Positions 1-64,000 of a DNA stretch of 64,000 nucleotides are shown piece after piece. Both the position numbers and the translations under genes were made by a program. This DNA is from Herbidospora cretacea (GTDB lineage Bacteria; Actinomycetota; Actinomycetes; Streptosporangiales; Streptosporangiaceae), in the NCBI RefSeq assembly GCF_001570605.1, contig NZ_BBXG01000031.1, positions 1 through 64,000 on the forward strand. Reading direction: 5' to 3'. The first letter of the stretch is position 1. Every line of letters begins with the position of its first letter. A model generated the notes under the pieces. It saw only the letters and a list, made by a program, of their open reading frames with translations. It was not told the DNA's origin and did no database searches.

Positions 1-110
1 GTTATGGCGGAGGGGAAACACCCGGTTACATTCCGAACCCGGAAGTTAAGCCCTCCAGCGCCGATGGTACTGCACCGGGGACGGTGTGGGAGAGTAGGAC
101 ACCGCCGGAC
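1..110 (+). rRNA. rrf: 5S ribosomal RNA, 5' end cut by the window edge
   Basis: The stretch carries the conserved 5S core: CCCGGTTACATTCCGAACCC, then GAAGTTAAGCC, then CGCCGATGGTACTGC, then GTGGGAGAGTAGGAC, ending in the 3' strand of the terminal helix (ACCGCCGGAC). An actinomycete 5S is about 117-120 nt, so roughly 10 nt of the 5' strand lie left of the window. It is followed within 10 nt by a strong intrinsic terminator, as expected for the last gene of an rrn operon. Confidence 0.95.
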
Positions 111-118
111 AATTTTCA

Positions 119-150
119 CGAAAGCCCGACCAGTTTTGGTCGGGCTTTCG
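119..150 (+). terminator. Intrinsic terminator of the rrn operon
   Basis: A perfect 14-bp stem (CGAAAGCCCGACCA at 119-132 with its complement at 137-150) encloses a 4-nt loop and is followed by TCGTTTC. It lies just after the 5S gene, so it most likely ends the ribosomal RNA transcript. Confidence 0.9.
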
Positions 151-334
151 TCGTTTCAGGGCAGGTCCACATCACCTGTGAAGACTTGCTAGGCTGGCTT
201 AGCCGGGCCACCCTGACGATGGGTGGCCTTCGTCGCGTCAGAGGATTACGCGACCCATAACAGTGCCCGAACCGCGCACCCGCCTCATAGCCAGAGACGT
301 AGATCCGTACGCGGTGGAGCAACAGAGGATCAAA

Positions 335-2806
335 GTGAACAGAGAAGACGGGCGTGACGGCGCGGGCCGTGGCGAAGAGAGAAACGACCGTCCGGCCGGT
401 GGCCGGGACGGCGACAGGTACGGCCGCGGCGGTGACGACAGACGCGGAGGTGAGAACGACCGGGGCTCCCGCCCCTTCCGCGCGGACAGCCGAGGCGGCT
501 ACCGCGACCGCGACGACTCGCGAGGCGGCGGTGGCTTCGGCGGCCGTTACGGCGTGCGCGACTCCCGCCCCCAGCGGCCCTCCGGCGACCGTCCCCAGCG
601 TTCTTACGGCGACCGCGACGACCGTCGCGGCTTCCAGAACCGCGACGACCGCCCCCAGCGCCCCGCCGGCGACCGTGGTGACCGTCCGCAGCGTTCTTAC
701 GGTGACCGGGGCGACCGTCCCCAGCGGTCCTTCAACGATCGCGGCGACCGGCCCCAGCGGCCGTTCAACGACCGTGGTGACCGCCCTCAGCGTCCCTACG
801 GTGACCGGGGCGACCGTCCCCAGCGGTCCTTCAACGACCGCGGCGACCGTGGTGACCGCCCCCAGCGTTCTTACGGCGACCGTGGTGACCGCCCTCAGCG
901 GCCGTTCAACGACCGTGGCGACCGGCCCCAGCGGCCGTTCCAGGATCGCGGTGACCGGCCCCAGCGGCCGTTCGGCGACCGTGGCGACCGCCCGCAGCGT
1001 CCCTACGGTGACCGGGGCGACCGTCCCCAGCGGTCCTTCAACGACCGCGGCGACCGGCCCCAGCGGCCGTTCAACGACCGCGGTGACCGCCCCCAGCGTC
1101 CCTACGGTGACCGGGGCGACCGTCCGCAGCGGCCGTTCCAGGATCGCGGCGACCGGCCTCAGCGTCCCTATGGTGACCGGGGTGACCGCCCGCAGCGGCC
1201 TTTCCAGAACCGGGACGACCGGCCGCAGCGTTCTTACGGTGATCGTGACGACCGTCCCCAGAGGTCCTTCAACGACCGGGGTGACCGGCCCCAGCGCTCA
1301 TACGGTGACCGTGACGACCGGCAGTCCCGGCCGTTCCAGAACCGTGACGACCGGCCCCAGCGTTCCTACGGGGATCGGGATGACCGTCCGCAGCGGTCGT
1401 ACCAGAACAGGGACGACCGGCCCCAGCGGTCCTTCGGCGATCGCGGTGATCGGCCTCAGCGGTCGTTCGGCGACCGGGACGACCGCCGTGGCGCGCCCAG
1501 CCGCGACGACCGGCCCGTCTACGGCGACCGGGACCGTTTCCGCGGCGGGGACCGTCCGCAGCGGTCCTACCAGAACCGCGACGACCGGCCGCAGCGGCCG
1601 TTCGGCGACCGTGGTGACCGCCGGCCTTCGGGCGACCGGGACGACCGGCCGCGTCGCAGCTTCCAGGATCGGGACGACCGTCCGCAGCGGTCGTTCGGTG
1701 ACGACCGGGGCGGCAGCCGTACCCGCTATGGGCGTGAGGAGGAGCCGCGGCGTGAGCGCGAGGTGCTTCCCGAGCTTGAGGCGGACATCACCGCTGACGA
1801 GCTCGACAAGGACGCCCGCTCCGAGCTGAAGTCGCTGCCTGGCGATCTGGCCGAGCTGGTCGCCCTGCACCTGGTCGCCGCGACCCGGGCGCTCGCGTCG
1901 GAGGAGGTCGAGAAGGCCTACGAGCACGCCAAGGTCGCGCGCCGTTTCGCGGGACGCATCGGCGTCGTCCGGGAGGCGGTGGGCATCGCCGCCTACCACG
2001 CGGGACAGTACGCCGAGGCGCTCAGCGACCTGCGCGCCGCCCGGCGGATGACCGGCTCCGAGGCGTTCCTGCCGATCATGGCAGACTGCGAGCGCGGCAT
2101 GGGCCGGCCTGAGCGCGCGCTCGACCTGGTCAAGTCGAAGGAGGCCGAGAAGCTCGACCGGTCCGGCAAGATCGAACTGGCCATCGTCGAGTCGGGCGCC
2201 CGGCGTGACCTGGGCCAGCTCGACGCGGCCGTCGTGACTCTCCAGCGGCTGCCCGAGCTGCGCGACCCGCAGCCGCGCGAGTGGTCGGCGCGCCTGGCCT
2301 TCGCCTACGCCGACGCCCTCGCGGCGGCCGGCCACGCGACCGCGGCCACCGACTGGTTCGGCCGCGCCGCCTCGTTCGACGAGGACGGCGAGACCGACGC
2401 GGCCGAGCGCTACGCGGAGCTGACCGGCGCGCTGATCGAGGACCTCGAAGAGGACGACCTCGACGACGACGGCTACACCAGCGACCCCGGCGCGGACGTC
2501 GCCGACGAGGCCGACCTCGACGACGAGGATGATCTCGACGACGAGGCCGAAGAGGAGGACTCCAGCGCCTCTGCCGCGCCGACCACCGAAGCCGCCAACG
2601 ACGACGTCGGTGCGCCTGCGGTAGGCGACGCCTCCGACGTCGACGACCTCGACGACGACCTCGACGACGAGGAGGCTGCCGCCCCGGCGAAGGCCGAGGT
2701 CGTGACCGACAAGAAGCCGGCTGAGGAGCCCGGTTTCGGGCCGGCGTTCATCGAGCCCGACTACGGCGACGTCCTCGACGGGCCGGCGGGCAAGCCGGAG
2801 GACTGA
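335..2806 (+). CDS. Large RGDRPQR-repeat protein with TPR-like domain and acidic tail
   Basis: The 823-residue product has three parts. Residues up to about 470 are an R/G/D-rich, probably disordered region containing about 28 copies of DRPQR in an 11-residue repeat (DRGDRPQR + P/S + F/Y + N/G/Q). Residues about 490-690 form an alpha-helical TPR-like domain (LVALHLVAATRALASEEVEK, then EVEKAYEHAKVARR). The last 130 residues are very acidic (DDLDDD blocks). I chose GTG 335 because GAGGA lies just upstream; an in-frame GTG at 263 would add 24 residues. RGG-like repeats often bind RNA or drive condensation, but the function here is unknown. It converges on the next gene with no gap. Low-complexity DNA opens several other frames, which I treat as shadows. 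Confidence 0.85.
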   Translation: MNREDGRDGAGRGEERNDRPAGGRDGDRYGRGGDDRRGGENDRGSRPFRADSRGGYRDRDDSRGGGGFGGRYGVRDSRPQRPSGDRPQRSYGDRDDRRGFQNRDDRPQRPAGDRGDRPQRSYGDRGDRPQRSFNDRGDRPQRPFNDRGDRPQRPYGDRGDRPQRSFNDRGDRGDRPQRSYGDRGDRPQRPFNDRGDRPQRPFQDRGDRPQRPFGDRGDRPQRPYGDRGDRPQRSFNDRGDRPQRPFNDRGDRPQRPYGDRGDRPQRPFQDRGDRPQRPYGDRGDRPQRPFQNRDDRPQRSYGDRDDRPQRSFNDRGDRPQRSYGDRDDRQSRPFQNRDDRPQRSYGDRDDRPQRSYQNRDDRPQRSFGDRGDRPQRSFGDRDDRRGAPSRDDRPVYGDRDRFRGGDRPQRSYQNRDDRPQRPFGDRGDRRPSGDRDDRPRRSFQDRDDRPQRSFGDDRGGSRTRYGREEEPRREREVLPELEADITADELDKDARSELKSLPGDLAELVALHLVAATRALASEEVEKAYEHAKVARRFAGRIGVVREAVGIAAYHAGQYAEALSDLRAARRMTGSEAFLPIMADCERGMGRPERALDLVKSKEAEKLDRSGKIELAIVESGARRDLGQLDAAVVTLQRLPELRDPQPREWSARLAFAYADALAAAGHATAATDWFGRAASFDEDGETDAAERYAELTGALIEDLEEDDLDDDGYTSDPGADVADEADLDDEDDLDDEAEEEDSSASAAPTTEAANDDVGAPAVGDASDVDDLDDDLDDEEAAAPAKAEVVTDKKPAEEPGFGPAFIEPDYGDVLDGPAGKPED
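585..1700 (+). repeat. Coding tandem repeat, 33-bp unit encoding DRGDRPQRxxx
   Basis: About 28 imperfect copies of a 33-bp unit (core GACCGTCCCCAGCGG) sit inside the preceding gene. The unit length is a multiple of three, so copy number can change without breaking the frame. Copies differ mainly at wobble positions and at the Ser/Pro, Phe/Tyr and Asn/Gly/Gln positions. Such arrays expand and contract by slippage, so length differences between strains are expected. Confidence 0.85.
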
Positions 2807-3733
2807 TCAGGCCTCCGGGCGGTCGAGCCAGTGCATGATCCCCGCCAGGTTCGGCTCGGTGCCGCTGAGCATCTCGATGTGCTCAGCGGCCTTGTCGCCG
2901 GGGGTGGGCCGGGCATACCGGTCACGGGTGCGCTGGTCGACCATCGCCACGGCGTGGTCGAGGTCGAGCTGCTCGCCCCTCGCCTGCTTGGCCAGATCAA
3001 CCCAGATCAGTAGTTCCTCGGCGGATCGCTCCAGAACCGATCCGACCTCGTCGACCGGGCCGTAGTGGCTGAAAAGCAGCCGCTGCGGCCCGAGCGCTTC
3101 GAAGAGGGCGATCGACGCCAGTGCGGTGTCGAGATCGAAGTCCGGCGGCGGCGTGGACGGCCGGACGTCCCCGGTGTCGGGGATGTAGACGCCGGCGGCG
3201 TCCCCGACGTACAGATCGCCGGTCAGCGAGTCGAGCAGCCCGACGTGGTGTTTGGCGTGGCCGGGTGAGTAGTGGCTGGCCAGGTGCCGCCCGTTGCCCA
3301 GATCGATCACGCCGGTGTCCCCGAGGGCCCGGATCCGGGCCGCGTCGGTCGGCTTCAACATCCCGAAGAGGGTGTCGAGCCGATCAGCCCAGACCATCCG
3401 GGCACTGGACATGAGCCGGGACGGATCGGCCAGATGCCGGGCCCCTTTCTCGTGTACGACGATCTCCGCGCTCGGGAACATCTCAGAGATGTCGCCCACT
3501 CCACCCGCGTGGTCGAGGTGGATGTGCGTCACGACGACCGTCGCGAGATCGGCGGGCCCCACGCCGAGTGACGCCAGCGCGTCCCGGACGACCGGGGCCG
3601 ACGTCGACGTCCCCGTCTCCACCAGGCACGGCCGATCACCGAGGATCAGATATCCGGCGGTGATTCCGGCGAATCCGGCCAGCCGAGTGTCGATCTCGTA
3701 CACGTCTCCGCCGAGCGGGGTCACGTTTTCCAC
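2807..3733 (-). CDS. MBL-fold metallo-hydrolase
   Basis: A 308-residue metallo-beta-lactamase-fold hydrolase. The zinc motif THIHLDHAGG is clear, followed by a SPGHAKHH metal-binding segment, a GDAAGVY segment and a C-terminal FSHYGP histidine, so the binuclear site looks complete. The substrate cannot be read from the sequence; relatives hydrolyse thioesters, lactones or similar esters. I chose GTG 3733 because GGGAGG lies 5-6 nt upstream; an upstream in-frame start at 3763 lacks a ribosome site. No signal peptide is seen, so it is probably cytosolic. Its stop codon abuts that of the repeat protein on the other strand. Confidence 0.85.
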   Translation of the reverse strand: MENVTPLGGDVYEIDTRLAGFAGITAGYLILGDRPCLVETGTSTSAPVVRDALASLGVGPADLATVVVTHIHLDHAGGVGDISEMFPSAEIVVHEKGARHLADPSRLMSSARMVWADRLDTLFGMLKPTDAARIRALGDTGVIDLGNGRHLASHYSPGHAKHHVGLLDSLTGDLYVGDAAGVYIPDTGDVRPSTPPPDFDLDTALASIALFEALGPQRLLFSHYGPVDEVGSVLERSAEELLIWVDLAKQARGEQLDLDHAVAMVDQRTRDRYARPTPGDKAAEHIEMLSGTEPNLAGIMHWLDRPEA

Positions 3734-3832
3734 AGGCACCTCCCAGCGAGAACGGGTTCTCACAGAATGGCTTTCTCATAGCCGGGGCAGCAGCATAGTC
3801 ACCGAGAGTGGTGCCCGAGAGAAGGGGATCAC

Positions 3833-4252
3833 ATGTCAGTTGATCAGATGGTGAGCGTCCCGGCCCACCACAACGAGGTCATTCTCGTCGGCCGCCTGTC
3901 CAAGGCCGCGGAGTCCCGCCTCCTGCCCAGCGGCGCCGAACTCACCCAATGGAGGCTCGCGGTCCGCCGTCCCGTCCCCGAGAACGCCAAGGGGCGAGCC
4001 GACGCGATCGAGTGCGTCACCTACGACCCGCAGGTCCGCGACGCCCTGGCGGGCCTGACGGTCGACGACGTGATCGAGGTCCAGGGCGCTCTGCGCCGCC
4101 GCTGGTGGCGAGGCGGCAGCGCCTTCGAGGTGGAGGCCCTGTCGGTCCGCCTGGCCCATCGCGCCGTGGTCGCCGACGCGCCCAGCCCGCGAACTCCTCA
4201 AAGCGATCCGGAGGATCCACCCGAGGAACGCCCCTCCTCAGCCGTGGCCTGA
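3833..4252 (+). CDS. Single-stranded-DNA-binding-like OB-fold protein
   Basis: The 139-residue product resembles the OB fold of SSB: EVILVGRLSKAAESR, then TQWRLAVRRP, then ECVTYDPQVRD and DVIEVQGALRRRWWRG. It is shorter than housekeeping SSB and has a Pro/Glu/Ser tail but no typical acidic DDDIPF-type tip, so it is probably a paralogue rather than the essential ssb. Start ATG 3833 follows GAGAAGGGGA. It converges on the DUF1015 gene with a 3-nt gap. Confidence 0.8.
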   Translation: MSVDQMVSVPAHHNEVILVGRLSKAAESRLLPSGAELTQWRLAVRRPVPENAKGRADAIECVTYDPQVRDALAGLTVDDVIEVQGALRRRWWRGGSAFEVEALSVRLAHRAVVADAPSPRTPQSDPEDPPEERPSSAVA

Positions 4253-4255
4253 GGG

Positions 4256-5491
4256 TCAGCCCGTGGCGAAGGTTCTGAGGATCAGGCCGGTGGCGGGCTT
4301 GGGGCCGAAGGAGGTCGACTTCCGGGGGACCCGTTCGCCTTCCTCGGCGACGGCGAAGACGTCGGAGGCGTCCAGTGGGCGCATCAGGACGGCGGTGCCG
4401 TCGGTCTCCCGGGCCAGGGCGGCGGCGCGCGCGTGGTCGTGGTGGACGATCTGGACCTGCTGTTCGTCGTCCTCGATGCCCCAGACCTTGGGGAGGAGGA
4501 ACTCGTTCAAAACGGCTGTGGCCAGGGAACGCCAGCGCTCCGAGCGGTCGTCCGGCATGGCCAGGCTCAGCTGGAGGGGGTCGGGATCGGTCAGGAGGTG
4601 GGCGGGGCCGCCCGCCGTCACGACGTAGGCGGGGTTGTTCGCCGTGGCCAGGGCCGTGAGGGCCTCGTCGAGGCTGGCGTACTCGTGGACCTGCCAGGCG
4701 CCCTTGGCGCGGGCGACCGCCTCGCTCACCGGCAGGGCCGGGATGACCCGGTGGATGGCCTTCAGGTCCGGGGGGTAGGCGGTCGAGTCGACCAGGTAGG
4801 CGAGGCCGCCGTCCCAGGGGCCGGGTTCGTCGTGTTCGGCCTGGAGCCGTTGGTAGGTGGCGTAGCGGTGGTGGCCGTCGGCGATCATGGCGTGGTGGCC
4901 GGCCAGGTCGCCCGCGATCGTGTCCAGGTCGGCGGAGTCGGTGATCGCCCAGAGGCGGTGGCGGGTGCCGTCGTTCGAGGTCAGGTCCAGGAGTGGGGGG
5001 CTCGTGGCGGCCACCCGTTCGACCACGGCGGTGGCGGGGCCGCCGCCGGCGTACAGGAGGAAGATGGGTTCGAGGTTGGCCTGGGTGGTGCGCATGAGGG
5101 CCAGGCGGTCGGCCACCGGGCCGGGCATCACGTTCTCGTGGGGGAGGACCGCGGCGGAGCCGACCCCGACGGCGCCGATCAGGCCGCGTTGGACGGAGGT
5201 GGCGCCGCTCTGTTCGTACACATAGAGAGCCGGTGTCGCGTCGGCGGCCAGGATTCCCGCGTCGAGCCAGGCGGCCAGGGTGTCGCGGGCCTCGGTGTAG
5301 TGGCCGGCGCCGGGAAGGATCAGCCGGACCACGTTGTTCGGGTGGGCGTCAGCCAGCCGCCGGGCCTCGGCGGGGGAGATGAGGTCGTACGGCGGGGAGG
5401 TCACCGCGCCCAGATCGTCGGACGTGTAGCGCACGCCGCGGAACGGGCGCAGCACCAGTCCCGTCCGTTCAGATCTCTCCATATCGGGCAT
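4256..5491 (-). CDS. DUF1015 family protein
   Basis: The 411-residue product matches the DUF1015 (SerC-like) family in length and pattern: RPFRGVRYTSDDLGAVTSPPYD near the N-terminus (quoted here as RPFRGVRY and SPPYD), YVYEQ around residue 95, and the family hallmark IADGHHRYATY in the middle. The family is widespread and sometimes sits beside serine or tRNA genes, but no reaction is established. ATG 5491 and ATG 5482 are both possible starts and neither has a strong ribosome site. The longer open frame upstream is not conserved-looking and overlaps the divergent TPR gene. Confidence 0.8.
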   Translation of the reverse strand: MPDMERSERTGLVLRPFRGVRYTSDDLGAVTSPPYDLISPAEARRLADAHPNNVVRLILPGAGHYTEARDTLAAWLDAGILAADATPALYVYEQSGATSVQRGLIGAVGVGSAAVLPHENVMPGPVADRLALMRTTQANLEPIFLLYAGGGPATAVVERVAATSPPLLDLTSNDGTRHRLWAITDSADLDTIAGDLAGHHAMIADGHHRYATYQRLQAEHDEPGPWDGGLAYLVDSTAYPPDLKAIHRVIPALPVSEAVARAKGAWQVHEYASLDEALTALATANNPAYVVTAGGPAHLLTDPDPLQLSLAMPDDRSERWRSLATAVLNEFLLPKVWGIEDDEQQVQIVHHDHARAAALARETDGTAVLMRPLDASDVFAVAEEGERVPRKSTSFGPKPATGLILRTFATG

Positions 5492-5566
5492 GCTGCCATA
5501 AAGGCCCGGACTCCCCACTGCCGCGGTGCCCGGTTGGAGTCGAAATCGGAAGCAGGAGGCCATCGC

Positions 5567-5989
5567 GTGACACGGCATGATCAGAATGGAGTGGGCGACA
5601 CGTCCGGCAGTCCGTCGGGCGACGTATACGAGTGGTACCAACGCGGCATGAAGCTCCTCCAGGAGGGCAGTCCGGCCGCCGCCGCGGCGCTCCTCGAGCG
5701 CGCGGCCGGGGCCGAACCCGACTCCCGGAGCATCCGCGAGGGGCTGGCCAGGGCCCAGTTCAACTCCCGGCGGTACGCGGAGGCGGCCACCAGCTTCCGC
5801 TGGATCGTGGACGCCAACCCGGCCGAAGACTACGCCTACTACGGTCTCGGTATGGCACTTTGGCGAACCGGCGACATCGAAGGCGCCCAGGAACCCCTGG
5901 CCGTCGCTGTCGCGATGCGTCCGGACGAACGAAACTACGTCTCCGCCCTCACCCAGATCCGGGCGACCCTGCGCGCGAGGCGCGCGTGA
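5567..5989 (+). CDS. Small TPR-repeat protein
   Basis: A 140-residue soluble protein with three tetratricopeptide-like helical pairs: YQRGMKLLQEGSPAAAAALL, AQFNSRRYAEAATSFRWIV and GLGMALWRTGDIEGAQEPL. TPRs usually mediate protein contacts; the partner is unknown. GTG 5567 is preceded by GCAGGAGG. The stop codon overlaps the GTG of the HAD gene by 4 nt, so the two are translationally coupled. Confidence 0.85.
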   Translation: MTRHDQNGVGDTSGSPSGDVYEWYQRGMKLLQEGSPAAAAALLERAAGAEPDSRSIREGLARAQFNSRRYAEAATSFRWIVDANPAEDYAYYGLGMALWRTGDIEGAQEPLAVAVAMRPDERNYVSALTQIRATLRARRA

Positions 5990-6975
5990 ACCACCTGCTC
6001 GACGCGTACGACACCCTGCTCCTCGACCTCGACGGCGTGGTCTACCTGGGACGCCACGCCGTCCCCGGCGCACCCGAAGCGCTGGCCCTGGCCCGGGAGC
6101 GGGGCGTGCGCCTGGCCTACGTGACCAACAACGCCTCCCGCACCCCGGCGGCGATCGCCGAACACCTGACCCACCTCGGGGTGCCCGCCGCCCCGGAGGA
6201 CGTGGTGACCTCCGCGCAGGCGGCCGCCCGGCTGGTGGCCGAACACGTGCCGGCCGGGTCAGCCGTGCTGGTCGTCGGCGGGATGGGGCTGCGGTCGGCC
6301 CTGCGCGCCCATGGGCTGCGGCCGGTGACGACCGCGCTGGAGGGGCCGGCGGCGGTCGTCCAGGGGATCTGGGACGGGCTCTCCTACGGTCTGCTCAGCG
6401 AAGGAGCCCTGGCCGTTCGCGGCGGGGCGTGGTTCGTGGCGGCCAACCACGACAGCACGATGCCGACCGACCGGGGCGAGATGCCCGGGAACGGGTCGAT
6501 GCTGAAGGTGATCGTGACCGCCACGGGGGTGACCCCGGTGGTGGCCGGCAAGCCGGAGCCGCCGCTGCACCGGGAGTCGATGATCCGCACCGAGGCCCAG
6601 CGGCCTCTGATCGTGGGCGACCGGCTGGACACCGACATCGAGGGGGCCAACCGGGCCGGGGTCGACAGCCTCCTGGTGCTGACCGGGGTCGCCACCCCGC
6701 TCGACCTGCTGACCGCCTCACCGGTCCACCGGCCGACCCATGTGTCCGCCGACCTGTCGGGGCTGCACCAGCCCGCCGCTTCGGCGCGGCCCGTCGACGA
6801 CGGGTGGGAGTGCGGGGGGTGGCGGGCGTCCTGGGACGGCGGACGGCTGCGGCTCTCGGGCGACGGCGATTCGATCGACGCCCTGCGAGCGGCCTGCGCC
6901 GCGACGTGGGCCGGTGTGGGGGAGGAGCGAGCCGAGGAGGACGCGGTCAAGCCTGCGCTTCGGGCGCTGGGGTAG
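5986..6975 (+). CDS. HAD-family sugar-phosphate phosphatase (NagD-like)
   Basis: A 329-residue haloacid-dehalogenase phosphatase of the NagD/PGP type (subfamily IIA). Motif I is LLLDLDGVVYLG, motif II is AYVTNNASRT, and motif III/IV is KPEPPLH followed by IVGDRLDTDIEGANRAG. The C2 cap between motifs II and III is typical. Such enzymes remove phosphate from glycolytic by-products, glycerol phosphate or pNPP-like substrates; the natural one cannot be told here. About 80 residues after motif IV are an actinomycete-type C-terminal extension of unknown role. GTG 5986 overlaps the preceding stop codon. Confidence 0.87.
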   Translation: MNHLLDAYDTLLLDLDGVVYLGRHAVPGAPEALALARERGVRLAYVTNNASRTPAAIAEHLTHLGVPAAPEDVVTSAQAAARLVAEHVPAGSAVLVVGGMGLRSALRAHGLRPVTTALEGPAAVVQGIWDGLSYGLLSEGALAVRGGAWFVAANHDSTMPTDRGEMPGNGSMLKVIVTATGVTPVVAGKPEPPLHRESMIRTEAQRPLIVGDRLDTDIEGANRAGVDSLLVLTGVATPLDLLTASPVHRPTHVSADLSGLHQPAASARPVDDGWECGGWRASWDGGRLRLSGDGDSIDALRAACAATWAGVGEERAEEDAVKPALRALG

Positions 6976-6996
6976 GCGGGCGCTTTTCGTAGTGGT

Positions 6997-7420
6997 GTGT
7001 GCGTGCCGCGCCTGGCATCCGTCAGGTGCTGCACGAACGAACCTTCTTGACGTGGCTACACGCGCTTGGCCTTGGCACTGGTCAGGGCCAGACGCGGATT
7101 ACTTGCTCAGCGGGTTCTGCGTGCCTTTGCCTGCGGTCGGTCAGGTGGTGCCTGAGCTTACGGACTGGCAGGTCGTGCGTGCCTGCGCTTGGGATTGATC
7201 AGGTGGTGCATTGGCTACTGACTTGGCGGTCATGTGTGCCTGCGCCCGGGATTGGTCTGGCGGGGCATGGGCTGCTTGCTTGGTGAGTCGCGTGTGTCCG
7301 CGCCTGGGATTGGTCAGGTGGGCGCTTGGGTTGCTTGCTTGATGGATCGCGCGTGCCTGCCCTGGCGTTGGTCAGGTGCAGCAGGGGCGACTTTCTTGAT
7401 GGCCACCCACCTGGGCTTTC
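6997..7420 (+). repeat. Degenerate 58-bp tandem repeat, about seven units, noncoding
   Basis: The landmark TCAGG (TCTGG in one unit) recurs at 7022, 7082, 7141, 7199, 7256, 7314 and 7372, a spacing of 57-60 bp. The best units read roughly GTGCCTGCGCCTGGGATTGG, then TCAGGTGG, then CTTGCTTG. The period is not a multiple of three and no ribosome site precedes the open frames, so I do not regard this as coding. Function unknown. Confidence 0.75.
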
Positions 7421-8092
7421 TGCTGGTCGTGGATGGGCGCGGCCGGAGGCTGCTCGAGGCGATATTCAGCTTCACTCTCGATGCTTCGGCCTAAGCGGCG
7501 CAGAGAATCGGCCGCTCGGCGGTGAGCTTTGCCGGCGCTCTCGGCTTGGCTCGGGGATCTGGGAAATGGGCTGCTCGGTTGAGGTCTCTGCTGGCTGTCG
7601 AAACCTCTCTCAGCTCGCTTGTCGGCTGCCGATGGCCATGCCGCATCCCGAACTTCAGGGCAGGGCGCATAGAGAGGCTGCTTGGCGCGAATTGGGGCGC
7701 ATTGCCGGTCGTGGAATGGCGTGCGGGAGGTGGTGGTCGGTGGCTGACTTTTCTGGCACCGGTCTCGAGTGCTGCCTTCCGGCTGCGGCAGGAAACATGC
7801 TCGACAGGTCCCCCGTAGGAGGCCTCTTAGCGTGCTGGAAAGGCTGCTCGCTGGTGCGAGCGGCCATGTTCTCGGCCATAAGTGAGCGGGGCGAGGATGG
7901 CTTGGTCGAGAGCGGTACCGGTGACTGGGGATTGGACAGGCGCGGTGGGAAAGGCTGCTCGCCGGGGAAGGCGGGCACGCGATCGGGCTTAACGGGGCGT
8001 GGCGGGTTGTCGCGCGGATGGATGTTCCGTGCGACGTTTCTGTGGGGGTTTGACGTCGCGTTCTGTGGTGCTGTGGCGGAGGAGGTAAGGGC
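7421..8092. other. Gene-free stretch between HAD and SCP2 genes
   Basis: No gene is supported. Open frames on both strands lack ribosome sites, recognisable protein motifs or the local codon pattern. GGAAAGGCTGCTCG-like segments recur near 7837 and 7949, so this may be a decayed continuation of the repeat region to its left. Confidence 0.6.
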
Positions 8093-8440
8093 TCAGAGGA
8101 GGCGGCGGAGGCGGAGGAGGTCGCCCAGGCTCGCGTCGATTTTCACTCTGCCGCTGAATAGGGCGCGGGCCATGTCGAGTTCGCCGTTGACGAGGGCGAT
8201 GAGGTCCTGGCTGCCCAAGGTGAGTTTCACTTCGGCGGGGCGGCCGTCGGCCGGGGGGATCTCGGTGAAGGGGTCGAGGCCTTCGCGGTGAATGCGGCCG
8301 TAGAAGGTGACGTTGAGGTCGGAGATGCGGCATTGGAGCCGGCGCTCGACCACATGTTTGGCGCGGTCCTCGTCGCTGATCTCGTGGAACTGCTCGCCCA
8401 ATTTGTCCAATGCGGCACGGCATTCTTCGATCGTCGCCAT
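8093..8440 (-). CDS. SCP2 sterol-binding domain protein
   Basis: A 115-residue stand-alone SCP2-like protein. The pattern VTFYGRIHREGLDPFTEI, then VKLTLGSQDLIALVNGELDM, then ARALFSGRVKIDASLGDLLRL matches the lipid-binding SCP2 fold, in which the last helices close a hydrophobic tunnel. Such proteins bind acyl or sterol-like lipids; no enzyme domain is attached. ATG 8440 follows GGGGGAGG. It is divergent from the histone-like gene with 121 bp between the starts. Confidence 0.8.
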   Translation of the reverse strand: MATIEECRAALDKLGEQFHEISDEDRAKHVVERRLQCRISDLNVTFYGRIHREGLDPFTEIPPADGRPAEVKLTLGSQDLIALVNGELDMARALFSGRVKIDASLGDLLRLRRLL

Positions 8441-8561
8441 GCGTCCTCCCCCTTAAGCCAGGACCGGTCAAATGCCCATCTACCAACGGACGGTAGCGTT
8501 CAACCTGAGTACTACGCGAAATCTGGCACGTGGGGGCGTGTCAGGTGACAAGGGGGTTCGC

Positions 8562-10199
8562 ATGGTGTTCCACACGTTGCGTGGCATCGTACAGATGGCC
8601 ACGTCCATCACCGAGACGGCGACGAGCAGCGCTCGCGACGCCGTCATCGACCTGCTCGACACGGACTCGTCGCGGTCCGGCAGGAGGCGGCGGTCGTCCA
8701 AGGGGATCGGGAAGGTGGTCCGGTCGGGGGCCGACCAGGTGCTCGGGGTCTTCGACCTCGCGCGCAAGGACGAGGTCGACCGGCTCCGGTCGCAGGTCCG
8801 CGAGCTGCAGGGGCGTAAGAAACCCGGCAGCCGGGCCAACGGGTCCCGGCCGCGCACGACCACGCGGTCGTCGGCCGCTTCGGCGTCGGCCGGGCGGGGG
8901 GTGGCGTCCCGGCTGAGCCGGACGGCGGCCAAGGCCGGGCGGACCATCTCGGCGATGGCCGCCATGGCCGCGTCGGCGACCGCCGACACGACTGCGGCGG
9001 CCCAGCGGACGGCCAAGGCGGCCGCTTCGGGCGGCTCGTCGCGTTCGTCGGCTTCCGGGCGGAAGACGGCGGCCCGCTCGGGTGCGGCGCGGAAGGCCGC
9101 GACGGCGCGTACCGCCGCTTCGCGTTCCTCGGCCGCTTCGGGGTCGTCGCGGTCGGCTTCGGCGGCGCGGACCGGGACGGCGCGCAAGGCGTCGGCCTCG
9201 CGGACGGCCGCGGGCTCGGTGCGGAAGGCGGCCGGGTCCACTCGCAAGGCGTCGGTGTCGCGGACGATGAACGGCCTCTCCGCGACGTCGGCTTCGGCCC
9301 GTAAGACGTCGGCGACCGGGCGCTCCGGGGCTTCTGCGGCGGCCCGCAAGACCTCGGCTTCGCGTTCGGCATCGGCCTCGCGTTCGGCGAACGGCCGGGT
9401 CGCGGCTTCGGCCGCGGTGCGTAAGGCGTCGGGCTCGCGCTCGGCGGGGGTGCGTTCGTCGATGACCGGTCTCAGCCGCTCGGCGTCGGCCGCCGGTGGT
9501 TCGGCGTCCCGCGCGGTGCGCAAGACCTCCGCTTCGCGGTCGGCCGGCTCTGGTTCGACGACGTCGGGGCGCAGGACCTCGGCTTCGCGGTCGGCCACTT
9601 CTGGTTCCACGGCGTCGGGTGCGGTGCGCAGGACCTCGGCTTCGCGGTCGGCCACTTCCGGGTCCGCGGCTTCGGGGCGGAAGGCTTCGGCTTCGCGGTC
9701 GGCCACGCCGGGTTCCGTGGCTGCGGCCGCGGTGCGCAAGAGCTCGGGTTCCACGGTGTCGGGTGCGGTGCGCAGGACCTCGGCTTCGCGGTCGGCCACT
9801 TCCGGGTCGACGGCGGTCGCGCGTAAGGCGGCGGTTTCGCGGAGTGCTGACTCCACGGCCGGGAACCGGATCGCCAAGGCGGAGAAGGCGGCGGCTCGGA
9901 TCGTGAAGGCGACCGGGTCCGCCCGGGTCGCCAGGGCCGAGAAGATGGCGGCCCGGATGGCGCACGCCGTCGGGACCGCCCGGACGCCCGCCACCGCCGC
10001 CGCGCGGATGGCCAAGGCGACCGGGTCGCCCCGGGTCGTCAAGGCCGAGGCCCGGGCCGCCAAGGCGATCGGGGCGGCGTCCCATGCGGGGACCGCCGTC
10101 GCGGCCAAGCTGTCGACCGGGCCCGGGAAGAACGGTAAGAAGGCCACGAAGAAGGCGTCGGCCAAGAAGTCGGGCAAGAAGGCCGGTAAGAAGGCGTAG
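8562..10199 (+). CDS. Ser/Ala/Arg-rich repeat protein with histone-H1-like lysine tail
   Basis: The 545-residue product starts with about 90 ordered residues (VFHTLRGIVQMATSITETAT; LGVFDLARKDEVDRLRSQVR, a probable coiled coil). A very long low-complexity region follows, with repeats such as RKTSASRSATSGS and RRTSASRS. It ends in KKATKKASAKKSGKKAGKKA, the kind of tail seen in actinobacterial HupB/H1-like DNA-binding proteins. I infer a nucleoid or DNA-coating role; this is not proven. ATG 8562 has AAGGGGG upstream. The complementary strand is also open for nearly the whole length because of codon composition; I treat that as a shadow. Confidence 0.75.
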   Translation: MVFHTLRGIVQMATSITETATSSARDAVIDLLDTDSSRSGRRRRSSKGIGKVVRSGADQVLGVFDLARKDEVDRLRSQVRELQGRKKPGSRANGSRPRTTTRSSAASASAGRGVASRLSRTAAKAGRTISAMAAMAASATADTTAAAQRTAKAAASGGSSRSSASGRKTAARSGAARKAATARTAASRSSAASGSSRSASAARTGTARKASASRTAAGSVRKAAGSTRKASVSRTMNGLSATSASARKTSATGRSGASAAARKTSASRSASASRSANGRVAASAAVRKASGSRSAGVRSSMTGLSRSASAAGGSASRAVRKTSASRSAGSGSTTSGRRTSASRSATSGSTASGAVRRTSASRSATSGSAASGRKASASRSATPGSVAAAAVRKSSGSTVSGAVRRTSASRSATSGSTAVARKAAVSRSADSTAGNRIAKAEKAAARIVKATGSARVARAEKMAARMAHAVGTARTPATAAARMAKATGSPRVVKAEARAAKAIGAASHAGTAVAAKLSTGPGKNGKKATKKASAKKSGKKAGKKA

Positions 10200-10343
10200 G
10201 GACGCCGCGCGAGCGACGGCGTCGGTTCTGTCCGCTACCGTCGAGGCGGCGGAGCGTCTGCGGCCCGAGTTCGGGGCCTTGTATTCGGGTGCCTCGTGAG
10301 GCGATTCGGGCAAGGGCCGCGTATCTGACACCGGAGGGGGCGC

Positions 10344-10643
10344 ATGACCGAGACGAACTCGGCCGGCGGTGGGGAAGCCGTCGTGCCGGTGCAGGCCGCT
10401 GTGTCCGCGGAAGCCGGTTCGCCGGCGGACGTCATGGCGACCCCGCCCATCAACGTGGTGCCGGCCGTTGCCCCGGCCGGCACCCAACCGCCCGGCATCC
10501 CGCCCGGCCTCGATCCCGTGGCGGCCGTCCGCGGCGCCGTCGAACGGCTCGCGGAGGTGCCGGTCGCGGCCCATGTAGAGGTGTACGAGCAGGTGCTCGG
10601 CACATTGGAGGAGACCCTTGCCGCTGTGGACGACCGCCCGTGA
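10344..10643 (+). CDS. Small conserved-looking protein upstream of tlyA, unknown function
   Basis: A 99-residue protein I do not recognise. The first 55 residues are Ala/Pro/Val-rich and probably flexible; the last 45 (DPVAAVRGAVERLAEVPVAA and following) look like two or three helices ending in an acidic stretch. ATG 10344 has an excellent ribosome site, GGAGGGGG. It lies 40 nt before tlyA in the same direction, so co-transcription is likely. Confidence 0.7.
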   Translation: MTETNSAGGGEAVVPVQAAVSAEAGSPADVMATPPINVVPAVAPAGTQPPGIPPGLDPVAAVRGAVERLAEVPVAAHVEVYEQVLGTLEETLAAVDDRP

Positions 10644-10683
10644 CGTCTAGACCCCCCGCCGACCATCCCCCCAGAGGTCTCCG

Positions 10684-11492
<809 letters not shown>

Positions 11493-11496
<4 letters not shown>

Positions 11497-12398
11497 GCGA
11501 CAGCCGATCGGTCCTGATCACCTGTCACACCGGGCGGGACGCCGCCGTCGAGAGCGCCCGGCTGGTCATCGACCGGCTGCTCAAGGAGGGCCTGAAGGTC
11601 CGGGTCCTGGAGGACGAGGCCGAGGAGGTGGCCCGGACGGGGGTGGAGGTCGTCCCGGCCGACGAGCGGGCCGCGTTCGGCGCCGAGATCATCGTCGTGC
11701 TCGGCGGCGACGGCACCCTGCTGCGCGCCGCCGAGATCTCCCGGCCCACCGGCGTGCCGCTGCTGGGCGTGAACCTCGGCCACGTCGGGTTCCTCGCCGA
11801 GGCCGAGGTCGAGGACCTCCACGTCGTGGTCGACCGGGTGGTCGACGGGCGGTTCGAGGTCGAGGAGCGGATGACCGTCGACGTCACCGTCCGCAACGGC
11901 ACCATCCTGGCGCGCACGTGGGCGCTCAACGAGGCGTCGGTGGAGAAGCGCGACGGCATGCTCGAGGTGGTGGCGGAGATCGACGGGCATCCGCTGTCCC
12001 GCTGGGGCTGCGACGGCGTCATCTGCGCCACGTCGACCGGTTCGACGGCTTACGCGTTCTCGGCCGGAGGTCCCGTCGTGTGGCCGCAGGTCGAGGCGCT
12101 GCTGGTGGTCCCCAACAGCGCCCACGCGCTGTTCGCGCGGCCCCTGGTGGTGGCGCCGACCAGCACGATCGCGATCGAACTGCTGTCGACGACCCACGCC
12201 GGCGTGCTGTGGTGCGACGGCCGCCGCCGCTTCGACCTGCCGCCGGGTGTGCGGGTCGAGATCCGCAAGGGCACCCATCCCGTACGCCTCGCGCGCATGC
12301 TGGGCGTCGACTCCACGGGCGTCCCTTTCACCGACCGGCTGGTCGCCAAGTTCGGCCTTCCGGTCGAGGGCTGGCGCGGCCGGGTCAGGCCCGCGTGA
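11493..12398 (+). CDS. nadK: NAD kinase
   Basis: A 301-residue ATP-dependent NAD kinase, producing NADP for biosynthesis. The catalytic GGDGTLLRAAE motif, the VNLGHVGFLAE segment, the CDGVICATSTGSTAYAFSAG loop and the C-terminal WCDGR are all present. Length is normal. The ATG overlaps the tlyA stop codon, and recN follows 65 nt later; tlyA-nadK-recN is a common actinobacterial order. Confidence 0.96.
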
Positions 12399-12463
12399 CT
12401 CGAAAATCTTGGCGAGTTGAGCGTAGGATCGCTTGCGACATTGACGTTGAACGGGAGGGACCA

Positions 12464-14182
12464 GTGCGACCGAGGGTCGAGGAGGTCCGCATCCGGGGGC
12501 TGGGCGTCATCGACGAGGCCGTCCTGGAACTGTCGCCCGGATTCACCGTTGTCACGGGTGAGACGGGCGCCGGCAAGACGATGGTGGTGACCGGTCTCGG
12601 CCTGCTGTTCGGCGGCCGGGCCGACCCCGCCCGGGTCCGTCCCGGGTCCGACAAGTGCTCCGTCGAGGGCACTCTCATCGTCGACCCGGGTGGCCGCGCC
12701 GCCCAGCAGGTGTTCGACATCGGCGGCGAGGTCGACAACGGCGAGCTCATCATCTCCCGCACCGTCTCCTCCGAGGGGCGGTCGCGGGCGTGGCTCGGCG
12801 GGCGCACCGTCCCGGTCGGGACGCTCACGTTCCTGGCCGACGACCTGGTGGCCGTCCACGGGCAGATGGACCAGCAGCGGCTGCTCCAGCCGGGCCGCCA
12901 GCGCGCCGCCCTCGACCGCTACGCCGGCGACGAGCTGGTCAAGCCGTTGCGGGCCTACGAGCAGACGTACAAGAGACACAAGCAGGTCGGCGACCTGGTG
13001 GCCGAGCTGACCGGCAAGGCGCGCGAGCGGGCGCAGGAGGCCGACGTCCTGCGGTTCGGCCTGGAGGAGATCGAGAAGGTCGCCCCCCGCGCCGGGGAGG
13101 ACGTCGAGCTGAAGGAGGAGGCCGAGCGCCTCACCCACGCCGACACCCTCCGCTCCGCCGCGACGACCGCCCACACGGCGCTGCTCGGCGATCCGATGTC
13201 GGGGCCGGAGGCGGCGCCCGACGCGGTGTCGCTGATCGGTCAGGCCCGGTCGGCGGTCGAGTCGGCCCGCGACTACGACCCCGCGCTGGCCGGTCTGGCC
13301 GAACGCCTGGCCGAGGCCGGTTACCTGATCAACGACGTGGCGACCGAGCTGGCCGCCTACGCGGAGTCGGTCGAGGCCGACCCCCAGCGCCTCGGCGTGG
13401 TCCACGAACGCCGCGCCCTGCTCAACGGGCTGACCCGTAAATACGGCGTCGACATCGCCGAGGTCCTCGCCTGGGCCCAGCGGGCGGCCGTCCGCGTCGG
13501 CGAGCTCGACGGCGACGACGACCGCATCGGCGAGCTGACCCGCGAACACGAGGAGCTGACCGTCCGGCTCGGCGAGCTGGCCGGGGAGCTGACCCGCATC
13601 CGCGAGGCCGCCGCCGAACGCTTCGCCGTGGCCGTGACCGAGGAGCTGACCGCCCTGGCGATGCCCCACGCCCGGGTCTCCGTCGTGATCGACTCGACCG
13701 GCGGCTTCGGCCCGGCGGGCGTCGACGAGGTCGAGCTGCGCATGGCCCCCCATCCGGCGTCGCCGCCGCTGCCGCTGAACAAGGGCGCGTCGGGCGGCGA
13801 GCTGAGCCGCGTCATGCTGGCCATCGAGGTCGTCTTCGCCGGGGCCGACCCGGTGCCCACGTTCGTGTTCGACGAGGTCGACGCGGGCGTCGGCGGCAAG
13901 GCGGCGGTGGAGATCGGCCGCCGGCTGGCCAAACTGGCCCGCACCGCCCAGGTCATCGTCGTCACCCACCTGCCCCAGGTGGCCGCCTTCGCCGACCAGC
14001 ACCTGGTCGTCGAGAAGGACAGCGACGGCAGCGTGGTCCGCAGCGGCGTGGTCGCCCTCGACCGCGAGGCCCGCAAGCGCGAGCTGGCCCGCATGCTGGC
14101 CGGCATGGAGGACTCTGAGCTGGGCCGCGCCCACGCGGAGGAACTGCTCGCCACCGCGGCGGCGTCGAAGGCCACCGGCTGA
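12464..14182 (+). CDS. recN: DNA repair protein RecN
   Basis: A 572-residue SMC-like ATPase for double-strand-break repair. Walker A is TGETGAGKTMVV near residue 33, the signature is LNKGASGGELSRVMLA near 445, Walker B is FVFDEVDAGVGGKAA near 468, and the two halves are separated by a coiled-coil arm (VAELTGKARERAQEADVLRF). GTG 12464 follows GGGAGGGA. I looked for a mycobacterial-type LexA box (GAAC-N4-GTTC) in the 65-nt leader and did not see one. The sequence GTAGGAT at 12423 could be a -10 element. Confidence 0.95.
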   Translation: MRPRVEEVRIRGLGVIDEAVLELSPGFTVVTGETGAGKTMVVTGLGLLFGGRADPARVRPGSDKCSVEGTLIVDPGGRAAQQVFDIGGEVDNGELIISRTVSSEGRSRAWLGGRTVPVGTLTFLADDLVAVHGQMDQQRLLQPGRQRAALDRYAGDELVKPLRAYEQTYKRHKQVGDLVAELTGKARERAQEADVLRFGLEEIEKVAPRAGEDVELKEEAERLTHADTLRSAATTAHTALLGDPMSGPEAAPDAVSLIGQARSAVESARDYDPALAGLAERLAEAGYLINDVATELAAYAESVEADPQRLGVVHERRALLNGLTRKYGVDIAEVLAWAQRAAVRVGELDGDDDRIGELTREHEELTVRLGELAGELTRIREAAAERFAVAVTEELTALAMPHARVSVVIDSTGGFGPAGVDEVELRMAPHPASPPLPLNKGASGGELSRVMLAIEVVFAGADPVPTFVFDEVDAGVGGKAAVEIGRRLAKLARTAQVIVVTHLPQVAAFADQHLVVEKDSDGSVVRSGVVALDREARKRELARMLAGMEDSELGRAHAEELLATAAASKATG

Positions 14183-14652
14183 CCCTCCGCTCGCGCCCCT
14201 GCGAAAGAGGACGCACCTCGGAAGCTTGCCTTCGTCGCGGCGGAGGGGAGAGCGGTCGTCGGCGCCGGATCACCGGGCCGGCGACGGGCGGCGAGCGGGG
14301 TCAGGGTGGGCGGAGCCGTAACGGAAGCTGGAAACCGGAACGCGGCCGGGGGATATGAGCGCAGCTCAGCGCGGTGCGATGGTGGGGTCGGCTTAGTCAC
14401 ATATCGGAAAAGAACCAGCGAAACAGGCGAAAGTTGGCCAGGCTGGGAGGACGGCGGGGGCCGGACGGGCGGTTTCGATTGTTTTTCCTCGTCGGGTGAC
14501 ATCGGTTCGTGTTCGGGCAGTGTGGGCATCGCGCCCGGACGAGGCCGTATGGCGACATGGGGGTCGGCGGCATGTGGGCAGGGTGGCGACAAAGCTGGCG
14601 GGTGCCGGGGTGTCGGGCCTCCAAGGTCGTCACCTCTGGCAGGATGGTCCCG
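14183..14652. other. Intergenic region recN-steA
   Basis: About 470 bp without a supported gene. No clear hairpin terminator follows recN. The stretch is less GC-rich than its neighbours around 14390-14520 (ATATCGGAAAAG; GTTTTTCCTC) and probably carries the steA promoter. Confidence 0.55.
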
Positions 14653-15849
14653 ATGAAGGTCTCGAGCGTCAGGGTTCCAGGCCTCCGCCGCCGGAAGGTC
14701 AGTGTCCTTCCCGGGGTGACTGCGACGGCGCGCATCGACCGGCGCACCAAGAGGCTCACCAAGCGCCTTCGCCCAGGGGAAATCGCGATCATCGATCACG
14801 TCGACATCGACCGGGTCAGCGCGGAGGCCCTCGTCGCGTGTGGCGTGTCCGTGGTGGTCAACGTGGCCGCGAGCGTCTCCGGCCGCTACCCGAACCTGGG
14901 GCCGCAGATCCTGCTCGACGCCGGGGTGACCCTGGTCGACAACGCGACCCCCGAGCTCTTCGAGAAGATCCGCGACGGTGACGTCGTGCGGGTCTCCGAC
15001 GGCGTCGTCCACGTCGACGAGGAGATCGCCGGCAAGGGCGAGGTGATGACCTCCGAGATGGTCGAGGCCGCGATGACCGAGGCCCGCGCCGGGCTGTCGG
15101 TCCAGATCGAGGCGTTCACTGTCAACACGATGGAGTACGTCCGGCGGGAACGCGACCTGCTCATCGACGGCGTCGGCGTCCCCGACATCGTCACCAAGCT
15201 CGACGGGCGTCACGCCCTGATCGTGGTCCGCGGATACCACTACAAGGAAGACATCGCCGCCCTGCGGCCCTACATCCGCGAATACCGGCCGGTCATGATC
15301 GGCGTCGACGGCGGCGCCGACGCGCTGCTGGAAGCCGGCTACCGGCCCGACATCATCGTCGGCGACTTCGACTCGGTGTCCGACGAGGCGCTGACCGGCG
15401 GTGCCGAACTGGTCGTCCACGCCTATCCCGACGGGCGGGCCCCCGGGCTCGACCACGTGCGCAAGCTCGGGCGGGAGGCCGTCGTCTTCCCGGCCGCCGC
15501 GACCAGCGAGGACATCGCGATGTTGCTGGCCGACGAGAAGGGCGCGGAGCTGATCGTCGCGGTCGGCACCCACGCCACGCTCGTGGAGTTCCTCGACAAG
15601 GGGCGGGCCGGCATGGCCAGCACCTTTCTCACCCGGCTCCGGCTGGGCAGCAAGCTCATCGACGCCAAAGGCGTCAGCAGGCTCTACCGCAGCCGCATCT
15701 CCGCGGCGTCGCTGCTGCTCCTGGTCGCCACCACGATCGTCACGATCGGCGTGGTGCTGTTCGTCTCGCCCGTCGGCAAGATCTGGCTCGACGGGGCGCA
15801 GGACGTCTGGAACGGCTTCATATTCTGGGTGGTCGGACTCTTCTCGTGA
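14653..15849 (+). CDS. steA: SteA-like putative cytokinetic ring protein
   Basis: A 398-residue protein matching actinobacterial SteA: VTATARIDRRTKRLTKRLRP, IDHVDIDRVSAEALV, SGRYPNLGPQILLDAG and a thiamin-pyrophosphokinase-like GVDGGADALLEAGYRPDIIV region containing GDFDSVSD. A single membrane segment (about residues 350-372, SAASLLLLVATTIVTIGVVL) lies near the C-terminus. SteA and SteB influence septation and peptidoglycan hydrolase activation in Corynebacterium. ATG 14653 (MKVSSV) and ATG 14644 are both possible. The stop codon overlaps the steB GTG. Confidence 0.88.
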   Translation: MKVSSVRVPGLRRRKVSVLPGVTATARIDRRTKRLTKRLRPGEIAIIDHVDIDRVSAEALVACGVSVVVNVAASVSGRYPNLGPQILLDAGVTLVDNATPELFEKIRDGDVVRVSDGVVHVDEEIAGKGEVMTSEMVEAAMTEARAGLSVQIEAFTVNTMEYVRRERDLLIDGVGVPDIVTKLDGRHALIVVRGYHYKEDIAALRPYIREYRPVMIGVDGGADALLEAGYRPDIIVGDFDSVSDEALTGGAELVVHAYPDGRAPGLDHVRKLGREAVVFPAAATSEDIAMLLADEKGAELIVAVGTHATLVEFLDKGRAGMASTFLTRLRLGSKLIDAKGVSRLYRSRISAASLLLLVATTIVTIGVVLFVSPVGKIWLDGAQDVWNGFIFWVVGLFS

Positions 15850-16844
15850 TCGATTTTCGCTATCACCTCGTCTCCATCGTGGCGATCTTCCTGGCGCTGA
15901 CCGTGGGCATCGTGCTCGGCAGCACCGTCCTCCAGGATCCGATCATCGAGACGACGCAGGTGACCGCAGAGACCCTGAAGAAAAACAACGTGACCCTGCA
16001 GGCCGAGATGGCCGCGCAGCAGGCCCGCGAAGACGGTAACAACGCCTTCGTCACCGCCGCCACCGCCGAACTGGTCGAGCGTGACCTGGCGGGCGAGCGC
16101 GTCGTGGTCGTCGAGGCGCCGGGCGCGCCCACGGCCCTGCGCGACCCGCTGCGCGAGGTGCTGGAGCTGGCGGGCGCGGTCTACACGGGCCGGGTCTCCC
16201 TCACCGACGGGTTCCTGGAGCCCGAGCAGGCCGGGGTCGTCGACGGGCTGGCGACCCAGCTCGCCCCGGCGGGCGCGACCTTCCCCGAAGGCGCCACCCC
16301 CTACGACAAGGCGGGCACGGTGCTGGCCGCCGCGCTCGTGACGAACATGCGGCCGCAGGCGGGCACCGCCAACCCGGCCACCTCGACCGTGCTGTCGGCC
16401 TTCCAGGAGGGCGGCTTCATCGCGGTCAACGGCGAACCGGCCGACCGGGCCACCCTGGCGATCGTGGTGGCGCCGGCCGCGCCCTACGAGGCGGACACGG
16501 CCGAGACCATGAACGGGGCGATCGTCTCGGTATCGGGCGCCCTCGACAAGGCCGGTTTCGGTACGGTCATGACCGGCACCACCACCGCGTCGGCCACCGG
16601 CGGGGTGATCGCCGCGCTGCTCGACTCGGGCGAGGAGACCTCGCAGGTGTCCAGCGTCGACACGCTCGACCTGCCCTCGGGCCGGATCGTCGTGGTCGAC
16701 GCGCTCAGGGAGCAGCTCGGCGGGCAGTCGGGCGCCTACGGGATCGGCAGCGGCGCGACCGCGTTCGAGCCGGCCCCGGCGGTGCCCACGATCACGATCA
16801 CGCCCTCTGTCAGCCCGTCTCCCGTGGCCTCGTCCACGGGCTGA
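15846..16844 (+). CDS. steB: SteB / copper-transporter-family (MctB-like) membrane-anchored protein
   Basis: A 332-residue protein with an N-terminal anchor (LVSIVAIFLALTVGIVLGST) followed by a coiled coil (ETLKKNNVTLQAEMAAQQAR) and an extracellular alpha/beta domain. It ends in a Pro/Ser/Thr-rich tail. The family (DUF3186) includes mycobacterial MctB, proposed as a copper channel, and corynebacterial SteB, which partners SteA in division. The adjacent steA favours the division role. GTG 15846 overlaps the steA stop by 4 nt. Confidence 0.87.
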   Translation: MIDFRYHLVSIVAIFLALTVGIVLGSTVLQDPIIETTQVTAETLKKNNVTLQAEMAAQQAREDGNNAFVTAATAELVERDLAGERVVVVEAPGAPTALRDPLREVLELAGAVYTGRVSLTDGFLEPEQAGVVDGLATQLAPAGATFPEGATPYDKAGTVLAAALVTNMRPQAGTANPATSTVLSAFQEGGFIAVNGEPADRATLAIVVAPAAPYEADTAETMNGAIVSVSGALDKAGFGTVMTGTTTASATGGVIAALLDSGEETSQVSSVDTLDLPSGRIVVVDALREQLGGQSGAYGIGSGATAFEPAPAVPTITITPSVSPSPVASSTG

Positions 16845-16862
16845 CCTCAGGAAGGACCCGCT

Positions 16863-17711
16863 GTGACTCAGCGTTCCGTGCTCTTCGCCCTGGCGGGGGC
16901 GGCGCTCGGCGCGGCCGCCGCGCGGGCGGCCTACACGGCGTTCACCAGGAAGCAGCCCTTCGGCGACGAGAAGACCTGGGCCCGCGTCAACCACCGCGGC
17001 GAACCGGTCACGCTGCTCGAAGGCCCCGCGTTCGCGGCGGGCGCGGCGGCGGCGCTGGCGCTCACGCCCGGCCTGCCCGCGAAGACCAGGGCCGCAGGGG
17101 TGCTGACCTCCCTCGCCTGCGGCGCGCTCGGCGCCTACGACGACGTGTTCGGCACCAGCGCCTCCAAGGGTTTCAAGGGCCACCTGTCGGCGCTGCGGAA
17201 GGGCCAGGTCACCAGCGGCGCGGTGAAGATCCTCGGGATCGGCGCGACCGGCCTCGCCGCCGCCGCGCTGACCCGCCGCGACGTGGTCGACATCGCGATC
17301 GACGGCGCGCTGATCGCCGGTTCGGCGAACCTGGCCAACCTGTTCGACCTGCGGCCGGGCCGCGCGATCAAGGTGGGGATGCTCGCCGGGGCGCCGCTGG
17401 CGGGATCGCCGCTGGCCGCCGTGCCGCTGGGGGCCGCCGCCGCGCTGCTCCCGGGCGACCTGGCAGAACGCGCGATGCTCGGCGACACCGGCGCCAACGC
17501 GCTCGGCGCGCTGCTCGGGCTGGCCGCCGCGCAGAACCTGGGCCGTCCCGGGCGGCTGGCCGTGCTCGGCACCGTCGCGGCGCTCACCGCCGCCTCGGAG
17601 AAGGTGTCGTTCACCAAGGTCATCGCGGGCAATCCGGTGCTGAACCGGCTCGACATGCTCGGGCGCCGTCCCGTGCCGCCTCCGGCCGAGGTCATCCGGC
17701 CCACCCCTTGA
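16863..17711 (+). CDS. MraY/WecA-like integral membrane protein
   Basis: A 282-residue multi-pass protein distantly related to the glycosyl-phosphate transferases MraY/WecA. Recognisable pieces are GALGAYDDVFG (the DDxx motif), ANLFDLRPGRAIK (usual NLxDGxxG replaced) and LGDTGANALGALLG. It is shorter than a full enzyme (about 320-360) and the catalytic segments are altered, so activity is uncertain. GTG 16863 has AGGA upstream. Its stop overlaps the murJ-like TTG, placing it in the steA-to-glycosyltransferase operon concerned with the envelope. Confidence 0.8.
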   Translation: MTQRSVLFALAGAALGAAAARAAYTAFTRKQPFGDEKTWARVNHRGEPVTLLEGPAFAAGAAAALALTPGLPAKTRAAGVLTSLACGALGAYDDVFGTSASKGFKGHLSALRKGQVTSGAVKILGIGATGLAAAALTRRDVVDIAIDGALIAGSANLANLFDLRPGRAIKVGMLAGAPLAGSPLAAVPLGAAAALLPGDLAERAMLGDTGANALGALLGLAAAQNLGRPGRLAVLGTVAALTAASEKVSFTKVIAGNPVLNRLDMLGRRPVPPPAEVIRPTP

Positions 17712-19276
17712 CGGCCCGGGGGGTCGCGGGGGCGGCCCTGCTCATCGGCGTCATCACGATCGCGGCGCGCGTCACCGGCTTCGCCAAGCAGCTGGTCTTC
17801 GCCAAGACGGTCGGCACCGGCTGCCTGTCGACGGCCTATTTCACCGCCAACTCCGTGCCGAACCTGGTCTTCGAGATCGTCGTCGGGGGCGCGCTGGCGG
17901 GCATGGTCGTGCCGGTGCTGGCGGGCGCGGCCGAGCGGGGTGACCGGGAGAGCGCCGGGCGGATCGCCTCGGGGCTGCTGACCTGGGTCGTCGTGCTGCT
18001 GGTCCCGCTGAGCGCGCTGGCCGCGCTGCTCGCGGGCCCGATCATGTGGGTGTTCGTGCCGGAGACGGTCAAGGACTGCGACGCCGGTGACGTCGTGGTG
18101 CTCGCCGCCCACATGCTCGTCGTCTTCGCGCCCCAGATTCTTCTGTACGGTCTGGCGGTCGTCCTCTACGGCGTCCTGCAGGCCCACCGGAGGTTCGCCG
18201 GGCCCGCGCTGGCCCCGCTCGTGTCGAGCGTCGTGGTCATCGTGGCCTACCTGGCGTTCGTCCCGCTGGGCGGCACGGCCGAGATCGCCGGGCTGCCCCG
18301 CACGGCCGAACTCGTGCTGAGCGTGGGCACCACGCTGGGCGTGCTGTCGCTGGTGCTCACCGTGCTGTGGCCGGTGGCGCGGCTGGGCCTGCGCTGGCGG
18401 CCGACGCTGCGCTTCCCGCCGGGCGTCGCCCCCCAGGTCAGGCGGCTGGCGGCGGCCGGGCTGAGCGCGCTGCTGGCCCAGCAGGTGGCGATGGCGGTGG
18501 TGATCCGGCTGGCCAACGAGGGCGGCGCGGGCCGCCTGGCCGCCTACAACTACGCGTGGGCGATCTACCTGGTCCCCTACGCCGTCCTCGCGGTCCCGAT
18601 CGCCACCAGCGCCTTCCCGGTGCTGTCGGCCCGGTTCGAAGGCGGCGACCACGAGGGCTTCGCGGCGCTGGCCGCCCGGACCACCCGGGCGGTGGTCCTC
18701 ATCTCGGGCCTGGCGGCGGGCGCGCTCGTCGCGGTCGCCGCGCCGGTCGCCGAGGTGTTCCTGATGACCAAGTCCAAGGTCCCGCCCGGCCAGCTCGCCC
18801 TCGGCATCGCCCTGTTCGCCCCCGGCCTGATCGGCTACGGCCTGATGGCCCACCTGTCCCGCGTCCTGTACGCCGGCGGCCACGGCCGCCCCGCCGCCCG
18901 CGACCAGGTCGTCGGCTGGATCGTGGTGATCGTCGCCCAGGTCCTGCTCGTGCTCGCGCTGCCCGGCGACTGGGCGGTCGGCGCCCTCGGGCTGGGCAGC
19001 ACGATCGGCATGACCACGGCGGGGGTGCTGCTGCTGCTGGCCGTCCGCCGCGCCTACGGCCCCCTCGACGGGCTGACCCGGGCCGCCCTGGCGGCGGTGG
19101 CCGGGGGCGTGACGGGGGCGGCGGCCGGTTCGGCCGTCGTCTGGCTGCTCGGCACGCCGGGCCTGTGGCCGAGTGTGCTGGTGGCGGGCCTGGCCGGGAT
19201 CGTGGCGGCCGGGTTCGGCGGGGCGGTCGCGGCGGCGATCGATCGGGACGACCTCAGGGAAGTGATCAGAAGGTGA
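17708..19276 (+). CDS. MurJ/MviN-like lipid flippase
   Basis: A 522-residue integral membrane protein with about 13-14 hydrophobic segments and the MviN/MurJ pattern: RVTGFAKQLVFAKTVGTG at the N-terminus, FTANSVPNLVFEIVVGGAL, GVLQAHRRFAGPALAPLVSS and the IATSAFPVLSARF segment. Family members flip lipid-linked cell-wall precursors. It lacks the long C-terminal kinase-like extension of mycobacterial MviN, so it may be a paralogue rather than the main MurJ. TTG 17708 overlaps the upstream stop and the gene ends overlapping the next GTG. Confidence 0.87.
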   Translation: MTARGVAGAALLIGVITIAARVTGFAKQLVFAKTVGTGCLSTAYFTANSVPNLVFEIVVGGALAGMVVPVLAGAAERGDRESAGRIASGLLTWVVVLLVPLSALAALLAGPIMWVFVPETVKDCDAGDVVVLAAHMLVVFAPQILLYGLAVVLYGVLQAHRRFAGPALAPLVSSVVVIVAYLAFVPLGGTAEIAGLPRTAELVLSVGTTLGVLSLVLTVLWPVARLGLRWRPTLRFPPGVAPQVRRLAAAGLSALLAQQVAMAVVIRLANEGGAGRLAAYNYAWAIYLVPYAVLAVPIATSAFPVLSARFEGGDHEGFAALAARTTRAVVLISGLAAGALVAVAAPVAEVFLMTKSKVPPGQLALGIALFAPGLIGYGLMAHLSRVLYAGGHGRPAARDQVVGWIVVIVAQVLLVLALPGDWAVGALGLGSTIGMTTAGVLLLLAVRRAYGPLDGLTRAALAAVAGGVTGAAAGSAVVWLLGTPGLWPSVLVAGLAGIVAAGFGGAVAAAIDRDDLREVIRR

Positions 19277-20289
19277 AGATCGTGCTGACCCTCGGCACCA
19301 GCGCCGGGGGAGTGGGCCGTCACGTCCGCACCCTCGCCGACGGGTTCGCCGCCCGGGGTCACGAGGTCGTGGTCGCCGGTCCGGCCGAAACCCTGACGAG
19401 ATTCGGGTTCACCGGGACCGTGGTGGAGATCCCCGTCTCCGACCGCCCACACCCGGTCAACGACGCCCGGACCGTCGCGATCCTGCGGAGGATCGAGGCC
19501 GACGTCGTGCATGCCCACGGCCTGCGCGCCGGCGCCCTGGCCGCCCTGGCCGGGCCGCGGCGGCTGGTCGTCACGCTGCACAACGCCGTCACCGCGCGCG
19601 GGGCGGTCGGCGCGGTCTACGCGGCCCTCGAACGGATCGTGGCCCGGCGGGCCGACGCGGTCCTGGTCGTCTCGCCCGACCTGGGCGACCGCATGGCCGC
19701 GCTCGGCGCCGGGAACGTCGCCGCCGCCGTGGTGCCCGCGCCCCCGCTGGACGACCTGCCCGCCACGACCGAGTTCGCCGGGAGACGGGTGATGCTGACC
19801 GTGGCTCGGCTGGCCCAGCAGAAGGGGCTGGAGGTGCTGCTGGACGCCGCGGCGGGGCCGTACCCGCCGGATGTGCTGTTCGCCCTGGCCGGGGAGGGAC
19901 CGCTGCGCGGCGCGCTCCAGGAGCGGATCACCCGCGAGAACCTGCCGGTCACCCTGCTCGGCCACCGGGCCGACGTGGCGGCGCTGCTCAGGGCGGCGAC
20001 CGCGCTGGTCGTGCCGAGCCGGTGGGAGGGCCAGCCGCTCAGCGTGCAGGAGGCGCTGCGGGCGGGGGTGCCCGTGGTGGCCTTCGCCGTGGGCGGGGTC
20101 CCGCCGATGGTCGGCGAGGCCGGGCTGCTGCTGCCGCCCGGCGACGCCGGGGCGCTGCGGTCGGCGCTGCTGCGGCTGCTCGGCGACGAGCGGCTGGCCG
20201 GCGACCTGTCCGCCGCCGCACGGGCGCGGGGCGCGGCCCTGCCGGGCGACGACGACGCGGTCGAGGCCGCGTTGAAGTCCTACGCCTGA
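19273..20289 (+). CDS. GT4-type glycosyltransferase
   Basis: A 338-residue GT-B glycosyltransferase. The N-terminal part has GTSAGGVGRHVRTLADGFAA and VVHAHGLRAGALAAL; the C-terminal part has MLTVARLAQQKGLEVLLDA, LAGEGPLR and PSRWEGQPLSVQEALRAG, which contains the E-x7-E donor-binding motif. No signal peptide is seen, so it likely acts on the cytoplasmic face. The acceptor is unknown; its place right behind the MraY-like and MurJ-like genes suggests an envelope glycan or glycolipid. GTG 19273 overlaps the preceding stop by 4 nt. Confidence 0.87.
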   Translation: MKIVLTLGTSAGGVGRHVRTLADGFAARGHEVVVAGPAETLTRFGFTGTVVEIPVSDRPHPVNDARTVAILRRIEADVVHAHGLRAGALAALAGPRRLVVTLHNAVTARGAVGAVYAALERIVARRADAVLVVSPDLGDRMAALGAGNVAAAVVPAPPLDDLPATTEFAGRRVMLTVARLAQQKGLEVLLDAAAGPYPPDVLFALAGEGPLRGALQERITRENLPVTLLGHRADVAALLRAATALVVPSRWEGQPLSVQEALRAGVPVVAFAVGGVPPMVGEAGLLLPPGDAGALRSALLRLLGDERLAGDLSAAARARGAALPGDDDAVEAALKSYA

Positions 20290-20356
20290 TCGAGGAATCA
20301 CCCGGCCTTGTTCCGGGTTGAGAGGAATAATTCGCACAAGAAACCTGGGTCCGGGG

Positions 20357-20387
20357 TTCAGACAGCCCCCTTACAGGTCTCTATACT
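20357..20387 (+). promoter_or_regulatory. Putative promoter of the TerC gene
   Basis: TATACT at 20382-20387 is a good -10 hexamer, with a weak TTCAGA -35 at 20357-20362 (19-bp spacer). Transcription would begin near 20394, at the first bases of the riboswitch-like leader. Confidence 0.5.
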
Positions 20388-20393
20388 TGTCGC

Positions 20394-20528
20394 GTTGGGG
20401 GGGAGTATCCCTTCGCGACGGTCCCGTCATCACGGTGCGTAGCACCCGGGGCCGTCGGTCCGTGTCTGGAGGATTTCCAGGGGCGGGAGAGACCTCCGGC
20501 AGTGTGTTTTGTCGCGCGCGCCGGAGGG
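20394..20528 (+). promoter_or_regulatory. yybP-ykoY (manganese) riboswitch-like leader with Shine-Dalgarno-sequestering helix
   Basis: The leader of the TerC gene has the conserved pieces of the yybP-ykoY element in order: GGGGGAGTA (20398-20406), CCCGTCATCACGG (about 20423-20435), a variable arm (CCCGGGGCCGTCGG) and GGGAGAGACCTCCGG (20485-20499). That class senses Mn2+ and often controls TerC or MntP-type exporters. CCTCCGGC at 20493-20500 is perfectly complementary to GCCGGAGG at 20520-20527, which is the ribosome site of the gene. The leader can therefore either close the aptamer stem or hide the ribosome site. Ligand and mechanism are inferred from the family, not measured. Confidence 0.82.
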
Positions 20529-20538
20529 ATTCAAGAGA

Positions 20539-21525
20539 GTGGACATTCCCGTGTGGGGTTGGGCTGCCGTCATCATCGGCCTGCTCGTGGTCATCGCCAT
20601 CGACCTGTGGGTCGTCGACCGTGGAGAGCCCAAGGAGTTCTCCATCCGTCAGGCGGGCTTCTGGGTCGGGCTCTACGTCGCGATCGCCGTGCTGTTCGGC
20701 ATCGGCCTGCTGATCTTCGCGGGTCCGCAGCAGTCGGGTGAGTTCTTCGCGGGTTACATCACCGAATACAGCCTGAGCATCGACAACCTGTTCGTGTTCT
20801 ACATCATCATGTCGAGATTCGCGGTGCCGAAGGCCTACCAGCACAAGGTGCTGACGATCGGCATCCTGATAGCGCTCGTCATGCGCGGCTTCTTCATCGT
20901 CGTCGGCGCCGCCGCCCTCAACTCCTTCCACTGGCTCTTCTACGTGTTCGGCGCGATCCTCCTCTACACCGCGTACACGATGATCCGCGACCACAACAAG
21001 AGCGAAGAGGACTTCGACGAGAACATCCTGCTGCGCTACGCGCGGCGGGCCTTCCCCACCACCCCCGACTACGTCGGCTCCAAGATGGTCGTCCGGGTCG
21101 ACGGCAAGAAGATGGTCACCCCGATGCTGATCGTCATGATCGCCATCGGCTCGACCGACCTGCTGTTCGCCCTCGACTCGATCCCCGCGATCTTCGGCCT
21201 CACCACCGACGCGTTCATCGTCTTCACCGCCAACGCCTTCGCCCTGATGGGTCTGCGGCAGCTCTACTTCCTGCTCGGCGGTCTGCTCCAGCGGCTGGTC
21301 TACCTCAGCTACGGCCTGGCCTTCATCCTCGCCTTCATCGGCGTGAAGCTGATCCTCGAGGCCATGCACGACGTCGTCGAGTGGGCGCCGAAGATCCCCA
21401 TCCAGGTCTCCCTGGGCGTCATCATCGGAACCATGCTGGTCACGACGGTCGCGAGCATCATGAAGTCGCGCCGCACCGTGGCCGCCGCGAAGGACGCCGC
21501 GCCCGAGCAGGCCGACCGGCACTAG
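20539..21525 (+). CDS. TerC family integral membrane protein, probable Mn2+ exporter
   Basis: A 328-residue polytopic protein of the TerC/Alx family with about eight or nine membrane segments. The acidic signature segments YSLSIDNLFVFYIIM and GSTDLLFALDSIPAIFGLT carry the conserved Asp residues thought to bind metal. Alx-type members export manganese; others are linked to tellurite resistance or to metalation of secreted enzymes. GTG 20539 is chosen because GGAGGG lies 10 nt upstream and the N-terminus then reads VDIPVWGWAAV, as in homologues; a TTG at 20509 would add 10 residues. The riboswitch-like leader supports a manganese role. Confidence 0.9.
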   Translation: MDIPVWGWAAVIIGLLVVIAIDLWVVDRGEPKEFSIRQAGFWVGLYVAIAVLFGIGLLIFAGPQQSGEFFAGYITEYSLSIDNLFVFYIIMSRFAVPKAYQHKVLTIGILIALVMRGFFIVVGAAALNSFHWLFYVFGAILLYTAYTMIRDHNKSEEDFDENILLRYARRAFPTTPDYVGSKMVVRVDGKKMVTPMLIVMIAIGSTDLLFALDSIPAIFGLTTDAFIVFTANAFALMGLRQLYFLLGGLLQRLVYLSYGLAFILAFIGVKLILEAMHDVVEWAPKIPIQVSLGVIIGTMLVTTVASIMKSRRTVAAAKDAAPEQADRH

Positions 21526-21559
21526 CCTCAGACCCCCGGGGTCACGCGCTTGACGCGAA

Positions 21560-21621
21560 AGAGGACGGTTAGGGACTGTGGCATCGGTAACATAACTGCC
21601 TAAGTCGCAAATCCGTCCTCT
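21560..21621 (+). promoter_or_regulatory. Long-loop inverted repeat upstream of psd
   Basis: AGAGGACGG at 21560-21568 is exactly complementary to CCGTCCTCT at 21613-21621, with 44 nt between. AGTCGCAAA also occurs twice (near 21603 and 21622). It could end TerC transcription or shape the psd leader; no U-run follows. Confidence 0.4.
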
Positions 21622-21648
21622 AGTCGCAAAAGAGTACAAAGGCTCCTA

Positions 21649-22293
21649 GTGTCGAACGAAATAGAAAGTCCTCGCCCTCGCGTCAGGCTCGCCCGCGGTG
21701 TCTCGCCGTGGCTCGCCCCGACAGCGGCCGCGGCGGCCGTCACCGCGGCCCTGACCGCTCGGTCCCCCAAATGGGCCCTCGCGGCGGTGCCGCTGACGGC
21801 CCTCACGGGCGGGATGCTCTGGTTCTTCCGCGATCCTGACCGCTCGCCCGGCGTCGGACGGCTGCTCTCGCCGGCCGACGGCGTCGTCCAGAGCGTCGAC
21901 CCCTGGGACGACGGCCGGACCCGCGTCGCGATCTTCATGAGCCCGCTCAACGTGCACGTCAACCGCGCCCCCGTCGCCGGGACCGTCGTCTCGGTGGAAC
22001 ACGTGGCCGGTGGGTTCGTGCCCGCGTTCAACAAGGACAGCGACAAGAACGAGCGGGTGGTGTGGCGCTTCGACACCGCGCTCGGCGACATCGAGATGGT
22101 CCAGATCGCCGGGGCCGTCGCGCGCCGCATCGTGCCCTATCTGCAGGCGGGCGCGAAGGTCGCCCAGGGTGACCGGGTCGGGCTGATCCGGCTCGGGTCC
22201 CGGGTCGACCTCTATCTGCCGGAGGGCGTCGAGCCCGCCGTGACCGTCGGCGACCGAACTGTGGCTGGGGTGACCCGCATTGACCGCGCCTGA
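21649..22293 (+). CDS. psd: Phosphatidylserine decarboxylase
   Basis: A 214-residue short (PSD-B/archaeal-type) decarboxylase making phosphatidylethanolamine. Motifs: WFFRDPDRSPG near residue 58, SPADGVVQSVD, FMSPLNVHVNR and the self-cleavage site RLGSR, where Gly183-Ser184 would be cut to give the pyruvoyl group. An N-terminal hydrophobic stretch (WLAPTAAAAAVTAAL) anchors it to the membrane. GTG 21649 has AAAGG upstream. It overlaps pssA by 14 nt, so the two steps of PE synthesis are coupled. Confidence 0.95.
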   Translation: MSNEIESPRPRVRLARGVSPWLAPTAAAAAVTAALTARSPKWALAAVPLTALTGGMLWFFRDPDRSPGVGRLLSPADGVVQSVDPWDDGRTRVAIFMSPLNVHVNRAPVAGTVVSVEHVAGGFVPAFNKDSDKNERVVWRFDTALGDIEMVQIAGAVARRIVPYLQAGAKVAQGDRVGLIRLGSRVDLYLPEGVEPAVTVGDRTVAGVTRIDRA

Positions 22294-23110
22294 CCTCAGG
22301 GCCGGAAGCTGGTCCGTCGAGGAAGAGGACGAACCCATGGGGCCGGTCGGCAAGGCGTTCCGCCTGTCGGCCGCCGATCTGCTCTCCCTCGGCAACGCGC
22401 TGTCGGGGTTCCTGTCGGTCGTCGTGCTGGCGTACAGCGCGATCGACCAGCTCAAGAGGACCGGTGGCAGCTTCGAGCCCGACCCCCGGTTCTTCGGCAC
22501 CGCCGTCGTGCTGCTGCTCGTCGGGGCGACCTGTGACCTGTTCGACGGGCTGGTCGCCCGCAGGTTCCGGGCCTCGGCGATGGGCGCCGAGCTCGACAAC
22601 CTGGCCGACGTGATCAGCTTCGGCTTCGCGCCGGCGTTCATGATCGTGATCTGGGGTGGTTTCGACGCCCCGCTGCCCCTGTGGCTCGTGCTGGCCGCCG
22701 CCGCGTCGGTGCTGCTCGCGGGCGTGACCCGGCTCGCCAGGTTCGCCTGCGTGAAGACCAAGAGCGGCGACTTCATGGGGCTGCCGATCCCCATGGGCGC
22801 GATGACGATCGTGTCGATCGTGCTGCTGTTCCAGCCGACGATCTGGACGATCCTCGGCATCTTCGCAACGTCCTACCTGATGATCAGCCGGATCGAGTAT
22901 CCCAAGCCCAAGGGCAACCTGGCCGCGCTCGTGCTGGGCTGGATGATGATCAACGTGGCCTGCCTCACGATCTGGGCCGCCGGGCTGCCCGGTGGCGACC
23001 AGCTGATCCAGGTCGGCGCCATCATGCAGATCGCGATCGTGTCGGCGATCCCGCTGCGGGTGCTGATGTTCAAGCGGGCCAAGCGCAAGGAGCGCCGCGC
23101 CGCGTCCTGA
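22280..23110 (+). CDS. pssA: CDP-diacylglycerol-serine O-phosphatidyltransferase
   Basis: A 276-residue CDP-alcohol phosphatidyltransferase. The signature D-G-x2-A-R-x8-G-x3-D-x3-D is complete in DGLVARRFRASAMG followed by AELDNLAD, about residue 85-110. About eight hydrophobic segments follow. The product, phosphatidylserine, is the substrate of the upstream psd. TTG 22280 overlaps psd; ATG 22337 (MGPVGKAF) is an alternative start that would remove 19 acidic residues. Confidence 0.93.
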   Translation: MTAPDLRAGSWSVEEEDEPMGPVGKAFRLSAADLLSLGNALSGFLSVVVLAYSAIDQLKRTGGSFEPDPRFFGTAVVLLLVGATCDLFDGLVARRFRASAMGAELDNLADVISFGFAPAFMIVIWGGFDAPLPLWLVLAAAASVLLAGVTRLARFACVKTKSGDFMGLPIPMGAMTIVSIVLLFQPTIWTILGIFATSYLMISRIEYPKPKGNLAALVLGWMMINVACLTIWAAGLPGGDQLIQVGAIMQIAIVSAIPLRVLMFKRAKRKERRAAS

Positions 23111-23154
23111 CCCCGCGGCTTTCCGGGGCGGACCCGTCGTTGTCTAATGGCCGT

Positions 23155-23427
23155 ATGGCGACCGCCCCGCGTGAGCTGACCCGTTCCTACTTCCTCGGCA
23201 AGCTGGCGCGCGAACTCGAACAGCGCGGCTTCGCCGTCGACCTGCGACCGGCCCCGCCGTCGCTGAAGGTGAGCGCCCCGGAGGCCGCCCTGCTCAACGA
23301 GACCGTCGACTGCGTCTCGCTGGAGGGCGGCTGGTTCTACCGGTGGTCGTGGGGCGAGGTCGTGGAGAGCGCCGACGACCCCGACGCCGCCGCGACCCTG
23401 ATCGCCAAGGTGCTGGGGGCCCGCTGA
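23155..23427 (+). CDS. Small protein of unknown function (90 aa)
   Basis: I do not recognise this 90-residue protein. It reads ELTRSYFLGKLARELEQRGF, then VSLEGGWFYRWSWGEVVES and ATLIAKVLGAR, a compact alpha/beta pattern with a Trp-rich centre and no membrane segment. TCTAAT just upstream (23143-23148) could be a -10 and ATG 23155 would then be nearly leaderless. It ends one base before the convergent MBL gene. Confidence 0.7.
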   Translation: MATAPRELTRSYFLGKLARELEQRGFAVDLRPAPPSLKVSAPEAALLNETVDCVSLEGGWFYRWSWGEVVESADDPDAAATLIAKVLGAR

Positions 23428-23428
23428 C

Positions 23429-24067
23429 CTACCAGCCCCGGGCCTTCCACTCGGGCAGGGCGGGGCGCTCGGCGCCGAGCGTGGTGTCCTTCCCGTGGCC
23501 GGGGTAGACCCAGGTCTCGTCGCCGAACCGGTCGAAGACCCGCTCCACCACGTCGGTGTAGAGCTGGGTGAACCGCTCCGGGTCCTTCCAGGTGTTGCCG
23601 ACGCCGCCGGGGAACAGCGAGTCGCCCGTGAAGACGTGCCCCGGATAGTAGAGCGCGATCGAGCCCGGCGTGTGGCCGCGCAGGTGGATCACCTCCAGGT
23701 CGGTCACGCCGACGGTCACCCGGTCGCCGTGGTCGACCGGCCGGGCCGGGACCGGCAGCGCCCCGGCGTCGTCGCGGCCCGCCACCACGGTCGCGCCGGT
23801 CGCCTTCGCCACCTCCTCCAGGGCGCCCCAGTGGTCGCCGTGCTGGTGGGTGGTCACGATCACGCTGATGGGGTGCCTGCCGATCAGCTCCAGGATCCGC
23901 TCGGGCTCGGCGGCGGCGTCGATCAGCATGCCGTCGCCGGTCTCGCGGCAGCGGATCAGATAGGCGTTGTTGCCGAAGTCGCCGACCTCCATCTTCGCGA
24001 TGGTGATCTTCTCCAGCTCCCGGACGTCGGCCGGGCCGCCCTTGGACACGTCTCCCGTATAGGTCAT
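23429..24067 (-). CDS. Glyoxalase II-like MBL-fold hydrolase
   Basis: A 212-residue metallo-beta-lactamase-fold protein of the glyoxalase-II-like group. THQHGDHWGAL is the zinc motif, followed by HLRGHTPGSIAL, FTGDSLFPGGVGNT and VYPGHGKDT, so all metal ligands are present. Compact members act on thioesters; the true substrate cannot be told. ATG 24067. It lies 4 nt downstream of the maleylpyruvate-isomerase-like gene on the same strand. If this is an operon, a mycothiol-conjugate role for both genes is plausible but inferred. Confidence 0.86.
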   Translation of the reverse strand: MTYTGDVSKGGPADVRELEKITIAKMEVGDFGNNAYLIRCRETGDGMLIDAAAEPERILELIGRHPISVIVTTHQHGDHWGALEEVAKATGATVVAGRDDAGALPVPARPVDHGDRVTVGVTDLEVIHLRGHTPGSIALYYPGHVFTGDSLFPGGVGNTWKDPERFTQLYTDVVERVFDRFGDETWVYPGHGKDTTLGAERPALPEWKARGW

Positions 24068-24071
24068 GGGA

Positions 24072-24773
24072 TCACGCTAGGCCGTCGGGGGCGCTGCGGA
24101 CCATCCAGGCCGGGGGCTCCGGGAAACCCTCCGGCCGGTGACGGCCGGTCATCCAGGCGGTCAGCTCGCGCCTGGTGGCCTGGAGGTGCGGGCCGTCGGT
24201 CCCGATGAGGGTCTCACCGGTGTCGGTCGCGGTCAGTTTCCCGTACGTCGGCTCGTCGCTCAGCAAAGGGGAGTCCCGCCACTCCCACTCGACGTAGCGG
24301 TCGGGCCAGTCGCGCCAGGTGTAGCCGGCGCCGAGGTCGCCGTGGTGGATCTCCACCTCGCGCAGGCGGCGCATGACCACGTACCAGGCGGGATGCTCGG
24401 GCGGGCGGGTGCCGCTGATCAAGAAGGACCACCGGTCGGCGGGGAGCGAGTCCATGGCCTCGGCGAAGCGGGCGGTGCTCGCCTCCAGATCGGCGAGCTG
24501 CTCCGCGGCGGGGCGGCCGCAGCCCTGGCGGATGCCCTCGTCGCGCTCGGCCGCGTCGCGGTACTGGGGGGTGACGACCCCCGTCCGGGCCCAGGTCAGG
24601 AGGTTCACCAGGGAGTCGGCGTTGCGGGAGACGTGGGTGGTCACGTGGCCGCGCGTCCAGCCCTCGAGGGCCGAGGGGGCGCGCATCTCCTCGTCGGACA
24701 GGGCCGCGACCGTGGCGATCAGGCGGGCGTCGGCGGCGGCGAGTTCCGCCCTGTAGTCGTCAAGAAGGGACAT
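24072..24773 (-). CDS. Mycothiol-dependent maleylpyruvate isomerase-like (DinB-fold) protein
   Basis: A 233-residue four-helix DinB/MDMPI-type protein. EGWTRGHVTTHVSRNADSL carries the first histidine pair and RLREVEIHHGDLGAGYTW carries the second metal-binding segment, as in mycothiol-dependent maleylpyruvate isomerase. It also keeps the C-terminal domain (TDTGETLIGTDGPHLQATR and following). Substrates of most paralogues are unknown. ATG 24773 is chosen; the open frame continues upstream into the uvrA promoter but looks noncoding there. Confidence 0.83.
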   Translation of the reverse strand: MSLLDDYRAELAAADARLIATVAALSDEEMRAPSALEGWTRGHVTTHVSRNADSLVNLLTWARTGVVTPQYRDAAERDEGIRQGCGRPAAEQLADLEASTARFAEAMDSLPADRWSFLISGTRPPEHPAWYVVMRRLREVEIHHGDLGAGYTWRDWPDRYVEWEWRDSPLLSDEPTYGKLTATDTGETLIGTDGPHLQATRRELTAWMTGRHRPEGFPEPPAWMVRSAPDGLA

Positions 24774-24882
24774 GGGCCCATCCTGGTCCACGTACTCTGA
24801 AAGAGCAGGGGCATTTTTGTCGGTGGCGGCGGATAGCCTGCCCGGTGCACTCCTGTAGACCCCAACGACCATCGGGAACGCT

Positions 24883-27723
<2,841 letters not shown>

Positions 27724-27830
27724 GTGCATTTCTTCATATTCCGCTCGGACGCGATCGGTCAGGCTGAACCGCGAACGGGGTTAGGGCCGTATCTGCCAAT
27801 GATCGGGAAGTCCCCCAGCGGAGGATGGAA

Positions 27831-28409
27831 ATGAACGTGAACGGCACCTCTGAGCAGGATCAGGTCACGAGCGCGATGACGCGGCGGGGCCTGGTCTTCG
27901 CGGTGGGCGGCGCCGGGCTGGCCGCCGCCCTGACGGCGTGCACCGGCTATTCCTCCGGCACGGCCACGAGCGCCGAGCCGCCAGGATCGGTGCCCGCCGA
28001 CCAGGCGAAGCCCGCCGGGGGCAGTGACAACCCGCCTCCCGCCGCCGACGACCAGAACGACCCCCCGGCCGAGGAGCCACCCGCCGACGAGCCGGCCGAG
28101 GAGGAGGAGCCCGCTCAGGCGGCCAACGCCTTCGCCAAGACGGCCGACATCCCCGAGGGCGGCGGCAAGATCTTCGAAGCGGAGAAGATCGTCATCACCC
28201 AGCCGACGGCGGGCGAGTTCAAGTGCTTCACCGCGGTCTGCACGCACGCGGGGTGCTCAGTGGCCAGCATCTCCGGGGGCACCATCAACTGCCCCTGCCA
28301 CGGGAGCAAGTTCAAGATCACCGACGGCTCGGTCGCGGGCGGCCCCGCACCGTCGCCGCTGGAGGAGAAGAAGATCACGGTCAACGGCGGCAACATCGTC
28401 CTGGCCTGA
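27831..28409 (+). CDS. Rieske [2Fe-2S] lipoprotein with Tat signal
   Basis: A 192-residue exported protein. TRRGLVFAVGGAGLAAALTAC combines a twin-arginine signal with a lipobox ending at Cys37, so it is probably a lipoprotein on the outer membrane face. A Pro/Glu/Asp-rich linker (residues about 45-100) leads to a small Rieske domain with CTHAGC and CPCHGSKF, the Cys-His pairs that bind the cluster. Its redox partner is unknown; it is not part of a visible cytochrome bc operon. ATG 27831 has GGAGG at good spacing; ATG 27825 is too close to it. Confidence 0.86.
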   Translation: MNVNGTSEQDQVTSAMTRRGLVFAVGGAGLAAALTACTGYSSGTATSAEPPGSVPADQAKPAGGSDNPPPAADDQNDPPAEEPPADEPAEEEEPAQAANAFAKTADIPEGGGKIFEAEKIVITQPTAGEFKCFTAVCTHAGCSVASISGGTINCPCHGSKFKITDGSVAGGPAPSPLEEKKITVNGGNIVLA

Positions 28410-28760
28410 CCGGGTTGTGGCGCGGTCCGCTCGGAAGGGCTGGAACGGGTGAGCTCGTCTTGGCCTGGCCGGGTTGTGGCGTGGTCCGCGCGGAGGGGCT
28501 GGAACGGGTGACGTCGTCCTGGTCTGGCCGGGTTGTGGTGCGGTCCGCGCGGAGGGGCTGGAACGGGTGACGTCGTCCTGGTCTGACCTGGCCGTGGTGC
28601 GGTCCGCTTGGAAGGTCTGGAACGGGTGACCTCGTCCTGGCTATCCAAGTTCGGGGTTGGCGTGGTCTGTTCCAAGGGTTTGGAGCGGGTGACTTCGTCT
28701 GAACTGGCTATCCAGGTTCAGGATTGATGCGGTCCGTCCCGGGTTCCGGAACGGCCTGGT
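28401..28760 (+). repeat. 59-bp tandem repeat behind the Rieske gene, about six units
   Basis: The landmark GGAACGGGTGA recurs at 28442, 28501, 28560 and 28619, exactly 59 bp apart, then in decayed form near 28682 and 28748. Each unit contains CGTCCTGG, GGGTTGTGG and GCGGTCCGCG. The first unit starts in the last codons of the Rieske gene. The period is not a multiple of three, no ribosome sites are seen, and open frames in all phases exist only because of high GC. Noncoding, function unknown. Confidence 0.8.
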
Positions 28761-29930
28761 GGGCCCTGGGCAATGTCGTTCTGCCCTGAGGGTCGCGCTG
28801 ATCGCGCGCCGAGGGATGTCCGGTGGTGGTGCGGACGGTCTTGGGTGCTGTGGTCCTCGTCCTGGCGCTCCGGGCTGAGTGTGAGTGTTGCCTGCGGTTG
28901 TCCCGCATGTGGCTCGGTCCTTCTAGAGCTCTCGGAACGGGCCGTTCCTGGGCAACATCGCTCTCGCCTGGAAATTCAGGCCAGCTGCGGTATGGGCTGG
29001 TTGCGGCGTCATCCGTTGCCGGTCTCCCCGAGAGCGCAGCTGCGGGCGACATCGTCTTGGCCAGCCGGGCTCGGTTGTGGGCGGTCCGTTCCGGGATTCC
29101 GGGACAGGACAGCCGGAGCCGACGTCGTCTGGTGTAGCGATCCGGGGTGGGCGCTCACGGCTGTCCAGGGGCGCGGTCCGTTTCGGCCCCGGTCGGACAC
29201 CTGATCTACGGCAGTGCTGCCAGGGCGTCTTGTGGGCCGTCGGCAGGAGTCGGCTCAGATGACTCGTGGGGGGTTGTCTGCGCGGGCTTGTGCGGCGGGC
29301 GGCGGTTTCCCCCTGCCGACGGGACCCAGTAGGTCTCGGAGGAGGTCGTACCGGAGGAGCCGCCGCAGCAGCCGCTCCAAGAGCGTCGATGGCGAGGGGT
29401 GTCCGAGCGGTCACGCCCCGGCGGGCGCGGATCTCATGACCGCGGGTGGCGGGGTGATGGCCCGCCCGCCACCAGGGAACCTACGGCCGGAAGCGGCTCT
29501 GACTTCAGGCATCGGAGTCGACGGTCCGTCACCATCGGGGACGGGTCCCGGCCTTGGGGTGGTGGGGGCGATGGCCTGGTCCCCACCGGGAAAGGGTGGC
29601 CGGACACGGTCCCGGCTTCAGGCACCGGGGTCGTCGTCCGGCCACCGCTGGAACGGGTTTCCGCGTTTGGGTAGTGGTCCCTGTCGGGTTGGCCGGCCCG
29701 GGTTCCGGTTCAGGCGGCGAGGACCAGGCCGCCGCTGGGAACGGGACGTTCTCGGGCCACCACGTGCATGGTCTCGCCCTTTGGACGGTGTCTCCGCCGG
29801 GGGAGGTCGGCCGACCGGATTGCGGCGCCGGGTCTCGGCTGGACGGCGGTGACGTGAGCCCGGGGGGAATGGGTGTCGGCTTGGGGTGTTGGGGGCGTTG
29901 GGTTGACGGTCGATTGTTGATCATGGAGGT
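28761..29930. other. Gene-free stretch with decayed copies of the 59-bp repeat
   Basis: No gene is supported in about 1.2 kb. Fragments resembling the 59-bp unit reappear, for example around 29047-29115 (ACATCGTCTTGGCC ... GGTTGTGGGCGGTCCG) and again near 29640-29750 (GGAACGGGTT; GGAACGGGAC). The array may therefore once have covered most of the interval. Confidence 0.55.
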
Positions 29931-30956
29931 GTGAGGGCTTTCGCGCGGGACGACCGGTCCGGGTGGTATGTCCTGGTCGCGGGGGCCGTACTCGGGTGGG
30001 TGCTGCTCGTCGCGTTCCGGCATGCCTGGGTGGGGGACTGGGATCTGCACGTCGCGACGTTGCGGGCGGCGCTCGACGACTCGCACGCCGGAGGGTGGGC
30101 TCCGACGCCCTACGTCCTCGGGCTGGCGCTGGTCGCGCGATTGTCCGGGGCGGAGCCCGAGACCGTGCTGGGTGTGGCGGGGATCCTCAACGTCCTGGCG
30201 CTGCTGGTGGCGCTGCGGGTGTTCTGCCGGCGTCTCGGCGCGGGGGACTCCGTGGTGGTGCTGACGGCCGGGTTCACCCTCGTCCTGTGGGGGGTCGCCG
30301 GGTTCGGGTGGAACGGGTTCCCGGGGCTGACCGCGCTGTCGTTCTCGTTCGCGTTCCCCTCCACGCCGGCCTACGCGCTGATGGTGGCGGCCTGGACCGT
30401 CTTCGCGCGGTTCCGGGACAGCGGGCGGGGGCTGGTGGCGCTCGTCGTGCTGCCGCCGGTGATCGTGCTGGTGCATCCGTTCACGGCCGTGGAGACGCTG
30501 GTCGGGATCGTGGGCATCCTGGTCGCCCGGCGGTGGGAGTGGCGGCGGCTGGTGCTGATCGTCCCCGCGGGGGTGGGGGCGGTCGCGCTGGCGCTCGCGT
30601 GGCCGTACACCGAGGTGGGAGGGCTGCTGACGGACGAGCCGGAGATGTACCGGCCGCTGGTCGAGGAGCCGCTGGCCCGATATGGCCTCGCGCTGGTGGG
30701 CCTACCGGCTCTGCTCTACGGGCTGCGCCGGCCCTTCGGGCGGGAACTGCTGGTCATCGCGGCGCTCGGGGCGGTGATCGCGGGGCTGGCGGTGGCCTTC
30801 GGGCGCTACGAGTTCGCCCGGCTCATCCCGGTCGTCGGGCTGATGTGCCATCTGGCGCTGGCGCGGCACCTGGGGGAGCGGCTGACCGGATGGCGTCCGT
30901 ACGCCGTGGTGACCGCCGTCGCCTGTGCCGCCGGTTTGACCTGGACGCTCCCATGA
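29931..30956 (+). CDS. Polytopic membrane protein of unknown function
   Basis: A 341-residue protein with about ten hydrophobic segments and few loops. It starts GWYVLVAGAVLGWVLLVAF, then has the polar segment VGDWDLHVATLRAALDDSHA, where the Asp residues could face outside. The layout (acidic first loop, many helices) is reminiscent of GT-C glycosyltransferases or related transporters but it lacks a motif I trust. GTG 29931 follows GGAGGT with almost no spacing, so the true start is uncertain. It is followed 52 bp later by uvrC. Confidence 0.75.
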   Translation: MRAFARDDRSGWYVLVAGAVLGWVLLVAFRHAWVGDWDLHVATLRAALDDSHAGGWAPTPYVLGLALVARLSGAEPETVLGVAGILNVLALLVALRVFCRRLGAGDSVVVLTAGFTLVLWGVAGFGWNGFPGLTALSFSFAFPSTPAYALMVAAWTVFARFRDSGRGLVALVVLPPVIVLVHPFTAVETLVGIVGILVARRWEWRRLVLIVPAGVGAVALALAWPYTEVGGLLTDEPEMYRPLVEEPLARYGLALVGLPALLYGLRRPFGRELLVIAALGAVIAGLAVAFGRYEFARLIPVVGLMCHLALARHLGERLTGWRPYAVVTAVACAAGLTWTLP

Positions 30957-30973
30957 TGTCGTTGATCATGGAA

Positions 30974-31001
30974 TTGGAATGTCGGTGCGGGCGGATAGGC
31001 T
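30974..31001 (+). promoter_or_regulatory. Promoter of uvrC, giving a leaderless transcript
   Basis: TTGGAA (30974-30979) and TAGGCT (30996-31001) are separated by 16 bp. Transcription 7-8 bases downstream would start at the GTG of uvrC (31009), which has no ribosome site. Leaderless genes are common in actinomycetes. Confidence 0.55.
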
Positions 31002-31008
31002 TTGAGGC

Positions 31009-32910
31009 GTGGCTGATCCGGCAACTTATCGGCCCGCACCCGGATCGATCCCCGAGTCCCCCGGCGTCTACCGTTTCAGGGATCCCTCCGGCCGGGTGAT
31101 CTACGTGGGCAAGGCGAAGAGCCTGCGGCAACGACTCAACTCCTACTTCGCCGACTTCGCGAGCCTCCACTTCCGCACGCAGTCGATGCTGACCACCGCC
31201 GCCCGCGTCGACTGGACCGTCGTCGGCACCGAGGTCGAGGCCCTCCAGCTCGAATACTCCTGGATCAAGGAGTTCGACCCCCACTTCAACGTCAAATACC
31301 GCGACGACAAGTCCTATCCCTACCTCGCGGTGACCATGTCCGACGAGTTCCCCCGCGTGCAGGTCCTGCGCGGCGCCAAGCGCAAGGGCACCCGCTACTT
31401 CGGGCCCTACAGCCACGCGTGGGCCATCCGCGAGACCGTCGACCTGCTGCTGCGCGTCTTCCCGGTGCGGACCTGCTCGGCGGGCGTGTTCAAGCGGGCC
31501 GGCCAGATCGGGCGGCCCTGCCTGCTGGGATACATCGACAAGTGCTCGGCGCCCTGCGTCGGCCGGGTCACCCCGCAGCAGCACCGCGACCTCGCCGAGG
31601 ACTTCTGCGACTTCATGGCCGGCAACACCACCCGCTTCATCAAGCGCATCGAACAGGAGATGCGCGAGGCGGCGGCCGTCGAGGAGTACGAGCGCGCCGC
31701 GCGGCTGCGCGACGACGTCCAGGCGCTGCAGAAGGCGCTGGAGAAGCAGGCCGTGGTGCTCGGCGACGCCACCGACGCCGACGTGGTGGCCCTGGCCGAA
31801 GACGAGCTGGAAGCCGCCGTCCAGGTCTTCTACGTGCGCGGCGGGCGCATCCGCGGCCAGCGCGGCTGGGTCGTCGACAAGATCGAGGAGTCCACCCCGG
31901 GCGACCTGGTCGAACACTTCCTCATCCAGATGTACTCCGAGGCCGAGATCCCCCGCGAGATCCTCGTCCCGGCCAATCCGCCTGACCACGACGCCGTCGT
32001 GGAGCTGCTGTCCGAGGCGAAGGGCGCCCGGGTCGCCGTCCGCATCCCGCAGCGCGGCGACAAGAAGGCGCTCATGGCGACCGTCGAGCGCAACGCCAAA
32101 GAGGCCCTCACCCAGCACAAACTCCGCCGCTCCAGCGACCTGACCAGCCGCAGCAAGGCCCTCCAGGAGCTCGCCGACGGGCTCGACCTCGACCAGGCCC
32201 CGCTGCGCGTCGAGTGCTACGACGTCTCCCACATCCAGGGCACCAACGTGGTCGCCTCGATGGTCGTCTTCGAAGACGGGCTGGCCCGGAAGAGCGAATA
32301 CCGGCGGTTCCAGATCAAATCCACCGAGGGCGACGTCGCCTCCATCCACGAGGTCATCACCCGGCGGTTCCGCCGCTACCTGGAGGAGCGCAGCGCCACC
32401 GGCGAGCTCGGCGGCGAGCCCACCGGCGAGCCGATCGACCCCGAGACCGGCCGCCCGCGCAAGTTCGCCTACCCGCCCAACCTGGTCGTCGTCGACGGCG
32501 GCCCCGCACAGGCCGCCGCCGCCCAGCGCGCCCTCGACGAGCTCGGCATCGACGACGTCGCGGTCTGCGGCCTGGCCAAGCGGCTGGAAGAGGTGTGGCT
32601 GCCCGGCGACGACGAGCCGGTGATCCTGCCGCGCACGAGTGAGGCCCTCTACCTTCTGCAACGGCTCCGTGACGAGGCGCATCGCTTCGCGATCACCTAC
32701 CATCGTGCCAAGAGGTCCCGATCGCTCACCGAGAGCGCTCTGGACGCGGTTCCCGGTCTCGGCCCCGCCCGGCGGCAGGCTCTTCTCCGTCACTTCGGCT
32801 CAGTGAAACGCCTTGGTGACGCGACGGCCGCCGAGATATGCGAGGTTCCCGGCATCGGGCCGGCGACGGCCGAGGCCATCGTCGCTGCGTTGAAGGGGGA
32901 GAGCGCATGA
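31009..32910 (+). CDS. uvrC: Excinuclease ABC subunit C
   Basis: A 633-residue dual endonuclease of nucleotide excision repair. The N-terminal GIY-YIG domain reads [20 protein letters not shown]; a Cys cluster ([20 protein letters not shown]) and UVR motif ([20 protein letters not shown]) follow. The RNase-H-like domain begins with [11 protein letters not shown], and two helix-hairpin-helix motifs end the protein ([26 protein letters not shown]). It heads the uvrC-rapZ-yvcK-whiA block and overlaps rapZ by 4 nt. Confidence 0.97.
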
Positions 32911-33791
32911 CCGACACCACCGACCGGACGGGCGAGCCGGGTTTCGTCATCGTGACCGGCATGTCCGGCGCCGGGCGCAGCACCGCGGCCAAGGCGCTGG
33001 AGGACCTGGGCTGGTTCGTCATCGACAACCTGCCGCCGGGCCTGCTGTTCTCGCTGGCCGAGGAGGCCGGGCGGGTCAAATTGGCCGCCGACCACGTCGC
33101 GGCGGTCGTCGACGTGCGGTCGCTGGCGTTCACCACCGACCTCAACGCCGCCATCGAGGAGCTCGACGGGCGCGGGGTCGAGGTCCGCGTGGTGTTCCTG
33201 GAGGCCAGCGACGACGAACTGGTGCGGCGCTTCGAGAACGTGCGCCGCCCCCACCCCCTCCAGGGGGAGAACCGTCTCGTCGACGGCATCGACCGCGAGC
33301 GCGGCATCCTGCGCGAGGTCCGGGCCAACGCCGACCTGGTGATCGACACCTCCAAGCTCAACGTCCACGAACTCCGCAAGAAGATCGTCTCGTTCTTCGG
33401 CGGGGAGGACCGGCCAGGCCTTAAGGTCAACGTGGTGTCTTTCGGTTACAAATACGGCCTTCCGGTCGATGCCGACCTCGTGGTCGACTGCCGTTTCCTG
33501 CCCAACCCCCATTGGGTGCCGGAACTGCGGCCGATGAACGGTCTCGACGCCCCGGTGCGCGACTACGTGCTCAGCCAGCCCGGCGCCAAGGAGTTCCTCG
33601 ACGGCTACGAAGAGGTCTTCGGCGTCGTCGCGGCCGGTTACACCCGTGAGGGCAAGGGCTACGCCACCCTCGCCGTCGGCTGCACCGGCGGCAAGCACCG
33701 CAGCGTGGCCATGAGCGAGCAGCTCGGCGCCCGGCTCCGCGAGCGCGGCATGGACGTCCAGGTCAGCCACCGCGATGTGGGTCGCGAGTGA
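32907..33791 (+). CDS. rapZ: RapZ / YvcJ family nucleotide-binding protein
   Basis: A 294-residue P-loop protein. Walker A is [12 protein letters not shown], with Arg in place of the usual Lys as in many actinobacterial members; later motifs are [30 protein letters not shown] and [15 protein letters not shown]. In enterobacteria RapZ controls GlmS through small RNAs; in Gram-positives it binds nucleotides and its role is unsettled. The ATG overlaps the uvrC stop, and the stop overlaps the yvcK GTG. Confidence 0.95.
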
Positions 33792-34735
33792 GTGAGGGCG
33801 GCCCCGGGAGACCGAGGGTCGTAGCGCTGGGAGGCGGCCACGGCCTGCACGCCTCGCTCTCCGCCCTGCGCCGGGTCACCACCGACCTCACCGCCATCGT
33901 CACGGTCGCCGACGACGGCGGTTCCAGCGGCCGGCTGCGCCGCGAGCTCGGCGTCCTGCCGCCCGGCGACCTGCGCATGGCGCTGGCCGCGCTGTGCGGC
34001 GACGACGAGTGGGGCCAGACGTGGTCCCGGGTCGTGCAGCACCGCTTTCACGGCGAAGGGGACCTGCAGGGACACGCGGTCGGCAACCTGCTGATCGTGG
34101 CGCTCTGGGAGCTCCTTGACGACCCTGTCAAGGCGCTGGAGTGGGTCGGCCGCCTCCTCGGCGCCCACGGGCGGGTGCTGCCGATGGCCTCGGTGCCGCT
34201 CGACATCGAGGCAGAGGTCGAGCTCGACGGCCAGGTCACGACGGTGCGCGGGCAGGTCGCCTGCGCGGTCACGCCGGGGCGGGTGCGGGCGATCTCGCTC
34301 GTGCCGTCCGATCCGCCGGTCTCGCCCGAGGCGGTGCGGGCCATCCACGAGGCCGACTGGGTGGTGTTCGGGCCCGGGTCGTGGTTCACCAGCGTGCTGC
34401 CCCATCTGAAGGTTCCCGGGCTGGCCAGGGCGCTGGCCACCACGAGCGCGCGGCGGCTGCTCATCCTCAACCTGGCCCCTCAGCCGGGCGAGACCGACGG
34501 CTTCTCCCCGGAGAACCACCTGGAGGTGCTCCGCGACCACGCGCCGTCGTTGCTGGTCGACGCGGTGGTGGCCGACCGGGGCGTGGTGCCCGAGCCGAGT
34601 GAGCTGGAGAAGGCCGTGGTGACCCTCGGAGGGCGTCTGATATTGGCTGATGTGGGAGCCTCTGACGGATCTCCCAGGCACGACGCACCACGCCTTGCCA
34701 CTGTCCTGGACGAGATTTTCCGCGAGAAGCGGTGA
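33788..34735 (+). CDS. yvcK: YvcK / CofD-like gluconeogenesis factor
   Basis: A 315-residue Rossmann-like protein of the YvcK/CuvA family. VVALGGGHGLHASLSALRRV and VTVADDGGSSGRLRRELGVL bind a UDP-sugar-type ligand in characterised members; NLLIVALWELL and VFGPGSWFTSVLPHL are also typical. YvcK proteins adjust carbon flow into the cell wall and are needed on gluconeogenic carbon. GTG 33788 overlaps rapZ by 4 nt. Confidence 0.94.
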   Translation: MSEGGPGRPRVVALGGGHGLHASLSALRRVTTDLTAIVTVADDGGSSGRLRRELGVLPPGDLRMALAALCGDDEWGQTWSRVVQHRFHGEGDLQGHAVGNLLIVALWELLDDPVKALEWVGRLLGAHGRVLPMASVPLDIEAEVELDGQVTTVRGQVACAVTPGRVRAISLVPSDPPVSPEAVRAIHEADWVVFGPGSWFTSVLPHLKVPGLARALATTSARRLLILNLAPQPGETDGFSPENHLEVLRDHAPSLLVDAVVADRGVVPEPSELEKAVVTLGGRLILADVGASDGSPRHDAPRLATVLDEIFREKR

Positions 34736-34770
34736 TACCCCCTAGTCAGCGTGCGAGACACTAACGGCCA

Positions 34771-34790
34771 TAGTCTGTTTGGGGGAGGAC
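34771..34790 (+). promoter_or_regulatory. whiA ribosome site and possible internal promoter
   Basis: GGGGGAGGAC (34781-34790) is a strong ribosome site about 10 nt before the whiA ATG. TAGTCT (34771-34776) could serve as a -10, so whiA may also be transcribed independently of the upstream operon. Confidence 0.4.
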
Positions 34791-34798
34791 ACGCGCTA

Positions 34799-35779
34799 AT
34801 GGCCATGACAGGCGTGGTAAAAGACGAGCTGAGCCGCCTTCCGGTGCTCAAGCCCTGCTGCCGCAAGGCCGAGGTGTCGACGCTGCTGCGGTTCGCGAGC
34901 GGGCTCCATCTGGTGGGCGGGCGGATCGTGATCGAGGCCGAACTCGACACCAATGTGACGGCCCGCCGCCTGATCAAGGACATTGGCGAGGTGTTCGGCC
35001 ACAAGGCCGAGGTGCTGGTGCTGGCCCCGGCGGGGCTCAGGAAGGGGTCGCGCTACGTCGTGCGGGTCTACAAGGACGGCGAGGCGCTGGCCCGGCAGAC
35101 CGGCTTGATCGACAACCACGGCCGCCCGGTGCGGGGGCTCCCGCGCCAGGTCGTGTCGGGGGCCACCTGTGACGCCGAGGCCGCCTGGCGGGGCGCGTTC
35201 CTGGCCCACGGCTCGCTGACCGAGCCGGGCCGGTCGATGTCGCTGGAGGTGACCTGTCCGGGGCCCGAGGCCGCGCTCGCGCTGGTCGGTTCCGCGCGCC
35301 GCCTCAAGATCCACGCCAAGGCCCGCGAGGTGCGGGGGGTCGACCGGGTGGTCGTCCGCGACGGCGACGCCATCAGCGCGCTGCTGACCCGCCTGGGCGC
35401 CCACGACAGCGTGCTGGCCTGGGAGGAGCGCCGGATGCGGCGCGAGGTCCGGGCCACCGCCAACCGCCTGGCCAACTTCGACGACGCCAACCTGCGCCGC
35501 TCGGCCCGCGCGGCCGTGGCCGCCGGAGCGCGCGTCCAGCGGGCCCTGGAGATCCTCGGCGACGACGCCCCGGAACACCTCGTGATCGCCGGGCGGCTCC
35601 GGGTGGAGCACAAGCAGGCCTCGCTGGAGGAGCTCGGCCAGATCGCCGACCCGCCGCTCACCAAGGACGCCATCGCCGGCCGCATCCGCCGCCTCCTGGC
35701 CATGGCCGACAAGCGGGCCCAGGACCTCGGCATGCCGACCACTGAGGCGAGCCTCACCGCCGACATGCTGAGCGGCTGA
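34799..35779 (+). CDS. whiA: Sporulation/division regulator WhiA
   Basis: A 326-residue DNA-binding regulator. The N-terminal two-thirds is a degenerate LAGLIDADG-homing-endonuclease fold ([40 protein letters not shown]), the C-terminal third is a helix-turn-helix ([20 protein letters not shown]). In Streptomyces WhiA acts with WhiB at sporulation septation genes. The N-terminus [10 protein letters not shown] matches the usual start, so ATG 34799 is chosen over an upstream GTG. The uvrC-rapZ-yvcK-whiA order is conserved in Gram-positives. Confidence 0.97.
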
Positions 35780-35819
35780 AGCGGGAAACCGGCCGAAAAG
35801 GGCGCAATTTTTTACAGTT

Positions 35820-35844
35820 AGCCGCCCCGCTTTGCGGCTTTCTT
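35820..35844 (+). terminator. Hairpin terminator after whiA
   Basis: AGCCGC (35820-35825) pairs with GCGGCT (35834-35839) across an 8-nt loop, followed by TTCTT. A second hairpin, TGCCGC/GCGGCA, follows at 35851-35865. Together they probably limit read-through from whiA into the glycolytic operon. Confidence 0.6.
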
Positions 35845-35870
35845 ACGCTATGCCGCCCTGCGGCAGACCC

Positions 35871-36957
<1,087 letters not shown>

Positions 36958-36958
<1 letters not shown>

Positions 36959-38145
36959 TGCGTGGACTCGACGAGCTCGACGTGAAGGGTCGGCGCGTCC
37001 TCGTGCGCGCCGACCTGAACGTTCCCCTCGACGGGGACGTGATCACCGATGACGGCCGCATCCGCGCCTCGCTCCCGACGATCCGGGAGCTGGCCGGCAA
37101 GGGCGCCAAGGTGATCGTCTGCGCTCACCTGGGCCGTCCCAAGGGCCAGGTCAAGCCGGAGTTCTCGCTGGCCCCCGTGGCCCAGCGGCTCTCCGAGCTG
37201 CTCGGTGAGCCGGTCGCCTTCGCCGCCGACGTGGTGGGCGACTCCGCCCGCGCCACGGTCGCGGCGCTGGAGGAGGGCCAGGTCGCCCTGCTGGAGAACC
37301 TGCGCTACGAGCCGGGCGAGGAGTCCAAGGACGACGCCGCCCGCGCCGAGTTCGCGGCCCGCCTGGCCATGCTCGCCGACCTCTACGTCGGCGACGGCTT
37401 CGGAGCGGTCCACCGCAGGCACGCGTCGGTCTACGACGTGCCCAAGCAGCTTCCCCACGCCGTCGGCGGCCTGATCGCCGCCGAGGTCGACGTGCTGAGG
37501 AAGCTGACCGAGGACCCGGCCCGCCCCTACGCGGTGGTGCTGGGCGGCGCGAAGGTCTCCGACAAGCTCAAGGTCATCGCGAACCTGCTGACCAAGGTCG
37601 ACCGCCTGCTCATCGGCGGCGGCATGGCCTACACGTTCCTCAAGGCCCAGGGCTACGAGGTCGGCAAGTCCCTCCTGCAGGAGGAGCAGCTCGACACCGT
37701 CCGCGGGTTCCTGAACGAGGCCGCCTCGCGCGGCGTCGACCTGGTCCTGCCGGTCGACATCCTCGCGGCCGTCGAGTTCGCCGAGGACGCCGAGTACGAG
37801 GTCGTCGACGCCACCGCCATCCCGGCCGACCGGGAGGGCCTGGACATCGGCCCGCGCACGCGCGAGCTGTTCGCCCAGAAGCTGGCCGACGCCCAGACCG
37901 TGTTCTGGAACGGCCCGATGGGCGTGTTCGAGTTCGAGGCCTTCTCGGGCGGCACCCGCGCCGTCGCCGAGGCGCTCGTGCGCTCCGACGCCTTCACCGT
38001 GGTCGGCGGCGGCGACTCCGCCGCGGCGGTCCGCAAGCTCGGCCTGCCGGAAGACGGCTTCTCGCACATCTCCACCGGCGGTGGCGCCTCCCTCGAATAC
38101 CTCGAGGGCAAGGAACTGCCCGGCCTGATCGCGCTGGAGGACTGA
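36958..38145 (+). CDS. pgk: Phosphoglycerate kinase
   Basis: A 395-residue cytosolic kinase forming ATP from 1,3-bisphosphoglycerate. The N-domain motif [22 protein letters not shown] and the [12 protein letters not shown] loop, and the C-domain [23 protein letters not shown] and [10 protein letters not shown] motifs are all present. The ATG at 36958 shares a base with the gap stop; tpiA follows after one base. Confidence 0.97.
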
Positions 38146-38146
38146 C

Positions 38147-38911
38147 GTGAGCCGTAAGCCGCTCATCGCCGGCAACTGGAAGATGAACAAGAACCACCTT
38201 GAGGCCATCAAGCTGGCTCAGGAGCTCGCCTTCTCCCTGACCGACAAGGACTTCGACCGGGTCGAGGTCGCGGTGCTGCCGCCGTTCACCGACCTGCGCA
38301 GCGTCCAGACCCTGGTCGACGGTGACAAGCTCCGTCTCGTCTACGGCGGCCAGGACCTGTCCGCCCACGACGGCGGCGCCTACACCGGGGAGATCTCCGG
38401 CGTGATGCTCGCCAAGCTCGGCTGCACCTTCGTGGCGATCGGCCACTCGGAGCGCCGGCAGTACCACGCCGAGGACGAGGCCGTGGTCAACGCCAAGGTG
38501 AAGGCGGCCTACCGCAACTCGGTGACGCCGATCCTGTGCGTGGGCGAGGGGCTGCCGGTCCGGCAGGCCGGTAACCAGGTGAAGCACACGCTGGCCCAGG
38601 TCGACGGCGCCCTGGAGGGCATCTCCGCCGAGCAGGCCAAGACGATCGTGATCGCCTATGAGCCGGTCTGGGCGATCGGCACCGGCGAGGTCGCCACTCC
38701 TGAGGACGCTCAGGAGGTGTGCGGCGCGATTCGGGTGCGACTCGCCGAGCTGTACGACGCCGAAGTCGCCGACGCCGTCCGTATTCTTTACGGAGGCTCG
38801 GTGAAGTCTGACAACGTCGCCGCGATCATGGCTCAGCCCGACGTCGACGGGGCTCTCGTCGGCGGGGCCAGCCTCGACCCGGCGGAGTTCGTGAAGATCT
38901 GCCGGTTTTAG
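38147..38911 (+). CDS. tpiA: Triosephosphate isomerase
   Basis: A 254-residue TIM-barrel isomerase. AGNWKMNKN carries the N-terminal Lys, [10 protein letters not shown] the electrophilic His, [12 protein letters not shown] the catalytic Glu and flexible loop 6, and [11 protein letters not shown] the phosphate-binding loop. GTG 38147 starts one base after the pgk stop, so it is in the same operon. Confidence 0.97.
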
Positions 38912-38938
38912 CGCAGATGTCGGCCTAGCTGGGTCATT

Positions 38939-38979
38939 ATGGGGGTGCGACTTGACACCAGGTCGTACCCTCATAGAGC
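38939..38979 (+). promoter_or_regulatory. secG promoter inside an imperfect palindrome
   Basis: TTGACA (38952-38957) is a perfect -35 and TAGAGC (38974-38979) a possible -10, spacer 16 bp. The -35 lies between two arms, ATGGGGGTGCGAC and GTCGTACCCTCAT, which match in 11 of 13 positions when one is reverse-complemented. This could be a tpiA terminator-like hairpin or an operator. Confidence 0.5.
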
Positions 38980-39027
38980 ACGTTTGAATCGTCATGCCGC
39001 TCAGGCGCTATCCGGAAAAGGTCTGCC

Positions 39028-39258
39028 GTGACTATCGGAATCTCCATCGCCCTCATTCTGTCGAGCGCCCTCATGGTGCTGCTGGTTCTGCTCCACAAGG
39101 GCAAGGGTGGCGGTCTGACGGACATGTTCGGCGGCGGCTTCGCGTCGTCGTTCGGCGGTTCGTCCGTCGTGGAGCGCAACCTTGACCGTCTGACGGTCAT
39201 CACCGGCGTCGTGTGGTTCGTCTGCATCATCGCGCTCGGGCTCCTGCTCAAGCCGTAG
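39028..39258 (+). CDS. secG: Preprotein translocase subunit SecG
   Basis: A 76-residue membrane protein with two helices (GISIALILSSALMVLLVLLH and TVITGVVWFVCIIALGLLL) joined by a Gly-rich loop, HKGKGGGLTDMFGGGFASSF, the SecG hallmark. It assists SecYE protein export. GTG 39028. The gap-pgk-tpiA-secG order is common in actinobacteria, but a separate promoter is visible here. Confidence 0.95.
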   Translation: MTIGISIALILSSALMVLLVLLHKGKGGGLTDMFGGGFASSFGGSSVVERNLDRLTVITGVVWFVCIIALGLLLKP

Positions 39259-39330
39259 CAGGCCCAAGCGTCACATAGGGTTCATTCTCTCCCCGTGTTC
39301 CCCGCGGGGCGATCGAGCGAGGAGTAATCC

Positions 39331-39678
39331 GTGGGTAGTGGCAACGCGATCCGTGGCAGTCGAGTCGGAGCCGGCCCGATGGGCGAGGCCGAGCGCGGCG
39401 AGGCGGCCCCCCGAGTGCGTGTCGCCTTCTGGTGCGCCAATCTTCACGAGACGCGTCCCAGTTTCGCCAGCGACGCGGCCGTCCCGGAGTTCTGGGACTG
39501 CCCCCGTTGCGGCCTGCCCGCGGGTCAGGACCAGGCCAACCCGCCTGCTCCGCCGCGCAACGAGCCCTACAAGACCCACCTCGCCTACGTGAAGGAGCGC
39601 CGGAGCGACAAGGACGGCGCGCAGATCCTCGCGGAGGCGCTGGAGCGTCTGCGGACCTCTTCGCGCCCGATCTACTAG
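39331..39678 (+). CDS. rbpA: RNA polymerase-binding protein RbpA
   Basis: A 115-residue transcription factor specific to actinobacteria. It has the N-terminal tail (GNAIRGSRVGAGPMGE), the zinc-associated core domain (VAFWCANLHETRPSFASDA; FWDCPRCGLPAGQD), the basic linker (RNEPYKTHLAYVKERRSDKD) and the C-terminal sigma-interacting domain. RbpA stabilises the open complex with the principal sigma factor. GTG 39331 follows GAGGAG. A perfect hairpin terminator follows the stop. Confidence 0.96.
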   Translation: MGSGNAIRGSRVGAGPMGEAERGEAAPRVRVAFWCANLHETRPSFASDAAVPEFWDCPRCGLPAGQDQANPPAPPRNEPYKTHLAYVKERRSDKDGAQILAEALERLRTSSRPIY

Positions 39679-39686
39679 GTCTCGAC

Positions 39687-39721
39687 CGAACGGCCCCGCT
39701 GGTCACCAGCGGGGCCGTTCG
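39687..39721. terminator. Bidirectional terminator between rbpA and the amidohydrolase gene
   Basis: A perfect 16-bp stem (39687-39702 with 39706-39721, first arm starting CGAACGGCCCCGCTGG) and a 3-nt loop lie between two convergent genes, 3 bp before the stop codon of the minus-strand gene. The right flank GCGTTT is mildly U-rich. Confidence 0.88.
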
Positions 39722-39724
39722 CGT

Positions 39725-41314
39725 TTATCCGAAGACCTTCTCCCCGTCGACGAATGTGGCCCGGACCTTGGTGAGGGCGATCTCCGACGCGGGTTCGGTG
39801 AAGGGGTCGCGGTCCAGGACGACCAGGTCGGCCGGGCGGCCGGGCTCGATCACGCCCGCAGGGGAGTCGTTCAGCCAGGCGCTTCCCTCCGTGTAAGCCG
39901 TCATGATCGTCCGCAGGTCGAGCGCCTGACCCGGGAGGAACGGCTTCGCCGAGTGCCCGGCGTGGTGGGAGCCGGGCGGTTCGACCCGGTTCACGGCGAC
40001 GTGCATGCCCTCCAGGGGGTTGGCCGAGGAGACCGGCCAGTCCGATCCCGCCGCCAGCCTCGCCCCGCTCGACACCAGGTCGGCGAACGGGTACTGCCAG
40101 CTCGACCGGGGCTCGCCCAGGAAGGGGAGGGTGAGCTCGTCCATCTGGGGGCTGTGGGCGGCCCAGAGCGGCTGGAGGTTGGCGACCGCGCCCAGCGCGG
40201 CGAACCTGGGGACGTCGTCGGGGGTGATGATCTGCAGGTGGGCGATGTGGTGGCGGTTGGCGGGGTCGGTCCCGTCGAGGGAGTCGAGCACCTCCCGGAC
40301 GGCCCGCTCGCCGATGGCGTGGAAGTGGACCTGGAAGCCCAGCGCGTCGAGTTCCCGGACATAACCGCGCAACAATGCAGGGTCGACGTAGGACAGGCCG
40401 GTGCCGCCGCAGCGGCAGTAGGGCTCGATGACCGCCGCCGTGAAGTTCTCCGCGATGCCGTCCTGCATGATCTTGATCGCGGTGGCGCGGAACCGGTCGA
40501 GGCCCTCGGCCGAGGCGCGGCGCTCGACCAGTGAGGGGATCTGCTCGGCGCCCCGGGTGCGGTCCCACCACAGCGCGGCGACCACCCGGGCCTTCAGCAG
40601 GCCCTTTCCGGCCACGGACAGATAGGTCGGGAGCTGGTCGTCGGAGCCCGCGTAGGAGCCGACGATCGCGTCCTGCCAGCCGGTGATGCCCAGCGAGAAC
40701 AGGTGCCGCTGCGCGTCCAGCAGCGCCGCCTCCTGGTCGTCGGCGGTGGGGCGGGGGGTGAGCAGGCCGACCAGGTCCATCGCGCCCTCGTGCAGGACGC
40801 CGGTCGGGGCACCGTCGGGGTCGCGTTCGATGCGGCCGTCGGCCGGGTCGGGGGTGTCGCGGGTGATGCCCGCGCGCTCCAGCGCCCTGGTGTTGACCCA
40901 GGCCGCGTGGTGGTCGCGCTGGATCAGGTAGGCCGGGCGGTCGAGGAAGTCGAGCTGCTCGCGGCGGGGCAGACCGCCGGGGAAGGCGGCCATGTCCCAG
41001 CCGCCGCCGTTGATCCACTCGCGGTCGGGGTGCGCGGCGGCGTAGGCGGCGATCTCGTGGAGGTAGGCGTCCAGGCCGTACACCTCCGACAGTTCGCACA
41101 GCGCCCGTTCGAGACCGGCCTGGACGGGGTGGACGTGGGAGTCGGTGAACCCGGGCGTCAGCAGGCCGCCGCCGAGGTCGAACGGTTCCGCCCCGGAGTT
41201 CCTGAGATCGTCGAGGGAACCCACGGCGGTGATGGTCCCGTCGCGGACCAGCGCCGCTTCGGCGAACCCGCCGGGGGTGAAGACGCGGCCTCCGTGGAAC
41301 AGGGTCTCGGTCAA
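39725..41314 (-). CDS. YtcJ-type metal-dependent amidohydrolase
   Basis: A 529-residue amidohydrolase-3 family enzyme. Metal-binding signatures are TDSHVHP near residue 58, FHAIGERAV near 320, HHIAHLQ near 345 and AAGSDWPVSS near 415; the N- and C-terminal beta-sandwich pieces (FHGGRVFTPGG; GRPADLVVLDRDPF) are typical. Members hydrolyse N-substituted formamides or amides; the substrate here is unknown. The start is TTG 41314, one base after the stop of the FAD oxidase, suggesting a two-gene amine/amide-degrading operon. Confidence 0.87.
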   Translation of the reverse strand: MTETLFHGGRVFTPGGFAEAALVRDGTITAVGSLDDLRNSGAEPFDLGGGLLTPGFTDSHVHPVQAGLERALCELSEVYGLDAYLHEIAAYAAAHPDREWINGGGWDMAAFPGGLPRREQLDFLDRPAYLIQRDHHAAWVNTRALERAGITRDTPDPADGRIERDPDGAPTGVLHEGAMDLVGLLTPRPTADDQEAALLDAQRHLFSLGITGWQDAIVGSYAGSDDQLPTYLSVAGKGLLKARVVAALWWDRTRGAEQIPSLVERRASAEGLDRFRATAIKIMQDGIAENFTAAVIEPYCRCGGTGLSYVDPALLRGYVRELDALGFQVHFHAIGERAVREVLDSLDGTDPANRHHIAHLQIITPDDVPRFAALGAVANLQPLWAAHSPQMDELTLPFLGEPRSSWQYPFADLVSSGARLAAGSDWPVSSANPLEGMHVAVNRVEPPGSHHAGHSAKPFLPGQALDLRTIMTAYTEGSAWLNDSPAGVIEPGRPADLVVLDRDPFTEPASEIALTKVRATFVDGEKVFG

Positions 41315-41315
41315 T

Positions 41316-42704
41316 TCAGTGTCCTGTGATCTTGTCGGCGATTCTGGCCAGCACGGACGTGCGGGGCACGCCGCCGGCCTCCCGGGCGTCGGCGAGCCGG
41401 TAGAGACGGTACATCGCGTGCACCCCCGTCCAGCGCAGGGGCTCCGGCTCCCATTTGCGCACCTTGCGGCCGACCCAGGGGAGGGCGGTCAGGTCGGTGT
41501 CGCGGCGCAGGACCAGGTCGCGCAGGGTCCGTCCGGCGAGGTTGGTCGCGGTGACGCCGTGGCCGGTGTAGCCGCCGGCCCAGCCGAGACCGGTCGCCGG
41601 GTCGAGCCCGACGGTCGCGCACCAGTCGCGCGGCACGCCCAGCACCCCCGACCAGGCGTGGGCGATCCGCGTCGAGCGGGCGGCCGGGAAGAAGTCGAGC
41701 AGCAGGCCCCAGAGAGCGTCGATCGTCCAGCCGTGGGTGCGGCCCCGGTCGTCGACCCGGGAGCCGTAGAGGTAGGGGCGGCCCCGGCCGCCGAAGGCGA
41801 TGCGGTCGTCGGCGGTCCGCTGGGCGTACATGTAGTAGTGCGCCAGGTCGCCCAGGAGTTCGTGGCCCCGCCAGCCCACCTCGTCCCAGAAGCCGGGCGG
41901 GAGCGGCTCGGTGACGATCATGGAGCTGTTCATCGGCAGCCAGTCGCGGTGGTTGTCCTTCAGGGTCGCGGTGAACCCCTCGGTGCAGCGCAGCACCACG
42001 TCCGCGCGGACCGTGCCGCGCGCCGTCGTCACCCGGCCGGGCGCGATCCCGGTCACCTCGGTGCCCTCGTAGAGCTCGACCCCCAGGTCCTGTACGGCTC
42101 CCGCCAGCCCTCTGGCCAGTTTCGCCGGCTGGATCCTGGCGCAGTGGGGGCTCCAGGAGGCCGTCAGGGCCCCCTCGACCCGGATGTGCTCGTTCACCGG
42201 CACGACGGCCACGTCCTTGGGGCCCCAGCCCCAGGCGTGCTGCCCCTCGACCTCCTGCTCCAGGCGGAGCGCCTGGGCGGGGGTCCGGGCGACGTTGACG
42301 ACGCCGCCCTTCACGACGTCGGCGTCGATGCCCTCGGCCGCGCAGACGGACACGACCTCGTCGACGGAGGTGAACAGCTCCCGCTGGAACGCCCGCGCCG
42401 CGTCGGCGCCGTGGGTCCTGGCGTAGCGCCGCGGGCTCCCCGGCAGCAGCCCGGCCAGCCAGCCCCCGTTGCGGCCGGACGCGCCGAACCCGGCGAACTC
42501 CTTCTCCAGGACGACCACGTGCAGCGTCGGGTCGGCCTTGATGAGGTAGTAGGCCGTCCACAGACCGGTGTAGCCCCCGCCGATGATCGCCACGTCGGCC
42601 CGCAGGTCGCCGTCGAGGCGGTGGGCGGGCTCCGGGACGCCGAGCGCCCGGTACCAGTAGGAGACGTCACCGTTGGCGAAGGAACCGGAGAGCGGAGCGT
42701 TCAT
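41316..42704 (-). CDS. FAD-dependent DAO-family oxidoreductase
   Basis: A 462-residue flavoprotein. It has VAIIGGGYTGLWTAYYL for FAD binding, FAGFGASGRNGGWLAG, and a C-terminal WAGGYTGHGVTATNLAGR loop. This resembles gamma-glutamylputrescine oxidase (PuuB-like) or other D-amino-acid-oxidase-fold amine oxidases. No signal peptide. ATG 42704 opens the operon with the amidohydrolase. An oxidase of N-substituted amines followed by an amide hydrolase would make sense in polyamine-type catabolism; this is inference. Confidence 0.85.
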   Translation of the reverse strand: MNAPLSGSFANGDVSYWYRALGVPEPAHRLDGDLRADVAIIGGGYTGLWTAYYLIKADPTLHVVVLEKEFAGFGASGRNGGWLAGLLPGSPRRYARTHGADAARAFQRELFTSVDEVVSVCAAEGIDADVVKGGVVNVARTPAQALRLEQEVEGQHAWGWGPKDVAVVPVNEHIRVEGALTASWSPHCARIQPAKLARGLAGAVQDLGVELYEGTEVTGIAPGRVTTARGTVRADVVLRCTEGFTATLKDNHRDWLPMNSSMIVTEPLPPGFWDEVGWRGHELLGDLAHYYMYAQRTADDRIAFGGRGRPYLYGSRVDDRGRTHGWTIDALWGLLLDFFPAARSTRIAHAWSGVLGVPRDWCATVGLDPATGLGWAGGYTGHGVTATNLAGRTLRDLVLRRDTDLTALPWVGRKVRKWEPEPLRWTGVHAMYRLYRLADAREAGGVPRTSVLARIADKITGH

Positions 42705-42892
42705 AGGGGTAATCCTGCTCTATTCGTCATCGACGGCGCATCTCACGACGGAACGCGTCGTGAAGCGAGCGTTAGCCACCGCTATACGCAGACTTAACGA
42801 GATTTGTCGTGACGAAACGGGTGGCATACCCGTAGGTAGCAAATGCGTAACAACTCTCCGTCAGGCTGAGACACAGCGGAGGGAGAGACGTT

Positions 42893-43924
42893 ATGGGGTT
42901 TCTGCGGATCAGGACGACGGTGGACGAACGTCCGGGGCGGTTGGCGTCGCTGGCGGCGGCGCTCGCGGCCAAGGGCGGCAACATCCTGGGCCTGTCCGTG
43001 CAACCCGACTCCGACGGCACCGTCGACGAGTTCATCGCCGACATCCCCGCCTCGCCCGACGACGTGCGCACCGCGCTGGAGGAGGCCGGTGGGCGGCGGG
43101 TCAAGGTCGTCCCGGCGACCGCCCACGAGCTGACCGACGAGCCCACCCGCGTGCTGCTGCTGGCGGCGCGGCTGCGGGCGATGCCGTGGCGGCTCCCGGA
43201 GATCCTCGGCGACCTGCTGCGCGCCGACGACGCCCGCTGGGTGTTCGGGGCGGTCCGCGGTGAACTGCCCGACCCGACCCTTCTCGTGGTGCCGGTGGCG
43301 GCCCGGCGGTCGATCCGGCTGCGGCGTACCGGCCTGCCCTTCACCCTGACCGAGGCGGCCCGCGCCGCCGCGCTGGTCCGGTTGGCCCAGCCGCCGGCCG
43401 ACCCCGTCTCGGCCGAACGCGCCCTGACGCTGGGCGACGGGGCGGAGGTGCGGATCGAGCCGCTGGCCCCGATCTACCGCGAAGCCGTACGCGACCTGCA
43501 CGAACGCTGCTCCCCGGAGACCCGCAGGTTCCGCTACTTCACCTCGGCCCCGAGCCTGCCGCCCCGCGTCTTCGACCGCCTCTGCGACCGGTCGAAGGGC
43601 CACGCGCTGGTGGCCGGGCACGACGGCCAGGTGGTCGCCCTGGCGAGCCTGGCCTTCTGCGCCGAGCCCGGCATCGCCGAGATGACCCTCCTGGTCGAGG
43701 ACCGCTGGCAGGGGCGCGGCCTCGGCACGGCCATGACCCGCCTGCTCCTGGAGGAGGCCCGCGAGCTGGGCCTGGCCGAAGTGAGGGCGACGCTGCTCTC
43801 CGACAACACGCGCATGAGGAGTCTGCTGATCTCCCTCGGCGCCACGCTCGGCTACACCGAGGACCCCGGTGTGGTCGAGGCGCGGATCGCCGTGGGTGTG
43901 CTGGCGCCGGTCGTCCCGGCCTAG
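42893..43924 (+). CDS. ACT-GNAT fusion: amino-acid-regulated protein acetyltransferase
   Basis: A 343-residue protein with an N-terminal ACT domain (residues 1-75: RIRTTVDERPGRLASLAAAL, KGGNILGLSVQ) and a C-terminal GNAT domain (about 185-335: EDRWQGRGLGTAMTRLLLEE binds acetyl-CoA). This architecture is known from actinomycete lysine acetyltransferases that acetylate acetyl-CoA synthetase and are switched by amino acids such as Asn or Cys. The effector here cannot be read. ATG 42893 has GGAGGGAG upstream. A strong terminator follows. Confidence 0.86.
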   Translation: MGFLRIRTTVDERPGRLASLAAALAAKGGNILGLSVQPDSDGTVDEFIADIPASPDDVRTALEEAGGRRVKVVPATAHELTDEPTRVLLLAARLRAMPWRLPEILGDLLRADDARWVFGAVRGELPDPTLLVVPVAARRSIRLRRTGLPFTLTEAARAAALVRLAQPPADPVSAERALTLGDGAEVRIEPLAPIYREAVRDLHERCSPETRRFRYFTSAPSLPPRVFDRLCDRSKGHALVAGHDGQVVALASLAFCAEPGIAEMTLLVEDRWQGRGLGTAMTRLLLEEARELGLAEVRATLLSDNTRMRSLLISLGATLGYTEDPGVVEARIAVGVLAPVVPA

Positions 43925-43939
43925 ACCGCGCCACACGAA

Positions 43940-43980
43940 CATTCCGGTCCGGGGCGGCTCAGGGGCCCCGGACCGGAATG
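43940..43980. terminator. Bidirectional terminator after the ACT-GNAT gene
   Basis: CATTCCGGTCCGGGG (43940-43954) pairs perfectly over 15 bp with 43966-43980, loop 11 nt. It lies between convergent genes, one base before the ClpN-protein stop codon. Confidence 0.85.
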
Positions 43981-43981
43981 A

Positions 43982-44602
43982 TCACTTTCCCGGGTCGGGA
44001 GGCGCGCCCATCGCGTCGAGCCGCCGGTGGAGGCTGTCGAGGCTCTCCAGCACCTGCGTGAGCAGCCGCCGGTCCTCGACGTGGCGGCGCAGGGTGTTCC
44101 TGATCACCTGGTCGCCGGGCTCGGTCAGCCGGTCGAGCACCGACCGGTCCTTCGCGCCCTGGACCTGCATGCGCTGCTCCAGGGCGTCTTCCACGGCCTC
44201 GGGCGCGACCCCGGTCTCCACCAGCGCCTGGACGGCGACGCCCTCGCCCTCGCGGAGGGTGGCCAGCATGATGTGCTCGGTGCCGATGTGCCGGTCGTGC
44301 CGCCGCATGGCCTCCTGGTGGGCCAGGCCGAGGATCTTCTTGGCGCGCGGCGTGAACGGGATGTGGCCGGCGTCCCCCGCGGGCGGCTCCCCGGGCCCGC
44401 CGGTCATCCGGACGACGGCGGCCCTCACCTGGTCGAGTTCCACGCGGCATTCGGCCATCGCCTGCGCGGCCAGCCCCTGCCCCTCGCGCACGAGGCCCAG
44501 CATGATGTGCTCGGTGCCGATCCACGTGTGGTTCAGGGCGCGGGCCTCCTCGTTGGCGAGGATGATCACTTGCCGGGCGCGGTCGGTGAAACGCTCGAAC
44601 AC
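43982..44602 (-). CDS. Stand-alone double Clp N-domain protein
   Basis: A 206-residue protein consisting of two Clp N repeats, FERFTDRARQVIILANEEAR with TWIGTEHIMLGLVREGQGLA, and FTPRAKKILGLAHQEAM with HIGTEHIMLATLREGEGVA. The AAA+ ATPase modules of ClpC are absent. A C-terminal helical tail follows. Stand-alone Clp N proteins (ClpC2-like) can bind phospho-arginine or ClpC-targeting antibiotics in mycobacteria; the same role here is possible but inferred. GTG 44602. Confidence 0.87.
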   Translation of the reverse strand: MFERFTDRARQVIILANEEARALNHTWIGTEHIMLGLVREGQGLAAQAMAECRVELDQVRAAVVRMTGGPGEPPAGDAGHIPFTPRAKKILGLAHQEAMRRHDRHIGTEHIMLATLREGEGVAVQALVETGVAPEAVEDALEQRMQVQGAKDRSVLDRLTEPGDQVIRNTLRRHVEDRRLLTQVLESLDSLHRRLDAMGAPPDPGK

Positions 44603-44648
44603 GGGCGGCCTCCGTGGCGGATCGGGGGGTCGGGGGTGGCTGCCCCCA

Positions 44649-45155
44649 CTATGCGCCGGAATCGGCGGGCGCGCGAAGCGCGTGGACGTGGACCGGCCCG
44701 TGTTCGCCCTGCCGGGTCCTGACCCGGATCATGCCCAGCTTCTCGGCGAGCCGCCGCGAGGCGGTGTTGGCGGCGTCGGTCTCCGCCACGACCTCGGGCG
44801 CGCCCCGGACGGTGAAGGCGAACTCGACGACCAGCCGGGCGGCCTCCAGCGCCAGCCCCTTCCCCTGCCATTTCGGATCTACGCTGTAAAGGAGCTCGGC
44901 CGCGTGGTCGTCGGTGGTCCGCAGCCCGCAGACCCCGATCTCGTGACCGCGGACGATCGCCCAGAGCCCGTAGCCGCGCGACTCGAAGTCCTCCCGGCTG
45001 TCACCGATGATCTCGGCCACCAGTTCCGGGGTGACGACCGTGTCGTCGAAGAGGTGGAGCCGCACGCTCGGCTCGTTCCAGTGCACCAGGAGCCAGGCGG
45101 CGTCGGACGGGACGATCGGCCGCAGGATCAGCCGGTCTCCGCGCAACTCGGTCAT
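44649..45155 (-). CDS. GNAT family N-acetyltransferase (RimJ/RimL type)
   Basis: A 168-residue acetyltransferase: ELRGDRLILRPIVPSDAAWL at the start, LLYSVDPKWQGKGLALEA as the acetyl-CoA loop and TDAANTASRRLAEKLGMIRV near the end, the usual order of the N-terminal-amine or small-molecule GNATs. The substrate is unknown. ATG 45155 lacks a ribosome site; CATACC 9-10 bases upstream could be a -10 for a leaderless mRNA, overlapping that of the divergent gene. Confidence 0.85.
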   Translation of the reverse strand: MTELRGDRLILRPIVPSDAAWLLVHWNEPSVRLHLFDDTVVTPELVAEIIGDSREDFESRGYGLWAIVRGHEIGVCGLRTTDDHAAELLYSVDPKWQGKGLALEAARLVVEFAFTVRGAPEVVAETDAANTASRRLAEKLGMIRVRTRQGEHGPVHVHALRAPADSGA

Positions 45156-45178
45156 GCGGGCAAGGGTATGACTTCCGG

Positions 45179-45911
45179 GTGACCCTTGATGAGGCTGCCG
45201 AGCAGCTTTACGCACTGTCGCCCGGGGAGTTCACCGCAGCGCGGAACCGGCTGGTCAAGGAGACCGGCGACAAGGAGATCGGGAAGCTCCGCAAGCCCAC
45301 CGTGCTGGCCTGGGCGGTCAACCAGGTGGTCCGGTCGCACCCCGCCGAGGTCGGCGAACTCCTGGCCGTGGGGGAGGAGATGCGGGCGGCCTGGGCCTGC
45401 GGCGACGGCGACGCCCTGGCCGCGCTCGGCCCCCGGCGCTCCGCCGCCGTGGCGACGGTCTCCCGGCTGGTCATGCGGGCCGCGTCCGGTCGGCTGAACT
45501 CGCCCGCCGAACTGGAGCAGACCCTCGACGCCGCGATCGTCGACGCCGGCGCGGCCGACCAGGTCCGCTCGGGCCGGCTGGCCGGGGCCCTGCGCTACAG
45601 CGGCTTCGTGCCCACCTCCGTCCCTCCCTCTCCGGTACGGAAGAAGCAGCCCGCCGTCGCCGACACGTCTGCCCGGGACGCCCGGGAGGCCCGGGACGCG
45701 GCCGTCGCGGCGGCGCCATGGGGAGTGGGCCGAGCAGCTCGGCCGGGCCGCAGCCGAGCGCGACGAGGCGCTCGACGCCGAGGCGGAGGCGGAGCGCGCG
45801 CTGACCGAGGCGCGGAAACGGTCGGCCTCCGCCGAGCAGCGCTACCAGGTCGTGCGGAAGGAGGAGGCCAGGGCCCGGCAGGCGCTGGAGGCGGCGTCTA
45901 AGGGCAGATGA
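45179..45911 (+). CDS. Conserved coiled-coil protein, frameshifted near 45717
   Basis: The N-terminal 175 residues (ALSPGEFTAARNRLVKETGD; LRKPTVLAWAVNQVVRSHP) match a common actinobacterial helical family. After AREARDAAVAAA the frame becomes a Gly/Arg-rich run (PWGVGRAARPGRSRARRG) to a stop at 45901. The +1 frame from about 45720 reads EWAEQLGRAAAERDEALDAE, then ALTEARKRSASAEQRYQVVR, a normal coiled coil, and stops at 45911. One extra base near the GGGG at 45719 would explain this: a real mutation or a sequencing error. GTG 45179 is leaderless-looking, with TATGAC 6 bases upstream. Function unknown. Confidence 0.75.
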
Positions 45912-46854
45912 CGACCCGCCCGGGTGGCCGCTTCGCCACCGCCTCGTAGGCCTCCCCGGCCAGATCGAGGCCGAAGGTGAACGAGATCGGCGGCGGCCGG
46001 AAGTCGCCCGACTCCAGGTAGGCCGCGACCTGGGCGAGCCGCGCGGCGCACTGCCGGGTGCAGAGCCGCCGGGTGTCCAGGCCGATCATGCGCGCCTCCC
46101 GGTGGTAGAAGTCGGGGAGGTCGATCTCCACCTTCCGCGTCCCGGTCGAGCTGATGACGAGGAGCCGGCCGCCGTGGGCCAGGCAGGCCAGGGCGGCGGG
46201 GGTGGTGACACCGCCGACGGCGTCGTACACGACCTCGGCCCCCGCGCCCCGGGTCAGCCGCCGCACCTCACCGGCGACGTCGTCGTGCAGCAGCACGAAG
46301 TCGTCGAGGGCGGCGTCGTCCACCGGGGGTTTGCGGTCGATCCCGACGACCCGCGCCCCCCGCACCCGGCCGATCTGGGCCACCGCCGAGCCGACGGCGC
46401 CGTTGACGCCGAAGATCGCCAGCGTCTCGCCCTTCTCCAGCAGGGCGGTCTCGACCACGCCGAGCCAGCCGACGACGAAGCTGACCCCGATGACCGACGC
46501 CTCGGCGAAGGTGAGCCTCTCGGGCTTGCGGACCAGCGCCGTGACCGGAACCACCACGAGTTCGGCGTGCGACCCGTCGCGGGTGTACCCCAGGTCGCCG
46601 CCGGTGCCCCACACCTCCGTGCCGAGCCAGTCGCGCGGCCCGCCGACGACCACCCCGGCGAAGTCGCGGCCGGGGACGCGCGGCAGCGACGCGCCCGGGA
46701 TGTAGCCGGAGACGGTCTTCAGGTCCGACGGCGTGACCGAGGCGGCCCTGATCGAGACCAGGGCGTCGTCGCCGTTCAGTTCGGGCTCGGTGACGTCGAC
46801 GACCTCCAGGACGTCGGCGGGCGAGCCATAACGGGCGAATCGCAGGGCGCGCAT
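45898..46854 (-). CDS. Quinone-oxidoreductase-like MDR family enzyme
   Basis: A 318-residue zinc-independent medium-chain dehydrogenase/reductase. The GroES-like N-domain (VSIRAASVTPSDLKTVSGYI; RVPGRDFAGVVV) is followed by the NADPH domain with AIFGVNGAVGSAVAQIGRVR and GIDRKPPVDD. Structural zinc cysteines are absent. The substrate is unknown. ATG 46854 lies one base after the dioxygenase stop, so the two genes are coupled; the C-terminus overlaps the tail of the frameshifted gene on the opposite strand by 14 nt. Confidence 0.87.
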   Translation of the reverse strand: MRALRFARYGSPADVLEVVDVTEPELNGDDALVSIRAASVTPSDLKTVSGYIPGASLPRVPGRDFAGVVVGGPRDWLGTEVWGTGGDLGYTRDGSHAELVVVPVTALVRKPERLTFAEASVIGVSFVVGWLGVVETALLEKGETLAIFGVNGAVGSAVAQIGRVRGARVVGIDRKPPVDDAALDDFVLLHDDVAGEVRRLTRGAGAEVVYDAVGGVTTPAALACLAHGGRLLVISSTGTRKVEIDLPDFYHREARMIGLDTRRLCTRQCAARLAQVAAYLESGDFRPPPISFTFGLDLAGEAYEAVAKRPPGRVVICP

Positions 46855-46855
46855 G

Positions 46856-47743
46856 TCACGGCCTCCTCCCCGGCGTCGCCGGGCTGAGCGTGAAGGTCCA
46901 GTCGACGGTCTGGAACGGCTCGCCGACCTCGGTGCCGTCGGGGGCGGTGCCCGGCCCGTGCGGGACGAAGTCGGCGACCAGCGACCGCTTCACCGCGAAG
47001 ACGGCGTCGTGCTCGAGATAGTCGTCGTCGCGCCGGAACAGCATGGTGATCAACGGCTGGTAGCCGTCGGCGTGCAGCCAGAAGTGGATGTGCTCCGGCC
47101 GCATGGCCGACCGGTCGGCTGCCCGCATGATCTCCCCGCACGGCCCGTCGACCGGCACCGGGTAGTAGCGCGGCGCGATCGACCGGTACCAGAAGCGGCC
47201 GTCGTCGTCGGTCGTCAGCAGGGCCCGCATGGCCGGCCGTCCGTCGAGCCGGTCCTCCTGCTGGACGTCGTAGTGTCCCTCGCCGTCGCTGTGCCAGGTG
47301 TCGACCTTCACGCCCCCGAGGGGCGCGCCGTCCGGCCCGAGAACCCGGCCACTGACGAACATCGGCGTGCCCGGCACCCCGCAGGAGATGTCGGCGCCGT
47401 TGGGCGCGGACGGCCGCCCGTCGACGAAGAAGGGGCCGAGCAGGGTGCTGTCGGTGGCGTGCGGCCCGTGGTGCTCGTTGATCAGGTCGACCAGGACGCT
47501 CAGCCCGAGTATGTCGGACAGCAGCACGTATTCCTGGCGGGTGGGCGTGGTGACCTGGCCGACGCGGGTCAGGAAGTCCATCGCGGCGAACCACTCGTCG
47601 CCCGTGAGCCGCGTCTCCCGGGCGAAGTCGTGCAGGTGCCGGACCAGCTCGACGAACAGCTCGCGGGTACGCCCGTCGCGGCAGCCCTCGAAGGTGCTCT
47701 GCACCTCTTTGGTGATCGTATCCTCGGTCAGGTCGATCGACAT
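46856..47743 (-). CDS. Intradiol ring-cleavage dioxygenase (hydroxyquinol/catechol 1,2-dioxygenase-like)
   Basis: A 295-residue non-haem Fe(III) enzyme. An N-terminal helical dimerisation domain (FLTRVGQVTTPTRQEYVLLS; ILGLSVLVDLINEHH) precedes the beta-sandwich core: SGRVLGPDGAPLGGVKVDTW, the FWYRSIAPRYYPVPVDGP segment with the Tyr ligands, and RPEHIHFWLHADGY with the two His ligands. It opens aromatic diols to muconate or maleylacetate-type acids. ATG 47743 follows GGGGGAGA. No maleylacetate reductase is visible next to it, only the MDR gene. Confidence 0.9.
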   Translation of the reverse strand: MSIDLTEDTITKEVQSTFEGCRDGRTRELFVELVRHLHDFARETRLTGDEWFAAMDFLTRVGQVTTPTRQEYVLLSDILGLSVLVDLINEHHGPHATDSTLLGPFFVDGRPSAPNGADISCGVPGTPMFVSGRVLGPDGAPLGGVKVDTWHSDGEGHYDVQQEDRLDGRPAMRALLTTDDDGRFWYRSIAPRYYPVPVDGPCGEIMRAADRSAMRPEHIHFWLHADGYQPLITMLFRRDDDYLEHDAVFAVKRSLVADFVPHGPGTAPDGTEVGEPFQTVDWTFTLSPATPGRRP

Positions 47744-47944
47744 GGTCTCTCCCCCTCTTCGGACATCCTTCGACGGTAACCCGAGGTCGGAAGGCGGCCT
47801 GGCCAAGGGCCGGCACCGCCTCGGCAAATCCCGGATTTACCAGGGCGGCCCGCTGCCATCGGGCGGACCCGTTCGTGGTCGACCCCGGACAGGTCGCGGC
47901 GGCGAGGCGCCGGGCGGCTGTCCACCGCTCGGTTCAGTATCCGC

Positions 47945-48382
47945 TCACGCCGGGGCGACGCGCCTCCCATAGACGTGGTCGACCTTGAGCGTGATCAAGA
48001 CGCGGCGTTGCTCGACCATGACCGCTCGGTACTCCTCCCAGTTCGGGTGATCGCCCGCGGCGGCGCGGTAGTAGTCGACCAAGGCCTGGGCCTCGGGCCC
48101 GTTCGGGTCGGTTCCCGGGCCGGTCACGGTGACGGTGCCCTCGGCGGTGGCCCAGGACCAGCCGTCGGGGCTGGTGACCTCCAGCACGGCGCGCGGGTCT
48201 CGGCGCAGGTTCACGATCTTGGCTGTCCCCGCGCTCGTCGACACATAGATGACTCCCGCGTCCCGATCGTAGAAGGGCATCACGGGGGACAGCTGCGGGA
48301 GCCCGTCCTGCTTGATCGTCGCGAGAACACCGAGACGGCTCTCCGCGAGCAGGGCGTGCGGGTTGAAAGGCGAAACAGTCAT
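47945..48382 (-). CDS. PPOX-fold (F420- or flavin-binding) protein
   Basis: A 145-residue split-barrel protein of the pyridoxamine-oxidase/F420-binding superfamily: ESRLGVLATIKQDGLPQLSP, MPFYDRDAGVIYVSTSAG, KIVNLRRDPRAVLEVTSPDG and VLITLKVDHVYGRR. Actinobacterial members of this type usually bind F420 or FMN and reduce small molecules. ATG 48382 looks leaderless: CATACT lies 7 bases upstream and there is no ribosome site. An in-frame GTG at 48403 would add seven residues. Confidence 0.85.
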   Translation of the reverse strand: MTVSPFNPHALLAESRLGVLATIKQDGLPQLSPVMPFYDRDAGVIYVSTSAGTAKIVNLRRDPRAVLEVTSPDGWSWATAEGTVTVTGPGTDPNGPEAQALVDYYRAAAGDHPNWEEYRAVMVEQRRVLITLKVDHVYGRRVAPA

Positions 48383-48811
48383 GCGAGGAGTATGGCGATC
48401 CACACACGTGTGACAGTTCTCAGAATGGTCTCGGTAGCCTGATCAGGCGGTCCGGAGTTGTCGTGGACACCCGGAGCGTTCACGCAACGGTGGGAGGCCG
48501 CTCACCGCACCCGGCACCGGCACGCGTCCTGTCCCCGGAACGCCGGCCGAAGACCTCCGCGCCCGGGCACAGCGACCACCAATGAATGACGCCGGCCCTC
48601 TCGCGGGACTTTTGAATAATCACAGCAAGTCGGCACATGATGCGCTGAAAGGATGCCGCGAATGGTGCTGGAAAAAGAACTGGGGTAGTGGATCTCGACA
48701 TCGACGAGTTCTTGACTCCCTCGATCGGGACCTCGTCCTTGAATGGGCAGTGGCCGACACCGGCCGGAAATGGGTACTGCCATATGTGAAGCGATGGCCG
48801 GAGGCGCTGCG

Positions 48812-48880
48812 TCTCGCATACTGGGAGAAACCGTGAGACGCGGCCGGTCACGGGTTGATCGCGCATGGCGTGGCGCCGAC
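48812..48880 (+). repeat. Left arm of a ~68-bp imperfect inverted repeat
   Basis: The reverse complement of this segment matches 49314-49381: CATGCGCGATCAACC, GTGACCGG and GCGTCTCACG are shared, about 90 percent over the first 49 bases and then again TATGCGAGA/GATGCGAGA after a short indel. About 430 bp separate the arms. Nature unknown; possibly remains of an inserted element. Confidence 0.65.
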
Positions 48881-49054
48881 CTGAAATACGACAAGACCTC
48901 ATAGATCGGCGATTTCACACCAAAGCCGACCAGCGGAGTGCCTGCCCCGTCCGCCATCACGACCGTCATCGGCGACGCTGACCGGCGTGAACACCTGACC
49001 GCCGACGGCACGGCTGCGGACAACAGTTGATCTTCGCCGGGTGTGGGCACTGAT

Positions 49055-49083
49055 CCCGACCCCCGCGATCCGCGGGGACGACG
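49055..49083 (-). repeat. Solitary CRISPR-repeat-like hairpin (type I-E style)
   Basis: CCCCGCGATCCGCGGGG followed by ACGAC looks like a type I-E repeat of actinomycetes. Only one copy is visible and there are no cas genes, so this is not an array. It may be a remnant or a chance hairpin. Confidence 0.3.
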
Positions 49084-49313
49084 ACCCTCGCAGGCCAGGG
49101 CCAGGGAGTTCTCACCATGTGAGACCGGGTGGGATCAGCGGGTGGCGTCGGCGAAGTGGGCGAAGCTGGGCAGGCGCGCATGCTTGTCACGATCGATGGG
49201 GCCGAGGTGGTGCGGACCCGCCATCGGTCCTCTCTGAACGGTACATCAAAGACATATGGCTCTTTGTTGTCGATCGACCCTCGCCCTGGGCGGGTTCGGA
49301 GGGTCGCCGGGAG

Positions 49314-49381
49314 GCCGGCACCACGTCATGCGCGATCAACCTGTGACCGGCGGCGTCTCACGTTTCGTCTCAGGATGCGAG
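49314..49381 (-). repeat. Right arm of the ~68-bp imperfect inverted repeat
   Basis: Partner of 48812-48880. It ends about 270 bp before the SARP start codon. Confidence 0.65.
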
Positions 49382-49654
49382 AAATTCTTAGACTTAGTTG
49401 AATTTCTGAGAAATGCGGACCCTTGCATCGTGCCTCTTTATGCCCTTCCGGTCGCCGCAACTCTAGTTGGAGAGCTGTCCGTAATCCCCAGGGTGCGTTG
49501 GCAGCATTCGGCCGCGTGTCGGACCAGCCCCTCGGTTACGGTTGTATCAGCCTTATATGTGAAGATTGTCACGGGCAACAAAGGTTCGGTGGTAGGTGCA
49601 CGCTCGGTGTGGTCGCGCTCGATAGGGCGTAACAAAATTCTGGGGGACAGTGAA

Positions 49655-52051
49655 GTGACCTACTTCAAGATGCTCGGACCATTAGAGGTCGTACACGGCG
49701 ATGAGTTGGTCGACCTCGGCGGTGCCCGGCAGCGGGCCACTCTTGGACTGCTGCTGCTCAACCGCAACCGTGTCGTGGCGAGCAGTCAGCTGGTGGAATC
49801 GCTCTGGCCCAAGGACAAGGTGCCGCTGTCGGCCAGGAAGATCGTGCAGAACTCGGTCTGGCGGCTGCGCAGGATGCTGTCGGCCAACGGCGGCACCGCC
49901 GCGCTGCTCAGCCAGCCACCCGGCTACATGCTGCGCGTCGAACCCGAGCAGACCGACGTGCAGAACTTCCACCAGCGCGTCGAGGCGGGACGCGCCAAGT
50001 GCGCCGAGGGCGATCTGGAGGCGGCGTCCCTGCTGCTGCGGCAGGCGCTGGAGCTGTGGCGCGGGCCCGCGCTGGCCGACCTGGTCGAGTCCGGCATCGA
50101 CTGGCCCGAGCTGATCCCGGTGCAGGATGCCAGGCTGGCCGCGCTCGAGGACTACTTCGAGGTCGAGCTCGACCGAGGACACCACCACCAGACCCTGGCC
50201 GAACTCCAGCGGACGGTCGCCACCGAGCCGCTGCGCGAGCGCCTGTGCGGACAGCTGATGCTGGCGCTGTACCGCAGCGGCAGGCAGACCGACGCCCTCA
50301 ACGCCTACCACGCCCTGCGTACCAGCCTGGTCGAGAGCGTCGGCCTGGAACCGAATCCGGCGCTGCGCTCGCTGCAGCAGGCGATCCTCAACCAGGACCC
50401 GGCGCTGATGCCGGCCGGGATGCAGAAGCAGATCACGCTGCAGGCGATCGGCTCTTCCCGTGAGAGCGCCGAAGAACAGCCGAGGCCCGTCGACCTCCGG
50501 CCCTCCCCGCCTGTGCCGCAGCGCAGGTTCATCTCGCCCTTCGAGCCGGAGTCGAATGGGCACGGCGACGCCAGGGCCGTCTCGATGCCCGCCGTGCCCG
50601 TGCTGCGCACCAAGGTGGTCGAGCGCAAGGATGTCAGCGTGCTCATCGTGCGCTGCCAGGGCATGGGCAACATGGCGCTGGAGATGGCCGTGGCCACGAT
50701 CCGCGAGGAGGTCGAGCGGCTGGGCGGCACCGTCGTGGCCTCCATCGGGTCGATCTGGCTGGCGTTGTTCGGCGTCCCCGAGACCGGCGAGGACGACGCC
50801 GAACGCGCCGTGCTCGCCGCGTTGACCATCCGCGACCAGCTCGACTTCCCGGACGCCTCCGGCGCCGAGACCCCTGTCGCCGTCCACGTCGCGGTGGCCA
50901 CCGGCGAGGCGCTGGTGGGCCACCACACCGACAACGACAGTGCGCCGTCGGTGAGCGGCGTTCTGCTCGACGAATGCCAGGAGTTGCTCTCGCAGACCCC
51001 GGTCGGCGAGATCCGGGTGTGCGAGAACACCAGGCGTGCCACCGAGTGCGGCACCACCTACCTCGAGGTCGAGTCGTCCTTCGGCTGGCAGGTCGGCGGG
51101 CTTCGGCACGAGTACCTGGCGCAGCACGACATGCCGATGATCGACCGCGAGCACGACCTTGAGATGCTGGGCGGCCTCCTGCGCCGCACCAGGCACGTCG
51201 GCGCGCCCCACCTGGTGACCGTTCTCGGCGACCCCGGTGTCGGCAAGACCCGGTTGGTCCTGGAGTTCGAGCGCAGGATCGCCGCGACCGCCGAGCCGGT
51301 GCGGGTCCTGGTCGGCCGCGCGCGGCCGTTCGCGGCGGACATCTGCACCGACGTGCTCAACGACCTGCTGTGCTCGTACTGCGGCATCGACCCGGACGGC
51401 CCTGTGGAGGGGGTACAGGCCGAGATCGCCCGTGCGATGGAACGACTCGTCCAGTCGGAGGACGAACGGCGCAGACTGGTGCACCGGCTGACCGGCCTGG
51501 TCGACCGGAGACGGGGACGCTCGAACGTGCCGGTCACTGACGTGCTGCACGCGTGGCGGCACCTGCTCGGCCAGATCGCCCGGCGCGGCCCCGTCGTCGT
51601 GATCGTCGAGGACCTGCACGTCGCGGACGACCATTTGATCGACTTCGTCGAGGACCTGCCGAGGTCGCTTTCCGGCCTGCCGGTGCTGGTGGTGGTCACC
51701 GCGCGGCCGGACCTGGCCAGGCGCCGCCCGGTGTGGGGTTCGCGACTGCGGCACGCGCTGACGATGAACCTGGAACCCATCTCCGACACCGCGGTGGACC
51801 GGCTGCTGGAGTTCCTGCAATCCACCGGGACCAGCGAGGTCAAGGGCTCGGCCGGGAGCCTGCTCGCCGGCTTCGGCGACGACGTGGCCGCGCGCCGCAC
51901 GCGCATGAGGCGGGTCCTGGCGTCCGGTTCGTCCTCGCTGCGCAAGGATCGGTACCCGGGCGGCGACGCCGGTGGTCAGGCCGCCGCCGCCCGCGTGGTG
52001 TACTGCCAGGTCACCGAGTCGCCCGCACAGGCAGACGGCGCGGACAGATGA
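49655..52051 (+). CDS. Large SARP-type pathway activator with cyclase-like and ATPase domains
   Basis: A 798-residue regulator. Residues 1-90 are an OmpR-type winged helix (FKMLGPLEVVHGDELVDLGG; LVESLWPKDK), 95-245 the BTAD domain, about 326-480 a nucleotide-cyclase-like domain (EMAVATIREEVERLGGTVVA) that lacks the metal-binding Asp at its start (VLIVRCQG), and 520 onward an AAA-type ATPase with GDPGVGKTR near 525 and VVVIVEDLHVADD near 648. The C-terminal TPR region of many large SARPs is missing. GTG 49655 follows GGGGGA. It probably switches on the cluster to its right. Its last 41 bases overlap the P450 gene on the other strand. Confidence 0.9.
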   Translation: MTYFKMLGPLEVVHGDELVDLGGARQRATLGLLLLNRNRVVASSQLVESLWPKDKVPLSARKIVQNSVWRLRRMLSANGGTAALLSQPPGYMLRVEPEQTDVQNFHQRVEAGRAKCAEGDLEAASLLLRQALELWRGPALADLVESGIDWPELIPVQDARLAALEDYFEVELDRGHHHQTLAELQRTVATEPLRERLCGQLMLALYRSGRQTDALNAYHALRTSLVESVGLEPNPALRSLQQAILNQDPALMPAGMQKQITLQAIGSSRESAEEQPRPVDLRPSPPVPQRRFISPFEPESNGHGDARAVSMPAVPVLRTKVVERKDVSVLIVRCQGMGNMALEMAVATIREEVERLGGTVVASIGSIWLALFGVPETGEDDAERAVLAALTIRDQLDFPDASGAETPVAVHVAVATGEALVGHHTDNDSAPSVSGVLLDECQELLSQTPVGEIRVCENTRRATECGTTYLEVESSFGWQVGGLRHEYLAQHDMPMIDREHDLEMLGGLLRRTRHVGAPHLVTVLGDPGVGKTRLVLEFERRIAATAEPVRVLVGRARPFAADICTDVLNDLLCSYCGIDPDGPVEGVQAEIARAMERLVQSEDERRRLVHRLTGLVDRRRGRSNVPVTDVLHAWRHLLGQIARRGPVVVIVEDLHVADDHLIDFVEDLPRSLSGLPVLVVVTARPDLARRRPVWGSRLRHALTMNLEPISDTAVDRLLEFLQSTGTSEVKGSAGSLLAGFGDDVAARRTRMRRVLASGSSSLRKDRYPGGDAGGQAAAARVVYCQVTESPAQADGADR

Positions 52052-53201
52052 TCTGGTGGGGGTTCTCCCACTCCACGCCGCGCTCGGGATCGACGCTGAT
52101 CTTCGAGTAGCGGTCGAGCAACAGGTTCAGCGCGATCTTGCCCTCCAGCCGCGCCAGCGGCGCGCCGAGGCAGAAGTGGATGCCCTGGCCGAACACCAGG
52201 TGCCCGCCGGTGTTGCGGTGGATGTCGAAGAGGTCCGGGTCGGGGAACTTGGCGCCGTCGCGGTTGGCCGCGCCGATCCACGGCGTCACGAGCTGGTCGG
52301 CGGCGACCGGGTGTCCGCCGATCTCCGTGTCGGTGGTGGTGACCCGCACCAGGCGCGGGAACGGCGGGTACATGCGCAGCACCTCCTCCAGCGCGCCGGG
52401 CACCAGGTCGCGGTTCGCGCGGATCTCGGCCAGCGCCTCCGGGTGCTGCTCCAGGAGGATGACCGCGGTGCAGATCAACGACATCGTGGTGGCGTGCCCG
52501 GCGAACATGGTCAGGCCGGTGACCCCGATCATCTCGCCGTCGGTCAGCGGCTCGCCGTCGATGGTGGCGTTGGCCAGCCTGCTCATCACGTCGTCGCGCG
52601 GGTTCTGCCTGCGGTCGCGCATGTGCCGCAGGAAGTACTCGCCCATCTCGTGGAGGGCGGGTCCCACCTCGCCCTCGAGCAGGTCGGGGGGCACGGTGGC
52701 GGCGTCGAGCGCGCCGATCGCGTCACCCCACACGCGGAACAGCGGCTCGTCCTCGATGGGCAGGCCGAGCACGTCGGCGATCACGGTGATCGGCAGCGGG
52801 AACGCGAGCGCGTCGACGAGGTCGAAGGAATCCTGGTCGGCGACCTTGTCCAGCAGGGTGTTGGTGATCAGCTCGATGCGTCCGGCCAGGTTCGCGACCG
52901 AACGGGGGGTGAACACCTGGCTGATCACGGTGCGCAGCTTGCGGTGCCGGGGCGGGTCTGTGGTGACCAGGTTGCCCTCGTCGAAGCGGTCGAGTTCGGG
53001 ATGCGGGAGATTGAACAGCCTTGCCGTCTCCGAGGAGAACGTCTTGGTGTCGGCGAGAATTCTGGTGACGTCTCCGTAACCGAAGACCTCTACCCCGTGG
53101 TCGCCGTCGCTGCTGACCGGCTGCGAATCGAGCATCTCGCGGAACCACGAGAATAACGACTCGACTGGTTCCATGATTGTGCTGTCAATGGACGCGCTCA
53201 T
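52011..53201 (-). CDS. Cytochrome P450
   Basis: A 396-residue soluble bacterial P450. ExxR is EEVLR (Glu273-Arg276), the haem loop is FGQGIHFCLG with Cys344 as the iron ligand, and TTDPPRHRKLR forms helix C. The oxygen-activating I-helix motif reads AGHATT (234-239): the acidic residue normally before the Thr is Ala237. It probably oxidises the polyketide intermediate. Its first codons and leader are duplicated near 55041. ATG 53201; the C-terminus overlaps the SARP gene by 41 nt. Confidence 0.92.
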   Translation of the reverse strand: MSASIDSTIMEPVESLFSWFREMLDSQPVSSDGDHGVEVFGYGDVTRILADTKTFSSETARLFNLPHPELDRFDEGNLVTTDPPRHRKLRTVISQVFTPRSVANLAGRIELITNTLLDKVADQDSFDLVDALAFPLPITVIADVLGLPIEDEPLFRVWGDAIGALDAATVPPDLLEGEVGPALHEMGEYFLRHMRDRRQNPRDDVMSRLANATIDGEPLTDGEMIGVTGLTMFAGHATTMSLICTAVILLEQHPEALAEIRANRDLVPGALEEVLRMYPPFPRLVRVTTTDTEIGGHPVAADQLVTPWIGAANRDGAKFPDPDLFDIHRNTGGHLVFGQGIHFCLGAPLARLEGKIALNLLLDRYSKISVDPERGVEWENPHQIICPRRLPVRATR

Positions 53202-53278
53202 GGGCAGGAGCCTAGCTTCGACGCACCTTGCCTGTGCATAGCCTTTTCCTTTGTTGAGTTCGCCGAGGCGGAATTGCG

Positions 53279-53312
53279 AATAGCGGTGGCCGGAATTCCC
53301 GCCACCGCTATT
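53279..53312. terminator. Hairpin terminator between amine oxidase A and P450
   Basis: AATAGCGGTGGC (53279-53290) pairs with GCCACCGCTATT (53301-53312) around a 10-nt loop, flanked by TTTTT on the plus strand and AAAAA when read on the minus strand. One mismatch keeps it from being a perfect 34-bp palindrome, unlike the copy at 55118. Confidence 0.75.
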
Positions 53313-53369
53313 TTTCGCAGACCGCGCGTAGACCGTCTTGAGACTTTCCGGGAGCGAATGGTCTGGCTG

Positions 53370-54896
53370 TTACCGTCCGACGAGGCCGCGGTACAGTCCG
53401 CGGTTCACCTTCGGCACGAAGATGCTCTCCTCGGCGCTGGCCGCCGCGGCGGCCGGGCCGGACAGGGTCGGCGAGCCGGCGACCCGCAGGCCGTCCTCGA
53501 TCGCGCCGTCGATGTAGCCGTTCCACCCGTTGGCGATGTCGCTGCCCGCGAACTTGATGCGGCCGTGCGGCTGCTGGAGCTTCGCGTGCAGCCTGATGAG
53601 CTGGTGCGGCTGGCGGTAGCCGCCGGTGCCGAGGGCGAACTCGTCCTTGTGGAAGTCGGTCACGATGTGGTCGCGCACCTTGGCCCCGGGGAGCACCCTC
53701 CGGAGGGCCCGCTCCACCTCGTCCCGGTCGGTCTCGTCGAAGGTGGTGTCGACGGTGAAGGCGACCACCGGATCGCCGTCGTTGAACCGGCCCATGAAGC
53801 AGAACGGGTCACCCCTGCCCTCGGGCGACTCGGCCACGAACCTGTCCGTGGGGTTGGACAGGTCGATCCACAGCTTCCGCTCCTCCGTCACGCCCATCCC
53901 GGCGTTGGTCGCCTCCCGGTGCGCGGGGGGCAGCGGGGGGCTGAAGGAGATCGTGCGCCAGACGTTCACCGGCACGGCCATGATGACTTCCGGTGCGGTG
54001 AACGACTCGCCCGCGCGGGTCGTGACGGTCACCTCGCGGGCGTTCTGGACCACGGATTTGACGGGCGTGTTGAGCTTGAGGACCGGTTTGGACTCGGCGA
54101 GCATGGCGTTCAGGATCGACACCGTGCCGCGTGCCGGGCGGTAGGTGTTGACGCCGTGGAAGGCCTCGAACGTGCCGCCGGCCAGTGCCCACCACTGCTG
54201 GATGTGGGTGAGCGCGCCGCGCTCGCTGGTCCCGCCGTAGAGCGAGGTCCAGCTGGTCAGCAGGATCTCGTCCTCCGGGGCCAGGGCCATCTGGTCGAGC
54301 CGGTCCCGCAGCGAGAACCGGTCGAACCTGGCGACCAGGTCGCGGTTCACGAGCGGTTGGTAGGGCGACGGATAGATCCTGGTCGAGTCCTTGAAGAACT
54401 CGGTGAACAGCTCGCCCTGCCGGATGTAGGCCACGGACGGGTCGAGTTCCTCGAACCCGGTCAGGGTCGGCATGATCGCCCTGGTCACGCCCTGGTCGGC
54501 CATGATCGGCAGGCGGTAGCGGTTGAGTTCGCGCCACACGTGCGGCTGTAATCGGTCGACCCAGGTGCCGCCGCGCTCGATCATGTGGCCCCGCCAGGTG
54601 TCGGTCCAGGTCCGGCCGCCGACCCGATTACGCGCTTCGAGCAGCAGTACCCGCTTGCCCTTGGCGCGCAGCTCACGGGTGGCGGTGACCCCGGCCATCC
54701 CCGCGCCCACGACGATCACGTCGAAGCGCCGCCCGTGGGCCGAGCCCTGGGCGGCCTCGGCGACGGCGGCCGTCGCGGAGGACGCCAACGCGGCCCCGGT
54801 GATCGCGCCGAGACCACCCGCCACACCCGCTTTGAGCACACTGCGCCGCAGCAGCCCCCGACCCTCGGGCCGGCCGGACTCCATCTCGTGGGTCAC
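53370..54896 (-). CDS. Flavin monoamine oxidase-like enzyme A, Tat signal
   Basis: A 508-residue FAD amine oxidase. The N-terminus LLRRSVLKAGVAGGLGAITG looks like a twin-arginine signal, with an Ala-rich cleavage region up to residue about 50. FAD binding: VIVVGAGMAGVTATRELRA, LLLEARNRVGGRTWT. C-terminal FAD loop: IKFAGSDIANGWNGYIDGAI. It should oxidise a primary or secondary amine to an imine with H2O2. It is about 88-90 percent identical by eye to the copy at 55209, differing mainly in residues about 155-185 and 360-440. GTG 54896 with GAGGGA upstream. Confidence 0.9.
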   Translation of the reverse strand: MTHEMESGRPEGRGLLRRSVLKAGVAGGLGAITGAALASSATAAVAEAAQGSAHGRRFDVIVVGAGMAGVTATRELRAKGKRVLLLEARNRVGGRTWTDTWRGHMIERGGTWVDRLQPHVWRELNRYRLPIMADQGVTRAIMPTLTGFEELDPSVAYIRQGELFTEFFKDSTRIYPSPYQPLVNRDLVARFDRFSLRDRLDQMALAPEDEILLTSWTSLYGGTSERGALTHIQQWWALAGGTFEAFHGVNTYRPARGTVSILNAMLAESKPVLKLNTPVKSVVQNAREVTVTTRAGESFTAPEVIMAVPVNVWRTISFSPPLPPAHREATNAGMGVTEERKLWIDLSNPTDRFVAESPEGRGDPFCFMGRFNDGDPVVAFTVDTTFDETDRDEVERALRRVLPGAKVRDHIVTDFHKDEFALGTGGYRQPHQLIRLHAKLQQPHGRIKFAGSDIANGWNGYIDGAIEDGLRVAGSPTLSGPAAAAASAEESIFVPKVNRGLYRGLVGR

Positions 54897-55009
54897 TGTC
54901 CCTCGTTTCTTTCCTGAGAACTGGTAGCCGGATCAAACATTTCTGGACAGCGCCCCGGCACCTCTGGTCGCCTTTTCGCGTACCGGCTGTGGATGGAGGA
55001 ATTCGCAGA

Positions 55010-55041
55010 ACCACGGCTGTGCTGCCGATGGGCGCGCTCAC
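55010..55041 (-). pseudogene. Remnant of the P450 start between the amine oxidases
   Basis: From 55041 leftwards the sequence reads GTGAGCGCGCCCATCGGCAG, matching ATGAGCGCGTCCATTGACAG of the P450 gene (24 of 31 bases), and the leader to its right (CAGGAGCCTAG and beyond) also matches. After about ten codons the similarity stops. It was carried along in the tandem duplication and is not functional. Confidence 0.75.
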
Positions 55042-55117
55042 GGCCAGGAGCCTAGCCCCGACATGCCCGGCCCGTGCCTATGGTTTCCCGCGTTGAGATC
55101 ATCGAGGCGGAATTGCG

Positions 55118-55151
55118 AATAGCGGTGGCCGGAATTCCGGCCACCGCTATT
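55118..55151. terminator. Perfect 34-bp palindrome between the amine oxidases
   Basis: AATAGCGGTGGCCGGAATTC opens a sequence that equals its own reverse complement over 34 bp, centred on GGAATTCC, followed by TTTT on the plus strand. It is the second copy of the hairpin at 53279. It probably ends transcription of the gene at 55209 but could also be an operator. Confidence 0.75.
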
Positions 55152-55208
55152 TTTCGCAGACCGCGCGTAGACCGTCTTGAGACTTTCCGGGAGCGAATGG
55201 TCTGGCTG

Positions 55209-56726
55209 TTACCGTCCGACGAGGCCGCGGTACAGTCCGCGGTTCACCTTCGGCACGAAGATGCTCTCCTCGGCGCTGGCCGCCGCGGCGGCCGGGCCGG
55301 ACAGGGTCGGCGAGCCGGCGACCCGCAGGCCGTCCTCGATCGCGCCGTCGATGTAGCCGTTCCACCCGTTGGCGATGTCGGCGCCCGCGAACTTGATGCG
55401 GCCGTGCGGCTGCTGGAGCTTCGCGTGCAGCCTGATGAGCTGGTACGGCTGGCGGTACGCGCCGGCGCCCAGGGAGAACGGGTCCACATGCCAGTTGGTC
55501 ACGATGTAGTCGCGCATCGTGGCCCCCGGGAGCACCCGCCGCACGGCTCGCTCCACCTCGTCCCGGTCGTCGACGTCGAAGGTGCGGTCGACGGTGAAGG
55601 CGACCACCGGCTGGCCGTCGTTGAACCGGCCCATGAAGCAGAGCGGGTCACCCCTGCCCTCGGGCGACTCGGCCACGAACCTGTCGGTGGGGTTGGACAG
55701 GTCGATCCACAGCTTCTTCTCGTGCGGCACGCCGACCCCGGCGTTGGTCGCCTCCCGGTGCGCGGGGGGCAGCGGGGGGCTGAAGGAGATCGTGCGCCAG
55801 ACGTTCACCGGCACGGCCATGATCACCTCGGGTGCGGTGAACGACTCGCCCGCGCGGGTCGTGACGGTCACCTCGCGGGTGTTCTGGACCACGGATTTGA
55901 CCGGGGTGTTGAGCTTGAGGACCGGTTTGGACTCGGCGAGCATGGCGTTCAGAATCGACACCGTGCCCCGCGCGGGGCGGTAGGTGTTGACTCCGTGGAA
56001 GCCCTCGAACGTGCCGCCGGACAGTGCCCACCACTGCTGGATGAGGGTCAGCGCGCCCCGCTCGCTGGTCCCGCCGTACAGAGACGTCCAGCTGGTCAGC
56101 AGGACTTCGTCCTCCGGCGCCAGGGCCATCTGGTCGAGCCGGTCCCGCAGCGAGAACCGGTCGAACTCGGCGACCAGGTCGGGTCGGCTCAGCGGCTGGA
56201 AGGGTTTGGGGAAGATCTCGGTCGACCGGTCGAAGAACCTGGTGAACAGCTCTTTCTGCCGGATGTAGGCCACGGACGGGTCGAGTTCCTCGAACCCGGT
56301 GAGGGTCGGCATGATCGCCCTGGTCACGCCCTGGTCGGCCATGATCGGCAGGCGGTAGCGGTTGAGTTCGCGCCACACGTGCGGCTGTAATCGGTCGACC
56401 CAGGTGCCGCCGCGCTCGATCATGTGGCCCCGCCAGGTGTCGGTCCAGGTCCGGCCGCCGACCCGATTACGCGCTTCGAGCAGCAGTACCCGCTTGCCCT
56501 TGGCGCGCAGCTCACGGGTGGCGGTGACCCCGGCCATCCCTGCGCCCACGACGATCACGTCGAAGCGCCGCCCCAGAGGCGAGCCCTCGGCGACGGCGGC
56601 CGTCGCGGAGGACGCCAACGCGGCCCCGGTGATCGCGCCGAGACCACCCGCCACACCCGCTTTGAGCACACTGCGCCGCAGCAGCCCCCGACCCTCGGGT
56701 GGGGTGGATTCCATGTCGTTGGTCAC
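55209..56726 (-). CDS. Flavin monoamine oxidase-like enzyme B, Tat signal
   Basis: A 505-residue near-copy of the gene at 53370. The signal LLRRSVLKAGVAGGLGAITG, the FAD loops and the C-terminal FAGADIANGWNGYIDGAIED are kept, so it should be active. It is three residues shorter after the signal (VAEGSPLGRRF). Changes cluster in patches, for example KELFTRFFDRSTEIFPKPFQ against GELFTEFFKDSTRIYPSPYQ, and NWHVDPFSLGAGAYRQPYQ against DFHKDEFALGTGGYRQPHQ. Those look like substrate-side loops. GTG 56726. Both oxidases point toward the P450. Confidence 0.9.
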   Translation of the reverse strand: MTNDMESTPPEGRGLLRRSVLKAGVAGGLGAITGAALASSATAAVAEGSPLGRRFDVIVVGAGMAGVTATRELRAKGKRVLLLEARNRVGGRTWTDTWRGHMIERGGTWVDRLQPHVWRELNRYRLPIMADQGVTRAIMPTLTGFEELDPSVAYIRQKELFTRFFDRSTEIFPKPFQPLSRPDLVAEFDRFSLRDRLDQMALAPEDEVLLTSWTSLYGGTSERGALTLIQQWWALSGGTFEGFHGVNTYRPARGTVSILNAMLAESKPVLKLNTPVKSVVQNTREVTVTTRAGESFTAPEVIMAVPVNVWRTISFSPPLPPAHREATNAGVGVPHEKKLWIDLSNPTDRFVAESPEGRGDPLCFMGRFNDGQPVVAFTVDRTFDVDDRDEVERAVRRVLPGATMRDYIVTNWHVDPFSLGAGAYRQPYQLIRLHAKLQQPHGRIKFAGADIANGWNGYIDGAIEDGLRVAGSPTLSGPAAAAASAEESIFVPKVNRGLYRGLVGR

Positions 56727-56755
56727 TGTCCCTTGTTTCCTTCCAGGAACTCATT

Positions 56756-57106
56756 GCGGAAATAGCGGATGACCGGTCGCCGGGCTATGGACGCAGTGCT
56801 GCACGCGTGCGATAGTCGGACGTAATCGGTCGGACACGGCGAGTAATGCGGCCACGGCATCACTGATGTGTGAGCAATGTTCCGACGCTTATGTGCGATG
56901 GGCGCGCGGTGATACCTGGGCACCCATCGGCAACGTCGCCACTTGGGTGACCGCATAGAGGACCCAAGGGCCGTCCCGCATTAGTAATCGCGGTCAGGCT
57001 AGCGCACGGGGCATATTCAACAAAAGACTCGGCTCGCCCGTGATCGAAACGTCTCTTGCGACTTCTTCAAACGGATTATGGCGTTGATTTTCGCCAACGC
57101 CGAATA
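56756..57106. other. Upstream region of amine oxidase B
   Basis: About 350 bp of relatively AT-rich sequence with no gene I trust. The minus-strand open frame here has no ribosome site. It probably holds the promoter for the oxidase-P450 transcript. Confidence 0.55.
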
Positions 57107-57158
57107 GCGGTCGACCCGTTGTCCTCCTTTTCGAAGGCGTGTTTCGGGTCGACCGCTG
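57107..57158 (-). terminator. Hairpin after the imine-reductase-like gene
   Basis: AGCGGTCGACCC (57107-57118) pairs perfectly over 12 bp with GGGTCGACCGCT (57147-57158); the 28-nt loop itself contains TTTTCGAA. It lies about 35 bp beyond the stop codon of the gene at 57194. Confidence 0.7.
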
Positions 57159-57193
57159 TCATGCGGCGCGCCAGGTGCGCCGCAGGGGAAAAC

Positions 57194-58090
57194 TCAGGCC
57201 GAGGGCTTGCGGAACACCTCGACCATCGCGGCGTAACTGGCGGGCCCGTGACCTTCGGCGATCGCGCGCTTGCCCAGCGCCGTGATGAGCGCGGGCCACT
57301 CGGCGTTGACCCCCAGCTCCCTGCTCTCGTCGAGCAGGTGGTCCATCGCGTCGACGTGCGTGTCGATGGTGGAGTCCTCCGCCGGCCATTCGCCCGCGTC
57401 GATCTGCGCGGCGTAGGCCTCGATGAAGCCCAGCGACATCTCGGCGAGCGCCTTGGCCATCGGCAGGTACTCGGTGGCCTTCACGCCCGCCGTGCCCAGC
57501 AGCGCGACACCGTGCAGGAAGCTGTTCTCGACGCCCCACATCATGGTGAGCAGGGAGACGTCGTAGAGGGCGGCGAGACCATGGTTCTCACCCAGGTAGG
57601 TGGTCGCCGCGGGGGCCACCGCCTTGAGGGTCTCCTCGTGCTCGTCGAAGGCCGACTTCGGGCCGCAGTACAGCAGCAGGGCCTCGTCGGTGGCGATCGC
57701 CGGCGGGATGGCCATGATCGCGCTGTCGACGTAGGCGCCGACGTTGTTCTCCACCGCCCACTTCGCCATGTCCCTGGCCTGCGACGAGCTCGCGCTGGTC
57801 ATGTTGACCAGCGTGCGGCCCTTCAGCGAACCCGCTTCCGGGTCGAGCAACTGGTGCACGGCGTCGTAGTCCGAGACGCAGATGACGACCAGCGGGCTCG
57901 CCTCGACGGCGTCCTTGACCGAGGGCGCCAGGACCGCGCCCCTGGCGACGAGCTCATCGGCCTTGGCGGCCGAGCGGTTCCACACGGTGGTCGGGTGCCC
58001 GTTCCCGAGGAACGCGGCAGCCAATGCCTGACCCATCAGGCCCAGACCGATGACGGTGACCGGCGCTTGGGCGGCATTGGGGTTGGACAT
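57194..58090 (-). CDS. Imine reductase-like NADPH oxidoreductase
   Basis: A 298-residue enzyme of the beta-hydroxyacid-dehydrogenase-like fold. The N-domain has VIGLGLMGQALAAAFLGNGH and TVWNRSAAKADELV, typical of NADPH users. The C-domain pattern fits imine reductases rather than hydroxyisobutyrate dehydrogenases: YLGENHGLAALYDVSLLTMM, then MWGVENSFLHGVAL, DTHVDAMDHLLDESRELG and a final GHGPASYAAMVEVFRKP. The dehydrogenase catalytic Lys motif (KxxxN) is not seen. It would reduce a cyclic imine made elsewhere in the cluster. ATG 58090 has AGGAG at good spacing. Confidence 0.85.
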   Translation of the reverse strand: MSNPNAAQAPVTVIGLGLMGQALAAAFLGNGHPTTVWNRSAAKADELVARGAVLAPSVKDAVEASPLVVICVSDYDAVHQLLDPEAGSLKGRTLVNMTSASSSQARDMAKWAVENNVGAYVDSAIMAIPPAIATDEALLLYCGPKSAFDEHEETLKAVAPAATTYLGENHGLAALYDVSLLTMMWGVENSFLHGVALLGTAGVKATEYLPMAKALAEMSLGFIEAYAAQIDAGEWPAEDSTIDTHVDAMDHLLDESRELGVNAEWPALITALGKRAIAEGHGPASYAAMVEVFRKPSA

Positions 58091-58233
58091 CACATTCACT
58101 CCTGTTCGGTCCGCGCCCATTCAGGTGACGCGATGTGTTTGTTCGGCGGACTTCAAAGGTTTCACCGGCGGGGGTGGCCGACCAGCGGCGGATCTGACCA
58201 TCTTCGAACGATTCCTGCCATAGACTCGCGATC

Positions 58234-59328
58234 ATGAGTCCGGGCGCAATCGCGATCGCTGTGATCAACGGCACCGACATGCAGGTGTGCGAGATTTACG
58301 AGACCGCCATCGCCAACGCGGTCTTCGGTGATCCGCAATACGACCTGGCCAATCCCTGGTACGAATTGAAGCTTTGCGCGGTGAACGGGAACGAGCCCGC
58401 GGCGCGCGGATTCTCCGTGCGAACGGCGCATGGGCTCGACGACCTCGTCGTCGCCGACACCGTCATCGTTCCCTCGGTCCCTTACTACGTGCTGCACGGC
58501 GAGGCTCCACTGCCGTCGGACTTCGTGGAGGCGCTGCGCGAGGCGGCCAGGGCGGGGGCGCGGATGGCGTCGATGTGCACCGGGGCGTTCGCCCTCGCCG
58601 AGGCGGGCCTGCTCAACGGCCGCAGGGCCACCACGCACTGGATGCACACGTCCGATCTGGCCAAGCGCTACCCGGAGGTCCAGGTCGAGGACACCGTGCT
58701 CTATGTCGACGACGGCGATGTCCTCACCAGCGCGGGCATGAGCGCCGGCCTGGACCTGTGCCTGCATCTGGTGCGCCGCGACCTGGGCGCCTATGTGGCC
58801 GGCCAGTTGGCGCGCCGGATGGTCGTGGCCGGTCACCGCCCCGGCGGGCAGGCCCAGTTCGTCGACCTGTCCGTCCCCGACAGCGACGACGACACCCTCG
58901 CGATGACGATGGACTGGGCCTCACGCAACCTCGACCAGCCCCTCACCATCGACGCGATGGCGAAGCAGGCGGGCATGAGCAACCGCACCTTCTTCCGCAA
59001 ACTCCAGGCGACCACCGGCCTCACCCCGCTGAAGTGGCTGCTCAACCAGCGCCTGTCCCGCGCGCAGAGCCTGTTGGAGACCACCGACCTGCCGATCGAG
59101 CGGGTCAGCGAGGCCAGCGGCCTGGGCACTGCGGCCAACCTGCGCAGGCACTTCACCACACACTTCGGCGTCACGCCCACCGACTACCGGCACTCGCTCA
59201 GTGCCGGAGTCCGCGCGCAGAGCCGCGGGGCGGGCGCCGCGCCGGTGACGCGGTCGCCGGCGCCCGGGTCCTGTCAGCCCTCCGCGGGCCAGGAGCTCTC
59301 CGCCGGCCAAGGGCCGTTGCCCGCGTAG
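58234..59328 (+). CDS. GlxA-type transcriptional regulator (DJ-1/PfpI + AraC)
   Basis: A 364-residue regulator. Residues 1-190 form a DJ-1/PfpI-like domain with Cys115 in ASMCTGAFALAEAGLL; residues about 225-325 an AraC double helix-turn-helix (TIDAMAKQAGMSNRTFFRKL; IERVSEASGLGTAANLRRHF). The last 45 residues are low-complexity. It is divergent from the imine-reductase-like gene across 143 bp and is a likely regulator of it. ATG 58234. The 3' end overlaps the SnoaL-like gene on the other strand by 55 nt. Confidence 0.88.
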   Translation: MSPGAIAIAVINGTDMQVCEIYETAIANAVFGDPQYDLANPWYELKLCAVNGNEPAARGFSVRTAHGLDDLVVADTVIVPSVPYYVLHGEAPLPSDFVEALREAARAGARMASMCTGAFALAEAGLLNGRRATTHWMHTSDLAKRYPEVQVEDTVLYVDDGDVLTSAGMSAGLDLCLHLVRRDLGAYVAGQLARRMVVAGHRPGGQAQFVDLSVPDSDDDTLAMTMDWASRNLDQPLTIDAMAKQAGMSNRTFFRKLQATTGLTPLKWLLNQRLSRAQSLLETTDLPIERVSEASGLGTAANLRRHFTTHFGVTPTDYRHSLSAGVRAQSRGAGAAPVTRSPAPGSCQPSAGQELSAGQGPLPA

Positions 59329-59702
59329 GCGTTGTCGATCACATAACGCCAGCCGCCGTCCGCGCCACGCTGCAGCACGTCGACCGCCAGGCCGCCGAGC
59401 TTCTCGTAGACGCCGTCCCTGGTGGTGTCCATCGTCCACTCGACCACCACCATGGCGGTGTCGCCGTGGACCATCTTCGCGTGCACGGTCGCCTCGACGG
59501 TCGCGTTGCGGGTCGCGATGAAGTGCTTGACGTAGTCCCTGCGCTCCTGGCCCGCGACCGGCTTTCCGGGCTCCCACAGGCCGACCGCGTCATCGACGTA
59601 CAGGGCGTTGACGGCATCCGCGTCGCCCGCGTTGAACGCCACGTTGAACATTTCCTGGTGCGTGTCGATATCACTGGCCAGGGCGTGTTTTTCGAGGGCC
59701 AT
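59274..59702 (-). CDS. SnoaL-like / DUF4440 protein
   Basis: A 142-residue cone-shaped NTF2-fold protein: FNVAFNAGDADAVNALYVDD, GLWEPGKPVAGQE, TVHAKMVHGDTAMVVVEWTM and a C-terminal GGWRYVIDNAYAGNG. Such proteins act as isomerases, cyclases or dehydratases in polyketide pathways, but many have no known reaction. ATG 59702 with GGGAGTG upstream. Confidence 0.85.
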   Translation of the reverse strand: MALEKHALASDIDTHQEMFNVAFNAGDADAVNALYVDDAVGLWEPGKPVAGQERRDYVKHFIATRNATVEATVHAKMVHGDTAMVVVEWTMDTTRDGVYEKLGGLAVDVLQRGADGGWRYVIDNAYAGNGPWPAESSWPAEG

Positions 59703-59884
59703 GGTGAGCGCACTCCCATTCTTGGTTATCGGATGTTTTCGGCGTGATGTCGGGCAACGCCGATGTGGACGCTACCGCCCGCCGAGTGGCGGCCGATCGC
59801 AGTCAGGTAATCGCTGCCGGACCTGGTCGAGAGCTGCGGCGATTACCCCGTTGACACCACACTGAGATCCGATTTGCGGCTTTT

Positions 59885-60721
59885 TTAGCCGGGGAACACC
59901 TTTGTCCAGTCAACGGAGGCGGCGTACTCCGAGAAATCCCGTGCCTTGCGGCCGGTGACCTTCTCCACGCCGTCGGACAGGTACGAGGTCGCCCCGTCGT
60001 CGATGGCGTCGAAGAGCCGGATGACGTAGTCGGCCAGTTCCCGCGAGTGGCCCCGGCCCACGAGGTGCCGGGCGTACTCCTCGTGGGAGAGCACGGTGAG
60101 GCGAACCTCACGGCCGGAGGCGGCGGAGATCTCGGCGACGACCTCGCCGAAGGTCATCAACCGCGGTCCGGACATCTCGTACACGGCCTCGTCGTGGCCT
60201 TCCCCGGTCAGCGCGGCCACCGCGACGGCGGCGATGTCCTCGGCGTCGATGAAGGGCTCGGTTCCCTCGCGGGTGGTGACCCGCAGCTCGCCCTCGGCGA
60301 TCTCCGTGCAGAGGAAATTGGGCTCGCTGAAGTTCTGGAAGAACCAGGTGGGGCGCAGGATCGTCCAGCTGAGTCCGGAGCCGCTCACCACGTCCTCGAC
60401 GCGGAACAGGCCCGGCTCGTCGGACCTCTTCGTGAAGGGGCGCGCGGAGAGCAGCACCAGGCGCTCGACGCCTGCGGTGGTGGCGGTGCCGATGAAGTCG
60501 GTGAGCATCGTCGCGGCGTCGGCGCCCTGTTCGTCGACGACGTAGACGGCTTTCATCCCGTCGACCGCGGCAGGCCAGGTGGAGCTGTCGTGCCAGTCGA
60601 AGCGGGTCGCGCCGGAACGCGAGGCGATTCTGGGCCGGTGACCGAGCTCGGTGAGCTGACGTGCGACCCTGGCGCCGGTCTTGCCCGTGCCGCCGAGGAC
60701 GAGAATGGGGGATTCGCTCAT
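59885..60721 (-). CDS. NmrA-like NAD(P)H-binding reductase
   Basis: A 278-residue atypical short-chain reductase. ILVLGGTGKTGARVARQLTE binds NAD(P); LVLLSARPFTKRS and LSWTILRPTWFFQNFSEPNF follow, and the C-terminal part is substrate-binding. The classical Tyr-x3-Lys is not in place, as in other NmrA-like proteins, so it may be an enzyme (azoreductase/quinone type) or a redox sensor. ATG 60721 has GAGG upstream. It lies 67 bp downstream of the PKS gene on the same strand. Confidence 0.88.
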   Translation of the reverse strand: MSESPILVLGGTGKTGARVARQLTELGHRPRIASRSGATRFDWHDSSTWPAAVDGMKAVYVVDEQGADAATMLTDFIGTATTAGVERLVLLSARPFTKRSDEPGLFRVEDVVSGSGLSWTILRPTWFFQNFSEPNFLCTEIAEGELRVTTREGTEPFIDAEDIAAVAVAALTGEGHDEAVYEMSGPRLMTFGEVVAEISAASGREVRLTVLSHEEYARHLVGRGHSRELADYVIRLFDAIDDGATSYLSDGVEKVTGRKARDFSEYAASVDWTKVFPG

Positions 60722-60788
60722 GCGCCTCATCCAAGCATGGGCGAATTCCCCACCCCCGCAACCGTTTCTCAGATCGGTAACCCCGCGG

Positions 60789-63700
60789 TCACCCCTTCGG
60801 AGCGGGGAAATAACCGCTGCGGACGAAGAAGTCCACATATCTGCCGAACAGTGCCCGGTCGACGGGCGGGCACACGATTCCGGTGCCCGCCAGCGCCTTC
60901 TCCGTGTCCGAGACGTCCATCGGCGGGTAGGTCGGCCCCGCGCCCTCGGAGTTGATCTCCTCGAAGGTGTCGAACAGCGGAGTGACCGCGTTCTCCCGGT
61001 CGGCGCCGATGGTCGCGCGCCAGGAGTCCCAGTCGGTCTCGGACAGGTCGTACCCGATCGCCCGCAGGTGGTCGACGAGATCGCCGAACGACTGCGACTG
61101 CTCGTTGAACAGGTGGAAGGTGCCGTTCGCGGAGGACTCGCGGGTGGCCAGCGTGGTGATCGCCCCGCTGACGTAGTCCACCGGGACCAGGTGCACCCGG
61201 CCGGTCAGCCGGTCGGGGACCACGCCGGCCTGGAGCATGCCCTTGAGGCTGAGCCAGACGAAGTCCTTGGTCTGGCACGCGCCGCTGTCGCGGGCCCCGC
61301 ACACCACGTCGACCCGGTAGACCGACACGGGGACACCGCGGGCACGGGCGATCCCGAGCACGCCCTCCGCCACCCACTTGCTCTGGAGGTAGCCGTTGCG
61401 CAGCAGGTGCGCGGGACCGGTCGTGGCGGTGACACCCACCGGCTCGTCGCTCTCCGACGCGGCGAACACGCCCGTGGTCGACACGTAGTGCACCGGGACC
61501 GTGCGGTGGCGCGCGGCCAGCCGCAGCACCTCGACGGTGCCGGTCACGTTGGAGCTCTTCAGATCCTGGTACGGGCGCAGCCAGCTCACCGTCGCCCCGG
61601 CGTGGAAGACGGCGTCGACCCGGCGGGCGAGGTCGTCGAACACCTGCTCGCCCAGGCCGAGCCGGGGGGAGGTGAGGTCGCCGACGTGGACGACGACCCT
61701 GGCCGGGTCGACCTCGCCGGCCACCTCGTACCACTCCAGGTTCTCCCGCAGCCTGCGCTCCGCGTCGGCCTGGTCGGCGCCGCGCACCAGGCAGTGCACG
61801 ACCGCGTCGGTGTCGCGCACGATGTCACGCAGCAGGAACGCTCCGAGGAATCCACTGGCTCCCGTCAGCAGCACCTCCCGGGGGTCGGTGGCGACGGTGA
61901 CCACGGTGTCCGCGGCGACCACGTCGTCGTCGAGCACCACCTCCTTGGCGAAGTCCACGCCCGCGACGTCGTCCCCGCCGGTGACCGCCGCGCTCGCCGT
62001 GGCGCAGAGGTACTCGGTCAGCGCGGCGGGCGTCGGGTGCTCGAACACCAGCGAGGCGGACAGCCGCGTGCCGATGTGCGCGGCCAGCCGGTTGCGCAGT
62101 TCCACCGAGATCAGCGAGTCGAAGCCGAGATCGACGAAGAGCTGGTCGTCGCCGATCGCCGAGGCGTCGGCGTGGCCCAGAACCGACGCGACCTCCGCGC
62201 GGACCAGCTCGCCCACGATCTCCCGCCGTCGCTGCTCGGACTGCCCGGCCAGCCGCCGTTCCAGCGGCTCGGCCTCGCCCGCCCCCTGGGTGGCCCGCCG
62301 GGAGGTGATCCTGGCCAGGGCGGTGAACAGCAGCGGCACCGCGGCAGGCCGGGCGGCCAGCGCGCGGAGGTCCAGCGGCGTCGCGACCGGGGCCGGGCGA
62401 CCGGTCCGCAGCGCGGCGTCGAACAGGCCGGGGCCGTCGTCAGGGGTGATCGGCAGCAGCCCGCTGCGGGCGATGCGCTTGAGATCGGCGTCGCTGAGGT
62501 TGCCGCCCATACCGCCGCCCACCTGTGACCACAGGCCCCACACCAGCGAGGTCGCCGCGAGCCCGGTGCCCGTCCGGTGCGCGGCCAGCGCGTCGAGGAA
62601 GGTGTTCGCCGCGGCATAGGCGCCCTGGCCGGAACCGCCGATGACACCGGCGACGGAGGAGAACAGCACGAACGCCGACAGGTCCATGTCCTTGGTCAAC
62701 TCGTGCAGGTTCCACGCGGCGTGCACCTTGGGCCGCAGCACCCTGGCGACCTGGTCGGCGTCCAGGGAGCCGATCATGCCGTCATCCAGGACACCCGCCG
62801 TGTGCACGACACCGATGAGCGGGCGCGCGGCGGGGATGGAAGCCAGCACCGAGGCGAGTTGCTCCCGGTCGGCGGCATCGCACGCGGTGATCGTCACTCG
62901 CGCGCCGAGAGCGGCCAGCTCGTCGGCCAGGTCTCCCGCTCTCCGCGCGGCCGGGCCGCTCCGGCTGACCAGCAGCAGGTCGGTGACGCCGTGCGCACGG
63001 ACGAGGTGCCTGGCGAACAGCGCGCCCAGCGCGCCGGTCCCGCCGGTGATCAGCACCGTGCCGCCGGGCCGCCACGGTGACGCCGCGTGCCCCGGCGCGA
63101 GCCGGGCCAGCCTGGGAACGGCCACCGAGCCCGCGCGCACGGCCAGTTGCGCCTCTCCCGTCGCGATCGCGGCCGGCAGCGCCGACATCGACGCCGGATC
63201 GTCGTCGACGTCGATCAGCCGGAACCGGCCGGGCATCTCCGACTGGGCGGAGCGCAGCAGGCCCCAGACCGCGGCCGCGGCCAGGTCGACCGGCGTGTCG
63301 CCGGCGTCGATCGCGCGCCGGGTCAGGAAGACCAGCGGGACCTCGGCGGAGCGCTCGTCGTCGTTCCAGGCGCGCACCAGTTCCAACGCGTGCAGGACGG
63401 CGGTCTGGGCCCGGTCGGCGACCGTGCCCCCAGCGTTGTCCTCCGCGTCGTCCTCCGTGGCGAACATCAGCGGCGCGACCAGGCCGGTGAAGGTCCCGGC
63501 GGCGGACAGCGCCTCGCCGACCCCGGCGAACCGCGGCGGCCACGGCAGGCCGCCGTGGCCGGTCTCCAGCACGGCCGGCCCGGCCTCGCCGGTCGGCCCG
63601 GCCGGGATGACCGGGGTCCACGCCACGCGGAACAGCGCCTCACCGGGACGGGCCAGCGCGGCGCCGACCTCGTCCTCGCTCGCGCCCTGGGTGACCACGG

Positions 63701-64000
63701 CCGCCGCACGGGCCAGCGGGGCGCCCGACGCGTCGGCCAGCAGCACCGACACCGCGCCGTCCCCGGCCGGGGTGATCCGCACTCTGGCGGCGGCGGCGCC
63801 CACGGCGTGCACGGTCACCCCGCGCCACTCCGCCACGACGCCGGGGCGCCCGGTGAGCAGTGCGGCGGGGTGCAGCGCGGCGTCGAGCAGCGCGGGGTGC
63901 ACGCTGAACCCGTCCGCACCGGTGTCGCCGGGCAGCCGCACCTCCGCGAACAGCTCGCCGTCGCGCCGCCACGCGGCCAGCAGTCCTGAGAAGACCGGGC
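60789..64000 (-). CDS. Type I polyketide synthase, last module with thioester-reductase release (5' end outside window)
   Basis: About 1070 residues of the C-terminus are inside the window. From the right edge: end of a DH domain with [12 protein letters not shown]; a KR with [35 protein letters not shown] (LDD, a B-type KR) and [14 protein letters not shown]; an ACP with [16 protein letters not shown] (Ser near 62119); and a thioester-reductase domain with [19 protein letters not shown] and [11 protein letters not shown] (Tyr-x3-Lys). The TD domain replaces a thioesterase and releases the chain as an aldehyde or alcohol using NADPH. The open frame continues to position 64000 without a start. 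Confidence 0.95.

Follow-up and report, generated by a model that had tools for sequence, protein, structure and literature searches.

A probably horizontally acquired gene cluster in Herbidospora cretacea with a predicted pathway to a small polyketide alkaloid

Among described pathways, that of argimycin P is the closest to the locus analysed here, as far as the available portions of its published accounts go. The arp cluster of Streptomyces argillaceus encodes a polyketide synthase (PKS) with a thioester reductase (TR-PKS), the aminotransferase ArpN, the imine reductase ArpDHII, the SnoaL-like ArpHI and ArpHII and the amine-oxidase-like ArpO (PMC5300972, PMC5820336). According to the same excerpts, ArpP and ArpN suffice for piperideine formation, ArpDHII reduces the piperideine, as shown by bioconversion, and ArpO is required for the pyridine forms. 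A similar route is outlined for streptazone E, streptazolin and streptopyridine, in which a pentaketide-type chain undergoes reduction and transamination to a piperideine (excerpts of PMC4077424); streptazone-type pathways use a C10 chain from acetate, and the StzK oxidase is assigned to epoxidation (stz genes as cited in the available part of PMC5820336). Coelimycin P1 (cpk) and cyclizidine likewise combine TR release with subsequent transamination; for cpk it has been proposed that a hydroxyl is oxidized once the PKS has acted, and the available portions of these papers name no cpk imine reductase of the 6PGDH type (PMC9733639, PMC5300972). In the naphthyridinomycin system NapW/NapU, as excerpted from PMC8648761, a C=N bond is reduced in the cell and, following export, re-oxidized outside by a secreted flavoprotein.

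The window studied here, a 64,000-nt stretch of Herbidospora cretacea DNA (bases 1-64000 of contig C31, which totals 77,876 bases), holds part of a cluster that is a variant of the gene combination already known from argimycin P, as judged from the arp excerpts. Common to both are KSQ-type loading, a modular PKS ending in a thioester reductase, a class III aminotransferase, a 6PGDH-type imine reductase, SnoaL-like proteins, an amine-oxidase-like enzyme and a SARP regulator, although ArpO is likened to the H. cretacea amine oxidases by its published description and not by sequence. The arp PKS has five extension modules and makes a C12 chain, compared with three modules and C8 in H. cretacea. 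Within those excerpts, the acyl-CoA dehydrogenase-like ArpDHI, the flavin reductase ArpK, a type II thioesterase and a TetR repressor are found in arp only, whereas a probable methylmalonyl unit, a P450, an NmrA SDR, an F420/PPOX protein, an AraC regulator and two amine oxidases with Tat-type motifs distinguish H. cretacea. Among the papers listed in literature searches by term, the primary reports on cyclizidine, streptazone E and coelimycin aside, none described this cluster. A first-pass annotation of this DNA knew of no described cluster with exactly this gene set; argimycin P is a near precedent in its TR-PKS, ArpN, ArpDHII, ArpHI/HII and ArpO. The preferred reading, with a probability of about 0.7, is that the locus is complete, was inserted by horizontal transfer and specifies a small polyketide alkaloid, through a pathway leading from KSQ loading to the Tat-motif amine oxidases.

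The cluster runs from window position 47,853 to the end of C31 at 77,876, and continues over bases 1-4,563 of C4, a second contig of the same genome, which starts with the KSQ-AT of the loading module, followed by a divergent CrmG-like aminotransferase gene. Its bounds are given by an empty site in a congener (G003), which aligns to the window through 47852 and to C4 starting at 4564, so that everything from the left edge (47852..47853) to C4:4563, a 34.6-kb insertion, is absent there. Relative to G003, the edges in G001, G004 and G005 deviate by no more than 11 bp on the left and 17 bp on the right. This gene set was probably acquired horizontally, as the comparison suggests. The first-pass annotation started the locus at 53370, a left edge about 5.5 kb too far right. 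The window genes at 39725-47827 (amidohydrolase to intradiol dioxygenase) were excluded from the cluster because congeners carry them without the PKS.

Orthologous clusters are present in Lentzea and Streptomyces, where the gene set recurs as a block; seven orthologue pairs with Lentzea alba gave dN/dS values of about 0.24-0.55. This recurrence, and an insertion that cleanly bounds exactly this gene set, make it very improbable that the polyketide goes without amination and ends as a plain aldehyde or alcohol, with the amine oxidases, imine reductase and aminotransferase serving neighbouring amine catabolism, even if the pgl-zwf flank belongs to primary metabolism and amine oxidases and imine reductases occur outside biosynthetic clusters too.

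The PKS is of the modular type I and totals KSQ, three modules and a thioester reductase. PKS-A, on the minus strand, has its 3' part in the window (60789..64000; KR-ACP-thioester reductase end, PF07993 E 1.2e-65) and as a whole gene covers C31:60789-67217 with the order docking-KS-AT-DH-KR-ACP-thioester reductase; the terminal domain scores 311 bits against TIGR01746, for which the NCBIfam cut-off is 213. PKS-B (C31:67248-77876 and C4:3-2705) comprises KSQ-AT-ACP and two KS-AT-DH-KR-ACP modules, and the KSQ active site reads TVDTSQSSS. The loading AT stops at the C4 edge and the C31 side opens with an ACP, as complementary halves would. In L. alba a single open frame spans the loading module plus the two modules that follow it, and PKS-A comes after it in identical order. 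The complementary domains, this unbroken gene and the congener empty site all argue for the C31-C4 join, across an unsequenced gap estimated from relatives at 0 to about 60 bp. Both the remaining PKS modules and the aminotransferase that the first-pass annotation had expected to the right of the window were located there, the latter just past the loading module on C4.

The dehydratase of the penultimate module (module 2) looks dead: its catalytic Asp is replaced and the YGPxFQ stretch is absent in all five readable cases including H. cretacea, and S. hydrogenans has no DH at this module, so the oxygen at C5 would be kept. A catalytic residue is missing from the ketoreductase of this module in five of six readable cases (a count omitting S. 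viridochromogenes, whose penultimate KR was not recovered by motif search in a stretch with runs of N, A. iranica, where no thioester-reductase module was seen, and S. ipomoeae, where the module lies off the piece), which would give the C5 ketone that ring closure needs. The exception is H. cretacea, whose module-2 KR retains K-S-Y-N; this intact enzyme may leave a hydroxyl, which another enzyme would then have to oxidize. The second extender is predicted to be methylmalonyl, probably; against this, the AT of module 2 carries GHSAGE/RASH, which differs from the canonical methylmalonyl pair. The module-3 dehydratase has altered adjacent motifs and keeps its His/Asp pair, which makes 4-hydroxylation of the product uncertain. 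Three orthologous clusters in Streptomyces have KSQ and four modules, matching the streptazone-type chain length, and carry GHSQGE/YASH in the penultimate AT; abikoviromycin is a C10 compound with no extra methyl, and the idea that these Streptomyces are abikoviromycin producers was dropped in view of that AT motif.

The class III aminotransferase (C4:3013-4563) lies directly past the PKS loading module. Its nearest structural chain is CrmG (E 2.5e-153, against 3e-39 for the second-best chain), and a CrmG-like aminotransferase adjoins the loading module in all seven relatives in which the region was read. It is a predicted source of nitrogen for the released aldehyde, its adjacency in H. cretacea being deduced from the empty site and from L. 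alba, and its presence, the check to which the first-pass annotation had tied its reading of the locus as an alkaloid-type polyketide pathway, came out in support of that reading.

The imine reductase (57194..58120, minus strand; RedAm-like_C E 4.4e-41, NAD_binding_2 E 1.6e-22) has the 6PGDH/IRED fold and is 91% identical to its L. alba counterpart. Its best PDB chains are titled as 6PGDH-type, followed by 3zgy, an 'R-imine reductase' (E 2.1e-100), and it aligns over its full length with IRED-type chains, including the RedAm-like C-terminal domain, which places it in the IRED family. No signal peptide or Tat-type motif was seen by eye at its N-terminus, and it could be a cytoplasmic reducer of C=N bonds. 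Since the C-terminal domain matches the RedAm-like family of Pfam and aldehydes released by thioester reductases are suitable electrophiles, the enzyme might instead act as a reductive aminase joining the aldehyde to an external amine to give a secondary amine, with the aminotransferase used at some other step. That role is improbable beside an aminotransferase conserved at the loading module and a C5 oxygen left by the PKS in position for intramolecular imine formation; in the available accounts of argimycin, moreover, the ring arises from PKS and aminotransferase alone and is then reduced by the imine reductase (PMC5300972, PMC5820336).

Two flavin amine oxidases are encoded in tandem on the minus strand, AO1 (53370..54896; PF01593 E 7.7e-50; N-terminal Tat-type motif RRSVLK) and AO2 (55209..56726; PF01593 E 5.1e-51; also with a Tat-type motif). 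AO2 residues 19-470, near its full length, are homologous to NicA2-type chains at E about 1e-74 (7khn E 2.3e-75; 5ttj E 3.8e-74); these entries are titled only 'Amine oxidase' in the PDB, and we take them, with the residue numbering used here, to be NicA2. The likeness would extend to AO1 through its 91.1% identity to AO2. At the positions aligned with NicA2 Trp427 (aromatic cage) and Asn462, AO2 has Gly and Tyr; it is thus not NicA2 proper and is better regarded as a related sequence with its own substrate class. With Gly at the aromatic-cage Trp position, the substrate and even the activity of these oxidases are uncertain.

A Tat-type RR motif with a hydrophobic stretch, judged by eye as for all signal peptides here, is present in all 18 cluster amine oxidases read (two from H. 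cretacea and 16 from relatives, six of the 18 being distant at 39-48% identity), compared with one of five other PF01593 proteins of the H. cretacea genome. The amine oxidases may therefore act after export, elsewhere than the imine reductase. The first-pass annotation had noted neighbouring enzymes that make or reduce C=N bonds; the possible action of the oxidases in another place is a correction to its reading. The uniform occurrence of the motif in the oxidases and its lack in the imine reductase suggest reduction inside and re-oxidation outside. On this basis it is tentatively proposed that the two form a matched protect-and-reactivate pair, in which the reactive cyclic imine would be quenched to an amine in the cytoplasm by the IRED-fold enzyme and regenerated outside by Tat-exported NicA2-type oxidases. 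A possible likeness to NapW/NapU shows in H. cretacea as Tat-motif oxidases and a motif-free reductase in one cluster. The components differ: NapW/NapU serves an NRPS tetrahydroisoquinoline with an SDR reductase, as far as the excerpted account goes, and NapU is of the berberine-bridge type, whereas H. cretacea has an IRED-fold reductase and a NicA2-like oxidase.

An alternative of much the same, fairly low probability is that the oxidases are intracellular tailoring dehydrogenases converting piperidine to pyridine, with the Tat motif incidental or serving membrane anchoring only. The regular presence of that motif in the cluster oxidases, against its rarity in the control proteins, opposes this. 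AO2, however, is nearest to NicA2-type chains, and such enzymes oxidize ring C-N bonds. Such a role has been proposed for ArpO, whose knock-out loses the pyridine-type argimycins PI and PII in the available accounts (PMC5300972, PMC5820336). Five related clusters (L033, L058, L066, L074 and L075) have an amine oxidase and no imine reductase nearby, within limited flanks in which distant imine reductases could be missed, and fit poorly with strict pairing. Conversely, G020 and G022 carry the thioester reductase, the aminotransferase and an imine reductase of 42-47% identity with no amine oxidase within 40 kb, and L057 has an imine reductase without an amine oxidase in its limited flanks. Clusters of this sort, with either enzyme but not both in the stretches covered, weaken the protect-and-reactivate proposal.

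An amine-oxidase search of the genus and family gave a high score (E <= 1e-120; 1 of 341) for the genome of the window alone, and a 49% homologue in one congener, G003; the aminotransferase was therefore used to locate relatives. Eight relatives were fetched at length, chosen from 18 for a close imine reductase, so that the occurrence of this gene in all eight follows from selection; G349, also with a close imine reductase, was left out as this gene and the aminotransferase are on separate contigs. Imine reductase and amine oxidase occur together in six of the eight, with A. iranica (lacking both oxidase and thioester reductase) and S. ipomoeae (truncated by its contig) kept in this and the following denominators.

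All the parts named in the first-pass annotation (two amine oxidases, imine reductase, NmrA protein, SnoaL-like protein, P450 and thioester-reductase-ended PKS) were found in place; its list had left out an AraC/DJ-1-type regulator and a PPOX/F420-type flavoprotein. The latter, a PPOX-class flavin/F420 oxidoreductase (PNPOx-like; 47945..48403, minus strand; TIGR03618 E 7.3e-41, above cut-off), has an orthologue adjoining the aminotransferase in five of the eight relatives and is a cluster member. For a SARP-type regulator with an AAA domain (49256..52051, plus strand; BTAD E 6.1e-44), the true start probably lies to the right of 49256; its open frame in L. alba has 819 aa. The cytochrome P450 (52011..53201, minus strand) is conserved in the cluster, at 91% identity to L. 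alba and 57-66% in five Streptomyces clusters. Both the AraC-family regulator with a DJ-1/PfpI domain (58234..59328, plus strand) and the small SnoaL/DUF4440-like protein (59274..59702, minus strand), a candidate cyclase or epoxide-opening enzyme, occur in seven of the eight relatives. The NmrA-type atypical SDR (59885..60838, minus strand; start probably about 60724) occurs in five; it was not found in the fetched stretches of L. alba, A. iranica and S. hydrogenans, and was dropped as an essential step.

In the proposed pathway, the KSQ loading module would supply acetate from malonyl and the three modules would extend it to a C8 chain, probably with methylmalonyl as second extender and with the C5 oxygen retained. 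By analogy with characterized relatives, the terminal thioester reductase would then release an aldehyde, the CrmG-like aminotransferase would convert it to a primary amine, and this amine would close on C5 (a ketone, or a hydroxyl first oxidized) to a six-membered cyclic imine, which the cytoplasmic imine reductase would reduce at C=N to a piperidine. The imine may be approximately a 2-propenyl-3-methyl-1-piperideine, probably 4-hydroxylated. Decoration by the P450, SnoaL-like and NmrA proteins would follow and, after export, the Tat-motif amine oxidases might oxidize the ring amine to an imine, or towards a pyridine.

What had been a partial cluster without an aminotransferase is now a complete, testable three-module pathway, small enough for whole expression. 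To our knowledge, few pathways to bacterial polyketide piperidines have been described, and methyl-branched C9 members (C11 in Streptomyces) are predicted here. Imine reductases and amine oxidases are sought-after biocatalysts, and native partners of both kinds may be available from this cluster. The analysis also offers a concrete hypothesis for their genes sharing one cluster: shielding, if true, would explain why two apparently opposing reactions are encoded together, and would mean that the naphthyridinomycin strategy was built a second time, independently, and passed as one block between actinomycete orders.

The two flavin amine oxidases (AO1, 53370-54896, and AO2, 55209-56726), imine reductase (IRED, 57194-58120), SnoaL-like protein (59274-59702), NmrA SDR (59885-60838), P450 (52011-53201) and PKS end on which the first-pass annotation based a candidate alkaloid-type polyketide pathway were all found as open frames on the minus strand. 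An AraC-type regulator (58234-59328, plus strand) and a PPOX/F420-type flavoprotein (47945-48403, minus strand) are added as cluster members. That reading is supported and extended: argimycin P is the closest described pathway, and the gene cluster is a variant of this known pathway type.

The window covers positions 1-64000 of contig C31, which extends to 77,876 in an assembly of 8.28 Mb. The terminal protein PKS-A (docking-KS-AT-DH-KR-ACP-thioester reductase; C31:60789-67217, minus strand) is followed by PKS-B, running from C31:67248 to the contig end as ACP-KS-AT-DH-KR-ACP-KS-AT-DH-KR-ACP with its start missing. One of 62 ketosynthase matches genome-wide lies on the minus strand at the start of contig C4, in a loading KSQ-AT (TVDTSQSSS) without ACP, which is what PKS-B lacks. 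This piece adjoins one of the 14 class III aminotransferase matches of the genome search, encoded divergently at C4:3013-4563, for which CrmG is the best match (E 2.5e-153, against E 3e-39 for the chain after it). Both the aminotransferase predicted beyond the right edge of the window and the remaining PKS modules were thereby located. Lentzea alba NEAU-D13 carries these genes as a single block, in which KSQ-AT-ACP and two modules share one open frame, and from the AT-to-ACP spacing in relatives the C31-C4 gap is estimated at 0 to about 60 bp. Judged from the L. alba block and an empty site in congeners, the two pieces are assigned to one cluster. A separate, very large modular PKS region, spanning about 160 kb and including tens of ketosynthase matches, lies on contig C1 (154860-317633).

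Five congeners (G001 and G003-G006) have the run of genes between the amidohydrolase and the Zn-ADH, both included, leading directly into pgl-opcA-zwf-tkt. The dioxygenase is present in that run in four of the five and was not found there in G006. Searches of the 20-kb stretches of these congeners for the PPOX protein, SARP, IRED and aminotransferase gave no match. In the alignment with the G003 empty site, the left flank ends at window position 47,852 and the right flank resumes at C4:4,564; the left and right edges given by the other three congeners aligned, G001, G004 and G005, fall within 11 bp and 17 bp of these, respectively. The insertion measures 30,024 + 4,563 = 34,587 bp, plus the gap. 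Near the insertion point, a 34-base stretch (47816-47849) has a second, reverse-oriented match in the G003 empty site, possibly a terminator-like inverted repeat between the dioxygenase and pgl.

Identity to L. alba is 81-91% for five single-copy cluster proteins and 84-86% for the oxidases; tblastn gives 94% for the KSQ piece and its lowest value, 76%, for the SARP. The flanking zwf and pgl, neighbours on one L. alba contig, reach only 71% and 58%, whereas zwf is 97% identical to the two congeners tested. Since cluster identity exceeds flank identity, the host belongs to Streptosporangiales (GTDB) and Lentzea to Pseudonocardiales (NCBI taxonomy), and the congener site is empty, the sequences indicate horizontal gain across orders. 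Seven orthologue pairs with L. alba gave dN 0.05-0.12 and dS 0.18-0.41 (ratio about 0.24-0.55, highest for SnoaL).

The ATs of the loading module, module 1 and module 3 carry HAFH, a malonyl-type motif. The module-2 AT has GHSAGE/RASH here and GHSTGE/VASH in L. alba; the textbook methylmalonyl pair, GHSQGE/YASH, occurs in three Streptomyces. The DH of this penultimate module has His in place of the Asp in H. cretacea, Arg in L. alba, S. cyaneofuscatus and CB00316, and Glu in S. bluensis; the YGPxFQ stretch is absent in the same five clusters, and S. hydrogenans has no DH there. The corresponding KR has lost its catalytic Ser in L. alba and its Asn in S. bluensis, S. cyaneofuscatus, CB00316 and S. 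hydrogenans; H. cretacea, alone among six readable cases, keeps all four catalytic residues. With the DH so altered, oxygen is predicted to be retained at C5, the position required for a six-membered imine, whether KR2 is active or dead. Excerpts of the published accounts offer precedents for both routes: a dead KR gives a ketone in argimycin (PMC5300972), and post-PKS oxidation of a hydroxyl is proposed for coelimycin (PMC9733639, PMC5300972). A 4-hydroxyl in the product is likely but not sure, as the module-3 DH, which keeps His/Asp in H. cretacea, carries Glu for Asp in S. bluensis and is lacking in S. hydrogenans.

The aminotransferase scan returned at least 79 loci; among the matches listed, 29 are close (L047-L075, 45-88% identity) and 50 are at 35% or less. 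Eight relative genomes were fetched further for their close IRED, which is hence present in 8/8 by choice; besides it, TD, SnoaL and AraC each occur in 7/8, amine oxidase and P450 in 6/8, and NmrA and PPOX in 5/8, S. ipomoeae being counted although its contig is cut. Actinokineospora iranica (L129-L130) has a related cluster with IRED, AraC, KSQ PKS and aminotransferase; TD and amine oxidase were not found within 40 kb, and the cluster may be decayed. KSQ plus four modules are seen in S. bluensis, S. cyaneofuscatus and CB00316, and more in S. hydrogenans. Oxidase matches at E <= 1e-150 occur in 6/392 Streptomyces genomes, three of them already among the fetched relatives. In S. bluensis an additional frame with weak FAD-binding matches (L135:16531-17877) separates the TD PKS from NmrA; S. 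viridochromogenes has one of equal length (448 aa) at that position, for which H. cretacea has no room. A copper amine oxidase-matching frame (L143:689-2059) adjoins the S. hydrogenans version. Contig C32 of the congener G003 (L033-L034) holds another, distinct cluster that includes a CrmG-like aminotransferase, SARP, SnoaL, KSQ and a 46-48% amine oxidase. More distant Streptomyces, Saccharothrix and Actinokineospora clusters (L058, L069, L074, L075) combine a CrmG-like aminotransferase with P450 and amine oxidase, and with SnoaL within the flanks covered.

The amine oxidase is single in the five Streptomyces clusters having it and double in L. alba. The tandem copies (53370-56726) are 91.1% identical here and 86.6% in L. 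alba, which also has them in tandem. By amino acid identity the H. cretacea and L. alba copies pair as AO1-AO1 (86.3%) and AO2-AO2 (84.3%), above the crossed pairs (80.0 and 82.2%), whereas by dS AO2 of H. cretacea is nearer L. alba AO1 than L. alba AO2. The two distances disagree on the age of the duplication; an old duplication with gene conversion and separate duplications are both possible.

AO2 is nearest to NicA2-type chains and has Gly and Tyr in place of their two cage residues. Read by eye, the N-terminal region of both oxidases contains RRSVLK followed by a hydrophobic stretch and AxA; the RR motif and hydrophobic stretch recur in 16/16 relatives' oxidases read (13 with the Lys too), against 1/5 other PF01593 proteins of the H. 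cretacea genome. The oxidases are apparently exported and the IRED apparently cytoplasmic. For argimycin, the PKS and ArpN suffice for the ring, ArpDHII then reduces it and ArpO is required for the pyridine forms, according to excerpts of PMC5300972 and PMC5820336. A reductase and an oxidase of opposing action, encoded together and apparently working inside and outside the cell respectively, correspond to the NapW/NapU scheme of naphthyridinomycin as outlined in part of PMC8648761. Within the flanks covered, IRED was present and amine oxidase not found in G020, G022 and L057, and the reverse held for L033, L058, L066, L074 and L075; L069 has both (38% and 43%). This loose pairing in the wider locus set counts against an obligatory pair. 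By analogy, IRED and the amine oxidases may provide shielding by reduction inside and oxidation outside the cell; this is both the least proven part of our reading and the most interesting aspect of the cluster.
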